A DNA stretch of 64,000 bases. Source: Fragilaria crotonensis. Taxonomy: Eukaryota > Bacillariophyta > Fragilariophyceae > Fragilariales > Fragilariaceae. A program made the translations under genes and the position numbers. The number at the start of each line of letters is the position of its first letter. Position 1 is the stretch's first letter. This document shows positions 1 through 64,000 of the stretch, one piece after another. Where the stretch lies: contig JAKSYS010000221.1 of NCBI GenBank assembly GCA_022925895.1, positions 1-64,000 of the forward strand. Reading direction: 5' to 3'. Below the pieces are notes generated by a model, which did no database searches, had not been told where the DNA came from, and was given only the letters and a program-made list of their open reading frames with translations.

Positions 1-3
1 CAG

Positions 4-406
4 ACTTGAGAGTCGCTGCCGGAGGCTGTACTCTAAACGTAGCTACTAGTATTCGGTACCGTACCGTAGGACAGTAGATTCGCGAAGTTTTCTCTACACT
101 AACAGTAAGTGCTTGGGAGAGCCTTTCACAAATAGTAGGTCCTAGAATTATAAACTAAAATGTAGCAAATAAAGTGAGCTTTGAAATGGCTCAAGAGATA
201 TGTCAGGTAGATCATATCAAGTGAATTCACCTCATTGGATGAGGTGAAATAAGCAACATTTCATATCTTGTCAATCTTGACAAGTAGCTAATTATACCGT
301 CCACATTTAGAATCGTGCATTGTTCTGTCACATGTATGACCTCACAGTACGATGACGTACGCTGCGAAGCAGCACAGTACAGTCGTTTCAGTCGTCAGTT
401 TTAACT
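4..406 (-). repeat. 3' LTR of copia element 1
   Basis: Direct repeat of 6889-7295. On the element's strand it starts AGTTAAAAC and ends CTCAAGT. The left flank visible in the window is only 3 bases (CAG). Confidence 0.9.
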
Positions 407-419
407 CTCCCTTTCATTC
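407..419 (-). other. Candidate polypurine tract of copia element 1
   Basis: On the minus strand the 13 bases directly upstream of the 3' LTR are purine-rich (GAATGAAAGGGAG), the place and composition expected for the plus-strand priming site of an LTR retrotransposon. Assigned from position and composition only. Confidence 0.6.
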
Positions 420-502
420 ATGGAAGCAGACAATGATTAATATGCAATAGATACGAGTTGAACAACGGATGCAGTCCAAACAAGAGCACAGAGTTGAGTA
501 AG

Positions 503-2341
503 TTACCATCCTTGAACGAGTCGGCGAACTCGTTCGAAGCTTTCGCGATTCAGGCCTTTGGTGAGCATGTCAGCCCACTGTTCCTGAGTATCGACTTTGA
601 TGATTGCGATGGTGCCGTCGCGAACGTGTGCCCAAAAGAAATGCCATTTGACCTGAAAGTACTTCGTTCGATTGGTAATTCTTTGGTTGGTTGCCAAAAG
701 AAGTGCGCCGTTGTTGTCTTCGAACACACGACACTTAACGGTGGACGTGAGGGTATCAGGAAGTTGCAAGCCATTAATGAGTTCGATGAGCATGGCCCGC
801 AATGGAAGGAGCGTTCGCATGGCAGAGCTGAGCGCGGAGTACTCAGCTTCGAGCGTCGACAGAGATATTTCGGACTGGAGATGCGATTTCCAAAGGATCG
901 GGCATCCTCCGAGAGTTATGATGTATCCTGTCCTTGACTTTGCGGAGCTTGGCGAGGAGTCCGGGTCACGACGATGCAATCCTGCGAAGTCAGCGTCCAC
1001 ATAGCAGTCCATGGTGAGGTCGCCGGTCGGCTTGACGATCATACCCTTATCATACGTCCTTTGGAGGTAACGAACGATCGTCTTGATTGCGGAGGCGTGA
1101 CTCTTCTTCGGGTTGTGAGAGAATCGAGCAACCTGACTGACTGCGAACGCAATATCGGGGCGAGTATTCGTCGAAAGGTAGAGGAGCATTCCAACCACAG
1201 AGCGATAGCTCCAAGACTCTTGCATCGGAGGGCCTTCGGGGTCGATTCCCAAAGCGGCTTGTCCAGCGGGGGTCCAATTGCTATTGCTCATCTTCATCCC
1301 TGTTGCCTCTTGAATCTTCTGAATTAGACCTTTCTGTGTGAGCGTCAGAGTGCCATTCTTGGGATCCTTCACGAAGTTGATGCCCAAGAAGTCAGTGAAG
1401 GTTCCTTCCTTTGTGAAACTGAAACCTTTGGCATCGAGATTCGCAAATAATTTGTCGAGATCGCGTTGGTTCGAGAAAGCGATGCCCAAATCGTCAACGT
1501 AGATGACGACCATAATAGTGTCCTTGTAAAGAAGACACGGGTCATTAGCACAGCTCTTGAACCCTTCGTCGCGTAGTGCATCGGACAGATGTTCATACCA
1601 GAGTCGCGGTGCGACACTCAAACCGTAGAGACTTTTCAAGAGTTGCAGACACGTAGATGACCCATGTTCGGAACGAAAGCCTCGAGGCAAGTGAATCCAT
1701 ACTGGATCGGTGAGTGGGGCCTGTACAAATGCACTGCTGAAATCGATAGTGCAAGTTTGCCAAGCAAGTGTGAGTGACAGTACCAGAAACAACCGTACCG
1801 TACTCCAAGCCACGACTGGGGCAAACGTTTCTTGCTCAGTTTCCTGCAAGTCACCTCGTACGCAGTACCGTGCCTTGTACTTGCTTATGGCACCGTCAGG
1901 CGTGCGTTTACGCCGAAAGACCCAAGTACCTGGCAGGATTCGTGACTTTGCATCGGCAGTTGGTACTTCTTTCCAAGTCCCATTTTTCTCCAACGACTTG
2001 ATTTCGGCCTCTGCAGCCCTCAACCAATTTTGGATGTTCTCGACGTCCGACATGGCTTCTTCGAAGGTCAAAGTGTCGGGGTCGCTCACGCTTGCCTTGT
2101 TCGCTTGTGACATGGCGCTGCTGTCTTCAATGGCTTCGGTGAGGAGCCAATCGAAGATGATGTCATCCATTGTAAACAAGTAACCTCTCCCCTTGTTGGC
2201 CGTCGTATCCGAGACGGTCGGGAGCCTTGCGAGTGCGAGTTGAACGACGAGGTGAGTGCCTTTGCTGTTCGTTGGGTGCCTGCCTTGTGACGGCTTCAAT
2301 CTCATCGTGCGTTTCGATTGAGGCAGGGGATGGAATGTCAT
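503..2341 (-). pseudogene. copia element 1: reverse transcriptase and RNase H segment of pol
   Basis: The minus frame from about 2215 down to the stop at 503 encodes the copia RT (RVT_2 type) followed by RNase H. Visible marks are the RT entry block with FAPVVAWSTVR, the segment TIDFSSAFVQAPL, the catalytic YVDD box near 1495-1510, and the RNase H acidic residues in YVDADFAG, EAEYSALSS, VFEDNNGAL and ADMLTKGL. The first roughly 40 codons of the open frame are out of register: the linker before RT is read in another frame (2163-2942), with the change near 2190-2215. RT and RNase H are each uninterrupted here, so the enzymatic core looks intact although it is not in one frame with integrase. 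It would normally be released from a Gag-Pol precursor inside virus-like particles. Confidence 0.88.
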
Positions 2342-2942
2342 GAGATGCAGGGCGAAGTGGAGACTTGAACAGTTGCGTCGGTGACGGAGGCTGAAGATCC
2401 TGAATCAAGCGAGGCGGAGACGTCGCAGCTGGAGTTGCTGGAGGGGGGCTCTCCCTTGGAGTTGACAACGGTGTTGAGGGAGCAGGAAAGGGAGATTGCG
2501 TCGTCTCGTCGTTGACTGAGAGTTGACGTTGCGTTGCGACAATAGGAGTTCTTGTCGGAGGAGGTTCGACAGGTAACGCAGCCGGTGGAGTTGCTTCGTC
2601 GATGGCGGTCGCGATGCGTTGCTGTTGCGAAAGTACGTCTTGCTCTTTCTCGAAATTTTCAGTCTCAACAATCAACCGCTCTTGGTCCTCGTCGTCAAGA
2701 ATGTATTGATAGGTTGAGTCGCGAAACATTCGCTTCCAACTGTCGGCGTTAAAGTTCGGAAGGTCGTCGACGGAGGCTGGAACAGTCGCAAACCAATCGT
2801 CGAAGACGACGTGGAATTGCGGTGTTATATAACCCGTTTGAGGGTTAAAGAACAATTGGGACCGTGATGGCGTGCTTCGGCGAGAACCCCATGTTGATCG
2901 TTCGAGTTGACCGCGGAGTCCAGCGAGGCAACTTTTTGCCAT
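2163..2942 (-). pseudogene. copia element 1: integrase C-terminal/linker segment of pol
   Basis: This open frame contains the end of the integrase region (NPQTGYITPQFHVVFDDWF, the typical copia block after the catalytic core) followed by a Pro/Ser/Thr-rich linker up to the RT. It overlaps the integrase frame (2845-3786) upstream and the RT frame (503-2341) downstream, each in a different register, so two single-base frame changes are needed to read pol through. No catalytic residues lie in it. Its only role is to join integrase and RT in the precursor. Confidence 0.7.
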
Positions 2943-3786
2943 CGGATATCATCTTGTCCAAGACATAGACAGGGCAACCCCAAACGTGGAGATTGTTCAG
3001 CTTTCGCTGCTCCCATCGTGTTTTGGTGAACAGGTCGGCAGGACATAAGCCAGTTCTTGGATCAGGAACATGGTTGACCAAAAAGACTGCGTGATTGACT
3101 GCCAAGGGCCAAAGTGTTGCGTCCGCGATCGATGGCCAATGAATCGCCGCGTGAAGCATCATCGTGCGAGCGATCGCCATGATTGTTCGGATGTTTCTTT
3201 CCGCAATGCCGTTGTGGTGATGTGCACCAACACCGGCGAACCTCATGATCTGCGAGAACGTTGAGAGGTTGCGAGTGTATTCAGCGGATGTGAAAATCTT
3301 GGAATTGTCGGCCAGGTACTCTTGCGGCACAACTCCATACTGGCGGCAGGTAAGTTCGAACTTTTCCTTTGCTTTCAACGTCTCGTGTGTGTTGAGGTTG
3401 ACTTGGAGTTCGACATGGACGAAACCGGAGGCGTGGTCCACGAAGATGCAACCTCCCGTGTACATCTCGTCGGCTTTGGTTTTCCAGCGGAGGTAGAAGT
3501 CGTCCTCGCGTGCTGCAGATGAAGTGATCGACAGAGATTCGATGCCCGGGAATGACGTTGTCGGCCTTGAGGATGTTCGTTCGGTCGCGAATGATGGTTG
3601 ACGGCGTTGAACCAGGGATAGGACGTCGATGCTGCTTGCCGTACTGGCAAGCTGCACACTGGAAGGTTCGTCAGCTTGCAGGCTGCGGAATGAAGTCGGC
3701 GACTTGCTTCCGTTTGACTCAAGACTCCAGTTCTCAACAAGAACTGGATCTTCTTGAATCCAATGTGTCCGAGGCGATAATGCCAT
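2845..3786 (-). pseudogene. copia element 1: integrase core segment of pol
   Basis: The minus frame encodes the DDE integrase core: CIFVDHASGF (first Asp), YLADNSKIF (second Asp) and NGIAERNIRT (catalytic Glu), then LHVWGCPVYVLD, a standard copia block. The first part of this open frame is out of register. The preceding zinc-binding pre-integrase region, with a CxxC pair, is read in another frame (around 3375-3740), giving a frame change near 3640, and another follows near 2870 where the linker continues. Integrase would insert the cDNA in the nucleus. As it stands the protein cannot be made in one piece. Confidence 0.82.
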
Positions 3787-4300
3787 CGCAGAAGTTCCTT
3801 TTCGGCTTCGCTGAGGTTGTGATTCGTCTCGTGGACCTCAGTGATCGTTGCGACGAGTGCGTCGGCCGCTTTGAAAGGATCCTGACCGTTGAAGGCGTCG
3901 GACGTTGGCAGGTTGTTCTGCGTTCACGAGTACCATAACTGCTCCTCGACTTGAGTCGCCAGGAACGCCGCTCAAGGTAAGTCGATTCGATTCGACTTTG
4001 ATCGTCTCGCCTTGTAAGTTTGCAGGAGACTTGTGGTTGAAGGCGAACTTTGATGCCGGGTACGTAGAAAGCGGGAACCTTGATCATTCGCAGGTTGCCG
4101 TTCGTGTCGTGAACTGCCCAAGTGACTTCGCCTTGACCCTTGATTTGAAGTCCGCGGGCTATTCCCTTGAGTTGGGTGATAGTGCCGGGGTTCGCATCGT
4201 GCCTTGAAAGTCTTCAGGGTCGGGCGAAATGGAGATGCTCGCGCCAGAATCCCAAATGATGGGAGCACTGTTCGTCGCACTTCAAGAGCGTTTCGCATGC
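3734..4300 (-). pseudogene. copia element 1: protease segment of pol
   Basis: Reading the minus strand from about 4265 gives IIWDSGASISISPDPEDF, which holds the aspartic protease active site D-S-G-A. A later block, MIKVPAFYVPGIKVRL, is in a different frame (4087 downward), so a one-base change separates the two halves, between about 4090 and 4200. This is the retropepsin that cuts the Gag-Pol precursor. Family and position (between gag and integrase) agree. The exact limits are uncertain because of the frame change. Confidence 0.7.
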
Positions 4301-4745
4301 GTGCTGGCGCTTGCAATGCCATTCGAAGCGTGGCGGTGCAAGCGAGATTGACGTGGAGATGATCTTGTGAGCAGCGTTGCGTTGCTGTGTCGTCCATGGC
4401 GCAGGGACGAATGCATCAGGGGCGCCGTCGGCAGGAACGGGATGGTATTTCGGTCGACGTGCTGGCTTTTTGCGTTGAGTTTGCGAGCGACGACTCGAAG
4501 TCCGAACTCTCCCTTGTTGAGCGCATTCGTTGCGTATGGAGAGCGACGCGTGCGAAGGCGTTGCGTCTGACGTTGGAGCAACAACGTTCGCGTCTTCAAT
4601 TCGTCAAGGTCGCGAAGACTTGTCTGCCTTTCGAGGGTTGGTGCGATGGGTGCGTTCCGATGACGTCGTTTGCGAAGACGATAGGGAAGAGGGTCCACAC
4701 CCTTGCGACGTTGCGTTTCACGTTGGGGCTTGGCGAGTGACGTCT

Positions 4746-6605
4746 TCAGAGCTTGGCGAAACGTCTGCGTTGCTTGCGAGTGAACGAAGTGCTCGCGTTT
4801 GCATTTGTTTCTTGTTGGCAGGCTTCGTCTGGCTTCCAGAAAGGAGCAACCAGAAGTGCGAGCCAGAGGGCAGGAGCAAGGAGCAACGTTGGTTGCTCGC
4901 GGAGCACTTGACGAAGTGAGCCGATGACCCACGTCAAGAGCGACATCCATGGGGTTGATCGTAGCACTTGGAGTGCCAAGTTTGCGAACTTTGGTGCGAC
5001 GAGGCAAAAGATCACAGAATAAACCAATAGAATCGTTGCCTTTGAGAACAAGAACGCGTAGATTGATTCCATGCTTGTAGGTTGATCTTTCCTTATGGGG
5101 TCGTTGAAGTCAAACATCCACACCGATGGGTCGGCGACAGAGAATGCAGAGAGATTAGCTTGAGCCGTTGGGGTGGAGGCTGGCACATTGTTGCGGCGTT
5201 GTCCCGTGTGGGTTGCGGTTGTGTGCGTCGTTGTCCAACGACGGCATTTTTCACACCAATTGAACGCCTTGTCCTTCACCTTTTTGGACGTCGCAGTTCC
5301 AGGAGGTGGGGGTACCGTGCGCCAAGACTGAGTTTTGTGAGCTCCAGTTGCGTTGGTTGGAGTTCCGTTTCCAGGGACATTCTTGCGACCATTTTTATTC
5401 TTTTCCGGACACTTGTTGGACCAATGACCTGGTTTGCCACAGTTGTGACAATTGCCCTTCTTTGGCGTGTCCTGGCGAGGCGTCTGAGATTGGATCAGAT
5501 TTAGAACTTCAGCTCGCGTGATTGCAGAACCTTCTGGCAGAGCGACATTTCCAAACGTCGCTGACGGAACACGAGTGTCAGTGGCATGACTGGCTGGTGG
5601 CCATTCCTTCCTGTCGTACTGGAGGCGATATGCGTCTTCCGCTTGACGACAAATATCCTGGTAAGTCAATTTTTCGGTCACCATGTGCACTTGAGCCGCT
5701 GACTTCTCTTTGTACCCAATATCAAGCAGAGCCTGGTCGAGCTTCTGTTTCGTTGCGCGCAGCTGAAAACGGAAGTCTTCGTTGCCTGATCCACCAGCGA
5801 GTAGGAAGGCCTTAAGCATCGTAAGTGTCAAGTTGTGGTCGTATTGACCAGCCGTTGTCAACTCACGAGCGTCCTTGCGGAAATCAGATGCGAGCAACTC
5901 CAGATTCTCTCCGGCGTACTGCGATGGATGGCGGGCCTTGATCGCAGCCTTCAAGTCTTCAAAGCGTTCGATGGACGTAGATTGAATGGTCTTGATGAGT
6001 TGCAACCAGACAATATGAAACGAGTCCGAGTCTTCTGTCTTTTCTTGAATTTTGCTCATGAGAGCGGGGACGAGCGACAAGAGCACGAACTTGACAGCGG
6101 CGCGATCATTGCTCTTGTCGTACTTGTCGTACAACATGAGCTGTTCGGCACTGAGAGCTTTGGCAGTTTGGATTGTGTAGCGAGAGTGGCTTTTGACGAC
6201 ATTTGTCATCAGCAGCTCGTTCTCGGGGTCGGGAAGGTATGCGATACTGTCCATCCCACAATCGGTGAGATGATCCCAAACGGCGTTTTGGAAATCAACA
6301 AGACTGCTGGTCGGGGAAAAGGGGGTAGGCAAGCCAGTGCGGCGGTAGTTGTAACCTTTTTGCGAAGCACCGGCGTGGACGGGTCGGAGTTGGTTTGGGG
6401 AAGTGAGTTCGTCGCTGGCGCTTGGATCGAGACCGATCCAGCCAGCAAGCGGCTTCCCTCCGGTCCAGGCGGACCAGTCGTCCTTGGAGAGCAAGACGAC
6501 GTTACCCATGATGGGTTTTACGGGTCTGTCGGAGGTGACGGGGTCACTGACAGGTGTCGGAGACGTGGTGGTGACGGGGTCACCAGTAGGAGTCGGAGAC
6601 GCCAT
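4746..6605 (-). CDS. gag: copia element 1: Gag with zinc knuckle and hydrophobic C-terminal tail
   Basis: A single open frame of 619 codons from ATG at 6605. Residues 386-399 form a CCHC zinc knuckle (CHNCGKPGHWSNKC), followed by a second Cys/His cluster near residues 450-470 (WCEKCRRW...H...H), a pattern also seen in element 2. The N-terminal two thirds is the capsid-like region. Unusually, residues about 517-590 are strongly hydrophobic, with two or three segments able to span a membrane (around 518-537, 550-566 and 572-590), before a basic end RKQRRRF. Protease and the rest of pol follow in other frames, so Gag here ends on its own stop. Whether normal expression uses a frameshift or readthrough cannot be told from one copy. 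Confidence 0.88.
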   Translation of the reverse strand: MASPTPTGDPVTTTSPTPVSDPVTSDRPVKPIMGNVVLLSKDDWSAWTGGKPLAGWIGLDPSASDELTSPNQLRPVHAGASQKGYNYRRTGLPTPFSPTSSLVDFQNAVWDHLTDCGMDSIAYLPDPENELLMTNVVKSHSRYTIQTAKALSAEQLMLYDKYDKSNDRAAVKFVLLSLVPALMSKIQEKTEDSDSFHIVWLQLIKTIQSTSIERFEDLKAAIKARHPSQYAGENLELLASDFRKDARELTTAGQYDHNLTLTMLKAFLLAGGSGNEDFRFQLRATKQKLDQALLDIGYKEKSAAQVHMVTEKLTYQDICRQAEDAYRLQYDRKEWPPASHATDTRVPSATFGNVALPEGSAITRAEVLNLIQSQTPRQDTPKKGNCHNCGKPGHWSNKCPEKNKNGRKNVPGNGTPTNATGAHKTQSWRTVPPPPGTATSKKVKDKAFNWCEKCRRWTTTHTTATHTGQRRNNVPASTPTAQANLSAFSVADPSVWMFDFNDPIRKDQPTSMESIYAFLFSKATILLVYSVIFCLVAPKFANLALQVLRSTPWMSLLTWVIGSLRQVLREQPTLLLAPALWLALLVAPFWKPDEACQQETNANASTSFTRKQRRRFAKL

Positions 6606-6888
6606 CTTGGACTAACGCGGAGCGTGTTTTGGGGTGCTGGGAGCAATGAACACGGAGTGTTGACGTTGGAGAACGTGCGTCGCTAGATCGACGGTAGTGA
6701 GTAGTCTAGTCGGGGACTAGATAGACAGTCGAACGGAGTTGACTGGGCTGCAGCGGAGAACAGGTACTGTCGAGTACTTGTCGGATCGGAGATCGGAGGA
6801 GAGCTTTGGTAAAGCTCTAGTAGTCCTTGGGAAGGAGTTGGCTTGAAGAAGCGTTAGGGTGTTAGCCTATAATTTGGGCAAAATAACC

Positions 6889-7295
6889 ACTTGAGAGTCG
6901 CTGCCGGAGGCTGTACTCTAAACGTAGCTACTAGTATTCGGTACCGTACCGTAGGACAGTAGATTCGCGAAGGTTTTCTCTACACTAACAGTAAGTGCTT
7001 GGGAGAGCCTTTCACAAATAGTAGATCCTAGAATTATAAACTAAAATGTAGCAAATAAAGTGAGCTTTGAAATGGCTCAAGAGACATGTCAGGTAGGTCA
7101 TGTCAAAGTGAATTCACCTCATTGGATGAGGTGAAATAAGCAACATTTCATATCTTGTCAATCTTGACAAGTAGCTAATTGTACCGTCCACATTTAGAAT
7201 CGTGCATTGTTCTGTTTCACATGAATGATCTCACAGTACAACGACGTACGCTGCGAAGCAGCACAGTACGGTCGTTTCAGTCGTCAGTTTTAACT
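6889..7295 (-). repeat. 5' LTR of copia element 1
   Basis: Direct repeat of 4-406, carrying the element's own promoter by position. On the minus strand the internal sequence after it begins GGTTATTTTGCCC, the expected primer-binding region; I could not match it confidently to a tRNA end. Confidence 0.9.
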
Positions 7296-7522
7296 TCCAG
7301 TACCGTAGTAATTCGGCACGTTCACATTACAAATACTTGTTCTGTACCTGGGGTACTTGTATGATACATGTACAATGTACAGTACCGGTACCAGGCTGCA
7401 TGGCAGAGGTGCGTTCCCGGATGTCCCCAGAAACTCGGACACGTCACCACCAACCAACGGAGTAATAGCGACACCAGAAATCGCCAGCAATCGTACTTGG
7501 GTATTGCCACTTGCTAATCACC
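7296..7522. promoter_or_regulatory. Upstream region of the Nup50-like gene with GTAC-rich cluster
   Basis: Between the LTR and the first gene. Positions 7343-7394 contain a dense run of GTAC-core words (for example AGTACCGGTACC), the same signature seen upstream of most host genes in this window. A promoter role is inferred from position only. Confidence 0.4.
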
Positions 7523-8952
7523 ATGACGGCTGCTGCGTCTGAGTCTGTTTCGGCTGTCGCGTCCGACGACAAGAAGGATGATACAACAACTATCAATTCT
7601 ACATCAGTTGCTCCTGCAGGACAACTGTCATCTGATCCACCAGCCGAACGAAAGAAACGCGGTGCTAGTCGTCAACTAACCAAGGATGATGGCGACGACG
7701 ATGATGATGACGATAATGATGACGCAGCGGGTCCAAACTCTAGAGGAGAATCCTTTCAGAAGGCAGACGCGGCAACTTTGGCGCAACGTAGAATTGTCAA
7801 GGTGAAGCGACCTACGACTACAACAACAACACCTGCAGATGGAACGGCGGCTACTAATGGCGGCGAAATTCAGGAGGGCCATGGCGACGCGTCCACAACA
7901 ACAACCAACAAATCCAATCCATTTGCCAATGCTCTCAGTGGTTTCGGATCGACTACCGCGACGACAAGTAGTACTGGATTCTCTGGATTTAGGTTCAATA
8001 CTACACCTGCAGGTACTGGCAATGCGTCAACGTTTACAACCACATTGACGAATAGCAATACCAGTAGTAGTGCCGACAACAGCACTTCTGCCAATGGAAC
8101 TGGATTCCTCAGCTTTGGAGCAGCTGCCGCGTCTTCCGCACCAATTCTTGGCTTTGGTGCCGCCTTTGGGAGCAGCAGCACCAGCATTTTGGCGACGCCG
8201 CCGACGATCAAATTTGGATTTGCGTCGTCGACTGCGGCGTCCACCAGCGGCATCTTCAGCTGCGGCTGGGGCGTTAGGTGAAGAATCAGCGTCGGCTTCA
8301 AACTCGGTCCCTTTATTGCCGTCCGATGCGGAAGTTACGAATGGTGAAGAGGGTGAGGAATTACTATTTGAAACGAGAAGCAAATCGTTCCAGCTCGTTA
8401 CGCTAGATGATACCAATGATGATGATAACTTACGAAGAATTCAATCCCTCCGACTGTTACAATGTCAGTGCCTCCCTCATCTGCGACGGCACCCTCTACT
8501 ACGGCGCCCAAGGCGACAGAGGAAAAGACGGAAAAGGAGGATGGCCTCACCAATGAAAACGATGGAAAGGTTGATTCAGAAGAAAAGAGCACGCCTGCTG
8601 ATGAAAGGAATCATCTGATTCAAGCCAACAACAAAAACAACAACAACGATGGAGCGAATTGGGCATTGGCCCGCTCCGAGTGCTGCGTCATCGTCAGAGT
8701 CGCAAGGCTCGTGTCGTCCAGCGACGCGAGAATGCCGCCGGCGGGCAGGGGAACAAATTGCTGCTCAATACGGTACTGAACGCCAATTCCAAATTGACGC
8801 GCCCGTCCGATAAGCATGTGCAGCTCGTCACGGTGGGGACGCGACAGGGGGCAGCCGCGTCCTTCTTGTTCAAGGTGAGGAATCCGGCCGATGCGAAGAT
8901 GTTGGAAGGGGCGCTACAGGAGGTGATTGATTCCGTGGATGATGCGAAATGA
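7523..8952 (+). CDS. Nup50/Nup2-like nucleoporin with Ran-binding domain (frame-interrupted)
   Basis: Starts at ATG 7523. Near residue 50 it has KKRGASRQLTKDDGDDD, resembling the importin-alpha-binding N-terminus of Nup50/Nup2. An FG-type low-complexity region follows (ALSGFGS, FLSFGAA, LGFGAAFG), then a Ran-binding domain: EVTNGEEGEELLFETRSK (about 8332-8385), WSELGIGPLRVLRH (about 8650-8690) and a C-terminal half ending at the TGA at 8950-8952. These parts lie in different frames: frame 2 to about 8240, frame 0 to about 8430, frame 2 to about 8600, then frame 1. No convincing GT-AG introns explain this. The Ran-binding domain also carries an Ala/Thr/Lys/Glu-rich insert in its middle. Expected role: nuclear-pore basket protein in importin recycling. 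Function is well supported; the exact gene model is not. Confidence 0.72.
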
Positions 8953-9342
8953 GAAAAGGAACGGAATACTATGTTCGAGTAGGAGAGGAGGCAAGTGCGT
9001 CGGATACGCAACAGGTGCGACAAAATTCATGATCATGATTAGAATAGTTGCTCGTAGGATTACACGCCTAAATCTCAATATGCTCTAATGCTGTCGTTGT
9101 TATGGAAGCCTGCAATGAGACATCAATACACAAGGAGTATACAGCCGACGGTAATCCTGAATCTAAGCACTATTTCTATTGTGTTCGACCTATGATTTAG
9201 CAAGACGATGCACCATATGGGGGCAAAGTAGGTATCGTGTCGCGCTGCACTTGCCACCATGAGAACCCCAAATTCCAAAGTGACGGCTTCTCCCATGATG
9301 CTGCATTAACCATGATTGCATGCACTTTAGTTGTATTCTGAA
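8953..9342. other. Convergent intergenic region
   Basis: About 390 bases between two convergent genes. No open frame or repeat that I can support. Confidence 0.6.
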
Positions 9343-10499
9343 TTACCCACGCCACTGAGTACTATCCTGGGGCAATGATCCAGTACGAACTCGTCTTGTA
9401 CACGTTCCGCGACCATTGATTGTGGCGGTTCCTCCTGGAACGTCCGGGGAAAGTGTCGTGGTGGATGTGGATCCCAAATCGCTCCATCGTCGCATAAATG
9501 TATTCCCCAATGTCTGAACGGCTGCGGCATCGGCTTCCCCCAACATGCGTGCCATCAATTTGGGTAGTAACGTTTGTTGTTCGGATATACGTCGCAATTC
9601 TTCGTCATCGACGCCTTGCTTGGATTCGTCAACAATGGCGCGATGCAATCGTCTCACTCGTTCGAATCGACGGCACGAGTGCAACGCAGATCCAGAACGT
9701 TCCAGTCCACGTCTCGAGTGACCGTGAGCACACCACAGTGCAAGTCCCTGTCACGAATTTTGCAACCGCAAAAAAAAGGGGAAAGCACGTGTGTGTGAGT
9801 GAGTCTTGAGTCTTGATTTGACAGCAGACACGTAAAGATTCCATGGAGATGTCGCACATGTGTGCCACAGAGTTATGAAGCAGACACGACTGCGACAACG
9901 GCAACCTAGTCGAGTGAGATAAGACGAAAAAAACGTACCGAATCGAACACCATCGAATCAAGGTATGGATCCGCATCTTGGACCGAGTCGACCTTGCTTG
10001 ATACGAGTTCTGCTTGCAAGTATGCTTCTTCCAGTCCAGAGGTTAGCGCGGGATGTTGGCGAACTTGTCGGGCAATGTTCTTTGCGGTATCAGAGAAATT
10101 AGCGTAATCCCGTTCGCTCCACCATAGCGCATTTCGTTGCTCTGATTCCATTTCATGCGGTAGAGGCAAGTATGCAATCACTGTGTGCGGCTGTTCCTGT
10201 TGTTGTGTGGTTCGAATCGCATCATCGTCGTCGTCGTCCACGAAGCGAACTTGTTTGCTAGCGCTTGTGGACACGCAACAGGAAGAGAAGTCTGTGCTCA
10301 CAGTATTGTTGGAACCATCGAGATCGGATTGTTGGGAGGAATCCATTTCGTGGAGACTCTCTCTGTTAGATCGCAGCTCACTCTTTTCGGAACAGGAACC
10401 AGAGCCTTGGCGATGTACGGATGATGCCTGAAATGGTGATGTTGGTTCAACTACTGTTGCACGCTTATCTGGAAAGACTGCTCTCAGGCCTGTTGGCAT
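9343..10499 (-). CDS. Diatom protein of unknown function, two exons
   Basis: ATG at 10499. Exon 1 is 10499-9939 and exon 2 is 9747-9343; the intron 9748-9938 has GTACGT at the donor and ..GTGACAG at the acceptor, and joining keeps phase 0, giving 321 residues. The N-terminal part is Ser-rich and acidic (run of six Asp) with KQVRFVDDDDD. Then comes WWSERDYANFSDTAKNIARQVRQHP, and exon 2 has RRGLERSGSA and RVRRLHRAIVDESK. The combination (VRF, then a Trp-Ser..Asp-Tyr..Phe block, then RGLE, then a basic helix) is one I recognise from many uncharacterised diatom proteins, but no enzymatic motif is visible. No signal peptide. It is probably soluble; function unknown. Confidence 0.7.
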
Positions 10500-12113
10500 G
10501 ACTTCTACGGTCCATCATACCTCTCTCTCTCTCTTTGCACTGCGTGCGATAACGTAGAGTCGATCGCACAGAGGTTGTCAGTTGTCACGCTTGTCGCTCC
10601 AGTCCAATAATCTGTGTAGGAGCGAAAATACTAAATCGTTTTCACGATCTGCTGCATTTCCCCTGAAATGCATGTCTTTCGAGTGTAGTGCAATCTGCAC
10701 TCGTTCCGTTTTCGGACAACAGATGAGAATTATAAATGTTGTTTGTATTTGTCTGACCTGCTCCAACACACGTCAAGTTTTTGAGGATTTATGTGTGTCC
10801 TCAATACTATAACCTACTTGCAAAATTTCTTTCCTTCGAGAATTCAATTTGTCGAGCAGAAACTTCAATGACATTCTCTGATTTGTACGTACTTACCCCA
10901 ATATGTGATTCTCCGAGTCCTTCGGAGGATTCATTCCCATGACAGCGGTTGCGTACGTCATAAATGTTAATCGGGGTTCTTGTTGGTTTGATTCCTTATA
11001 CATATTAACATTTATCGGATCAATTATAAACTCTCCATTGTCATTTATCCACTCGAGGGACTCAATATGTCTCAAGCACAAATAAATCTACACATAGTTC
11101 CAGTTCGGACCTGGTCGGATACGCTTTCTCCGGACCGCGATCCTGGACATTTTTGAGTGCGATTGCGACAGATGTGCCCTTTCGAAACTAGAATCAGACT
11201 TCGCAACCAACAAGATCCAATGGATGAACATATATACATACTAGTCTGGAGTACTATGTGAAATACTCCGACTGCGAGGGAGGATACTCTCTTAGTATTT
11301 CGATTGCGGTCAAGAACTCCGTGAGCTTTCATAATTGTTGCTGTCGCCTCACATTGCATTTTGTCTGGGATTGAAAGCTGCATTTCGCCCAAAACGTGAT
11401 GGTCGTTGTTTGTACGTAGGTCGACGTACAGAAGCAGAATGACACGTTATCTCAGTCTCGAACATGCTACTGACAGCAACCTACGACCAGTACTATTACT
11501 ACAGAAGTGTTAATAAATTACTACAAGTATGCAATACATGGATTCGGGTACAATACTATTGAACAAGTAGTGCATCGGCGATAGCCTGAACTGCGTTTGG
11601 GAGGTGCTACTAGGGAAGAGCTGCTACTGGTTAACCTGTTGTCTCAAGTCTGACTGACAGCGTACTCTTTGTTTTGCGTTTTGTCTCCTGCTGATGACTT
11701 ATATAGAAACTAAGAGTAGTTACCGTAGTAGAGGGCAACATAGTTGCTATTAACAGAAAATGAAATCGAATCGCGTAGGCAATATCACATACTAGGTGTG
11801 CTGAGACGCCAATGTTCTGCGGCAGTGCTGAATACGCGCCATCAAGTGTAAGGGTTAGGTGTTAGGTGTTAAAAGTTACTAATCAGGTACTGGAGTACTC
11901 TCTAGCACCGGGACCCGGGAACGTTGTTACAACCCTCGAAAATAGCGGAACCAACGGTTCGTAATCCCTCGTCCAAAATAATGATGATATGGCCACGAGG
12001 AAGTGTCAGTACTACAGCGCTTGCGTTCAAGTTATCCAGGATGGTACAGAATTTTGCTCGACTACTATTATGACAAATGACAGAAGTGCCGTATCATCTC
12101 ATCATTCATCTCT
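10500..12113. other. Intergenic region, no gene recognised
   Basis: About 1.6 kb. It has a short CT microsatellite near 10521-10534. The open frames are all under about 110 codons with no recognisable motif. I see no RNA gene or repeat that I can support. Confidence 0.55.
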
Positions 12114-13924
12114 TCAAATGCAAGCCCTCTCGAAGGGCTCCTTAAAGTCTCGCTGATGGATCCATGCATTGGCACCAAACTTGACGCCCTTTTCTACGGG
12201 GAGGGCCTGATGATCGGTCCGAGGATCCCGTACGTTTGGATTCTCATCCAAAACTGACGGCCAAATCAAGGCACGCCCGCGCTTCGGCATCACTGTCATG
12301 TTGTTGAGTAACGGAAAGTTAGTACCCCACCTGCCTCCACCGTGTTCAGATACAAGAAAATAGTCAGCGTTCGGACTCCCTGTTTTCGCTCCTGCTGATA
12401 GTCTATATAATCATGATGCTGTTTGTAGTACTGTCCAATCTCATACTGCAGCAACTGCAAATATTCAAAATTGGCACTTGGTATGCCCGTGAGGTCTTCC
12501 ATTCGTTTCGTCACTGCCTGCGTGACGGGATCAAGTTCGCAATCTCCTTGGCACCATGCATTCGAGCTTGTACGGCTCGTGCTAAGCTTCTTGGAGTAGG
12601 TACCTAACGAGGGCACGAATAGGGAGTGAGTTGTCGCGGTTGTGGGGTGAGACGGCGTGAACATGAACATGCAAGTACTGATTCGGAGTGAAAGTTGACA
12701 AGCACCTGCAAACACATCATGGACTTACCATCCCACAGCTTCTCACCAACATCGGCGGACTCGATGTATCCTTGTGTTCCTCCCAATTCAATCAGTCGAT
12801 CACACTCAGCATCTGACAAAAAATTATCAAGAGTTACTACCCAAGGTCCATCATCCACAAATTCCGACGCAACACCCGGCTGGCTGAGAATGGAGGGCGA
12901 GTATTCCTTCAGCTGAACGATTCTTTCAAAAAGTCTGTTGAGGTCTCCAGGTTGCAACGCAGTTGGTTCATCAGGGTCATACGGACAACGCTGCTTCAGA
13001 TCCAACTGTTCACAGGTCTGGCAGGCTGGAGCGCATTGCACAACCATGTATGCTCGGGTCTTCTCGCATTCACCAATGCTTGCCCAAAAGACACAATTTT
13101 CGCTGCGCAATTTGCATTCTTGGCGGACCGATTCGTATTTAGGATCTACCCTGACAGTATTTTCCATGTATTCGATCATTTTGTCGTATGTCTCTTGCGA
13201 CGCATCATCTGTAATCGTCTGTTCAAGTCCATACTTTGTCTTTTGCAAAGCCAGCTCCATTTCCTCCTGCTTCAGCTTCTCCTCCAACCGCTGGCGCATG
13301 AGCTCTTCCAAATCACCCTTGAAATGACAAATGTTGCACGCCTTGGCGCAGTACACCAACATATAACGAGGATTCTTGCGGCATTCCCCTGAATCGGCCC
13401 AAGCTACATCGAGAAGATTGTGAGTGCAACAAAGAACGGGTCAGTGAAATTTAGCGAGCTAAATGGGACGGTTTAGTGGAAAGAATCAGGTAGATCAGTG
13501 CCACAACTTTGTATTCAGCAATTTACAAAGTCCAGAGTCCCAAGTATAAGTCACGCTTGGCCTTACCTTTGCACGCCTGTTCTCCACCAACGTTGTCACA
13601 GGACCAACACGTTCGACAAGCCTTGGGACAGCGTTTCTTTAATATTTCAGATTCTTCACCTGCCACCGAACACTTTCCTACGGAGGCTTGTTGCAGGCAA
13701 TACTGCTCGTCCTCATCCTTGACGTCAACAGGGCATGCTGGCTTGGTATCGGATGCTTGTTGTTCTGGAGTTCGGCACGTATCACTGTCGTTTGATGAAT
13801 CGCATGATTCGGAACTACCAGTAGAAACGGATACATCTGAAGCTGCAGCGCATGTGGAACAGGCGAGGAACAGCAGAAGCACCGATGTAAGAGTTTTCCA
13901 CCGCAACGTTCTCACGATGGTCAT
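12114..13924 (-). pseudogene. ShKT-domain prolyl 4-hydroxylase, tandem copy 1 (one-base frameshift in last exon)
   Basis: Same three-exon layout as its neighbour at 14393-16187: exons 13924-13567, 13403-12729 and 12603-12114, introns 13404-13566 and 12604-12728, all GT-AG. It encodes a signal peptide (leucine-rich, residues 10-27), three six-cysteine ShKT domains, a Lys/Glu-rich helix, and a prolyl 4-hydroxylase domain with HxD (KQHHDY), a distal His (TDHQALPV) and the 2OG-binding Lys (GVKFGAN). In exon 3 the glycine run after NTVEAGG is one base shorter than in copy 2 (plus-strand TACCCCACC against TCCCCCCACC near 12321-12331). This throws the reading frame off before the last 62 residues, which include the distal His and Lys. 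If real, the copy is dead; if a homopolymer error, it would be a 507-residue enzyme. The expected place of action is the secretory pathway. Confidence 0.85.
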
Positions 13925-14392
13925 ATCAGCAGATGCTCAACGATTCAGGAGTGATGGAATGTGGTGTAGTGCGATCTATTTTTCGAATCAGTGATGTCCT
14001 GAGATGTCCATACCATGTACTGTACACATATGTACACACATATACATCCGGAATCCGGATGTTGCAAGTTGCTCGGTTAACGGACGCTGAAAAGGAACCG
14101 TTCAATTGGTGCAGGGTACTATACCAGGTACTCGTAACGATACCTGTACCTGATGATACTCCATTGTCAGGTACATAGATAGTATCAATTCCTACGATTT
14201 CTGCATCTAGTAGGACTTGTACATACAGTACAGACTCCGTATACATTGACAAGAACTCGGAGTAGACTAAGACTCGAGCACGACGCGCAATACTAATGCG
14301 CTCGGGCTCAAGGTTCACTAGCTAGAGAACGGCGCAGTCCGTAGAAACTAGCATTCCTACTCATGATGGGCGAACGCAGTGCACTCATTTTC
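13925..14392. promoter_or_regulatory. Spacer between the two prolyl hydroxylase copies
   Basis: The first about 30 bases upstream of copy 1 (13925-13953) are nearly the same as those upstream of copy 2 (16188-16216), so the duplication included the 5' leader. The rest is unrelated and contains several GTAC-core words (around 14015-14040, 14115-14155). Nothing coding. Confidence 0.5.
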
Positions 14393-16187
14393 TCATGTAC
14401 AAGCTCTAGCGAAGGGCTCCTTGAAGTCTCGCTGATGGGCCCATGCATTGGCACCAAACTTGACACCCATTTCTACCGGGAGGGCTTGATGATCGGTCCG
14501 AGGATCCTTTACATTCGGATTTGCATCGAACACTAACGGCCAAATCAAGGCGCGCCCGCGCTTCGGCATCACTGTCATGTTGTTGAGTAACGGAAAGTTA
14601 GTCCCCCCACCTGCCTCCACATTATTCAGATACAAGTAAAAGGTCAGCGTTCGGACTCCTTGTTTCCGTTCTTGTTCATGGTCGATAAAATCGTGATGCT
14701 GCTTGTAGTACTGTCCAATTTTGTATTGCAGCAGCTGGAAATGCTCAAAGTTGGTCCTGGGTATGCCTGTGACGGCTTCCATCCGTTTCGTCACGGTCAG
14801 TGTGACGGGGTCAAGGTCGCACTCATCTGTGCACCATGCGTTCGAGCTTGTACGGTTCGTGCTAAGTTTCTCAGTGTAGGTGCCTAAGGGGTTGTTAGGG
14901 GGGAGTTAGGGGTTGTATGGAGAGAACGCTCACATGCATCCAGATTCGACGTTGAGTTGTCCAGGACATAAAAACATGTCATGCACGTACCATCCCACTT
15001 CTTCTCACCAAGATCGGGGGACTCGGTGTATCCTTTTATTCCACCCAATTCAATCAATCGATCACACTCGGTGTCTGACAAAAAATTGTCCAAAATGATT
15101 ACCCAAGGCCCATCATCCACAAAGTCTGTCGCGACACCCGGCTGGCTTAGAATGGACGGCGAGTATTCCTCTAGCTGAACCATCCTTTCGAACAGCCGAT
15201 TGAGGTCTCCAGGTTGCATCGCAGTGGCTTCATTAGGGTCATACGGACAGCGCTCGTTCATATCCAAGTGTTCGCAGGTCTGACAGGCTGGAGCACATTG
15301 CAAGAGCATGTATTCTCGGGTCTTTTCGCATTCACCTATGCTTGCCCAAAAGACGCAATATTCGCTGCGCAATTTACATCCCTGGCGGACCGATTCGTAT
15401 TTACGGTCGACCGAAACTTTGTTTTCCATGTATTCGATCATTTTGTCGTATGCCTCTTGCGTGTTATCATCTATTATCTCCTGTTCGAGTCCATACTTTG
15501 TCTTTTGCAAAGCCCGCTCCATTGCTTCCTCGTTACGCGTCTCCTCCAACCGCTGGCGAACGAGCTCTTCCAAGTCACCCTTGAAATGACAAATGTTGCA
15601 CGCTTTGGCGCAGTACACCAACATATAACGAGGATTCTTGCGGCATTCTCCTTCGTCGGCCGACGCTACATCGAGGAGTTTGTGAGTACCACAAAGATAG
15701 GATCAGATATTTGAACCATCCGGCCATGGCTCGTTTAGGCTCGAGTACAAGGCTGCCCAGTGCCACAATTCTGTACTCGAGTACTCAGCAAGTAATCAAG
15801 TCGTAAGCAAAAGTCACAATAGTCCTTACCTTTGCACTCCTCTTCTCCACCAACGTTATCACAGGACCAACACGTTCGACAAGCCTTGGGACAGCGTTTC
15901 TTCAATATCTCTGATTCTTCACCTGCCACCGAACACTTTCCTACGGAGGCTTGTTGCAGGCAATACTCCTCATCTTCATCTATGACGTCAACAGGACATG
16001 CTGGCTTCGTGTCGGATGCTAGTTGTTCTGGATTACGGCAAGAATCGCTGTCGTTGGATGAATCGCATGATTCGGAACTACCGGTAGGAACGGATGCATC
16101 CGAAGCTGCAGTGCCTGTGGAAAAGGCGAGGAACAGCAGAAGCAACGATGTAAGAGTTTTCCACCGCAAAGTTCTCACGATGGTCAT
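14393..16187 (-). CDS. ShKT-domain prolyl 4-hydroxylase, tandem copy 2 (intact)
   Basis: ATG at 16187; exons 16187-15830, 15665-14991 and 14883-14393, with GT-AG introns 15666-15829 and 14884-14990; 507 residues. A signal peptide covers about residues 1-28. Three ShKT six-cysteine domains lie at about 64-106, 118-145 and 215-250, with a charged helical stretch (about 147-205) between the second and third. The catalytic 2OG-Fe(II) domain fills the C-terminal third: iron ligands H407 and D409 in KQHHDF and H476 in TDHQALPV, and 2OG-binding K486 in GVKFGAN. The family hydroxylates prolines in secretory-pathway proteins (collagen-like or Hyp-rich wall proteins); ShKT fusion to P4H is known from algae, plants and animals. 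It arose by tandem duplication with 12114-13924. ShKT here is a structural cysteine-rich domain and not evidence of toxicity. Confidence 0.93.
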
Positions 16188-16421
16188 ATCAGCAGATGCT
16201 CAACAATTCAGGAGTGATCGGATTTCCTCTCAACTGGTTTCAATCAAGGTTCAAGTGTAGGTTCACGGAAACGTTGAACTTGGGAACATCGACATGTATG
16301 ATGTATGATAGATGGCGTATAACAGTATAGCAGTACATGTACACAGGACGGTATTCATCACGAGTACTGCATACTCCAGTACGAAACTAGAGAGCTAACC
16401 CTAGCAACATCCAACAAATCA

Positions 16422-17510
16422 TCATCTTAGTGAAGTTGCTTCTATTTGGATGTCGCCACTGGATTCCTTACTTTCGCCTCTAAGCCTCTTGTTTGGCAAC
16501 GTTTCCTCAGGATGCTTCGAGGCGACTGGGAAATCAGTTTTTGTATCTACGGTAGGAGGAAACACAACATCGTCCTTTTCCATGGGCTGAACAGCTTCCG
16601 TAGAGTCCGAAGCAGGATTGTCAGAGTGTGTCATTCCATTCTTGAAAGGATGCGTCTCTGGATCGAACGAAAGCTTCCGATTTACTACCTGTTTTCGACC
16701 AAGAATTCCTTCCTCATCATCTGAGTCGTCCGCTTCCACGAGGTCAAAGAAATCAACGACTACTTCTTGAACTCCTAAGTCCGGGCAAGCAGCCCTAAGA
16801 GTAACCGGTTTCGGCATCACATTCAGGCATCGAATCATACTTGGCGTCATTTTTTCCGGTGACAGGAACAGCTCACGAGGATATCTTGACCTGTGGAAAT
16901 CCCACAAAGGAGGTTTCGGGAGGAGGCCAGCATGTATCAAACCAAACGCAGTGCAGTAGTTAATCCTAATGCTTGTCAGCTCCTTCCCAGCACCATATCG
17001 TCTCTTTCTCCGAGGATTGTCACTGACCAGTGACAGTGTGCCTTCCTTGGATTGGACAACCTTCCTCATGGTCTCCGATATGCTTCCATCGATAACTCCC
17101 ACAATCCAACGACTCTTTGCATCACGAGTCTTGTAGATGCTCATTGGAATAGCCTCTGAAAATTTTACTTCGATTGATCCAATCCATTGCTTGTGAACGC
17201 CACTATCGACGCACGAATCTTGAATGCAAAAGCACAACGCTTTGTTGATCTGCTTGTTTCCTTCGATCTCCCAAGTACCGTGTAATTCTTCTTGCCCAGG
17301 CATCAGATTGGTGCAGTATCCCAGAGAGGACCCATCAAGAAAAAAGTCCGCTCGTACCATGGACTTGAATGTGCTCTTGACGCGGATGAAGTACTCCATA
17401 TCTGGTTCCACTTCAGCGTAGATTTCACCATCCTCATTGACATGCTCCTTGAACACTTCACGAGAATCAGCTCGAACCAGGGCCAAGTGGAAGGGACCCT
17501 TCACGACCAT
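16422..17510 (-). CDS. Unknown protein, paralog of the gene at 21557-22396
   Basis: Single open frame of 362 codons from ATG 17510. I do not recognise the family. The first about 70 residues contain GEIYAEVEPDMEYFIRVKST and DFFLDGSSLGY, which match the neighbour at 21557-22396 (GTIHVLIEPEREYFVELHST and EIFVDGESLGY). The two are therefore paralogs with a beta-rich N-terminal domain. The middle has a basic patch (NPRRKRRYG) and the C-terminal third is acidic and low-complexity (ADDSDDEEG), ending with a possible nuclear-localisation stretch NKRLRG. No signal peptide or membrane segment. Nothing indicates an enzymatic role. It is probably intracellular, possibly nuclear (inference). Confidence 0.75.
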   Translation of the reverse strand: MVVKGPFHLALVRADSREVFKEHVNEDGEIYAEVEPDMEYFIRVKSTFKSMVRADFFLDGSSLGYCTNLMPGQEELHGTWEIEGNKQINKALCFCIQDSCVDSGVHKQWIGSIEVKFSEAIPMSIYKTRDAKSRWIVGVIDGSISETMRKVVQSKEGTLSLVSDNPRRKRRYGAGKELTSIRINYCTAFGLIHAGLLPKPPLWDFHRSRYPRELFLSPEKMTPSMIRCLNVMPKPVTLRAACPDLGVQEVVVDFFDLVEADDSDDEEGILGRKQVVNRKLSFDPETHPFKNGMTHSDNPASDSTEAVQPMEKDDVVFPPTVDTKTDFPVASKHPEETLPNKRLRGESKESSGDIQIEATSLR

Positions 17511-17990
17511 ACTGCTTAGAGAAGTTATACTTTTGGAGTGTATTTATCTTTGTGCTTTCAGGGTGTGGATTATGGAATACAAGTAGATCATTGGTCAACA
17601 AAAAGACAAGCGTTGTAATTGATGACATGAGCATCATTTCTCGATTTCTGTCCTCGGACTCCCCCGCATCCCCGTCATTGACTGTTGTTACTCCTCAGCA
17701 GAATAATTGAACGGTAAGCGGAAGGTATCCTTAACCCCAGTGAGCCAAATCCTGTCCTAATTCCCCAAGGCACAAAAATCGTTGAGACGGAAAAAAAACT
17801 TCAGGTGTACAATAACATCATAACCCCCTCCGTATCTTACATCTACTAATTATAACAGAACAGCTATGAACTTCTTGCACATTGAAACACATCCAGAGGC
17901 ACCTAAAAGTATAGCAAAGAGTCGGCATCCTTTGATAATCGGATCCTGCGACGACGTTGCACCACCCAACCCATGCGCTGCCTCTTTGTG
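17511..17990. other. Intergenic region
   Basis: About 480 bases upstream of the unknown gene and downstream of the fucosyltransferase-like gene. No open frame or repeat that I can support. Confidence 0.5.
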
Positions 17991-19820
17991 TCACACACCT
18001 TTTGCGTCCCGAAACTTGAGCTCATCCATGGCTGCTGCCTTCCGAAAGTAGGCGCCCGTGCTAAAATATATAGCAGGGTCGATATTGCTCGTGTACGAGG
18101 AAGCGGCCCAGAATTTGCCCATGCAATTTTCCATGGATACAATGTGCTCCGCATTCTCGCCACACGCTTCGTCAATATCACAACAAACACTGTGTCCGTC
18201 CACAGTGAAGAACGGAATAAACGAATTGTATCGTGCCGTGGCCAAGAACCACCCCAATTTCCCAAACCGAGATCCCAAGTGTCCAATAAAGGCCTCACCG
18301 TGGCTCAGATGCCACAGATCAGCAATGGCAGTTTCTCCAAGAACTGCTCTAAACTTGTTGTTAGGGCTTTCAATGTAGTTGTCACCATCGTCCTCTTTTT
18401 TCTTTCGAAAGTAGTCAAAGATGTCTCGTGAGTATTGCAGATATTTCCAAGACACAGATTGATACAAGTCCACAAAGTCAGCCTTGATTTCTTCAATAAG
18501 AGATTCGGAGTGGTCCGTCGACAGGTACACAATGATGTGTCGATCGGCAGGAACTAGGTTAACCATTCGCTGCAGAGCAGCCATATACGTACGTATCGTA
18601 GCAAAGCCTGGTTGCCCCCATTTGTGCCCTTGAGTTGAGAGGGAGGCACTTGTTTCGTAGCCACTTTTCTTGTGCTGACATGCATCTCCACGGCGTACAT
18701 GGATCGCAATACGGAAGGGGTCCTCGTCTCGTGCATGGATGAATTGTTTTTGGTCTTGATGTTGTCAACGGTTATCGTGTGGTTACGGTACAAGTCCAGA
18801 ACATGAGATCGAAAATTGAGAGTGATGCGGACAATGTGAGCGAAAGTGAGGAGATAGTCGAGGGACGTCGCTGTGAATGGGTTGCGCTGCAATGATTCAA
18901 GCTTTAGTCTCGTCTTCTTCTCTTGGCTTGCATGACTTTTGTGTCCAAACTTTGCAACTGCTTCATGCTCAACCTCACCGAATTCTTCCTCAGCCGAAAA
19001 GTCATTGATGAAGCAGTACCTTCCCAGCAGGTCGTTGTCTCGACAAAAGGGATAACGCTCGTGGTTGACAAAGGCATCAGGTGCGTTTCCGAGACCTTGG
19101 GGAATCGTATTTGTCGACAGCCAGATCTGCCATACGTCGGTTACAATTGACTGAAATATCTTTCCAAGTGGCACATCCCGCGCGATTTCGCCCATGTGCA
19201 TTGCGATCGTTGACGATTCCTTGAGGACGGAGCGAGTCAACACGCCCGCATAGACACGGCGAAGCCGTTTCCGTGAGTCACCTAGGAGACAGCGGATTGC
19301 GTCAAGACAGTCGATAGAAACAAGATGGCACTCGCAATCACCAATGGATATCAATTTTGAGGAAGGAGAACCGAAGAACTCTGAAGAATAAGTGAGCATG
19401 ATGTGTTAGATTCTCTGGTGCAGTACAACAAAGGAGTGCTCCAGGGTACGTATGTCTCAGGGAAGGCGTAACTTACTTTCGGAGATCTGTTCCACTTGCA
19501 CTGATTCAAAATCTCCGTTGTCATTAGTCACTTCGACGACGTCGCTGACACCCGCTTGGACCGATCGACTCTCCTCCGCAGGCACTACGTCGTTGCTCCT
19601 TAAATCCGACGCATGTTCATGTTCCCCCGATATCGACAAAAAGATAATCACTTCTTGTCGTCTCGAGCTGCGGTAGATCCATCTGCATACGAATGTGATC
19701 ACCACGTCCAGTCGGCATGGTAAACGCCCTATTCAGTGTCATTGCGAGCAAATAGACCATCCACACCGTAAGACTCAAAGCCAACACTCGCATGCGGATC
19801 ACCCTGGTCATGGTGAACAT
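17991..19820 (-). CDS. Fucosyltransferase-like type II membrane protein (two frame changes)
   Basis: Starts at ATG 19820 with a short basic N-terminus and a membrane anchor (LALSLTVWMVYLLAMTL), typical of Golgi glycosyltransferases. A GT-AG intron (donor GTAAGT at 19476, acceptor before 19380) joins QISE to KFFGSPSS in phase. Downstream are MHV..KKSGYETSA followed by RTYMAALQ, then HIIVYLSTDHSE and ADLWHLSHGEAFIGHLGSRF. These resemble the three conserved blocks of alpha-1,6-fucosyltransferases (VHVRRTDK, VYLATDD and the SS-containing motif). Frame changes occur near 19670 and near 18690; they are opposite in sign and cancel out, leaving about 577 residues. In this copy the usual Arg-Arg after HV is not seen, exactly where the frame changes. 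Likely role: sugar transfer from GDP-fucose to glycans. A related GT family is possible. Confidence 0.6.
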
Positions 19821-20485
19821 CGTTTTGGTACATGCTCGACTTAGCTTACGGTGTACATGAGTGAAACTGGCACTATCGTCGAGCGAATAAAGTGTTGGGT
19901 TTGCGAGATGGGGTGCTGTTTCGCAACGCGATACACACGGTGGCCTTGTTGCAGTTCGCCTGTCGAGGTACAGGCTGTGTGCGTTTGTTTCGTATGATAT
20001 GAAAATGATGGCACAGATAGCTCAATATCGCTCAATCACCAGTGCAAGTACCAGGTTCTAGCACATCATAGTACGGAGTACAGGAAGCCAGCAGTGGTAC
20101 GAGTATGATACCAGGTACAGTATGCAGTGTATGCATAGATTTTTCTGGCTCAATGCGTACAAGTGCTAGTACGAGGTACTGGTGCATCTACTGCTACTAC
20201 TACCGGTAGATGCGACTCACGACTCACGACTCGGAGCGATACTGTACCTGGTACTTGTACCTGGTATCTAATGCACAGCACCAGTAAATAGGTACCAGTA
20301 CTCGTACTACTGCAGTACTCGTTGTGGAAGGTAGTAGCACTTGTACTGTTACACGTGAGAAGAACGAAGCAACATGTCAGCAACAAGTGTGTGCAAATGA
20401 TGGGAACAACCACGTCGACAGGTATGAACATATCAGGTATCATACAACTTGTGTTTACGAACTGTTCACACACGTTGAAACCATC
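19821..20485. promoter_or_regulatory. Divergent promoter region between fucosyltransferase-like and DGAT2 genes
   Basis: About 665 bases between two divergent start codons. From about 20080 to 20330 it is packed with GTAC-core words (for example GTACCTGGTACTTGTACC near 20245-20262). No ORF, tRNA or repeat copy recognised. The regulatory role is an inference from the divergent layout. Confidence 0.5.
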
Positions 20486-21433
20486 ATGAGCGAGAATAGC
20501 AAGAGCGTCTGGCGATGGTTCCATGGGATGCTGTTGGCGTCTATCTTTTCTGTGGTGTATATTGTTTCTCCCATGTATATGCTTGTTTCACTTTTGTCCT
20601 TCATTGTCCTTCCGATCCGTACATCAATTCTGCTTTCTCTCCCTATCATTGTCTCTGCCTTGATCCCTTCCAAAGGCGCTCCAAAGCTAGTGGGATATCT
20701 CGCTCCAATGTTGGATTACTTTGATTACGAAGAATCCTTTGAAGAGTCATATGACAAGATACGCGAACGATTGAAGACAGGTCGTCGCTTCATATTGGCA
20801 TTCCAACCCCACGGCGTCATTTCCTTTGTCGCTATCTGCGCTGCCACGAATGCTCCAGAGGATTTACGAGCTCTCCAAACGGCAGTCGCATCGGCATTGC
20901 TGCACACTCCCATCCTCAAACATGTCATGGGAATCTTTGGACTGGTGGATGCATCCAAGGAATCACTGCAGCGACATTTTAAGAAACCGGGAATTCATGG
21001 TTGCGTGGCACTGTACGTGGGTGGCATTGCAGAACTCTTCAAATCTAGTAGATCGGAAGAACGGATATTCTTATCCAAACGCAAGGGTTTCATAAAGTTG
21101 GCTCTTCGAGAAAATGTCGACATTTGCCCTGCCTACCTTTTTGGCAATACCTCGGTCTTGACCATTTTCAAATACGGCCCGTTGGCGTCGCTATCACGAC
21201 GCACAGGCGTGGCTCTCACATACTTTTTTGGAAAGTGGTATCTACCCATTCCTCGAAATGAAAAGTTGCTGTACGTTCGGGGCAAGCCCATGGACCTACC
21301 ACACATTCCCGATCCATCCCAAGAAGATGTTGATAAATGGCATGCCAAGTACTGTGAAGAGGTGAGACGGCTTTTTGAGAATAACAAGGAGAAGGTGCCA
21401 TTGTACAAGCACAAGACTTTGTTTATTGACTAA
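20486..21433 (+). CDS. DGAT2: DGAT2-type diacylglycerol/monoacylglycerol acyltransferase
   Basis: ATG at 20486 (MSENSKSVWRW), 315 residues, single exon. In-frame sequence upstream of this ATG has no better start. Residues about 15-60 hold two hydrophobic segments, the usual DGAT2 hairpin in the ER membrane. Family motifs are present: FQPHGVISF with H109 (the [F/Y]-x-PHG block), LYVGGIAELF (GGxxE block), SKRKGFIKLAL, and ICPAYLFGNT near residue 215. The C-terminal part (YVRGKPMDLP) matches the conserved end of the family. It would esterify diacylglycerol with acyl-CoA to make triacylglycerol. Diatoms have several DGAT2 paralogs, and which one this is cannot be decided from the window. A wax or monoacylglycerol substrate is an alternative within the family. 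Confidence 0.92.
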   Translation: MSENSKSVWRWFHGMLLASIFSVVYIVSPMYMLVSLLSFIVLPIRTSILLSLPIIVSALIPSKGAPKLVGYLAPMLDYFDYEESFEESYDKIRERLKTGRRFILAFQPHGVISFVAICAATNAPEDLRALQTAVASALLHTPILKHVMGIFGLVDASKESLQRHFKKPGIHGCVALYVGGIAELFKSSRSEERIFLSKRKGFIKLALRENVDICPAYLFGNTSVLTIFKYGPLASLSRRTGVALTYFFGKWYLPIPRNEKLLYVRGKPMDLPHIPDPSQEDVDKWHAKYCEEVRRLFENNKEKVPLYKHKTLFID

Positions 21434-21556
21434 GCGACTTGACAGACATACGTGAGAATACCATTATTCAGGGACCGTGCTTTATACTATGTGCAGCTTT
21501 CTAGCGTGTGTATGGTGCAGATGATCAACATATCCTCAAAAGTTGTCAGGGATCAT

Positions 21557-22396
21557 TCAATAGTTATTTTGCAGCGAGAAGCGAACCTGTTGCGTCGAGT
21601 TGGAGTTCTCGAACGAGTTGGATGAGGGCGCCGAGAAAGCATTATAGTGACTGGTCGTAGTAGTAGGTGAAGGGAAGGAACCACTACTCCTCGACCATTT
21701 CAGATTGAGATTTGGATACAAGACCCGTATTAGCTCTTCCTGGGTTCGATAGTGAAGTGTTATCGATCCCAGGAGAGCTCCAGTTTTGTATAGTCGAGAT
21801 GATCTTTTGGGCCCTACAGTCACGATGGTTCCAGGGGACGAAAAAATGCTCCCTTTCATCTCAGTCCCAGCTCTATTCCAGTTCATATCCAGAACCTTCC
21901 AAGCACTTTCCTTGTACTCCCAGTCATCATCAACCGAATGAAAGGTAACGCGGACCGTCATGTGATCGTCGCCACCGTCGCATGTACCAATGTTGTGAGA
22001 GCGAACCTCACCAACAGGATGATTATTTGAGTTGGTGCTGTCCTTTCCTCCTGTTGCTCTTTGAAATCGAAGAGCCCGGAGCCTGTTTGCTCCACCCTTG
22101 ACCGATCGAAGTCCCAATAGTTTGGTGCCACCACATTTCATACTATGCTGGGATGATCGATAACGGTACCCGAGCGATTCCCCATCGACAAAGATCTCGG
22201 CCTTGAATCGAGGTGCCATGGATGTGCTGTGAAGTTCCACAAAGTACTCTCGTTCGGGTTCAATTAGAACATGGATGGTTCCGTCGGGGCCACGCACCTC
22301 TTGGAAAGGCTGACGCGTATGTGCATCGACCAAGGTCACTCCAAAGCAGGAAGGGGCAGGAATGCTGTTGCCGTGGTCAGATGATGAGTTTGTCAT
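21557..22396 (-). CDS. Unknown protein, paralog of the gene at 16422-17510
   Basis: ATG at 22396 (MTNSSSDHG), 279 residues, one exon. It shares with the gene at 16422-17510 the order: a Val-rich strand (FGVTLVDAHTRQPFQEV), GTIHVLIEPEREYFVEL, then EIFVDGESLGY. A second conserved region follows (MTVRVTFHSVD; LGSITLHYRTQEELI), which may correspond to IEVKFSEAIP and LTSIRINYCTAF of the paralog. The C-terminus is Ser/Asn-rich and disordered, without the acidic and basic patches of the paralog. Two copies of a recurring unknown domain on the same strand about 4 kb apart suggest local duplication followed by divergence. No catalytic motif, signal peptide or membrane segment. Confidence 0.75.
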   Translation of the reverse strand: MTNSSSDHGNSIPAPSCFGVTLVDAHTRQPFQEVRGPDGTIHVLIEPEREYFVELHSTSMAPRFKAEIFVDGESLGYRYRSSQHSMKCGGTKLLGLRSVKGGANRLRALRFQRATGGKDSTNSNNHPVGEVRSHNIGTCDGGDDHMTVRVTFHSVDDDWEYKESAWKVLDMNWNRAGTEMKGSIFSSPGTIVTVGPKRSSRLYKTGALLGSITLHYRTQEELIRVLYPNLNLKWSRSSGSFPSPTTTTSHYNAFSAPSSNSFENSNSTQQVRFSLQNNY

Positions 22397-23333
22397 GGAA
22401 CAAATTAGCACTATGCTGTGGTATGGGAGGAACTAAATTACCTTTTTGGGTTGGTAATCGGCTTTTCCGATCGCCTAATTCCCCTGTCTCGCGATCATGG
22501 AACACTTAACTCAGCTCACTGCTGATACTGCCGCCTATACAACAATTGCCATACCTGGTACTAGTACCATGATGTGTGTATCAGATGAATGTTGTGAGTT
22601 TTTTTAGTCCCGGGAGGGCAGGTGAGCAGCAAAGTAATCTACGATACCGATTATATTTTATACATACATGTAGGCTCGCTTGGAAGTCTCATTCCTCTAA
22701 ATTCCATATCAAACAACGGCCAGAAACGTTGCGCCAAGATGTCAAACCCAAACGAAATCATACGCGAAGTGTACACTCCGAGTAGAGCTATTAGCATAAT
22801 TGCGTGCGAGCAACAAATTGCAATTGTTTGACTCGACTTGGACAACAAAAAACGACGACCATCACCCGCCTCACCTCGTTGAACCGCACATTGGCGGCAG
22901 ACTCCACACCTCCACAGCATAACAAGAATTGAGGCCGTGAGGAGGCAAAGGCAACTACGGTGAGATGAAGCAAACGAGCTCCTCAAAAGTCGATGCACAT
23001 GAAATCTGGCTTGGGAAGCTGTAAAGTTTTAGAGTTGCGCGGCCATCGTGTCCTTGACAACTGGGTTTGATGCGCATCAAACGGTGGGCACTCCCCCCAC
23101 ACCGACGTGCACTTCAAAACAGCACTGTGCCGTAACTACGGGCACAACGCATTCCGAAGGTTCGTAGACAAACGATTTTCACCGTTGCGTGTGCCAGTTC
23201 CGCTGCGAGGCGAGTCATGACACATGCGCGTGCCTGTCACATTTCGTAGCCCAACTTGTAACAAAGAGGTTTGAATGAGTAGAATGATCTAGTAGCAATT
23301 ACGGAATGCATCAAAATGAAGTCGCGATCCTCT
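22397..23333. other. Intergenic region
   Basis: About 940 bases. GGTACTAGTACC, a perfect 12-bp palindrome, lies at about 22557-22568, upstream of the gene starting at 22396. Short open frames on both strands have no recognisable motif. Confidence 0.5.
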
Positions 23334-25151
23334 CTAGTGACTGGACATGCCAACAGCTCCCTTGAAGGCTTCATCAATAACCTCGGACAGAGTAGGGTGA
23401 GTGTGGACCATCATGGACAATTCCTGAACAGTAGTTCCAGCAGAAACAGCATTGGCACATTCTTGGATAAGGTCAGCGGCGTGGATTCCAATAATATGGA
23501 CCGCCACAACCTTGCCTGTATCCTTATTGAAGAGCACCTTGGCAATACCATTGCCCTCTCCCTCGGCCAACGCCTTGGAATTCGCCCTGAAATTTCCTTG
23601 CGACTTTCCAAGAGTCCATCCCTCCTTGGCTGCCCGTTCGATGCACTGCTCTTCAGTCGGACCGACCATGGCAATTTCTGGATGTGTGAAGCACGCGGCT
23701 GGCACGGCCTCATGATTGACTACATGCTCTCGTCCGCAGATATTTTCAATGGCCGAAATGCCCTGGGCCGAAGCGGCATGCGCCAACATCATCTTTCCAT
23801 TGGCATCACCGATGCAGTACAGGTGCGGAATCAAGTCTCCGCCGTCATGCTTGGTCAAGACTTGCATCTTTTCATTGACGGCAACAAAGCCGCGGTTTGT
23901 CTCAATACCCATGGCTTCCAGACCCATGTCCTTTGTGTTGGGGACGCGACCTGTGGCAATCATGGCTGCGTCCACTTCGAGAGTTTCAACGTGTTCTCTG
24001 TGATAGTGTTTTCACCAAGCAATGAGTGAGGTGAGGTATTCAGGACAAAAGTATGATGGCAGAGGATCTCAAGGCAACCACTCACTTGGTCTTGGCATCA
24101 ATCATCTTGATTGTGACAGGCTTCTTTCCTGGAATACCCGGAGTAACTTCGGAGGCAAAGACTCCAGTACGGTAGTCAATTGGTCGGTCGCGGATTAACA
24201 GTCGCTCGGCTTGCTTCGCAATTTCGCGATCAAAGGTGGGCATGATGTTGTCCAACGCCTCGATGAATGTAACTTCGGATCCGAGTGCCGTGTACACGTC
24301 GGAGAATTCCAATCCAATGTATCCGGATCCGATAATGGCGACCCACTCGGGAACGAATTGCAATTCGAGGGCGCCGTCTGATGTGTAGACAGTCTTTTCG
24401 TCAACTTGGATGCCGGGTGGGACGAACGGGATGGATCCTGGTGCGAGTAGTATGTCCTGTGTGCGATTGAGTATGGTTTGGTGTGATGGATGGTGAGAAT
24501 GAGACAAGTTGGGTGACAACGAGAGAGCGATGCATGATTTCTGGTGGAGTGTATGGTATGACTTACCTTGGCTGTGTACACCTTTCCAGTGACTGAATCC
24601 TTGATCTCGTGAGGGTTTCCAGTCAGAATGCCGCGTCCTTCAATGACGGTGACACCCAAACCGATCAAACTCGACTCCAAATTTCCCTTGACTCGATTCG
24701 CCAAATTCTTGGCATGCGCAGCAATTCCCTCTCTATCAAACTCTACAGTCCCCTCCACTCGAATTCCCATATCCTTCAAATGCGATTCGGCCTTCATGTC
24801 TCTGACACGTCCGGATGCGGCAAGGAGGGCCTTACTGGGGACACATCCTCGATTGACGCAGGTGCCACCCACATCACCACCAGAAAACACGGCAGTCGAG
24901 AGCGACTGTCCGCGTGCGTGAAGGGCGGCTCCGTGGCCTCCCACACCGCAACCAATAATGGCAACGTCGAAATCGAAAGTTGTTGGTGTTGTAGACATGG
25001 CAAGTGAAGACGACGATGGTCCTGCATAACTGTATCGTCTCAGGTGTCCATTTGTTGTTGACAGTTTCTGAAGTGGAGAAAAAGCATCACACTGATATGT
25101 TGTTCCAGCTACGGCAATGAGGAGGGCGACGGCAATGCGGAAGACTGCCAT
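23334..25151 (-). CDS. Dihydrolipoamide dehydrogenase (E3), plastid-targeted
   Basis: ATG at 25151; exons 25151-24567, 24456-24086 and 23997-23334, with GT-AG introns of 110 and 88 bp; 539 residues, all joins in phase. The N-terminus is a signal peptide ([16 protein letters not shown]) followed directly by FSP, the phenylalanine-after-cleavage motif of diatom plastid presequences, then a Ser-rich transit-like stretch. FAD-binding [10 protein letters not shown] is at 65-74, the redox disulfide [13 protein letters not shown] has C98 and C103 (the spacing and NRG wording of plastid/cyanobacterial E3), the NAD site is IIGSGYIG, and the C-terminal catalytic dyad is in [10 protein letters not shown]. 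It reoxidises dihydrolipoamide for the plastid pyruvate dehydrogenase complex that feeds fatty-acid synthesis. It is divergent from the HGD gene across a 770-bp spacer. Confidence 0.95.
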
Positions 25152-25921
25152 GGTGTTATTGTTTGTTGTTGATGACGGTGTCAAAGAATGTTGATGTCGC
25201 TGTTGATCCAACAAAATGTGATTGTGAGGGCAGCAACATCTCATACATCTCGTAATCGAATGACGACGACGACAGCCCAAGAACCAGTTTGATGAACTAC
25301 GTCATTTTACTCATGAGCGTTTCGTATCTTCCGCGATGGTGTCAACCGAAACGGTGAGGAGTAGTATACTGCATCGCACGTCGTACTCGATGTACGGTAC
25401 TCGTACTTGTACAACAATACATGTACCAAACATATTGTTGTATGTGAAGAAATCATTCATATCTGAATATATCATATATATATGAAGTGTGAACTTGAAA
25501 GTGACACAAGCGTGAATGGCACTCGCTACTCGCTACTGTAGTACTAGAGTGTTAGGATTACAGTAGTTGCATATACTGTATTGGATCAGTGGTTTACCGG
25601 TACTGTACTACTTTAGTATACTACCGTATTCGGTAATGTGCTGGTTACTGTTGATGAACAGTATGGGGACATCGCATGCAGCGTATACAAAGCACGGAAT
25701 GACATCTCTCCCACTTCACTTCCGCAATTAACGCCACGAACACGATCGCAATCAACGCATTCGACTTGGAAGATCGTAAGGCAGAAGGTGTCATCAGTAT
25801 TACTACAATCAATACAACTCTCACCTGGATCTCAAGACTGCCTAACTGCAACAAATAAATCCACATTTTACGCAATTGAAGACTTCTCTGCCTAGAAATT
25901 TTTGCAGAATCACGCTGCACC
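25152..25921. promoter_or_regulatory. Divergent promoter region between E3 and homogentisate dioxygenase
   Basis: 770 bases between two start codons pointing apart. Two GTAC-rich clusters are visible (about 25380-25435 and 25555-25640) with an AT-rich stretch ATATATCATATATATATG at about 25465-25483 between them. No gene recognised. Confidence 0.5.
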
Positions 25922-27436
25922 ATGAACCCACCAGTGGTAGTCGACAAGGACGAGAACAAAGTCAGAAGTTCCAACGAGACCGATATAAAATACAAAAGCA
26001 GAAGCAACAACCACAATCTAGTCCACGAAGATGGAATTTATTATCAAACTGGATTTGGAAATTCCTTTGAATCTGAATTGCTACCGGACGCTTTGCCCCG
26101 CGGTCGTAACAATCCACGGTTTGTACCTTACGGACTATACGCCGAACAGCTGAGTGGGACGGCCTTCACTCTCCCACGATATATCAATCGACGCACTTGG
26201 CTTTATCGCATCCAACCCGGCGTGACAGGATCCGCCCACAGCGACTTTGTACTGGCGGACAACCTTCGTTTATTTGGGTCTGCAACGTCTACGGCTGCCT
26301 CCGTGGACGACACACAGCAGGCAAATCCGAATCCAATGCGGTGGAAGCCCTTTCCTTTTTGTGAACGCGATAGCAGCACTTCATTTATTTCAGGACTCAA
26401 GTTGTTGCTCTCCAGTGGGTCACCCGAAGCCAAATCCGGATTGGCCATATATATGTATTCCTTCGACCGGAGTATGAAAGACGAGTATTTCTACAATTCT
26501 GATGGTGATTTCCTTATCGTAGCTCAAACTGGATCGCTCCGAATTCATACTGAATTGGGCAGACTTATCATACATCAGCATGAAGTGTGTGTCATCCCTC
26601 GCGGAATGGTCTTCTCAGTACTCCTCAACGACGAGACCGATCCGCCAACCCGGGGATACGTCTTGGAAACGTACGCAGGGCACTTTCAATTGCCGGAACT
26701 GGGACCGATAGGATCCAATGGGCTAGCCAATGCCCGGGACTTTTATCACCCAACCGCATGGTGCATTTCGTCCCAGACAGATTACAACCGCTCCTGCACA
26801 GTCTTTACAAAATTCGGTGGTCGTCTCTGGGTCCGCCAAGCACCTCACTCACCTTTCAACGTCGTCGCATGGCATGGTAATTATGTCCCCTTCAAATACA
26901 ATTTGAATCGATTCTGTGCCGTCAATTCCGTCACCTACGACCACATAGATCCCAGCATCTACACAGTCCTCACTTGCCCCAGTCCTGGTGGCGGCGAACC
27001 CCTCGCAGACTTTGTCGTATTCCCCCACCGCATCTTGGCTACGGACGACAATACCCTGCGTCCACCTTGGTTCCATCGCAACACCATGTCCGAATTCATG
27101 GGCCTCCTGTCCGGCACGTACGATGCCAAAACAGGTGAGGGCTTTTCTCCTGGTGGTGCGTCGTGGCATCCGTGCATGGCACCGCATGGACCCGATGCGG
27201 AATCGTACCACAAGGCCGTCAAGGCGGGAGATGACAACCAACCATTGCAGCCGGTGGCATATCGAGGAGGAATCGCGTTCATGTTTGAAACAACGTGTCA
27301 GATGCGGGTCAGCGAGTATGCATTGACTCATGCTACTAGGGATACCACTTACGCAAAAGATTGTTGGTCGGGGTTGAAGGATGCCTTTACGGGATGGGAA
27401 TTGTTGCGGAAGCGAGAAACAGATCAAGAGGAATAG
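25922..27436 (+). CDS. HGD: Homogentisate 1,2-dioxygenase
   Basis: ATG at 25922, 504 residues, single exon. It opens with YYQTGFGNSFESE, the hallmark start of the family fold, after a 30-residue Asn/Lys-rich extension. The iron ligands are in place: H385 and E391 in FHRNTMSEFMG and H422 in MAPHGPDAE. The catalytic base is H318 in AWHGNYVPFKYNL. Length is a little above the 445 of the human enzyme because of the N-terminal extension and small inserts. It cleaves the ring of homogentisate to maleylacetoacetate in tyrosine/phenylalanine catabolism, so it competes with plastoquinone and tocopherol synthesis for the same substrate. No targeting peptide is visible, so it is probably cytosolic. Confidence 0.96.
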   Translation: MNPPVVVDKDENKVRSSNETDIKYKSRSNNHNLVHEDGIYYQTGFGNSFESELLPDALPRGRNNPRFVPYGLYAEQLSGTAFTLPRYINRRTWLYRIQPGVTGSAHSDFVLADNLRLFGSATSTAASVDDTQQANPNPMRWKPFPFCERDSSTSFISGLKLLLSSGSPEAKSGLAIYMYSFDRSMKDEYFYNSDGDFLIVAQTGSLRIHTELGRLIIHQHEVCVIPRGMVFSVLLNDETDPPTRGYVLETYAGHFQLPELGPIGSNGLANARDFYHPTAWCISSQTDYNRSCTVFTKFGGRLWVRQAPHSPFNVVAWHGNYVPFKYNLNRFCAVNSVTYDHIDPSIYTVLTCPSPGGGEPLADFVVFPHRILATDDNTLRPPWFHRNTMSEFMGLLSGTYDAKTGEGFSPGGASWHPCMAPHGPDAESYHKAVKAGDDNQPLQPVAYRGGIAFMFETTCQMRVSEYALTHATRDTTYAKDCWSGLKDAFTGWELLRKRETDQEE

Positions 27437-27912
27437 AGTGTGCTGGCTGGAGTCAAGCTGTATGTGTATGGTTTGCAGGAGAATTCGACCAGGTAGTGAC
27501 TATTCTGAATTATAGTTCTAGTAGAGTCTATGATATGTTCGAGCGAATGTTGCAATTGGACTACCATGATGGTAATCGTTCTCCGAGTCGTCTTCACATG
27601 GTCCACTCTTTGGGTAGACATGGAGACTTCAGACTACAGACTATAGAATACAAGTAGACTAAGTGTACTACTAGTACTACCGGTAGAAGAGACAACAGAA
27701 TCGGTTTTTGATCCTCACTGTGCACTGTGCAGTGCAATGCACCAGCGCGGACAGACGTCACGAAGCAAACAGGCGTTTTAACCGTCTTTTCACGTGGAAT
27801 GAAGTAGCAAATCCTGAAGCCGTTATAAACTTAGTGTGATTCAAAAATCAAAATCCTACAATATCTCTGCTCTTTCAACGACGAAAAACACAGAAGTTCA
27901 CACCACACACTC
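27437..27912. promoter_or_regulatory. Region between HGD and RAD52
   Basis: About 476 bases. CTACTAGTACTACCGGTAG at about 27668-27686 is a palindrome-rich GTAC-type word upstream of RAD52. A CACTGTGCACTGTGCAGTGC repeat lies near 27716-27737. Nothing coding. Confidence 0.45.
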
Positions 27913-29320
27913 ATGGATGCGATGTCCTCCGAGGAGCTTGACGACTCTGAGGACTTTCTGAAGGCTGTCATTGAGTCTTATAAGCCTCCCGGCACTGCCT
28001 CAGGGATCACCAATAACGTTCATCATCCACAGCATCTGTTAGCGCCATGTGAAGAAACGGAATGGGTTCGAAATCACGATGGAAGCATTCTGCTAGATCA
28101 CAACGGCATCCCACTGTCCGTCGCCCGTCTATTGGCCACCAAACCCTTGCGGCACGAACTCTCCTGTCGTCCTGGACCTGGAAATCGGAAACTCACGTAC
28201 CTTTCCGGCGAGGCCGTCACTCGAACTCTGAACGATGCGTTTGGATTTGACGGATGGAATTTGGAAATTCTCTCCACGACAAGGGAGCACATGGCCGAAT
28301 CCAAGGACGGAAAGGTTGCCGTCGCCTACACGGCACGGGTCCGTGTTACGCATCGAAAGTCAGGAACGTACAAGGAAGATTGTGGCGCGGGGGATGCGAT
28401 CGATCGGACGGCAGGAACGGCGATTGCCAACGCTCTCAAGGCGAGCATCACAGATGCCATGAAACGGGCAGCAAGGCATTTCGGAGATAAATTGGGAAAT
28501 TCGTTGTATCAAGGCACATTCAGTATCAACAAGGCGCCGAATACGTTGCAGCAAGCGTTGGATCAGTACGCCATTGATCGAGCAAATACTAAGTTCGGAG
28601 TGCCGACCAATCAGGCTTGGCCTTCTCTTCGGGAGAGCTCTACTGTAGTGGTCAAGACGGCTGCTTCGCCGCCGATTGTAAAGGTGCATCCTATCAAGGA
28701 AACAGTGCCTGTTCAGAACGTCTACCGAAAAGTCGACCCATGTAAGCTGGTAGCGCCAATTCCGAATGCGGGACCTCCTTCTCAAAATGCGTACCAAACG
28801 AAAGCAGCGATACCGCCTCAAGTACGACAGGAGTCACGCAACCATGACAATGTCGCAATCTTGCCCGTGCCCAATAGTGCTGTTGCTTCAGGCCCTGTTC
28901 ACGTGAAACCAACATCATTGCGGACACCCGTGCATGCAATGCCTTCAAAGTTGGTCACGCTCCAACCTACTCCAGCAACAGGGATGTCGTCTATCCCGGC
29001 GGTGACGCCAGGAACCATGCAACCGCCTCAAACACCCGGACAGCGACTTCTCGAGCAACCTCTTTGGATTAAAAGCTGGGCAAGGGTCTCAGTCTTTCCT
29101 TAGCAATTTGGAAAATCAGCAACCATTTAGCACCGATGATGTCAACAGGCCTGGAACGTCAACTGGCTTGCACCAGCAGCAGACACACGCCCAAAGTTCT
29201 GGTAGTGGTCCATTTGCGGGCAAGAAGCGAGACAGCGATGCCGTTCAATCCCACGACGATGCGCCGATAAAACGACCGACTGTCACGCCAATCCATCGTG
29301 TTAGCAACCCGTATGCATAA
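27913..29320 (+). CDS. RAD52: RAD52 homologous recombination mediator (tail in a second frame)
   Basis: ATG at 27913. The N-terminal strand-annealing domain is clear: LTYLSGEAVTRTLNDAFGFDGW, then EILSTT..., ARVRVTHRKSGTYKEDCGAGDA, TAGTAIANALKASITDAMKRAARHFGDKLGNSLYQG. It promotes annealing of complementary single strands and Rad51 loading in the nucleus. The first frame ends at 29103. The downstream frame (from about 29060 to the stop at 29320) continues plausibly with GLKAGQGSQSFLSNLENQQP and a basic end GKKRDSD...IKRPTVTPIHRVSNPYA, which looks like a genuine RAD52-type tail. This needs one base change between about 29040 and 29075; I see no GT-AG intron there. Read as one protein it has about 468 residues. 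The annealing domain itself is intact. Confidence 0.93.
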
Positions 29321-29408
29321 CGCTGCATGCATATGTTCGAGCACCGCTACGCCAACAGGCTGCGTGACACGACTCTGACTATGTATAGGATAAGTCTAGT
29401 AAACAAAT

Positions 29409-31391
29409 TTAGAACAACGAGAAGTCGAGCGATATCTTTGGCGGCGAGGAAGGACGACATTTCATTTGCACGGCGTCTTCTGGACTGACACTACCAGCTG
29501 CCACTTGCTGCGCCAAACTCGGTGACAAGGCCGACAAAGGATCAGCCACTGGCCCTGACCGTGGAATCACGATCATCATAGCTTCAGCTGCCTTGGACTC
29601 GGGCCAGAACGAGTCCATATTCTCCTTCAAAAATTCGATCCACGCTGGCCATTGATCCCTTCGCACACACTCCATGGGGCATTTACCCTGTTTGTCTTCC
29701 ATCAGCACCTGGATGGGATCCCGTTCCAGAATGCCTCTCGCCATTTGGTCCGAGAATTTCCCGGCCCACGCCAAATGGTGCAGCGCTGTCCGCCCAAAGG
29801 AGTCGCACACGCGCAGATCGCAGCCGTGCTCCAAAAAGACGGAAAAGACGCTGTAATCGGCTCGCTTGCAAATGAGACTCAAGATGGCGTCGCCAAATTG
29901 ATTGCAAGGGTTGGGACTTAGGCCGCAGCCAAGCAGTTTGGAGATTGTTTCCGTGTCGCAGTTGTTGACGGCTTGGACCAGGTGGGTGCCAAAGGAAGCC
30001 AATTGGAGGGGAGTGGGATCGGTGTGGTATCCACCTTCTTCGCAGGAGATGCGCTCGGTCGAATAGCCGCGGTTGCGAAGCATATCCGTAAGATACCGGT
30101 GTGGAGAAACGTCAGCGTTGGCAGAGGAGGTGATTATGGGCTTTGGCTTCTTCTCCACTCGTCCACAGGAAGCCTTGTGCACGACTGGCTTCGTCTTGGG
30201 CACTTGGGAAGACTTGGGATCGTCCGCCGGAGAATGGCGTGCGGAAAGCACCGGAGAAACTGGAGCTGGGTCCTGTTGTGGCGCTTGGATTGGGACTTGG
30301 TTTTCCAGTCGGTTTGATGGGACCGTATCCGCAGATGCTGATTTCGAGCAGGGAAGCTCTGGAAAGAGAACAGCCGAGTCGCGAGACTGCACAGCAGAGT
30401 TAAGAAAGAATCTTGCGTCATGATTTGAAGGAATCTGAACCGGAACCTGACCTACCCGCCTGCTTTCCAGAAGGCCACTCATATAAGTCGATGATGCCTG
30501 CATTGCTTGCAGAAGCACTTTTCCGGCATCAGCGAGAGTGGGATCCTGTAACGCCTCCTCTATGGTATCCATGCATTCTTTCATCTTTTGTTTGGGGTTT
30601 TCTTCTGTCTTCGACTTTTGAGTGTCAGGCATCTGGACTAGTGGAAGGAGCATACCTTGACTCGTCACAGAGCGCATCTCACTCACGAAACCCGTTCGAG
30701 GCATGTTGACTGTTGTCGACGTCTTAAAGGTATCACAAACTTCCGTGCCAAGCGACGACACAGGAGCCGGATGCATTTCGTTCGTCCATGTAGAATTTGA
30801 TGAAACTTGATATGGCATTTGTTGTTGGCAGTATTGGGGTTGGTTTTTCTCGGCATGGTCATTTGGAGAATAGTAAGATAACATGTTCGGGTTGCCCTGC
30901 GACTGGTGGGTCCACATAGCATTATATTGGGCTTGAATCGGTTCCTGCGCATTCTGGAAAGTTTCGACTGATTGAGCTTGCTGAGGCTGTTGGTGAATCT
31001 GGTTCTGATGTGGCATTGGAACAGGGACGAACTGCTGGACTTGGACATACTGAACGGGCATCACCATCGGCTGCTGTGGCTGCTGCTGCTGCTGTTGTAG
31101 TTGCTGTTGTTGATAAAAATGATACTGTAGCTGTTGCTGGTGTTGTTGCTGCTGAAGCTGCTGGTGGCGTTGCTGTTGCTGTTGTAGCAGCTGCTGCTGC
31201 TGCGCCATGACATTCTGCATGGATTGAAACGCCATGCCTTGACTGGTGTGGAATGTCTGCATTTGCACGTTATTGTTCGCCGGTTGACACTGGCCCCCGA
31301 CATTCATCCCCAGATTACTTTCTCCATGATTCTGCGAAACAGAGAGCTGTGGCGTCGAGGAAGAAGCGTTTTGACTCGTCGTTTGTGTCAT
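29409..31391 (-). CDS. Gln-rich protein with ankyrin-like C-terminal domain, paralog of 56936-58485
   Basis: ATG at 31391 (MTQTTSQNASS), 660 residues, no intron seen. The N-terminal half is a poly-Gln region encoded by CAG/CAA runs (about 31065-31205), a feature of transcriptional co-regulators. The C-terminal 200 residues contain ankyrin-like repeats: LTDMLRNRGYSTE, QLASFGTHLVQAVNNCDTET, KLLGCGLSPNPCNQFGDA, FLEHGCDLRVCDSFGRTALHHLAW and a last WIEFLKENMDSFWP block. The same C-terminal layout occurs in the gene at 56936-58485 on the other side of the window. Ankyrin repeats bind protein partners; the partner is unknown. No signal peptide, so nuclear or cytosolic. It is convergent with RAD52 (about 90-bp gap). 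Confidence 0.85.
   Translation of the reverse strand: MTQTTSQNASSSTPQLSVSQNHGESNLGMNVGGQCQPANNNVQMQTFHTSQGMAFQSMQNVMAQQQQLLQQQQQRHQQLQQQQHQQQLQYHFYQQQQLQQQQQQPQQPMVMPVQYVQVQQFVPVPMPHQNQIHQQPQQAQSVETFQNAQEPIQAQYNAMWTHQSQGNPNMLSYYSPNDHAEKNQPQYCQQQMPYQVSSNSTWTNEMHPAPVSSLGTEVCDTFKTSTTVNMPRTGFVSEMRSVTSQGMLLPLVQMPDTQKSKTEENPKQKMKECMDTIEEALQDPTLADAGKVLLQAMQASSTYMSGLLESRRVGQVPVQIPSNHDARFFLNSAVQSRDSAVLFPELPCSKSASADTVPSNRLENQVPIQAPQQDPAPVSPVLSARHSPADDPKSSQVPKTKPVVHKASCGRVEKKPKPIITSSANADVSPHRYLTDMLRNRGYSTERISCEEGGYHTDPTPLQLASFGTHLVQAVNNCDTETISKLLGCGLSPNPCNQFGDAILSLICKRADYSVFSVFLEHGCDLRVCDSFGRTALHHLAWAGKFSDQMARGILERDPIQVLMEDKQGKCPMECVRRDQWPAWIEFLKENMDSFWPESKAAEAMMIVIPRSGPVADPLSALSPSLAQQVAAGSVSPEDAVQMKCRPSSPPKISLDFSLF
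31070..31205. repeat. CTG/CAG-type trinucleotide tract (polyQ coding)
   Basis: Imperfect run of CTG, TTG and related triplets on the plus strand, coding for glutamines on the minus strand within the ankyrin-type gene. Such runs vary in length between alleles. Confidence 0.8.
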
Positions 31392-34300
31392 CGTCGTCGT
31401 CGTCCTGATGAATGTATGGCGATTGGGTATGGATGGCGAGACAAGCGGTGATAGATTCGTGACAAATAATCCCGTTTCGCGCGCCAGCTGCTTTGAAAAA
31501 TCTGCTGAGGTTCGGTGGAATTGTGTCGCACCATTCCCCAGAGGAAACGACCACACCGGTGACAGTCATCAGACACGATGAAAGGTTGTTGAACGAAAAA
31601 GAACGAACGAGGAACTGTTCTCTCACCTTCTTCCGACGTCATAGTGTAGTCGGCGAAGCCATAATCTCGATGTCGGAATGTCGTACATCCATAAGGGTAA
31701 AACCCTGCGAGTGTATGCAAGCTACTTGTACGGTAACACAGATCTCTTCCCGCACCTTCTACATGCAATTTATACCAAGAGGAAGCGATGCCTTTTCGGA
31801 GCTTCCGGACCTTGACTTAGTTCCAGTTCAGTCGAGGAACTTTGTACCAGTGTGTCTGGTAACGGAGGCAGTTCAACAGGGCTCCAACAATTGCCAGGTA
31901 CCGAGTTCGACGTAGAGGCCACATGCAACGTCCTGGATTTCCGAAAGTGCGACAAGTGACTCCGATCATACTTAGATATTTGAGGACATTGTGAAACGAC
32001 GAAAAATCCTTCCGATGCCAATGGTGTGACAAAAAATCACGTTCTTAAAATCGGGAGGCCGTGTATGTCCCCTAATCGAGCCGATCGAGCTTTTCTAAAT
32101 AAATGGACTCCATAAATTATATCGCAAATCAAGTTGCACATCAACTTTACCTACAGTATGGCAGGTTTCACCCTGAACCATCCTCGCGTATATCCAGGTA
32201 AGATACATACCACGATCACAAAACGCCATAGTAAATCTTCCGCGAAATTGTTCGGTCATCAGAATGATGCTGTTGCCATCATTGTATCATCATCAATCAT
32301 CACAATCACACTGGTACGCTTGTGAACAGCACTGTTGACAGTAGCTTCGTAGTGACTAACCCAGGTCTTCTGAACCTACCTATTCTTGCCAGAAGAAGCT
32401 GCTTCAGTACACGAAGAAGGTGGTATGTTACAAGCGAGTGGAACTCCAGCTCGGAGCTGTGGCATGCGGATTCTTCAAAAGTACGTTTACATCCATTCAT
32501 TCGCAAGCTCCCTGAAGCAGCAGCCCCACTGGAACTACCATCATTGAAAAAGAGTTTAACCAGAATGGAGCACAACAGGAGTGTGCAAACACTGGCTCCT
32601 GAGCTTGCAAATGAAGGTCTTTTGAGAACCGACGACATCCTAGGCTGGCCACAAGATTGAGCATGCTGTCATCATCATGATCATCATCGAGAATCACAAA
32701 CAACGCTATCAAGTATTCAGAGTACAACCGGCTGTTGTATTCCAAGAACCACTAGCTACAATATTCTTTCCATCATCAAGCAGCAGGCTTGATGTTGGCC
32801 ATGAATCTGCTAAACCCACGCCTCTCGTTGGATGATGTCCGTGATCCTGTCCTGCAAAGAATAGTGCATGCGAGAAGCAAAGCCATTGGATGATTGTGTT
32901 CTGCAGCGGAACTCTGATGCAAATTCTTTCTGTATTGTCATCAACTGTTGAATGCTGCGGATAAGTCACGGTTTATTTGTGTTTTTGAACTCTGTTTCTG
33001 GTTGCATGCGAGACAGCAGGCAATCCTCCACTATTGTTTTGAAGTGATGACAGTGATGAACAATAAGCTCTTATTGACAACATCAGCCATGGTACACTTG
33101 TCGTGGTATGATCAAGTTCGTGATGGGTTGACAATTTGGCCCTGTACGAAAGCTGTTCGCGCAATCACAAATGCCTCATCGATTGCCCACATTGTTAGTA
33201 AGTACTAAAATCCTGCTATGAATGCATTCCCAACGCAACTCACTCATGTATCCATAATATGAATTTTATTCTACAGGGGTATGTTCTCCATTAAGACAAA
33301 TGCAACATGATCTATACACGATGTAAATTATCAGCTCGAAGTCACCAGAGGCAGTATCATCATGCCAAACCGAAATGACTCCAACGGTGAAGGCAAGGAT
33401 GCAAGCAAGGATCCGACGCGTGCTTGGAGAGCATTAACGAGAGAGAGAGAGAGCGGGTACATGTGCCATTGCGATGCACGTAAATTGAAGAAGATGACAG
33501 GGGAAGCGACTTTAGTTCATAATTAGCTAGTTCAACTTGGATGCTGTAAGGTACATGAGCCGCACAACAATGAAGGCCTAAAGTAACAATTGATCGGATT
33601 GCCAGGAGATACTAGCAAGACTGTCATTGAAACTGTATAATAGGTTCTACATCCCATTGCAAGTCCAGTTGTGGAGAGGGCTAAACCAACACACAGGTTG
33701 AGAATTCAACAATCTGTATCGGCACATTGTGTTGCATCGCATGGAGGCGACAGCCCTGGCCAAAACCGTGTAAATTTGTGTGTCAGACACGGAGATAGAC
33801 TACCCAGCCTACACAGACCATTGCTTGGGAGTATTTTGAAGGCAACTGTTGGGGCTGGGTAGTTTAAAAGGAGTGCATCTGATGTAAACGACGGCATGCA
33901 ATCTCATTGCGAAACGCTTGCTTTTAGCACGACGATTTAATGCAAAGGTGACGTCATATGAGAACAAATTGCCATCTTATGTACAATATATACCATGTCC
34001 TGCGCCAGGATTCTGGGACGTGAAACCTGCCATACAAAACTCAGACTGCTCCTCTGAGGACAGAAATACCGTACATTGTACCAGTAGCCAGTATAACTCA
34101 GTACTCCCGTACACTATTGCAGGTGAATGGCCGGCTCGATTAGGGGACATACACGGGCTCCCGCCTGGTACGAAAAAAGAAGTGCCGTCCCGGCGTACTG
34201 CAATCGAGGGTTCCGGGGTATGAGAAACATCATGGCTGATAGAATTCTATCATAGAGATTTTCCAATGCTGATAGTATTATCATAGAGGTTTGCTGCTGT

Positions 34301-34464
34301 AATTAGCGATTTCCCGACGTTGCGACTCAGAACCGGTAGTTTCATGCCAAATGGGAATCTCAGATTGATTTCCCCCGTTAGATGAATACAGCAATAAGTT
34401 TACCCATGTTTCAGACCTTTCTCAAATACCAGATTTGTAGCTCTTGCTGGCTCATCCACATAGA
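31392..34464. other. Long gene-poor spacer left of copia element 2
   Basis: About 3.1 kb with no gene that I can support. It has ATCATC-rich patches (32275-32310, 32660-32690), a GA microsatellite at about 33442-33454, and a near-direct repeat around 34240-34290 (CTGATAG-ATT..TATCATAGAG twice). The open frames are short (under about 115 codons), begin mostly with non-ATG codons and show no motif. It may hold eroded transposon sequence. Confidence 0.5.
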
Positions 34465-34469
34465 CTGCC
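34465..34469. repeat. Target-site duplication (left) of copia element 2
   Basis: CTGCC directly before the left LTR, repeated at 41112-41116 directly after the right LTR. Five bases is the usual copia duplication. Confidence 0.9.
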
Positions 34470-35034
34470 TAAAGTTTTATTCGCAGTGTTTGAGACTGCA
34501 AACAAGGGCTAACGACGAATTAGTTATCGCAGGAGCGTTTGTACTCTTTGGTAGAAATTTGTTTTACTAATTGTGAGATGTATAAAACATGCAGAAAATG
34601 AAATTGGAATGACTGAATGAGAGCTCTGAAGCTGCACTTTCCTTGTTCTCTCTGTTCTCTGGTTGTTCCTTGATTGTTCTTTTGTTAGTTCTTCAGAATC
34701 CCATGGTAGAATGGTTGGTTGAAAGATACTGAATCCCAGATGAATATAATGAAATATAAAGCATGTAAAATGTAGATTTGATGATGCACCAGTTTGTGTT
34801 CTCTTGTGATGTCGGCTGGCGATTGTGCTTCCCATTTATGTGTCCGCGGAACATCCGACAATGACCGAAGAACAATGACGCAAACACTTACGAGAACGCG
34901 AACGCGAAGCGTGACTCAATCGTGCGAAAGAGAACCGAACCGTGACTCACAGAAACTTTGGTTGACGAACGGACGGAAGGAGAGGTAGAGTATGATCCAC
35001 GACGGTAGACGCCAATACTGTATCTTTTCTTTTA
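34470..35034 (-). repeat. 3' LTR of copia element 2
   Basis: 565 bp, matches 40546-41111 base for base apart from one T. Confidence 0.95.
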
Positions 35035-35079
35035 CTTGTGTATCAGATTCCTCATCACTCGCTTGACGAAGTCCTTCGA

Positions 35080-35589
35080 TTACCAACCCATCAATTGCTT
35101 GCGCAACTTGGTGTGAGTCTCTTCATTGCAGATCTTGGTGAGGATATCTGCAAGCATGTCCTCAGTTGATACAGAATGAATAGAAATAGTGCCATCTTGA
35201 ACCTTGTTCCTGAAATGATGGTATTTGGTGTTGATATGGCGCGTTCTGGGACGCATCTTCGGATTCTTGACGCTTGTAGCCAGCTCAATGGCGCCGCTGT
35301 TGTCTTCAAAAACCCGACAATGGAGCCTTGGTGTTGTCGCTGTCAATCCACATCCATGCTCTTGCATTTCTTGCACCAACTCCATCAATGGTAGCACTTC
35401 TCTTGTGGCTGTTGAAATTGCCAAATATTCACTCTCTGTTGTTGATAGAGCAATCTCAGACTGAAGCTTGGATGCCCATATGACTGGACATGAGGCATAA
35501 AGGATGACATAGCCAGTTCTTGACCTTGCTGTGTCTGGATCCCATCCTGCATTCTCTGGGTCCCAATCCCCTGTGAATGATGCATCCAC
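35080..35589 (-). pseudogene. copia element 2: RNase H segment of pol
   Basis: Open frame from about 35589 to the stop at 35080, ending pol. RNase H acidic residues are seen in MDASFTGDWD, TTESEYLAIS, VFEDNSGAIELA and DMLADILTK. The preceding RT frame ends near 35624 in a different register, so one frame change near 35600-35640 separates them. RNase H removes the RNA strand during cDNA synthesis in the particle. Confidence 0.85.
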
Positions 35590-35623
35590 ATAGACATCAA
35601 AGCTTTGATTGCTGGGGAATAGA

Positions 35624-37336
35624 TCATGCCTTTGTCCCTTGAACCAACCAGGTACCTCCCAACCACTTCAATGCCTTGCCATGTTGGAACCTTGGGTTGG
35701 ACACAAACCTTGCTCCTTGGTGGACTGCACATGAGATGTCAAGCCTTGAACACTTCTCCAGATAGTTCATCTGACCAATGACACGGCGATAATTGAAGTG
35801 ATCATCAAATGGTGGAGAATCCAGATGCCTGGTGAGAGTCTTGCTTGAAGCTCCTGTGGTTTTCTTGATTGCCACATTCTTCCCATCCAGTCTGAGCTCT
35901 TTGATGACATCATTGATGAGGTGAGGTTGAGAGAGGTTGAAGGTGGTCGCATTGACTCTGTCAATTTGAACTCCAAGAAAGTCTGAGATGTCTCCTTCCA
36001 CTGTAAGGTTAAGGCCAACTGACTTCATCTCTTGGATAATGTCCTCCAACTCTTGTTCATCTGGTCCTGCCAGAATGGAATCATCCGTGTAGAGAACAAA
36101 AACTGACTTCCCTTTGTAGAAGAGGCATTCATCAATCTCACTTGGAATGAAACCAACCTCCTTGAGCTTGTCCACCAGATGCTGGTTCCACACTCTGCCA
36201 GCTTGCTTCTGACCAAAGAGATTCTTCTTCAGCTTGAGGACATAGTCCCCCTCCACCTCAAAGCCTTTTGGGACGGCCATGTAGAGTTCACACTCCACCT
36301 CTGCTTGGGTGTAGGCCAACACAAAATCGATTTGTTTGGTGTGCCATCCATGAATCAAGGTTGTGATGAGCACCATCCTGATGGCTGCCCATGATGCCAC
36401 TGGTGAGAATGTTTCCCAGTAGTTGACACCTTCCTCTTGCTTGGATCCATCAATGTTGAGCCTTGCCTTCCACTTGTAAACTTCTCTTGTGGCAATTCTG
36501 CGCTTGCGCTTCATGGCCCACACTGCTGGAAGAATCTTGGTTCCTGGAGGGACTGATGACCTTGGGACCAACTCCCAAACTTCGTTTTCGGTGTGACTCT
36601 TGACCTCCTTCTCCATTGCCTTGATGAATTCGGCGCGATCTGGCTCCCTCATGGCCTCATGGTAGTACATCGTGTCGGGATCTGCGGAGGCGGCGAAAGC
36701 CAGCATGGGATGCTGCTCTCCCTCAATGTCCATCCACTCTTTGATAGCTTCAAAGGCCACATAATAAGGAAGCTTGTCCTCCAACTTGGCTTCAAAGTTG
36801 TGCCACACATCAAAGACCTTGGATCCTGCCTTGCTGGAAGGTTCATCAGAGACTTTTGTTGATGCAGCCCTGGGATCTTGTTGAGCCTTGGGGACCTCCT
36901 GAATTGGACAGGAAGTTCTTCCCTTGTTCTCCCTCAGAAACTGGAAGTGGTGTTTGAGATGCTTGAGCCTCTCCTCATTGACCGATTCTCCAGGTTCCAG
37001 ATCAAATTCCATGAAGGGGACATCACGTTGCAAACCTTGAGCTTGAGCTGATTGCTTGATGCCTTGAAGCCTGGAAGGTGATGAGGCCTTGAATCCACAA
37101 AGCTTCTGCCATTCTGATGGAGGTGACAGGTTGCCCAGTGACTGCCTGACTGTCTCAAACTTGGGATCAAATGTGACATGAAACTGGGGAGAGACATGGC
37201 CAGTCTTGAGGTTGAGAACAAGAGCCACACTGCGGGCATGCTGCATGGATATGCCAAGGTAGACTCCCATGCGAGCTCTGACCTCCCACTTGGGCAATTT
37301 CTGGCCAGATTGCATCTTGTTGTCGAGGACAAACAC
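35624..37336 (-). pseudogene. copia element 2: integrase end, linker and reverse transcriptase
   Basis: One open frame of about 570 codons. It begins with the integrase C-terminal block (NLKTGHVSPQFHVTFDPKF), then a charged linker, then the RT: VWELVPRSSVPPGTKILP, WKARLNIDGSKQEEG, FSPVASWAAIRM, KQIDFVLAYTQA, NLFGQKQAGRVW and the catalytic box LYTDDSIL near 36080-36096. YTDD in place of the usual YVDD keeps both catalytic Asp residues. The frame is lost at the end of RT, just before RNase H, and upstream where the integrase core is read in another frame. Confidence 0.88.
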
Positions 37337-38238
37337 AGGACATCAAAAGGTTGAAAATGATTCAGATTTGGAGTGACTTCAGACCTTGCAAACAACTCAA
37401 AGGGAGACTTGTGATCCACTCTTCCAATTGTTGGTGTAGAGTTGTGAATTTCATTGGCCACTCTGAGAGCATAAGGCCAGAGATGTGCATCAATAGCCTT
37501 AGGCCACCTGTGCTGAGCATGAATCAACATAGTTCTTGCTTGGTCTTGCAAAGTCCTGATCCTTCTTTCTGCCACAGCATTCTGAAAATGAGCATTGACT
37601 CCACAGAAAGTGATTGTCTGACCTGCTTCCTTGACAGCTGCCATGAACTTGTTCTCTGCAAACCTGCCATTGTCAGCTTGATAACTCTTGACTTGGACCT
37701 TGAACTTGGAAGCATACCTCTCAAAGGCCAGCTTTGCTTCAAGAGTTTCATCTGCATTGGTTGACTTCTGAAGGTGGATGTAGGACAAACCACTGAAGTG
37801 ATCCACAAAGATTGTTGCCACCTTGTACCTTTTCTTGGTGAGCCAACCCTTGATTTGGGCAATGAGCCCTGGAGTACTGGACTCCAACTGATCGATGCTG
37901 ATGCACTGTCCCGGCTCTGAGGCTGTTCGAAGTTTTCCACCTTGTTGACCACCCTTTGGCTTGGTTCTCCATGGTCTTCTGGTGGCCTTTCCATATAAGC
38001 AGCTGGTGCAGGTTGGAACTTGGCACTTGGCCAACTTCTTCGGGAGCAAACCGCGCTTGGCCATGCTTTGCATTTTGGCAGCCGACATGTGATTCAACTT
38101 GTGATGCCAGCGAAGGAACTCTGCAGCAGGGTTCTCATGAACGGCAGTGTCCTCTTCGTCGTCAATGACGACTGGCAAGTCGGTGCGGTCAGTAGCATCA
38201 AGGTCAAATGAGACTGGTGTATTTGGAGGATGACTCAA
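36934..38238 (-). pseudogene. copia element 2: integrase segment of pol
   Basis: The frame carries the zinc-binding domain (HKLNHMSAAKM...CQVPTCTSCLYGKA: H-H-C-C) and the catalytic core: first Asp in CISIDQLE, second Asp in SYQADNGRF, Glu in NAVAERRIRT, followed by LWPYALRVANEIHN. The useful part stops near 37350, where the register changes to the RT frame; codons beyond are shadow. The core and zinc domain are each unbroken. Confidence 0.88.
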
Positions 38239-38367
38239 TCCACCCCTTGGGATGAGGTATCTGGTGCTTCTGGTTGATGAAGAGGTTCCTGACAGTCTTC
38301 ATTTTCATCATCAGGGATGAGATGGGTTTCCATGTTAATGATTGGGTCATCCTCATCCAGTCCCACC

Positions 38368-39177
38368 TCACACATGTTGCAGAAGGTGTTGAAAGCCTTG
38401 TAGCTTGGAGCAGTATACATGGTTGCAATGTTGCCACCCCTGGTTCAACCTCACTGTTTTGGTGTGCTGTCTTTGGGCCCAGTGTAGTTGAATGCTGTCA
38501 TGGTATGTTGCACACCATGTGCCTCTTGGCAAAGGCTTGAAGTCTTGGGCAGTCTGGGCCCAATGCTGTGGAGACAACAGCTTTGAAGGTGAATCCTTGA
38601 CATAGAGCCCATGTGGAATGACAATGTCATGAGGAACTCCTGTATCATCTTCAATTGACCACTTGATAGTCCCTGAGTAGATCTCAGTAAGTGTTCCACC
38701 CAACCCCTTCAACTTTTTGTTGACCCTCTTGAGAGGAGTGATGAAGTCTTTCTTGTCATTGGAAATGCAATAGGATGCACAGTTGTCAATCCTAATAGCC
38801 TTGGAATCAGTATCAAAGCTTGCTGCTTCATCTTGGTGGGCTTGCCTTGCCTTCATTGCAATGACTGCTGTCAGGCAGTTGAGTTGGGTGGAATTCCTTT
38901 TGTATCTTGGCCCTTTGCCCTTCATCCAAGGTCTTGGTCTTGGTTGCATGCTGAAACTCCCATCATGCATCCATGACTTGACATATTCAGACACTGTGAC
39001 TGGGTGTACCTTCCAATTTCTCACCTTTCCTGAGGCCTTGCTTGAATTTGGATTGGTAACCCACACCTGAACAGATTGGACAATGGCCTCCAAGCCATGG
39101 CTGAAGAGGTAGCACACGTCTGCGCACCATCTCTGCCACCACTTGAAAATCCAAAGCCCAATGAACACGCAGTCCAT
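38368..39177 (-). pseudogene. copia element 2: protease segment with unusual D-N-C active-site triad
   Basis: The frame reads AIRIDNCASYCIS at about 38770-38808, the place of the retropepsin triad (normally D-S/T-G). Here the residues after Asp are Asn and Cys. The flap and following block (YSGTIKWSIED, IVIPHGLYV) are recognisable. The N-terminal 40 residues are hydrophobic and Trp-rich (FIGLWIFKWWQRW), in the same position as the hydrophobic Gag tail of element 1. Frame changes separate it from Gag and from integrase (a bridging segment is read at 38235-38420 in a third frame). Confidence 0.7.
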
Positions 39178-39199
39178 TGGGCGTCCCCATCATTCATCA

Positions 39200-40427
39200 T
39201 CATCGGAGATGGCTGCGCGCTTTGGCCAGTTTCATGCTAGGCTGCTTGGAGTCTTGACCCTTGTTGCCTTGATCCTTCTTGGGACCACCTTTGAAACCAA
39301 TACCCTTACAGTCAGAAGGCTTGTGTCTGGTCCACCTGTTGTGATTGGGGCACCAATGGTAGTCCTTGCCTTCAACAGTCTTGGACTGCTTCTCTCCTTC
39401 CTTGGGATGAACATGTACCCATGCTGGAAGATCCTCAACTCTGAACTTGCCTTTACCCTTGTCTTTCTTGTTTCCCTGCTTGTTGTCCTTCTTTCCTCCT
39501 CCACTGGACTTGCCACTTGCTGGATTAGGTTTCTTCTGATTGGACATGAGGGTTTTGACTTGGGATTGCAAGGCAATGATAGTTTCCTCCTCTGTAGTCT
39601 TGAGGCACCACTGCTCTGACTCTTTCCTGGTTTTGAACTTGTTGAGAGCCCAGTCCATGAGCTGTTGATACTCAACTTGGCCACCTTCTTCATAGAAGTC
39701 TTCCTTCTTCTTGATGTAGTCCACAAACTCAGCATCCTTGCAGGCCTTGTAACCTTTGAACAGATTCACCAGGAGATCTTGGGTTTGTTCACCCCTGGCA
39801 GAGAGCTTGCTGACCAATCCAAGGACATAGTCATTAAAGAGTTCAATGTCAGAATCGATATCGCGCATGGCATGATCAAGACTGGAGAGCTTGGTCGGAC
39901 ACTAGTGATGGTGGCTCTGGTATCCACATGTGAGACCATGATAATGACCTTGAGGAGGACTGGACCTGATCCTTTACCTCCAAAGATGAAGGGATGAACA
40001 TTGCCTCTGGTCCTGACCTGCTTTTGAGCAGCATCAGTCAAAGAGTTCATGAGACAATGGTACATCATGAAGGAATCTTGAGCTTCCTGGCATCCTCATG
40101 CATGTAGGTGAGGGCATGGGCTCTGACCTCCTCATAGGAGATCTCTCCATAAGACTCAATGAGATCCTTGGAATTAGCCACATTGCCTTGAATGGGAATG
40201 CTAAGAATGTTGAGCCAATCAAAGACTATGGATCTATCCCTGGTTTGATCAAGGAAGAGCTGAAGATTGTCTGACTTGCAGTCAAACTTGATGGACAAAG
40301 CCTCAGTACCAGACTTGAAGAGCTTGGCAGCAGCCTGCTCAGAGTAGTTGAGGACATCAGGATTAGCAAAGGCTGGAGCCAATGCAAAATGAGGGCTGGA
40401 GCAGCCATGGTTGACCTTGAAGCTCAA
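39200..40427 (-). pseudogene. gag: copia element 2: Gag (frame-interrupted)
   Basis: Gag is spread over three frames: N-terminal part about 40427-40065 (LNYSEQAAAKLFKSGTEAL, FDWLNILSIPIQGN), middle about 40068-39900 (MMYHCLMNSLTDAAQKQV), and C-terminal part 39868-39200 (ELFNDYVLGLVSKLSARGEQ, YQQLMDWALNKFK) with a basic Lys-rich region and a Cys/His motif YHWCPNHNRWTRHKPSDC instead of a classical zinc knuckle. Element 1 has both a knuckle and this second motif. No clear ATG opens the first frame. It would form the particle shell and bind RNA. Confidence 0.75.
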
Positions 40428-40545
40428 ATGAAGTACTTGACTTGAAATGATCCTGATTGATCAAGGAAAGCAGCACTGGGCTTGCAGGTGAGCTTGAAAG
40501 GTCAAAGAATAAAGCACTTGGCTTGTACTTAGCGCAGAGGAAGCG

Positions 40546-41111
40546 TAAAGTTTTATTCGCAGTGTTTGAGACTGCAAACAAGGGCTAACGACGAATTAGT
40601 TATCGCAGGAGCGTTTGTACTCTTTGGTAGAAATTTGTTTTACTAATTGTGAGATGTATAAAACATGCAGAAAATGAAATTGGAATGACTGAATGAGAGC
40701 TCTGAAGCTGCACTTTCCTTGTTCTCTCTGTTCTCTGGTTGTTCCTTGATTGTTCTTTTGTTAGTTCTTCAGAATCCCATGGTAGAATGGTTGGTTGAAA
40801 GATACTGAATCCCAGATGAATATAATGAAATATAAAGCATGTAAAATGTAGATTTGATGATGCACCAGTTTGTGTTCTCTTGTGATGTCGGCTGGCGATT
40901 GTGCTTCCCATTTATGTGTCCGCGGAACATCCGACAATGACCGAAGAACAATGACGCAAACACTTACGAGAACGCGAACGCGAAGCGTGACTCAATCGTG
41001 CGAAAGAGAACCGAACCGTGACTCACAGAAACTTTGGTTGACGAACGGACGGAAGGAGAGGTAGAGTATGATCCACGACGGTAGACGCCAATACTGTATC
41101 TTTTCTTTTTA
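40546..41111 (-). repeat. 5' LTR of copia element 2
   Basis: 566 bp copy of 34470-35034; contains the element's promoter by position. Confidence 0.95.
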
Positions 41112-41116
41112 CTGCC
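41112..41116. repeat. Target-site duplication (right) of copia element 2
   Basis: CTGCC, matching 34465-34469. Confidence 0.9.
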
Positions 41117-43329
41117 TTAATGCAACAGAATTTCTGCTTTTCTCAGGGATGAAGCAATGCCTAAGTTTGCAACATTGGAAGAAGGCAACCTGAATTTCTG
41201 CAACAACTAGCTAGAACTCAATTTGTCAAGTGATGGTGGCAAGAAAACTTCAAATTGAAGATGAGCACTTTGAGAAAGGGAGGGACAGTACAATGATCTA
41301 CATGCACAATTCTGTGGAGGCATTGCACAAGGCATAACACTTTCAAATCTGCCTATCACAACTCTTTTTTGAAGGTTCTAATGTGTAAACTTCCTTGATG
41401 ATCAACATTGCCATTGTTGTTTTGCAACATAATTGGATATCAAGCACAGCAATGAAAGGACATTTTACTATGAGAAAGATTTGTGGAATGAGGTTTGAGA
41501 CAACCAGGGAAGAATACATGTACTATTAGTTAGCTGAAGTGGTCATGGGTGTTGTGTGTTACAACTCATACTAGTATTAATAATAGAACAATAACAAGCC
41601 CTCCTCTGAGTGCAAGTTTCACAAGAGCTTGTTGCTGATGACGTGGCAATGAATTCCTTTTATGATTGTGATTACACATCAGCAGTGTTAAGCATCAAAA
41701 GCATGCATCATTTCATACTATTGTGCAGTATACTAGTAGGACACATATCAGGTGGCTGCTATCTTATCCGAGGTAGTGCCCACCCGTGTGGGTCGAGTAT
41801 TCCTTATCACGGATGCTGCGGCAGCACCTTAAACATTGAAGTTAAGTTTTTTTAGTAGGACACATATCAGCAGCGCTACGCATCAAAAGCATAGATCATT
41901 CCAAAGTGCACAGCATATTAGGATTTGAGATGATGAACAATTGACATATATATGGCCAGTCATGAACACAGTTCCAAAATGAACATCTATTGCTGAAGTT
42001 TTGTCCACTATCAACTAGGCTGATGCAAATGTAGTCGCTGTTATCGATGGGCAGAGTTGCCTTTTCTAAGAAATTCGAGATAAACAGTACGTCATGCATT
42101 ATCCCACTACACCAAGCAAGCAGTGTGTCCAGCCATGATAAGGAACATCATCAGGATTCTTTCTGAAGTAAGACCAGAACCAACAAGAATTGCGCTGCTT
42201 TAACTTAATGGAGGTTGTGTGATTGCTGGGCATGCATCCAGCACCTTAAAGAAATATGCTTCCCTTGCATGACACAGTGTGTACATCCATTATCATGATA
42301 TAAAAATCATTCCAAAGCAGCTTGTTGGTAGGGAGTAACCAACTAGAATAATGTTGTCAACTTCCCAAACTGTTGTTTATTAATACTATTCCTTCGCATC
42401 ATTTCTTGGTAATAGCTTCGTCGTCATTACTGCTGCTTTCTCTCATACTACAGTAGTACTACCTCTGTGATGCGCATTCCGTCTCCTATTGATTCATTTT
42501 GTTTACTATCTTTACTTTTCCCATCAAGATCAGTGGCCAACTTCATTGCCATGTTATGGAGATATATGCATCATCCTGCTTCCAATATCAGTTAAAGGAC
42601 TCGACTTCGCAATCCATCATCTATTATTAATACATAAGATGCGTACGTGTATCCAGCGAGTGGCCGGTTCTAAGTGGCATGAAAATCACAAAACCTCTTA
42701 GTCTGCGTGTGGTGACGGCGGAATGAATGTTCATAGATCTACATGGACTTGGATGTACCATATCTCTACCATGTCGAAACAGTACACACTACATTGGGCA
42801 ATCATAAAAAAAACCTTGAAATCTATTTAACGTGTCGCCGCTAAGCTTCGGAACGAAAAGCTTGCGATAGGCACGGATACATTGGGCAATCATAGGATGA
42901 TGACCACCGTATGGATGGCAACAATATCGAGAGGAAGCATTTAAGTTCCCGCGCAAATCCCCAAGAATCGCCATGAACGGACTGTCAACGACATTGCATC
43001 GACGGGGGTGTATCTAACGACACCGTGCGGGGAATTGGCGATCCTAGATGTGAGGCACAACTGCTGGGAGTGCACCGTATCTAACAGAGGATCGTAAACT
43101 CCACCCTAGATCCAGTTATTGTGGCAGCACATTAATTGAAATAAGGAATTGTACTAAAACTTCGTTGGTGCTTCGATTTCAACCGTTTTTGTGTATGTAT
43201 GTGTGCGTTTGTGATTTGGCTTTGTTCTGCATCAACATACATTACGCCACTGGAGGCGTAAGGCATTATAGAGTACTGGGAAGCATAGGAAAGGAGGAAA
43301 CGTCAAGATATCACCCATTGAAACCTTTT
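41117..43329. other. Gene-poor spacer
   Basis: About 2.2 kb with no supported gene. A partial direct repeat is visible: TAGTAGGACACATATCAG at about 41733-41750 and again at about 41854-41871, each followed within some 20 bases by GCATCAAAAGCAT-like words. TTGGGCAATCATA occurs twice (about 42796 and 42882). These suggest an old, eroded insertion. Confidence 0.45.
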
Positions 43330-44585
43330 CTACTCCTCCTGCTCATCATCTTCATCCTCCTCCTGTTTCTTGCAAACATTGGCGGCATACTGGTCACTGA
43401 CCTTGCACTGGACTCCAACATAGTTGGTAATGTTTCCAGAGGCATCGCGCAACGCAGCAATGAAGAACTGATTCCAAAAGGTGGATCCGTCGACACGGTA
43501 ATTCAACAAGCAGACGGACATGTCGGATCCCTCCTCGATGGAACGGCGGATTTTTTCGACGGCCTTGGGGTCGGTTTCGGGACCTTGCAAGAAACGGCAG
43601 TTGCGGCCCAACACTTGGTCGAGAGTGTATCCTGTTAAATTGAGGAATCCTTGAGTGGCGTAGACAATTGGATTGTCGGGGAGCGACGGGTCGGTAACGA
43701 CAAAGTTCTGCTGTGCGGTCTGCAAGGCCTTGATGAAGGAGAAATCCGGGTCATCGAGGACCTTGTTGGCGTCCATGGAGGAGGTGGCAATGAGGCCGAC
43801 CTCGGCGTTCGCGAATTGCTTGCCGAGCAATTCATCGGCCTCCGCGGCACCGAGATGAGAGCGGATGGACTGACGGAGCTTGTCATTCTCGTCCTTCAGG
43901 AGATTAACTGACTGTTGGAGAGACTCGAGAAGGAACTTCTTGCGGATGCGAGAGCGCTTGGCATGTTCGCGATTACGTTCGCTGCGTAAGGGAAGAGGAA
44001 AGGTGAGAATACGAGTGATTAAAAGCTGCGATCGCATGCAGGTGTCTGATCGTGGATCAAGTCATGACTAATGACTGTAACGTACCGACGCTCGACCTTC
44101 TGCTGTTCCGACATTTTACGATCGCCAGACTTGGATGTTCCGGACTTTCGCTTCTTCATGGCATTCATCATTTCCGGCGTTGCGTACTGGAGATGGTGTC
44201 GTTGCTGTGGTGGTTGCTGAAAGGGGACCATATTGGCCGTGCCCCCTGACGCCGGTGCAGCACCCATGGTGAGGGCAGGCTTGCCGTCTTGATCGAGCTG
44301 CGTGGTGGCAATTCCTCCCGCCAAGGGTACAGGAACGGGAAGTCCGTCGGGTCCGATGCGGGAGGCAACGGTGGCGACTTGGGCCTCGCCTGAAGGGAGC
44401 ACTGTCACGTCGGCGCCCTCGTTCTGAAGGTCACTCAAAAAGACCGTGTCTCCGTCAGGTGTGAACATGACGTCTCCGAAGATGTCATCGAGGTTCAGCG
44501 TTGCTGGAGTTCCTCTCTGGGCGACCGCAGCAGAGGCAGCGGAGGACATCCCAGGTTCCGTGGGTGCAAACATTGGAGCGGACAT
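43330..44585 (-). CDS. AUREO1: Aureochrome (bZIP-LOV blue-light transcription factor), AUREO1-like
   Basis: ATG at 44585; exons 44585-44086 and 43981-43330, intron 43982-44085 (GTACGT...GCAG), 383 residues. The intron splits the basic region and the join restores VERRERNREHAKRSR, the DNA-binding helix (N..xxAxxSR). A leucine zipper follows (FLLESLQQSVNLLKDENDKL). The LOV domain spans about 255-365: FVVTDPSLPDNPIVYAT, then GRNCRFLQG with photoactive C295, then NYRVDGSTFWN. Blue light would form a flavin-cysteinyl adduct at C295 and change dimer/DNA binding. The long N-terminal region with a QQPPQQ stretch is typical. Total length matches AUREO1-type proteins of diatoms (about 380); the exact paralog (1a, 1b, 1c) is not certain. 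It regulates cell-cycle onset and photoacclimation in the nucleus. Confidence 0.96.
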
Positions 44586-45722
44586 GGTGTCAATTGAACA
44601 GTCAACAAATGAACTGCGAGAATCAACAATCAACCAAGTTTCGGATTTTTTTATATCGATGTCTGTCGATGACCTCTATCCTTTTCTTCCCATCATGTTG
44701 ATGGTAGAGAACTGGCAAACCCCGAACGCGGCACGCGGCACGGTGTCAACTTTTCCAAAGGATCCAACCTTCAAGATCAGAGACATAATGTGTCTGGCTC
44801 TGCTCCCTTTGTTCTGCGTCGCTAATATCAGAACGTCATGATGAGAAGCGTCTACTAGTAGAGGTAGTGCTAAGTAATGATGCGTCCAACTCCAGTACGA
44901 TAGAGCTGATAGAGTATCAAGTACCAATTACTCGTACACATGCAATGACTGCACATGGATGGCAATAGTACGGAGCCCGCAGTCGCCTGCCATCAAAGAC
45001 CATAAATATTTAGCAAACTCATTCGTAGAGTGGTGTTTTCAGAGTATTTCATGTTTCATGACTCCAGTACAGTACAGTACTCCAGACTCCAGTACCTTGT
45101 ACCTGTGGTACTCAATTCGCAATGACAACATGACAACCATACAGCACAGGGCCTACGAGACTTCTGGTCGCTGTCATGAAAACAAAAAATGAAAATTCGG
45201 GAATTTAACCAAAACGTCGTCAGATTTGCTTTCCACGGAACAACAAAAACTTATAGCTGCCAAATGCTGACACTTGAGTTTGAATATTATAACAAACAGT
45301 GTCAAGATTCTGAATTATGCAAGACAGAGCCAAGAGCGGGACCCCCTGCTCTTGAACCCCAGGTCAATTCAGTTGTCCAATATAATTTTATATGACCTGC
45401 TGACTTGGCAGTTACTGCAATTTGTCCATGGCTAACCTCTGGAGGCGGAGCAGCATAAAGGCGAAGGTTTAAATGCAAAAATCAAGCACAGGAGCACGAT
45501 ACTAAAATGACCATAATGAAAAGAATCTGTGATGCATGTTTGATAAATAATGGACAGACAGCTCATTTATTTTCAGAGCTCAAAGAATTAATTAGATTAT
45601 GCCAAGGCAGTAAAAAACCGCAGTGTATGTGAAGAATGTTCTCCAGATAGTGTAAATTGCAATAATACAATCCTTGCCAAGCAATGCTGTGTAGAGATAT
45701 TCCAGAACCCTGCTGTTGCTGT
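44586..45722. promoter_or_regulatory. Upstream region of the aureochrome gene and left flank of the DNA transposon
   Basis: 44870-45115 contains the GTAC-core word cluster (for example CCAGTACAGTACAGTACTCC near 45064), some 300-530 bases before the start codon. Beyond 45180 the sequence turns AT-rich with no gene. A function as promoter is inferred. Confidence 0.45.
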
Positions 45723-45735
45723 CATCACAAGGTGG
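45723..45735 (+). repeat. Candidate left terminal inverted repeat
   Basis: 13 bp exact inverse of 54881-54893; the next bases are TATATGGTGAC against GTTTTTGTGAG on the other end, only partly alike. Confidence 0.5.
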
Positions 45736-45739
45736 TATA

Positions 45740-46335
45740 TGGTGACTTTTTTAAAAATAAAATGGATTCAATACATATGGTTAGTGGATGGGGATTAATA
45801 AATATAAAATATTTATGACTAACATTTTAACGTGATATTTCACAGTTTAGTATTATACTACACCTTTAAGAGAATACTCAACAAACATCAAAACAAAAAA
45901 TTAATTAAAACAATATTTGTCGATTGCAATCACAATTTGTTTTGTGTTTCAAATTTGTAAATTGGTTTACATGGCTTTTTTGGTTTTTAGCAACGTTATA
46001 CAGTAAATTTGAATCACAATGTAAATTGAATGAATCAATTTAAATGGGTATCTGTCACCATATTATAGTCATTTATAACAATAAAAGATAAATGCTATAA
46101 CTTTATCTGATGAAATGAAATTCTTTAAATTGTGCAGAGTCGTTGTTAAACGTTGCTTACTAGCTTGAAATATTGATTGCTTGACAACAATATGTGTATA
46201 GTTTAAGTTTCTATGTTTAACAATGACGCTGCATGTCGACATCTCCACATTCAAAAGTGGAGTAATCACTCGTTGCGGTTTCGTTTCAGAATGTTATGGT
46301 GATGATCATAATAATTGTGCACCTCAATAAATTGC
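45740..46335. other. AT-rich subterminal region of the DNA transposon
   Basis: About 600 bases of A/T-rich sequence with no open frame of note. The mirrored stretch on the right side (about 54590-54880) has the same character. Confidence 0.55.
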
Positions 46336-46339
46336 GTTG

Positions 46340-47616
46340 TTATTCCAAATCCCAACATGCTTCCACTGGTTCTAATGCTTCTGCCTGCTCTCCATCGGAG
46401 GTGTCTCGACTTCCTTCACCATTTGTTCCTCTCCTTTTCAGTGCAATGCAGTGATTGAGCAGTTCACGCTCCATATCCATGGCTTGTTCACACGTGCGAT
46501 CAGCCTTCACCAAGTGATAGAATTCGTTGTACCTTGCCATTCCTTCGCGGCTCCATCCACCATACTTGCAGTGGCCTTTTTTTGCGCAGTATACTTGCCT
46601 TTCTCCCTTTCCCTCTTGGACTTTTCCTGCTGCCGGCGCCGCTCCTTGGTTGTGGTTCTGCTGGTGGGGTCTCGTGCCGCAGTTGTTCCTCTCGCTGAAA
46701 TGCCTTGAGCCACTTCTCAATATAGTTGTCGTAGAGAAGGAGAGCGAAAGCCTCGTCGCTGATGGTCACCAACTTGCCGTGTTTTGTGGCCGAGCTCGTC
46801 GCCTGCGACACCAATTGCTTACTCTTTTGTACACCCCAGTGCTTCAGGCCACAAACGCACTCAAGAAATGTTCCATAGAACCAGAGGAATGCTTTTTCTC
46901 CTTTCCGTACTTGCTCTCCTCATTTTTTGTAATTCATCAATTGAGAACACATCCATTCTATCTTCCTTGAATTGTTTTAGTTCTCTCATCATGATGTTCT
47001 TCCCCGCCTGCTCGCATGTGCTCCTCTTGCTGTTCAACGCATGGTTAAAAACACTTTCATATAACATCTGGAATTTCACACGATCTCGGTTTGCCACACA
47101 CTCGTGGTCCATCACCTCCTTGAAAGCCTTACCAAACATGTGTTCATTGCTGATAAACTTGACGACTCGAAACATATGTTTTCTGACGTAAGTTGTGACC
47201 CTATCTGCAATGTTCTCCTGGTGTTTTTCCGACATGGACGATTCTTTTGCTGACATACCTCTTACTCGTATCAACCCCTCCAAATTCTGCGCAGCTCCTG
47301 CTGACGATGTTCTTCCACGTTTTGCAGGAACAACATAGTCGTCATCATCATCGTCATCATCGGACGAATGTAATTCCTCGGCACCCCGACAGGGAAGCAT
47401 TTTGTCCAACTCCCTATCCCACTCTTGTTCTTGGTCACTATTTTCTTCTCTTTGCCGCTTTCCTCCTTTTGACGATTCGACAATTTCGTCTTCGCCACTG
47501 CCGCTGTCTTCATCCTCATATAAAGATTCGGAGTCTGATTTGTCAGATACAGTTCCGTTGTTCATGGCTTCAGTTACTCTGTTGTAGTAGTATACAATTG
47601 TGGGAACAAGTTTCAT
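46340..47616 (-). CDS. Transposon accessory protein of unknown function (frame-interrupted)
   Basis: ATG at 47616 (MKLVPTIVYYYNRVTEAM). An acidic, Ser-rich segment with an Asp run near 47340-47360 and basic clusters (GGKRQREE) is followed by a helical region (VRKHMFRVVKFISNEHMFGKAFKEVMDHECV). The frame breaks near 46860 and again near 46600. The continuing frames give SDEAFALLLYDNYIEKWLKAF, then KKGHCKYGGWSREGMARYNEF and a C-terminal helix (MERELLNHCIALKRRG). The GGWSxEG...FN/NE block is one I associate with algal and oomycete transposon proteins, but no biochemical role is known to me. Position inside the element suggests cargo or an accessory DNA-binding protein. Function not assigned. Confidence 0.5.
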
Positions 47617-48460
47617 CGCTTGCGGTACACAAGAAAAGTTTTGAGCGCGAAGCACTTTTGTTCACAACTCCCATTTAAATTTGAAGAGTTGGGCACACAT
47701 GTTGTTTGTATGCTTGACACAGAGTCAATTTGAATGGGTGTGTCGACAGAAATTATTACTAAAGGCACTGTACAATTGTTTGTGGCAAGCTACCGTTGTA
47801 AATAAATATTGCTGTGTCGGGGATTGAAGGCTTACTAGTTATATTCCTGCAATATATCATGATGTGTATACGTTTATATGGCAATATTTTGCCGCTAATC
47901 GTTTTTGTAACCGCCACGATTACTTCGTGGGAATACTCCGATGTTTGCGTATCATGTACACTCACTCGGTAAGATGAAGATGCGCATGTGCTTGGTATAT
48001 ATGATTTGATACTATGTGCTGCGATGCGTCAGTTCTTATTACTAAGGTAAATTACCGTTATCATCTTAAGTACTGGCTGGCTGGTGATGCATTCGACTTG
48101 GAATTTCTGTATGTGACAAGAATGTGTGCCTGAATACATAACGATTTAGCACATCTATGGCTACGGTAGTTAGGGTCTTGCTGCCATGGCAAAATGAAGA
48201 AGATGAAAAAATAAATGACTAACACATGTTTATTTGTCTTTGTACTTAGACAGTTTTGAGGGGGGAAGGAAATTTTTGGCCTGAAGTCCCACATGGGCAA
48301 CGCGTGCCTTGCACGTAGTATTGGTTATACTGGAATCGACGTGAAATGCACTATTTTGCACGAGTTGCTTTCACAACAATTTATGGACATCCACACTGCT
48401 GTTGCACTCTTTGTGCCCAGCACATACGTGAGGTATACCACATTCATGCTTGTTGTCGTC
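47617..48460. other. Spacer between the accessory gene and the oxygenase-like gene
   Basis: About 840 bases between divergent genes inside the transposon. No ORF with recognisable motif. Confidence 0.5.
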
Positions 48461-48690
48461 TGAAGAGGGGAACTGCTTGCTTTTCTGGCGTGTTGGAACT
48501 CTGGTACAATTGCCTTCTCCCCAGACAGGGATTTGCAAATCTGTCCTTTGTGACGACGTGCTGCCTTATCACTCAACGTGAAGAGGGGAATTGCTTGTTT
48601 TTCTGGCGCGTGCGAACTCAGGATTGGTTGTTTCCCCAGACAGGGGTGAACAACTTGTCGTTAGTGATCGCGTTGCCGCCTTATCGTCGG
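48461..48690 (+). repeat. Tandem duplication of about 118 bp upstream of the oxygenase-like gene
   Basis: 48461-48578 and 48579-48690 are two copies of the same unit with some differences: both begin TGAAGAGGGGAA(C/T)TGCTTG, share TTTTCTGGCG, CCCCAGACAGGG and a CTGCCTTATC/TGCCGCCTTATC block. The pair ends a few bases before the start codon at 48698, so it may be a duplicated promoter or leader element. Confidence 0.8.
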
Positions 48691-48697
48691 TATCATC

Positions 48698-50769
48698 ATG
48701 TTTGCAGATCCTTCACGAGATCGCGCCAGGATATCTAGCGCGCGGCGTACGCTTCCGGCGCAGAGCTCTGTTTCAGCCATGGGACGCAATCCGCGTGCGG
48801 TTGGGGTTGGTGCTGCAGGCCATGACATTGCTGGCAGTTCTCTGCCTTTAGATCGGACTGCTGAAGGATTCCTTCCGTCAAAGGAGCGTGTACTTTCACT
48901 GTTGATGCAGGTACTGTTTTTTGATCAGGAGGATTATCGCGAGCGGGTTGCGAAAGCCTTCAGAGATGCCGTGCTGAAACCTCCTCTTCCTCCAATTGGC
49001 GGCGATGATGACAATATCTGCGGCTTTCCTGTCTCATTCTTTCGAGCGGCCGTGGATTCTGTGGGATATCGCATCTGCGACTTCTATCGCATCAATAAGC
49101 TATCAGATATGTTCCACGAGTCCCATGTGAAGCATCTCCCTGGGGAATCTGTCTGTGAAGTGTTTTTCATGGATGTTGTGCTGAATCGTGCAATTGTTCC
49201 CACTACAAGCGAGATTAACAATGGCAATGATGTTCGGGTGATGAGATGCTTCAAACCGGATGATCTTGATGACTCTGTGGACTATCAGTTCCGTGCGTTG
49301 ATAGCTTTCATCCCCAATGCTGGTGTCTTCTACTGCTCATGTGATCGACGACGTGCTGACGCAGGTGTTGAAAAGACGCTTGTTCCTCACGACATGAGTT
49401 GGCTTCGCCTACATCGCAGTGAAGTTTTGGACTCTCAACAACGTCTCGTGTTCCTATGTACACCATTGGTGATGGCCGTTTTGTTAAGCAACTTCATTGT
49501 GGTGGCGGTTCTGATGGCCTTCCAGTTTCGGTGTGGCGCATGACCTACAATATTCTTTGCGACAAACGTGTGATCATTCGTGCCAATCAGTGCGCTGATC
49601 AAGACGGCCCCATGTTGCCCCCCAGATGTTATCTCAGGAGGTATTGGCACTGGAATTCAACTATATTCTTGCGGGATCTAAGTCTGCCCGACTCGGCGGT
49701 CGGCACTACGCTTCGGGTACAGGTTACTTTGACCTTCCATCTTCATGCTTGGTGTTGGATCCCGTGGTTGATCCGATGGTAGACGTTGTGATTGATGATG
49801 CACCGTGTGGGACCTCGGTGGATCGGCAAACTGTGGTGAGGGTGAGGCATACCCTCATGCTGAAAACAGATCCTGTGCCGATGGACGACATGAAATTGAG
49901 AATAGCCCGTCGTGCGTCTTTGCTTTTGAAGATCACGCGGTGTAACACTGCGATTCGTCGGGGCATGCGAACAACTAGTGGGGTCAGGAATACGGGGGGG
50001 TGATGTTGGTAACATGTACGCCATTGGCATGCGTGTGGAGGGAGATGGGGCTACCATGATTCCTTACGCTGCAAACGAAAAGGTTGACGAACTTGTCCTG
50101 CGAGACATGGTTGCTGCTCTTTGTTGCCTTGGCCGTCTGTGTTACCCTGACTTGATGCACTTGATCAAGACTTTGGAAAGCGACTCTGGTGTTCCGATGA
50201 TGTCTCCTATGGACGGAAAGGATGGGGATTGGGTTGGGCGCACTATTGACATGAGTGTCAACCTCGGCAACTCTTCACACTTTGATGTCAATGATTGTTC
50301 GCAGGGCTTTGCTGTGTGGACGGAAGAGATGCCCGGCAAAGCCTCTAATTGGTACTTCATCATGCCAAATGTGTTTGGCACGCGAGCAGATGGCAAACCT
50401 TTCTCTGGGTTGGCTGTGCGCCTCTATCACGGAGTTGCCATCAGCTGGGATGGGCGAGTGCTTCGGCACTGCACTTCCGTTTCCAAACCCGACGGCGAGG
50501 ACAACGCCGAAGTTTTTTCGGGTGGCGGTCAAAGGTTTGACAATCACCTTTACGGAACGTTCACGGCATGCAAAGAGAAGGTTGTTCGGGCGGGCAGGGT
50601 CAATGCATGTGCTGCCATCGTATCATCGTCCACGACGTGCAAGGATGATACGATTGGAGGAGTGACCACACCTTTTGATGATGAGCTCAATCTGGGGATG
50701 GAATTAGTAGGCGTTGGTGCACCTTCACAACAACGGAAGAAAAAGAAGAGGAGAAGAAAGGAGTACTAA
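48698..50769 (+). CDS. Transposon-borne protein with 2OG-Fe(II) oxygenase-like core (frame-interrupted)
   Basis: ATG at 48698. The first frame to about 49440 has a basic N-terminus and an unfamiliar conserved region (SVCEVFFMDVVLNRAIVP; YQFRALIAFIPNAGVFYCSC). Frames then change near 49440, near 49620 and at a run of seven G (49994-50000), after which an open frame runs to 50769. The last part contains NSSHFDVNDCSQGFAVW, NWYFIMPNVFG, then GLAVRLYHGVAISWDGRVLRHC: an HxD and a distal His about 80 residues on, in a double-stranded beta-helix-like arrangement. This fits a 2OG-Fe(II) dioxygenase; similarity to TET/JBP is possible but not proven. The C-terminus is strongly basic (KKKKRRRK), consistent with nuclear or DNA contact. 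A base-modifying role in the transposon's biology is inference. Confidence 0.55.
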
Positions 50770-50821
50770 AGTTTAGAATTTAGCTTGCCGTATGTAACCT
50801 ACCATTGTACTTGTTGAGTAT

Positions 50822-51110
50822 TCACTCGTCGTCGTCATCGTCGTTATCATCCTCGTTCTTGTTGTCATCATCGTTATCATCCGCGTTGTTGTCATCGTCG
50901 TCATTGTCCTCATCATCATCATCGTCGTCGTCGTCCTTGTCATCATTGTCATCCTCTTTGTCATTGTCGTCGTCGTCATCGTCATCGTCATTCTTGTTAT
51001 CATCGTCATCATTGTCATCCTCCTGCTCATCGTCTTCGTCATCATGCTGCTCGTCGTCCTCGTGAACTTCGTTGTCTTCGTCATCCTCCTCCTCGTATTC
51101 AGACTCTAAG
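50822..51110 (-). repeat. Asp/Glu codon low-complexity tract
   Basis: Nearly 290 bases of GAC/GAT/GAA-type triplets on the minus strand, coding for the acidic tail of the transposase. Such tracts are prone to slippage. Confidence 0.85.
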
Positions 51111-54100
51111 CTTTCCTCCTCGTTATTCTTGCAACAATACTGTACAAAATGATCCCATGCTGATGGCCAGCATTCCTCTCTTCTTCGGAATAGGAACAAA
51201 TACTTGTCTGAGTCTCTGTTCCCGAAGTCCGGAATCCCAACTGTGGGAGCAAAGATGCTCCCAACCTCGATGAGGTAAATAGATACCAGCATATTGCCAC
51301 GACCCTCTTCTGGTTCCCTATGAAGTGTGTACAGGCCGATCATATTATTCGGAACAGCCGGATCTGCATCTTCTGCATCGTACGATTCCAAAACCGCATA
51401 CATTCCAGGTTTGAGATTCTTTTGTAGTTTTGTGCGAATACGAGTATTATCTGGGAGATGACGAAGGTCCACAAAGGTGTGAATGAGTCCTGGCAAGGGG
51501 AAATCAAGATTCCAATTGATCATCGCATGATCGCACCAACGTTTCCATGATAGTTTGGATGGCCTCTGTACCGATCTCCTTCCTCAGAGATAAACTCCGT
51601 GAAGCATTGCACAGACTTTGCCAAACCCCTGGGGACATCTGGGCAACAATATTTCATAATAAATTTGGAGATACGAGATGGAAGCCTGTTTTTAGGCGAA
51701 TCATCTGTCGCGCGGGGAGAGTTCCACGCAAACATGATGTCATCACCAGCTGAGGAAGGTTTCTGCGATAGAACAAACCGACGACCAGCAGCACCAGAGG
51801 AAGTTAAAGGGATTGGAGGCTTCTTGGCCTCAAACTCGTCCACATCATTATTGGCAACCAAGATTGCCAAATCCTCATGGTACCGGTGTGCTGCTTGTCT
51901 TGTAAAGGATGCAACACGCTTCTGAGTATTGCGAGATGTATTCTTTGCAAGTGGAATGTGTGCAGATTCTGCATATGATGAGTTTACCACGTCGGGGACA
52001 CCATGATCAAGTATATCCTCACTGATGTGAAGCGCAAGGTGCATCTTGATTGTATTGTTCCTCATTCCCGACAACCGTGGGCAAATATTGGCAACATTGC
52101 GGATTAGCCATCGAACACCAGTGGCCAACCTTATCACATGACTACGCCTTATTGTCGGTTGCTTCATCCATTGATGCCATTGCAGCAGACAAGAAATGAT
52201 GTGAATCCAATCTGCGGTGTGCTTGGGACACCCTAGTTTAGGCAGTGGGGGTGGTACATACTTCACTTCCTCCTGCTTCGCATCGTGCATCGCAGCATCA
52301 TTCCCTGCTTCCACAGTTGCCGACGGCCGTTTCTGTTGTCCCTTTCTTTCTGCAGGCTTTCCGTTCTCGTTCTTCTTCCATCCCTTTCCATTCGCAGCCT
52401 TGTTCTTTGACTCTTTAGGAGGGGGAAAGATTTGTCGGAAACTACTAGTGTGCAATGCGAAGAGTTTGACTAGGAGACATCCTGGTATCTCATGACCCAT
52501 CAGATTAGATCCCGTGGAAAAACCCTTCGGAAAATTTGTACGTGGTAGGTCGCGGTCACTTTTCCGTACCATGGCACTTCCAATGTCTGCGCAAAGAGCG
52601 TCATAATGTTCAAGCGCAGCCGATTTCTTCCCTTTCTTTGCGCCAGCTTGGTGTGCAAAGGATTCAAGGCAGTACTTGAACCACCCAAGTGTGATCAAGT
52701 GGAGGATTTCACCAGGACAAGCTCCAAAAATTCCTCTCGCGTTGTGCTGGCCAAACCGAACTTTGTTAAAGCCGTTAACAACATAATTTTGTGATAGTGC
52801 GCGTAAGGATTCAACATCACCCTCTCTCACCAAACCTCCAACATGACTTGGCTTCCTGTGGCGGTACACAGATTTTGAGTAACCAGTCATCTCTGTGGGA
52901 CATTCGCATGCACGGCATAGTTGTTTGATTTTTGCAAATCGTGCGGTGTAGTGCCCGCAAAGACGATCGTGACCCTCCGTGTCACCAATTATGAAAGGGA
53001 CAAAGGGGTGAAATACGACGTCGTGGACAGTCTTCTTGTATTGAAGCTTCCACTTGAAGCCTTTGTCCTGCAAACTTAAAAACCTGATGCCGAAAGAATA
53101 AATGCAATCTGCATGTGATACTCATTCAACATGTATGTAGGCCAGGTGACGCCTTTTAGGTTTTAGAACATTGCTCACAGTCGCAACACCAGGAGGAAGG
53201 TCATTGGGTGCCTCATTGTAATCAACGTTGAGGTCAACCTTCTGAGCCTTACGTGAGGCACTCCCGTGATAGATGTAACCCAAAATTCGCATTGCAATGG
53301 GTAAACGGCGAAACTCATGCTTCAATAACCCGTGAGAAATTGTGATTGGCTCCATCTGGAGTCTACCGGAAGGTCAATGTGCGTCTTGTCCATTGCAAGC
53401 ACACAAGGAAGTATCATGTCAGACTGCGGATTCTTCACCAATTTCTTATAGGTTTCTCGATAACACCGACCACTGTTGATGTCACCAATTACTGATGTCC
53501 TCGCATCAGGCACAGCAAATGGATCCCCTGTTCATGAAACATAAAACACTCGTCCTTATTGAGGAACGGCATGACAGCAATGACGCAAACACTTGGCGTG
53601 CATCAAATATACCATCGTAACAATACGCTTTGAATAGGGCAGATACAACTTCTTCTCCTTGGGAACCAAACCATGCATGTTATAACGACTGAACAACATC
53701 TTTGTAACCGTCTCACGTGATGGCTGGCAACTGGTCTGAAATTGGTGGCCATTTTCATTTGCTTTCGCGGCCCAGTTCAGTATGTACTTAAACGCAGAAA
53801 GTGGCGCCTTCAAGTCTTTTAGGAGTTGAAGCAACTCAATATGAACCTTCTCTTCACAAGAGAATTTGGCCAGCGAGGATAATGGATTTGACTGAAGGCG
53901 GAGGAGTTCCTCGTACAATTCAAGGACTCCTTCGTCAGGGTCTGTCGTTCCGTTCTCAACCAAATCAGGTGGCGTCGTCAACGACTCTTCCTCACCAAAA
54001 GGATTGACGTCATCGTCGTCGTCCAATTCATGCTCATCGGGGTCATCGTCACCATCTAGTGCTTCAACAGAAGCAGCACGACCAGCATCCTGAACAGAAC

Positions 54101-54389
54101 TGAATTCGAATGGTGCAGAAAATCGTTGACGACTGTGACCCTCCTGGTGTCCACCAGTACTTACTTGTCCTGTGAGGATATGTGAGGACAACGAAGCGTG
54201 GTTTTGCGCGGCCTTGGCAGCACTCCTGTTAATCAAAGTACCACCAATACCAGCAGACAGATCAATTGTGCTCTTCCGAGAAGCATAAATGCTGTTGCAA
54301 ACAAGATTGTGATTCAAGTGTACCTGGATTCGCTTGAAGGGTTTGTGACATCCGTCACACAACGTAGTAGAGGATGTGCGTGTTGGCAT
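50822..54389 (-). CDS. Transposase of KDZ/Plavaka type (frame-interrupted)
   Basis: ATG at 54389. The N-terminus has a zinc-finger-like CDGCHKPFKRIQVHLNHN..C, then an acidic linker. The core includes CVLAMDKTHIDLPV (likely first catalytic Asp), EPITISHGLLKHEFR..AMRILGYI, PFIIGDTEGHDRLCGHY (second Asp region) with a Cys pair RACECP, IFGACPGEILHLITLGWFKYC, and a late block NSSYAESAHIPLAK. These are the landmark blocks of Plavaka/KDZ-type transposases. The 51523-50822 frame continues with FPLPGLIHTFVDLRHLPD and MYAVLESYD, also family-like, and ends in a 100-residue Asp/Glu tail. Breaks: near 53530-53620 (stop in frame, perhaps an intron), near 53360 (one-base change), and at 51520-51523 where the stop and next ATG overlap as ATGA. 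Function: DDE transposition of the element. Confidence 0.72.
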
Positions 54390-54589
54390 GTGAATCCTTG
54401 TAAAGAGAGAAGCAATGCACAGAATTGTCGAAGATTCAACAATGAACTCAAAAGATCACTGGACCTGTTGAACAAATGCCAGAAATACGGTAAAAGTTTT
54501 AGACAACGCCATTCACTGTGCCTCGGAAACCTAACTGGCGAGTATGCCTCAATATCAGTGAATTTAGAAAACACCAAGTCAAATTTTTG

Positions 54590-54880
54590 AAAAAATGGTT
54601 GCTGCAGTGAAAATCAATTTGTTATATCCATCACTTTGTTGATTCAATCAGAAATATATTTATAGTTTATACTTTTTTGTTGATATTGAACCATATAGAT
54701 TGATTATAATTCGAGAATTCACTGATAAAATTTGATAATAGAAATATTTTAGTATTATATCATTATAACATGTAGAAAAAACCAACTATATATAACTATT
54801 GACTATTTAAGTCTAAAAGTAACCACTTTAGTAAACATAAACCGTCATTAATGACTACATGTATATCAACTCACAAAAAC
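54590..54880. other. AT-rich right subterminal region of the DNA transposon
   Basis: A/T-rich, non-coding, symmetrical in character to 45740-46335; lies between the transposase start and the right inverted repeat. Confidence 0.5.
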
Positions 54881-54893
54881 CCACCTTGTGATG
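54881..54893 (-). repeat. Candidate right terminal inverted repeat
   Basis: CCACCTTGTGATG, exact inverse of 45723-45735. Confidence 0.5.
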
Positions 54894-56935
54894 CGTAATA
54901 AATGACTGCTAGATGAAATGAAGTAGCAATAGAGAAACAGCTGGCAAATAGGAGTTACCTTGAGGCGTGTCCATGTCGAGAGAAAAAACTGGTCTGCAAA
55001 ACTGACCCTTAGGCCATTTTTTTCTAGACCGTCCATATTTCTCTTCAGGAACAAGGTGTTACTTGAAAACAAACTAGTTTGAACTGACCAAACTTTATGT
55101 TTCAAAGTTGACTTGATCAGCACTCTCAGCCTTATCAACCTACCGCAACCAAAGTCATTGAAAATCATGGCTTGCAATATTTCGAATCAATGAGGGATAA
55201 AGTAGTAGTACTGTCCTTTGATTGATTCTTCTTGCTCCCATTATCTCTGATGGCATCTTTGATTAATCTGTCACTGATTTCTTGTCAACATTCATTCAGG
55301 ACACTCTGTTTTCAGATAATACACGCTCATATTGAGTTTCTAATCAATGAGTTCCTTGGTATTGCTTGGTAAACATTGGATTGCTCTGATCCATAGCATC
55401 CCAGAGCTGCTTGGCAAGGTCCATGCAATTGTTGATATACTTCTTAAAACTTGCTTACAAAGGCGTATAACTGTTGTCAAGAGAAGGCCTCTCTTGAAAA
55501 GACCTTGCTGCCTGCAACCTTCCTCAATTTGTTGTGGCGGCATGGCACCCCACTTGAATGGAGAGCCAGATGTTCCTTGATTCATGGCAATTGGTGTCTT
55601 GGGCAGGCACTGTTGCAAATTTGGAATTGTTTTGACCTGCCGTTACCACTGTTAATTGTGGGTGACTTCAATGATTTGACCCTAGAAGGAAAAAATGTTT
55701 CACTATTGTTGGATTGATCACCATTTTGGTCATCTTTCTTGAGAAGTCTGATCAAATAGCATTGTCATTGGCATCACAATTGTCACAACAATCAGCAGCA
55801 ATCATGCCCTTAGCTAAGTTTCACAAATAACCATTCCCCTGACGTACCAATTATAATCATGAATGGTCTGCCCTTACGGAAGTGTCCCACAAAAGGCACT
55901 TTCAGCTTCTTTGACACATGATGCAAGTGCCTTCATCCAATCCTGTAGAACTTCACATGCTTCATGTGCCTTAATACATACTCCTAGTAGTATCATGTTT
56001 ACAGAATAAACAGATCAGGGTCAAGCCCTGATGTACCAAGAGTTCGATATGCCACAGCTACGGAATGCCAAACTACCGTCAACCATGTTCACGCTACTGG
56101 CAACTGAACATTACCACTGTAGGGTGAAGGTGAACCTGCACTGGCCGATAAGTTCATGTCCATGGTACATTTTCTTATATCATAGTAGTTGTACTCGGAG
56201 TACTAAGTACTAAGTACCACGTACTTGTACTGTTGTACTGAACTCCAGCCCATTCAGGGAGACACAGGGGGGAGTTGTCGTTCCTAACGGTATGATACAC
56301 ACCATGCCGCGTGCTACGAGTTACCATGTTCGTACTGGAGTACTGGTGTACCTGGTACCAGGTACGATTGTCCTCAGATTATGACATCGAAAATGACACG
56401 AAGACGAAACTTAATTCGAGAATAGTTCGTACATACTGTTGATTGTTGATCATCAACATAAAAATGAATACTACCGGTAGTAAACTGTAAATACTGCGAC
56501 GCTGCAAAAACGTGTTCCTGGCCACCAATCGGTGCAATAGCTGTACTTATGTTTCGTGCATGGTACGTGTACTGTCGCAGACAGCTTCCTTCGGGATTCG
56601 GATTCGTTCCGAGTATTGAGTACGTATGTCAATACTCTAGGTGCAGGACTGATCATCAACAGATTTTCAGGGTGACGTGGTTGCACGCAGATGGCACCGG
56701 AGACATATTTAGCCGTTCAGAACAAGAAGTCGCGAATACCCAGAATTGCGTACGGGGTAACGAATGTATCTTTCTCTGTCATTCCCTCACATTTCCTACC
56801 CGTAGTGGCGCTTCATCTAAGTTGACCTTCGCTACATCTGGCAAGGTATTTTGATCAGAATCAATCCATCAATCCGCAGGACGCACCAATGTATTCACAA
56901 CACATTCCAATACAGCAACCATTTGTTAAGAAACC
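54894..56935. other. Gene-poor spacer with possible copia relic and GTAC cluster
   Basis: About 2 kb. A weak copia gag-like relic is noted separately at 55340-55620. A strong GTAC-word cluster lies at about 56185-56370 (for example GTACCTGGTACCAGGTACG), upstream of the gene at 56936. No other gene. Confidence 0.45.
55340..55620 (-). pseudogene. Possible copia Gag relic
   Basis: On the minus strand one frame reads CMDLAKQLWDAMDQSNPMFTKQYQ, which resembles the LWxAMxxS helix region of copia Gag N-terminal domains, next to a 92-codon open frame in another register. It is short, frame-broken, and without LTRs nearby. Unrelated chance similarity is quite possible. Confidence 0.3.
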
Positions 56936-58485
56936 ATGACTGAACCCACGGCAACGTCCGGAGCGTCGTCCCGCAGCTCGTGCTCTCCGTCAACAAAAAT
57001 CGTAATGAATGGCGATGAGGTGCATTCGCAACAGCGACTCACAAATCAGCAGCAACAGCTTCACAATCTTAATCGGACGGCGTTAGCAATTAGCGTTACG
57101 ACAGGATCGAGGGGGGAGCCTGGAGGTGTCAACCCCAACTGTTTTGCAGCACAATATCAACAGTCTGGACCATCCCTCTCGATGGGGGTGGAAGCGATGC
57201 TGCAATCCTCTCAACGGCACGGACTGCATGGTACCAGTGCCATGGTATTTTGTGGAGGAGGCATCACGTTACCCGAGAAGAGACAGATCGATCCTCGATG
57301 TTTAAAACTAGGCTCCACTGGATCTCACAACCAGTCGCAATTAATGCCTTCGACAATGGCCACACATCAGGCACGAAAAGTTGTCACTATCATATCGGCA
57401 CCCCAGACGAAACCGAAAATTGTAACAGCTGCTCCATCGCCTTCTGATGTGATAATCGGTATCCATACCAACAATACCAAGGTTTATTCTTCCGCCTGCC
57501 GAGCGAGTGTCGACGCCCATCAACTTGCCTTAACAAGGCGTGTAAATAGTGCTCCCGGTCTCGCCGGGCGAACCGGACCATCGGACCTTAGCGTCGATCG
57601 AAGCAAGTTCAAGTACCAAAAGGTTATTGGAGGTTCATCGACCAATGCCACCAACGCAAGACGAACGTCCTTGGTACGCAGTTGCCCGGGTTTCGAGGGT
57701 CCTGGTTGCCTTCGTGATGACTTTACTAACATACCGTTTTTCGTTTCTCGAAGAAGGCACAGAACGAACTGTCTCCTCAAGTATTCCTCGACACCATGCT
57801 CAAATCTCGAGGATACAGCACACAAAATTTTTGCAGTCTTGAGGGTGCCTACTATTGCAAACCGACGGCTCTTCAACAGGCGAGTTACGGCATCAGACTG
57901 ATCGAAGCGATTCGCCGATCGGATGAAATCGTTTTGCAAAAAATGCTTCAGGCTGGCCTGTCACCCAACCCCTGCAATTCATTCGGAGAATCAATCGTGC
58001 ACATGCTGTGTCGTCGAGGAGACTACAAGCTCCTCAAGTTGTTCAAAGAACACGGATGTTCTCTCCAAGTTACAGACGATTTTGGTAGGACGCCACTGCA
58101 CGACGCTTGTTGGACTACGGAACCTCCTTTCGACATTGTTGATATGATCTTGACAACTGACAGACGACTGCTGCACTTGGTTGATTGTCGAGGATCGTCG
58201 CCACTCTCGTATGTCAGCCGCAACAATTGGGAAAAATGGATCGCTTATCTTCAATCGCGTGCCGACACGTACTGGCCACCTCGCAATGTGGCGAAAGTGG
58301 GCGACGAACCCGCACCACCTTTCTGCTGGGAAGCACAACACTCTCGACCGATACCAGATCCTCCTAATGCCATCTCAATCGAGGCGGCAAAGACGCTCGT
58401 ATCGTTGGGGGAGGTTAGTGAAGGACCTTCGGGTGCTATTGTATCGGTTGCACCAAAGGTAATGACAAGTGCAACGATAAAATAG
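56936..58485 (+). CDS. Gln/Ser-rich protein with ankyrin-like C-terminal domain, paralog of 29409-31391
   Basis: ATG at 56936; exon 1 56936-57673, intron 57674-57753 (GTACGC donor, TTTACTAAC branch-like word, CGAAG acceptor), exon 2 57754-58485; both joins in phase 0, about 489 residues. The N-terminal half is Gln/Ser/Thr-rich and disordered. Exon 2 gives FLDTMLKSRGYSTQ, ALQQASYGIRLIEAIRRSDE, MLQAGLSPNPCNSFGES, LFKEHGCSLQVTDDFGRTPLHDACW and WIAYLQSRADTYWPP, closely parallel to the other gene (LTDMLRNRGYSTE, CGLSPNPCNQFGDA, LEHGCDLRVCDSFGRTALHHLAW). Ankyrin-type repeats suggest protein binding. No targeting signal. Alternative acceptors three and nine bases later also keep frame. Confidence 0.85.
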
Positions 58486-58837
58486 AAGATGCTCCAAACC
58501 TCGTCTTCAGTGTGTTTGAGTTGTTCGAGATGCGGACACTCTATAGTGTAGGATTGTCGGTCAAGATTCGTGTTCACTTGTTCCTCGCCACTCGGAAATA
58601 CTCGGACTACCGGTTGTCATGCATTTCTACTGGCTACTGTCTCTGTTGTACGGGGACGCGTATAATGTATAATACGCAATTGCCAGAAGCACTGTCACTC
58701 CCTCAACCCTCGATATCGAGCACTATTGATCGGGGAACGAGTGCCTACCGTAGTTTTTAAGCCTATACGACTAGTAGTTTTGAAGTTGTTCGATGACGTC
58801 TCTACATCAATCGAAATCATTTTTTTCGATTACTTCC
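58486..58837. other. Convergent intergenic region
   Basis: About 350 bases between two convergent genes; nothing coding recognised. Confidence 0.5.
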
Positions 58838-60659
58838 CTAGTACATATTATCTCTCTGTCTAGGGGCGCATTTAATGATATCGTCAACGCGGAGAATCAT
58901 TTCCGCTGCCTCGGACGCGCTCAACAGCACCTGCAACTTGGATTTGAAAGACTCCATGATGCCAAGTTCTTTCATATCACCAATCGTACCCTCATACATG
59001 TTGAGTCCGTACGTCGATTTTCCCTGAGCATGTGCCGCCCGCAGCTGCGTGACCAGTTCAGCCGAATCGTACCCTCCATTGTCCGCGACAATGGCCGGGA
59101 GCTGCCGAAGCGCTTTGGCAAACGCGGCCATGGCCAGGGCCTTTTTGCCGGGAGTTTCTTCGGCAGCCCGGTCGACGGCTTGGGCCATGAGAATTTCAGT
59201 GCATCCTCCACCATAAACCGTGCGAGGGTCCTTGACAGTCGCGGCCAAGATGGAGAGGGCATCGTGCATGGAGCGCTCGGCTTCGTCGAGAAAGTGTGAG
59301 GAGGATCCGCGCAGCACAATCGTGCAGGCGGCACCTGCCTTGCAACCGCCGAAGCGAATGACCTTGTCCTCACCAATCATGACTTCTTCAATCACATCAC
59401 ACTCGCCCAAGGTGACCAACTCAGGGTGGTCAAAAGTGCTCACCACTTCGCCTCCAGTGACTGCCGCCAACCGCTCGACACCATCAAAGTCGGCATGTTC
59501 GATAGCCATGATCCCATTCTCAGCAAAGATAGATTCTGGGAAATTGTAGATCAACTGCCGATTGATAAAGACAGTGCAACCGTGTTTCATGATTTTCTCA
59601 CACTTGAGTCGCATTTTTTCCTTCTCCGCCAATTCGATTTCTGCTACCTTGTTCATGCTGTCCACTCTGACACGAGAACCGTAAATTTTGATCTTGTCCG
59701 TATCCATGGAAGTGTTGGCAATCAAAATCTTGCAATTTTCCAAGCGACGGGGTTGTCCTACTCCAATTTGCTTGTCCAATAGGAATCCATCCTCCAGATA
59801 CGAGTCCTTCAAACTGCCACCCGATCGCTTGATTATTTGAATGTGCTGCAAATCCCCACTCCCCTTCAACCTCAACACGGCATCCACCGCCAAGGTGGCA
59901 AAGTGTTTCTTTTCATGCGTGAGCAATTTGGACGATAGAGTCGTTTGGGCAATTTTCATCAAATCCTCTCGAAATTTGTCGTCGCTACCATTGTTCTCCG
60001 CTGCTGCTTCCAGCGCCTCCTTGGCCTTGAGTCTTGCCAACCTCCATCCGGCCGCGATCGTTTGTGGATGAATGCGTTGCACCATGACAAGTGCTTCCGC
60101 CTCGCGCAAGAGTTCACCGCACAAGACAGCGACGCTCGTAGTGCCGTCACCGACTTCATCGTCTTGGACTTTGGCAATGTCTACCAAAACTTTGGCGGCG
60201 GCATTGTCAATGTGAATCGATTTGAGAATCGTTGCGCCGTCGTTGGTTACAGAGATTTGGTGATTCGAATCGGGACCAACAGATTGGAGGATCTTGTCCA
60301 TGCCTTTAGGACCAAGGGTGGTTTTAACGAGATCGGCTATAGCAATTGCGCCGACAAAGGAGGAGAGACGAGCATTTTCACCCTGAGAATATGTGCAAGT
60401 GTGGCGAGGTGGGATAATTTGAGAAGTTAAAAATGTGAGCAGCGATTTCGTCGAAAGTTCCCAATTTGTAAGCGAAAAGTATGTCGTTAGGGAATCCGAT
60501 GATCTCCAATGATCGCGTCTTTTTGCAAACTGTGTGCGATGGATCGAGCTGCGCCAGCAGTCATATCTCATACAGTATCACAGCAAGGCGGAACAAAGAA
60601 TGGAAGATGGCACGCACCTTATCGACAGTAGTGCCCTGGTTCATAAAAGCAGCCTCCAT
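58838..60659 (-). CDS. CCT2: T-complex protein 1 subunit beta (CCT2)
   Basis: ATG at 60659 ([14 protein letters not shown]); exon 1 60659-60618, intron 60383-60617 (235 bp, GTGCGT...CTCAG), exon 2 60382-58838; 528 residues. Group II chaperonin motifs are LGPKGMDK (about 37-44), NDGAT (61-65), GDGTT (92-96) and GGG near the C-terminal ATP site (VYGGGCTEI). The beginning [15 protein letters not shown] and the end [12 protein letters not shown]..., [19 protein letters not shown] are specific for the beta subunit and not the eta or other subunits. It is one of eight different subunits of the cytosolic ring that folds actin and tubulin. Length matches other CCT2 proteins (about 530). It is divergent from the cofilin gene. 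Confidence 0.96.
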
Positions 60660-61307
60660 GGTAGCTGTTGTTATTGAATGTGATGGTAGAGTAGCGTTGG
60701 TTAACGAAATGAACAATGAATCGTGAACTCACATAGATGCATTGCTGTCCTTGGTTGCAATCGATCTCGTGGATTCCGGAATCGAATCACTACCACGAGA
60801 ATGCCGATGGAAGGCCAGACGATCTGAGAGTTCAGTAGAAGATTGTAAAATATAACATAACAGATATACAACATTGTATGCATTTGGTATAAGCCAGAAT
60901 TTCGGCATCCAGCATCCACGCCTCCGATGTGAGCAAGTTTTCTTCGCACTCAAAAAGTACTGTATACGTGATTTCACTTAGGAACTGGACAGATTTGCAA
61001 CAGTACATGCAGCCATGATGGTCAGAAAAATGACCGACTTAGATTCCAGTACTGCTACTACCGTACTAGAGGTACAAGTACTGGTACTTGCGTATTCGGA
61101 GTACTATGAACTCCCTACAAGTACTTGTACTACTACAACTCGGAGGACAAGTATTCTCCAACCTCCAAAGCTCCCCCCTCATCAGCACCAAGCACCCAAG
61201 GTCACGAAAAACGGAAAGCGAACACATTCAACCTCGGCACTGTTTTCCAGAACAGTTGCTGTTTCGTTTCCTTCCACTAGTTCTGTGTGCATTAAACTCA
61301 CTTGACC
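60660..61307. promoter_or_regulatory. Divergent promoter region between CCT2 and cofilin
   Basis: 648 bases. GTAC-rich cluster at about 61045-61135 (AGTACTGGTACTTGCG..., CAAGTACTTGTACTAC). Position suggests shared regulation of an actin-folding chaperonin and an actin-severing protein, though this is inference. Confidence 0.45.
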
Positions 61308-62112
61308 ATGGTGCGTAGAGTCGCGTCGGTGGATGCTATTTGGACACTTCAGAAAAGGTTTGCGTCGATGGAAACAACGATGGAGCGTTGAGTGCGACTG
61401 GTGGACAGACCGTGGACAACTTATGCCGTCATACGACACAGTGTACCATGTGCGCGCCAGGCCATATTGCCGATTGCTGAAATAGCAATGCCGATTGTCC
61501 GATGGCATGATGGAGCGTGTGAATCCTTTTTCTATGCCTTGTTCTTCTTGAAGCTGTCATTCCAGGAATCCAGTGTGCGAGCCACAACAATGACGTAATT
61601 TTTGTGGCCAATGATTGACGTCCCTTGTTACTCACCTCATAACTCATCATCTCATCATCATTCCTCACTCTACCTTTGTAAAATAGGCCACAGGAGTCGT
61701 CGTTGGCGACGACGTTAGCGACGCATTTACCAAGTTTAAACTCCAACAGGGAGATTTCAAGCTTCGTTACTTCATATACCACATCCCGGATAAGAAGTCC
61801 ATTGTCATTGAAAAGCAGGGGCCGCGCGAGGCCACCTATGACGACTTTGTTGCCGAATTGCCGGTAGATGATTGTCGCTACGGTCTCATCGATGTGGAAT
61901 TTGAATCGGATGATGGCCGTCCAACATCCAAATTGGTCTTTATAACGTGGAATCCCGATACGGCCCCCATCAGACCAAAGATGCTCTATTCCGGATCGAA
62001 GGAGGCACTCAAGAGCGTCTTGGTGGGAGTCGGAATTCACATCAATGCGACGGATTATTCTGAGTTGGACTGGGAAACGAGCATTTTGCCCGTGGTGAAG
62101 AGATTTGCCTGA
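61308..62112 (+). CDS. Actin-depolymerising factor / cofilin
   Basis: Exon 1 codes only the start codon (61308-61310, ATG followed by GTGCGT donor). The 376-bp intron ends in AAAATAG and exon 2 is 61687-62112. The join reads M-ATGVVVGDDVSDAF and gives 142 residues, the usual ADF size. ADF-homology landmarks: DDVSDAFTKFKL near the N-terminus, YFIYHIPDKKSIVIEK, DDCRYGLIDVEFE, KLVFITWNPDTAPIRPKMLYSGSKEALK (the actin-binding long helix begins at PIRPKMLY) and the C-terminal DWETSILPVVKRF. It severs and depolymerises actin filaments in the cytosol. An intron directly after the ATG is known in ADF/cofilin genes of other eukaryotes. Without the tiny exon the gene would look as though it lacked a start. 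Confidence 0.95.
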
Positions 62113-62454
62113 GCAAAGTCAAGAGTCTTCGTCGTTTTTTGGCAAGTGATTCGGTGGAGGAAGGCAAACAATCGTGTTGGTAGTGCATCTTTCAAGCCCG
62201 CAAAACACACACACCCGTTCAGACTGGGAGTGGCCAAGTTTACAGTGATAACATTACATCTTTGGAGTAGTTACAACTTCGAGTCTTACTCTTCGCCTTA
62301 ACTTTAGCACTTTCTAGTAGACAGTCGAATCCAGTAGTGAGCAATGCAAACTCCATCTAGAGTTACTAGTATAGCATTTTCTTAATTGTCAGCTCTACGA
62401 CGTCGAAAGGCCCAATCCTCTAAATACACATCTGATTGGGGACCAAACGCCACT
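62113..62454. other. Convergent intergenic region
   Basis: About 340 bases, no coding signal. An ACACACACAC run lies near 62207-62214. Confidence 0.5.
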
Positions 62455-63642
62455 CTACGGTTTGCTGCTCGGATCCAAAATTTGTGACGGCTTGTCCAAA
62501 GCACCTGGGGCATCACCGTGATCATGATGATGGCCAGATTCCTTGCCATGCTTGTCGAGAAAGTCCAATCGTTGCTTGGCTCGCACCAACAATCGCAAGG
62601 TTTTAATGCGGGATGCTCGCCATTCTCGCTCGTGCCGTATCGGCGCAGGTTTCAGCAGTTCATGAACATCGCGTTCCAATTGTGCAATCACAGTGGTCAA
62701 ATCTTTTTCTTGTTCCCTACGAGCCAGTTCTTCTTGAGTCTTACTCCCGAGACGTTGTCGCGGCTGTGAAGAATCATAGGCATCTGGACCTCGCAACAGG
62801 AACCGATCGATACGTTCGTTTGTGTGACAACTGCGTTCCAATATTTTCAGGCAAATTTTGGCAGTCACATCTTCATCCGTCAAGTCATTGAGCTCATCCT
62901 TCTCCAGCTCGTCCAAAATCATGGACTCGTACTTATCCCAGACTTGTGGATATGTCATACCAGATGGTTGAAACTTCCCATACCGCTGCCATTGTCGGAT
63001 TCCATCAAACGTGGCAGCGCAAAAACGGGCAGGAACAACGCATCGTTCGCGGGCGTAGAGTTTGGCCGCCAACCGTGCCTTGTAGGCCAACGGGGCCAAG
63101 TCTTCTGGCTTGACTCCCAACTTGTGCATTTCCAAGAGAGCGCGGGGCAATAAAGTCTTATACAGGCGGCGAGAGGTTGTCGCGTCTAAATCGCCCCACA
63201 GTTTGTTCCGGTTGTCACCAAATAGTTGCCGAAGGGATTCCACATTCGTGTATTGATTGGTCCATTCTTGTTTTCGTCGTTCATAGTCCTCTTCTTCTTT
63301 CAGCTTTGGTTTTGGAAACAGATTTGAGACACGCTCTTTGGTCTTGTTCCATCTAGATTGAGATGTGCCGTTTTGATGCCGACAATGTTTTTGTTGTTGC
63401 TTTTGCTTATCATCGGACACCACGTTCGATGATGCAAGAAAGTCCAAAGAGTTTGGAGTATATGAGGGTGAAATTCTAAGTTTTGTAGTAACTTCTCTTT
63501 GAGGCGGATGGGCAGCCGACACCTGCGGAAGAGAAAAGCCAGAAACGGTGCCAGACAGAAGAATACAACAAAATGCCAATACGGATGCGTTTCTGCGTCG
63601 CCGCGACGATAACTCTGACATGGTTTTGCTTGGGGATTGCAT
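62455..63642 (-). CDS. Putative plastid-targeted protein of unknown function
   Basis: ATG at 63642 (MQSPSKTMSEL), 395 residues, single exon. After a basic start (SSRRRRN) comes a hydrophobic signal-like segment (VLAFCCILLSGTVSG) followed by FSLP, close to the ASAFxP-type motif of diatom plastid presequences. The body is charged and helical: LWGDLDATTSRRLYKTLLPRAL, HKLGVKPEDLAPLAYKARLAAKLYARERC, then GKFQPSGMTYPQVWDKYE and a long basic/acidic helix to the end with a His-rich GHHHDHGD near the C-terminus. No enzymatic signature that I recognise. Plastid location is inferred from the presequence. Confidence 0.75.
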   Translation of the reverse strand: MQSPSKTMSELSSRRRRNASVLAFCCILLSGTVSGFSLPQVSAAHPPQREVTTKLRISPSYTPNSLDFLASSNVVSDDKQKQQQKHCRHQNGTSQSRWNKTKERVSNLFPKPKLKEEEDYERRKQEWTNQYTNVESLRQLFGDNRNKLWGDLDATTSRRLYKTLLPRALLEMHKLGVKPEDLAPLAYKARLAAKLYARERCVVPARFCAATFDGIRQWQRYGKFQPSGMTYPQVWDKYESMILDELEKDELNDLTDEDVTAKICLKILERSCHTNERIDRFLLRGPDAYDSSQPRQRLGSKTQEELARREQEKDLTTVIAQLERDVHELLKPAPIRHEREWRASRIKTLRLLVRAKQRLDFLDKHGKESGHHHDHGDAPGALDKPSQILDPSSKP

Positions 63643-64000
63643 GGCGAAGGAAACAATGAACAGAATGGATGGGAATTCGCGCTTATGAACGAAAGGTGAC
63701 GCTGGGCTTTTATTCGTAAAACGTAGATGAACGAGAGATTGCAAAGGAGAATTGCTGAGAAAGTGACAGCGATTGGGTTTGTGACTTGAATCACTATCTC
63801 GTACTGCGTACACCGCACCAGGTACTCGTGGACTACCCACTCCTCGTACTCCGAGTACGCTAGTCGTGTGGAAAAATAGGGCCGAACCCTCAATGCAAAA
63901 TTTGTGAAGGGGGGAATTCAGCCATACTTCCGTTTCCCCAGTCTTCCGATCCGTCAAGCCCCTGAAAATTCAACAGGGCACGCAGACATGTAGGGATTTC
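63643..64000. promoter_or_regulatory. Upstream region of the putative plastid protein gene
   Basis: GTAC-rich cluster at about 63803-63861 (CGTACTGCGTACACC..., CTCCGAGTACGC), about 170-220 bases before the start codon. The window ends here. Confidence 0.4.

Follow-up and report, generated by a model that had tools for sequence, protein, structure and literature searches.

The window, a 64,000-nucleotide stretch of the Fragilaria crotonensis genome, contains an element in which a transposase gene lies beside a gene for a TET-like oxygenase (Table 1). We put the probability that the oxygenase is transposon-borne and TET-like at about nine in ten. The element as a whole is probably a degenerate copy of a cut-and-paste transposon of Plavaka type (CMC), with three genes and the termini CATCACAAGGTGG...CCACCTTGTGATG. 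An accessory gene and the oxygenase-like gene, with the transposase gene convergent to the latter, could all be located by coordinates between the inverted ends, as a preliminary description had claimed. All three frames are interrupted in the window copy; long intact frames are present in related families in the same genome.

Table 1 Features of the element, in positions of the window
Feature	Position	Strand	Remark
Whole element, Plavaka-type	45723..54893	.	9171 bp; copies share end points and 2-bp duplications
Left terminal inverted repeat, CATCACAAGGTGG	45723..45735	+	Perfect outer 13 nt of an imperfect 26-nt repeat
Accessory gene	46340-46765, 46500-46919, 46861-47661 (span 46340..47661)	-	Broken pieces
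Predicted TET-like oxygenase gene	48668-49543, 49423-49782, 49599-50003, 49930-50769 (span 48668..50769)	+	Broken pieces; fold matches of a relative
Putative HxD iron-ligand motif	50278..50286 (His 50278-50280, Asp 50284-50286)	+	Read from frame; family conservation
Asp at His+5	50293-50295	+	Read from frame; family conservation
Trp at His+13	50317-50319	+	Read from frame; family conservation
Putative distal iron-ligand His (50467-50469) and Thr at His+2 (50473-50475)	50467..50475	+	Read from frame; family conservation
Transposase, acidic C-terminal frame	50822..51583	-	Different frame from 51520-53121
Plavaka-type transposase, N-terminal and core pieces	53556-54455, 53122-53373, 51520-53121 (span 51520..54455)	-	Plavaka via the intact relative L036
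Right terminal inverted repeat	54881..54893	-	Perfect outer 13 nt

The inverted ends (45723-45748 and 54868-54893) are 26 nt each and 81% complementary. Five of the nine close copies fetched (L025-L029) are near full length, match the window element at 97.3-98.0% in blast blocks, and have end points that agree within 5 bases in other flanks, so the matching ends noted earlier are real. Target duplications of 2 bp (AT, TC, AA, and AA) flank all four of the other copies with both ends whole; the left end of the fifth, L027, is altered. The window copy has no target duplication at its ends (GT versus CG). The window copy and four further members of its family have termini of the form 5'-CATCA..TGATG-3'. 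Ends of this type were not found in nine loci of other Plavaka families, where the 9.9-kb stretches may omit an end.

The transposase had been labelled "Plavaka/KDZ" on the basis of landmark blocks. Both blocks, IIGDTEGHDRLCGHY and CPGEILHLITLGWFKYC, are located in the minus-strand core frame, and the Plavaka part of the label stands. The pieces of the window copy that were scanned matched no Pfam family. Among the three intact relatives, L036 scores 31.8 bits with Pfam Plavaka (PF18759), above the cut-off of 26.3, and L035 (22.3 bits) and L034 (19.7 bits) fall under that cut-off. We assign the transposase to Plavaka because of the L036 match, and the termini and the 2-bp duplications agree with PlavakaB, for which 5'-CATCA..TGATG-3' termini and duplications of 2 or 3 bp are described (PMC12730594, section 3.2.2). 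The KDZ part of the label does not stand. Fungal KDZ (Kyakuja-Dileera-Zisupton) elements likewise carry TET/JBP genes, but their target duplications are 7 bp in Kyakuja and 8 bp in Zisupton (PMC12730594), as against 2 bp in four of four copies here, and KDZ families are absent from the Pfam matches at E<=1 of the three intact relatives and the window pieces. With Plavaka matched instead, we reject a KDZ identity.

The oxygenase could in principle be a host gene beside which a transposon chanced to land. The counts that bear on this are lower bounds, include probable alleles (C22/C40, 99.2% over 9.8 kb; C134/C340, 99.4% over 9.5 kb), and use distances that differ by count (12, 10, or 8 kb). A related transposase lies within 10 kb of 53 of 137 oxygenase loci, in convergent orientation at 51 of them, against 3.3 expected if placement is uniform. 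Conversely, 50 of 72 transposase loci have an oxygenase within 12 kb (49 convergent). A single gene order is kept in 37 of the 43 oxygenase loci that have both partners within 8 kb, a count that adds N-terminal oxygenase matches and a second transposase clade (162 oxygenase, 144 transposase, and 77 accessory loci). Any transposase was detected within 10 kb of 88/137 oxygenase loci; at the other 49/137 none was detected, so some copies may stand alone. Many related transposases also lack the oxygenase within 10 kb (23/74 in clade 1; 54/70 in the second, distant clade). Against a chance neighbour stand the recurrence of one geometry far above expectation, the copies lying inside shared element boundaries, and the occurrence of the same gene next to transposases of another superfamily. 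For the family of the window element, the linkage counts and shared boundaries refute this reading, to which we give next to no probability. The preliminary description would have been refuted by transposase copies that consistently lack the oxygenase; instead, a fixed convergent layout recurs.

That other superfamily is MULE. The assignment is firm for L046 (PF10551, 31.6 bits over a cut-off of 27.6; PF02902, 34.0 over 20.7), with which L043:6758-7483 shares an element family (98.6% over 2.6 kb). For L043:2758-5010, only the Ulp1 gene points to MULE; L044 was labelled from a reading of the sequence and from a SWIM match that, at 15.8 bits, stays below the cut-off of 19.6. In a tree that carries a long-branch warning, the grouping of the labels does not stand out from shuffled labels: for MULE, 78 of 500 shuffles scored as low.

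The oxygenase gene had been described as a divergent gene with an HxD...H core. The motifs NSSHFDVND and SWDGRVLRHC are indeed located in the plus-strand frame 49930-50769, and in copy L025 a 642-aa frame is open over most of the gene. Our alignment of 113 rows combines 110 of the 117 proteins of one set (the seven weakest dropped) with 3 of the 71 of another; each per-column count covers only rows bearing a letter, of which the printed columns have 85 to 105. The triad is complete in 84 of the 89 rows with letters in the four tested columns. The dN/dS is about 0.15-0.19 in three of 28 family pairs, those with dS below 2.5, where dS is near saturation. Judged from these comparisons, the oxygenase is under constraint between families.

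The structure was predicted for a full-length relative in place of the window copy itself; where the relative and the window gene match, their identity is about 55%. As the preliminary description had anticipated, the model has a beta-helix and an HxD...H triad, and the structures that it matches strongly are DNA oxygenases of the TET family. All 24 Foldseek matches at E<=0.001 to this model are TET2, CMD1, CcTet, or NgTET1, as are all of the first 16 VIA rows. The TM-scores are modest by target length (TET2 0.44-0.46, NgTET1 0.52-0.55) and 0.18-0.28 by query length across the 24 matches, and the alignments are loose (rmsd 4.5-14 A). The profile search proposed earlier turned out negative. None of 45 oxygenase members matches the Tet_JBP profile (PF12851) at E<=1, and the profile finds nothing in the genome at E<=10, a search in which 14 control genomes gave one sub-cut-off match and hence no positive control. 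The family profile, run against the PDB, did not find TET chains. In our view, TET/JBP membership is not defined by a profile match, because the fungal PE type has likewise been assigned to TET/JBP by structure (PMC12730594). The modelled fold indicates that the enzyme is probably a divergent TET/JBP-like Fe(II) oxygenase, a TET assignment made without sequence-profile support.

What chemistry such an enzyme might perform can be approached from the active site. CMD1 of Chlamydomonas reinhardtii, the 5gmC synthase, is a TET homologue whose Trp358 is said to clash with 2-oxoglutarate (PMC7854593). By spacing, the diatom family has counterparts of CMD1 Asp350 (Asp at His+5, 89/95 rows), Trp358 (Trp at His+13, 87/92), and Thr399 (Thr at distal His+2, 83/91), and Lys615, present in 86/88 rows, falls close to CMD1 Arg418, whose position is that of TET2 His1904. 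The majority residues of model columns 605-609 are N, H, L, Y, and G (column 607: L 77, V 7, I 2, among 88 rows), which leaves no majority Arg where TET2 Arg1896 would fall, as placed from spacing and the end points of aligned ranges. For the last strand, the NgTET1 end points disagree with those of TET2 and CMD1, and the register of strand VIII may be off by several residues.

Both the Trp and the apparently missing Arg argue against canonical TET-type chemistry, in which 2-oxoglutarate would drive 5mC to 5hmC and further and the silencing mark would be erased; we regard this version of our main reading as possible, at less than even odds. Because, by spacing, a Trp occupies the 2-oxoglutarate-blocking position of CMD1 and no Arg the TET site, CMD1-like, vitamin-C-using chemistry is plausible and, on these residues, a live possibility. 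The enzyme would then use ascorbate and hypermodify 5mC, with 5gmC as one possible product, so that the mark is masked and not erased. In VIA-align, the CMD1 chains also have a higher sequence identity (15-16%) than the other TET-family rows (7-12%). Against this version, the mapping goes by spacing and range end points, CMD1 His249, Ser335, Ser414, and Phe416 lack established equivalents, and the Asp at +5 is non-discriminating, being shared with NgTET1 (Asp234). We give it slightly lower odds than the 2-oxoglutarate version.

The genome has 13 matches to the C5-methyltransferase family PF00145, the best of them on contig C869, where a Plavaka locus is also present; because of these matches, F. 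crotonensis likely has a methylation system. Across six copies of the element, transitions are in excess at CpG (28 of 846 CpG sites, versus 40 among the 3372 remaining C/G sites; p 8e-5, odds ratio 2.9), and transversions in the same copies number 10 of 846 versus 24 of 3372 (p 0.19). The transition excess could reflect a general mutational bias. In Phaeodactylum, loss of DNMT5a is accompanied by a global depletion of methylation and by overexpression of young transposons (PMC9998398). Transposon genes are also reported to rise at raised pH (PMC9732472). The oxygenase may flip out and modify methylated cytosines on the element or nearby, and the element may thereby escape the silencing by 5mC to which diatoms subject their transposons. 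We give such an anti-silencing role somewhat better than an even chance. Other members of the wider superfamily act on RNA or protein, and the transposon enzyme could likewise target RNA or one of the proteins that make up the transposition complex. The superfamily is broad, and FTO, ALKBH3, AlkB, and PHD2 are among the fold matches of the model, at lower Z than the TET family; we consider such a target improbable.

The accessory gene, also placed within the element by the preliminary description, recurs at 77 loci, merged from 104 matches. Of these, 64 have an oxygenase locus no more than 8 kb away, in divergent orientation in 61 cases. Copy L028 has an open accessory frame of 469 aa (L028:7634-9040), and the alignment covers 82 of the 120 listed proteins. 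In the predicted model, the protein is mostly helical and known folds are not recognised. The gene is a conserved orphan third gene with a predicted helical product, which, as a guess, may recruit or regulate the oxygenase.

The nearest known systems are the fungal TET+ Plavaka elements (PlavakaB) and other TET+ transposons (Kojima 2025, PMC12730594). They have in common with the diatom element a Plavaka-type transposase, 5'-CATCA..TGATG-3' ends, 2-bp duplications, and a TET/JBP-fold oxygenase that is carried within the element and found across transposon superfamilies. The diatom element differs in its host, its lack of a Tet_JBP profile match, its conserved third gene, and an HxD motif in place of the HxE of the PE type that fungal Plavaka carries. 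Its second superfamily, MULE with an Ulp1-type protease, is not among the lineages in the abstract of PMC12730594. The diatom oxygenase is 16% identical to CMD1 and 11% to human TET2. The strand-VIII Arg and Phe of CMD1 are not evident in it; the Arg that CMD1 has at the Arg1896 position of TET2 makes no contact with the co-substrate (PMC7854593). In contrast to CMD1, the diatom gene is repeated in its genome, often by transposases. TET+ transposons are known from fungi, and none from diatoms were found in the literature searched.

In the boldest version, which we think unlikely, two diatom transposon superfamilies carry an ascorbate-using, CMD1-like enzyme from a new branch of the TET family. 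It would hypermodify the 5mC of their own DNA, for instance to 5gmC, and the transposon would so make itself a chemical coat that masks the host's methylation mark and does not erase it. If the CMD1-like reading is true, this would be, to our knowledge, the first transposon enzyme that hypermodifies, and does not erase, 5mC. A TET/JBP-transposon alliance in a diatom would mean that the origin or spread of these alliances reaches beyond fungi. Since this oxygenase is invisible to the sequence profiles used, other "hypothetical" transposon genes may conceal DNA-modifying enzymes, and the intact relatives in F. crotonensis, such as the 747-aa frame of contig C529, and in public metagenomes provide enzymes open to testing. 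Our results suggest that algal transposons, like fungal ones, may carry a tool to undo or change the silencing marks of their hosts.

The 9171-bp element in the window is a real transposon, as indicated by the end points shared among its copies and by 2-bp duplications in their flanks. Matching inverted ends, claimed in the preliminary description, are present (26 nt with 81% complementarity; the outermost 13 nt match perfectly), and the alignments of five other copies end there too. Nine close copies (L025–L033) were taken from the same genome (62.1 Mb, 881 contigs). Five are near full length, and the end points of their alignments fall no more than 5 bases from the ends of the window element; the other four are partial. 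Both ends are whole in four of the five, which are 9316–9333 bp long and flanked on either side by AT, TC, AA, and AA; the left end of the fifth, L027, is altered. The 2-bp target duplication present in these four copies is absent from the window copy, which is flanked by GT (45721–45722) and CG (54894–54895). The identity among the six long copies is 98.7–99.6% (gaps excluded), and this low divergence indicates that the element is young. One of the frames adjoining the element combines bZIP and PAS domains, as do aureochromes of photosynthetic stramenopiles, and presumably belongs to an aureochrome gene.

Features of the window and their positions
Feature	Position	Remark
Whole element	45723–54893	9171 bp; inverted ends
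Frames adjoining the element	43330–44675	one with bZIP and PAS domains (frame 43331–44061)
Two Copia-like retrotransposon regions	503–6605 and 35624–39177	recognised by eye from frames only
Frame resembling homogentisate 1,2-dioxygenase	25922–27436	recognised by eye
Frame resembling Rad52 homologue	27913–29103	recognised by eye

The pieces of the window transposase match no Pfam family. Among intact relatives from other families in the same genome, L036 matches Plavaka (PF18759) with 31.8 bits, above the cut-off of 26.3, and L035 (22.3 bits) and L034 (19.7 bits) fall below it. The L036 match, together with the ends and 2-bp duplication of the element, which agree with those of PlavakaB in the available text of Kojima 2025 (PMC12730594), bears out the Plavaka part of the earlier "KDZ/Plavaka-like" label for the transposase. 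A second, distant transposase clade, found beside another oxygenase copy (L045), has the same layout; it shares 25% identity with L036 over 339 residues (96 bits) and matches no transposase family in Pfam.

The oxygenase is a frequent but not universal part of these transposons. A genome search with the window's C-terminal oxygenase frame gives 147 matches, which merge into 137 loci. An oxygenase locus lies within 12 kb of 50 of the 72 loci of clade 1, the clade of the window transposase, and 49 of the 50 are convergent. After a second query, which brings clade 1 to 74 loci, 53 of the 137 oxygenase loci have a clade-1 transposase within 10 kb, convergent in 51 cases, compared with 3.3 expected assuming uniform placement. 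For the second clade, 16 of the 137 are near a transposase, 14 of them convergent. At 64 of the 77 loci of the accessory gene, an oxygenase locus lies no more than 8 kb away, in divergent orientation in 61. Both partners are present at 43 oxygenase loci, and at 37 of them the oxygenase lies between a divergent accessory gene and a convergent transposase. Further copies with the same gene set, which the preliminary description proposed to look for, do occur in this genome. No oxygenase is found within 10 kb of 23 of the 74 clade-1 and 54 of the 70 clade-2 transposase loci, and 49 of the 137 oxygenase loci have none of the three transposase kinds searched within 10 kb.

In the Plavaka layout, the accessory gene accompanies the oxygenase. 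Its protein has 151 homologues. The model of one of them, P0192, made with 81 relatives, contains a confident, mostly helical region (residues ~160–440) and an N-terminal third of low confidence; a fold search with this model recognised no fold. Among the matches listed (120 of the 151), a relative, P0224, is labelled as coming from a Culicoidibacterales (bacterial) metagenome bin, and its contig is perhaps misbinned.

The HxD...H core noticed earlier proves to be well conserved: of the 113 rows of the family alignment, which supplies the numbering, 89 have letters in the columns of His518, Asp520, His581, and Asp523; 84 of these retain the His–Asp–His triad, and 82 retain Asp523 as well. In the available text of PMC7854593, the Chlamydomonas 5gmC synthase CMD1 binds iron through His345, Asp347, and His397 and contacts the base through Asp350 and Arg418, and Thr399 is one of its vitamin C contacts; its Trp358 replaces TET2 Arg1896 and reportedly clashes with 2-oxoglutarate. 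Judged by spacing rather than superposition, the counterparts of Asp350, Trp358, and Thr399 would be Asp523 (His+5; 89/95 rows), Trp531 (His+13; 87/92), and Thr583 (distal His+2; 83/91). Range end points for TET2 and CMD1 from the fold comparison (VIA) place TET2 Arg1896/CMD1 Arg410 near column 607, where 86 of 88 rows have Leu, Val, or Ile. They place Arg418/His1904 near Lys615, kept in 86 of 88. By the same end points, the stacking aromatic would fall near column 613, a mostly Ala position, and the NgTET1 end points disagree. Therefore, the strand register is unsure. Columns 605–609 of the alignment contain no conserved Arg.

The oxygenase gene occurs with both Plavaka and MULE transposase types. 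A MULE transposase domain (PF10551) lies within 10 kb of 27 of the 137 oxygenase loci (4.0 expected), six of which also have a clade-1 transposase nearby; at 15 of the 27, oxygenase and MULE domain are divergent with a spacing of 3.85–4.23 kb. At L046, the MULE-adjacent locus examined individually, a single frame divergent from the oxygenase gene encodes both a MULE domain (31.6 bits, cut-off 27.6) and a protease domain of Ulp1 type (34.0 bits, cut-off 20.7). The element L043:932–5764, which is 4833 bp long and has perfect inverted ends of 26 bp, carries a Ulp1-type protease (25.0 bits, cut-off 20.7) and a TET-like oxygenase, with no transposase seen inside, and is perhaps a non-autonomous MULE relative.

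A MULE-type oxygenase element also adjoins a truncated window-type Plavaka copy (L030:9365 and L031:9307 versus L043:6158). This junction apparently arose by insertion of one oxygenase-carrying transposon into another or by recombination between them, and its versions on contigs C22 and C40 are probably alleles.

A maximum-likelihood tree was built from 37 oxygenase domains (31 different), hand-picked among the available loci and homologues. In it, the window oxygenase clusters with two of the MULE-labelled rows (96/91), apart from other Plavaka families. The three MULE rows occupy two places, which requires the label to have been gained or lost at least twice on branches with good support. 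A count of transfers from this tree would be tentative, because only one of the three MULE labels is firm and 78 of 500 shuffles cluster the labels at least as well. This sharing resembles the transfers of fungal TET genes between transposon superfamilies reported in the available text of PMC12730594, which describes fungal TET+ transposons of the Plavaka and other types. Full-text literature searches, with subscription journals mostly outside their coverage, showed no report of TET/JBP-carrying transposons in diatoms among the papers listed, in line with the earlier impression that the pairing is little described in this group. New relative to the fungal TET+ transposons are the host group, the oxygenase branch, the third gene, and a further superfamily.

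Between families, the oxygenase protein seems to be constrained, because dN/dS is 0.19, 0.15, and 0.17 in the three usable pairs of intact frames, with dS near saturation (1.6, 2.3, and 2.2; pairs with dS <2.5 were used, and the other 25 of 28 have dS >2.7 or undefined). The host has 13 matches to C5-methyltransferase-like genes, the best on contig C869, which also carries a Plavaka locus. In the six window-family copies, transitions are found at 28 of 846 CpG and 40 of 3372 other C/G positions (odds ratio 2.9, p = 8e-5), and transversions are without clear excess (10/846 versus 24/3372, p = 0.19). The transition excess, computed without a genomic control, is consistent with methylated CpG in the element.

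According to the available parts of the respective reports, loss of DNMT5a in Phaeodactylum goes with methylation depletion and overexpression of young transposons (PMC9998398), and transposon genes of F. crotonensis are up at high pH (PMC9732472). The anatomy, the fold (modelled for a relative), and the conservation are established here; on our reading, in which substrate, co-substrate, and benefit are inferred, the oxygenase would let the element weaken or mask 5mC silencing.
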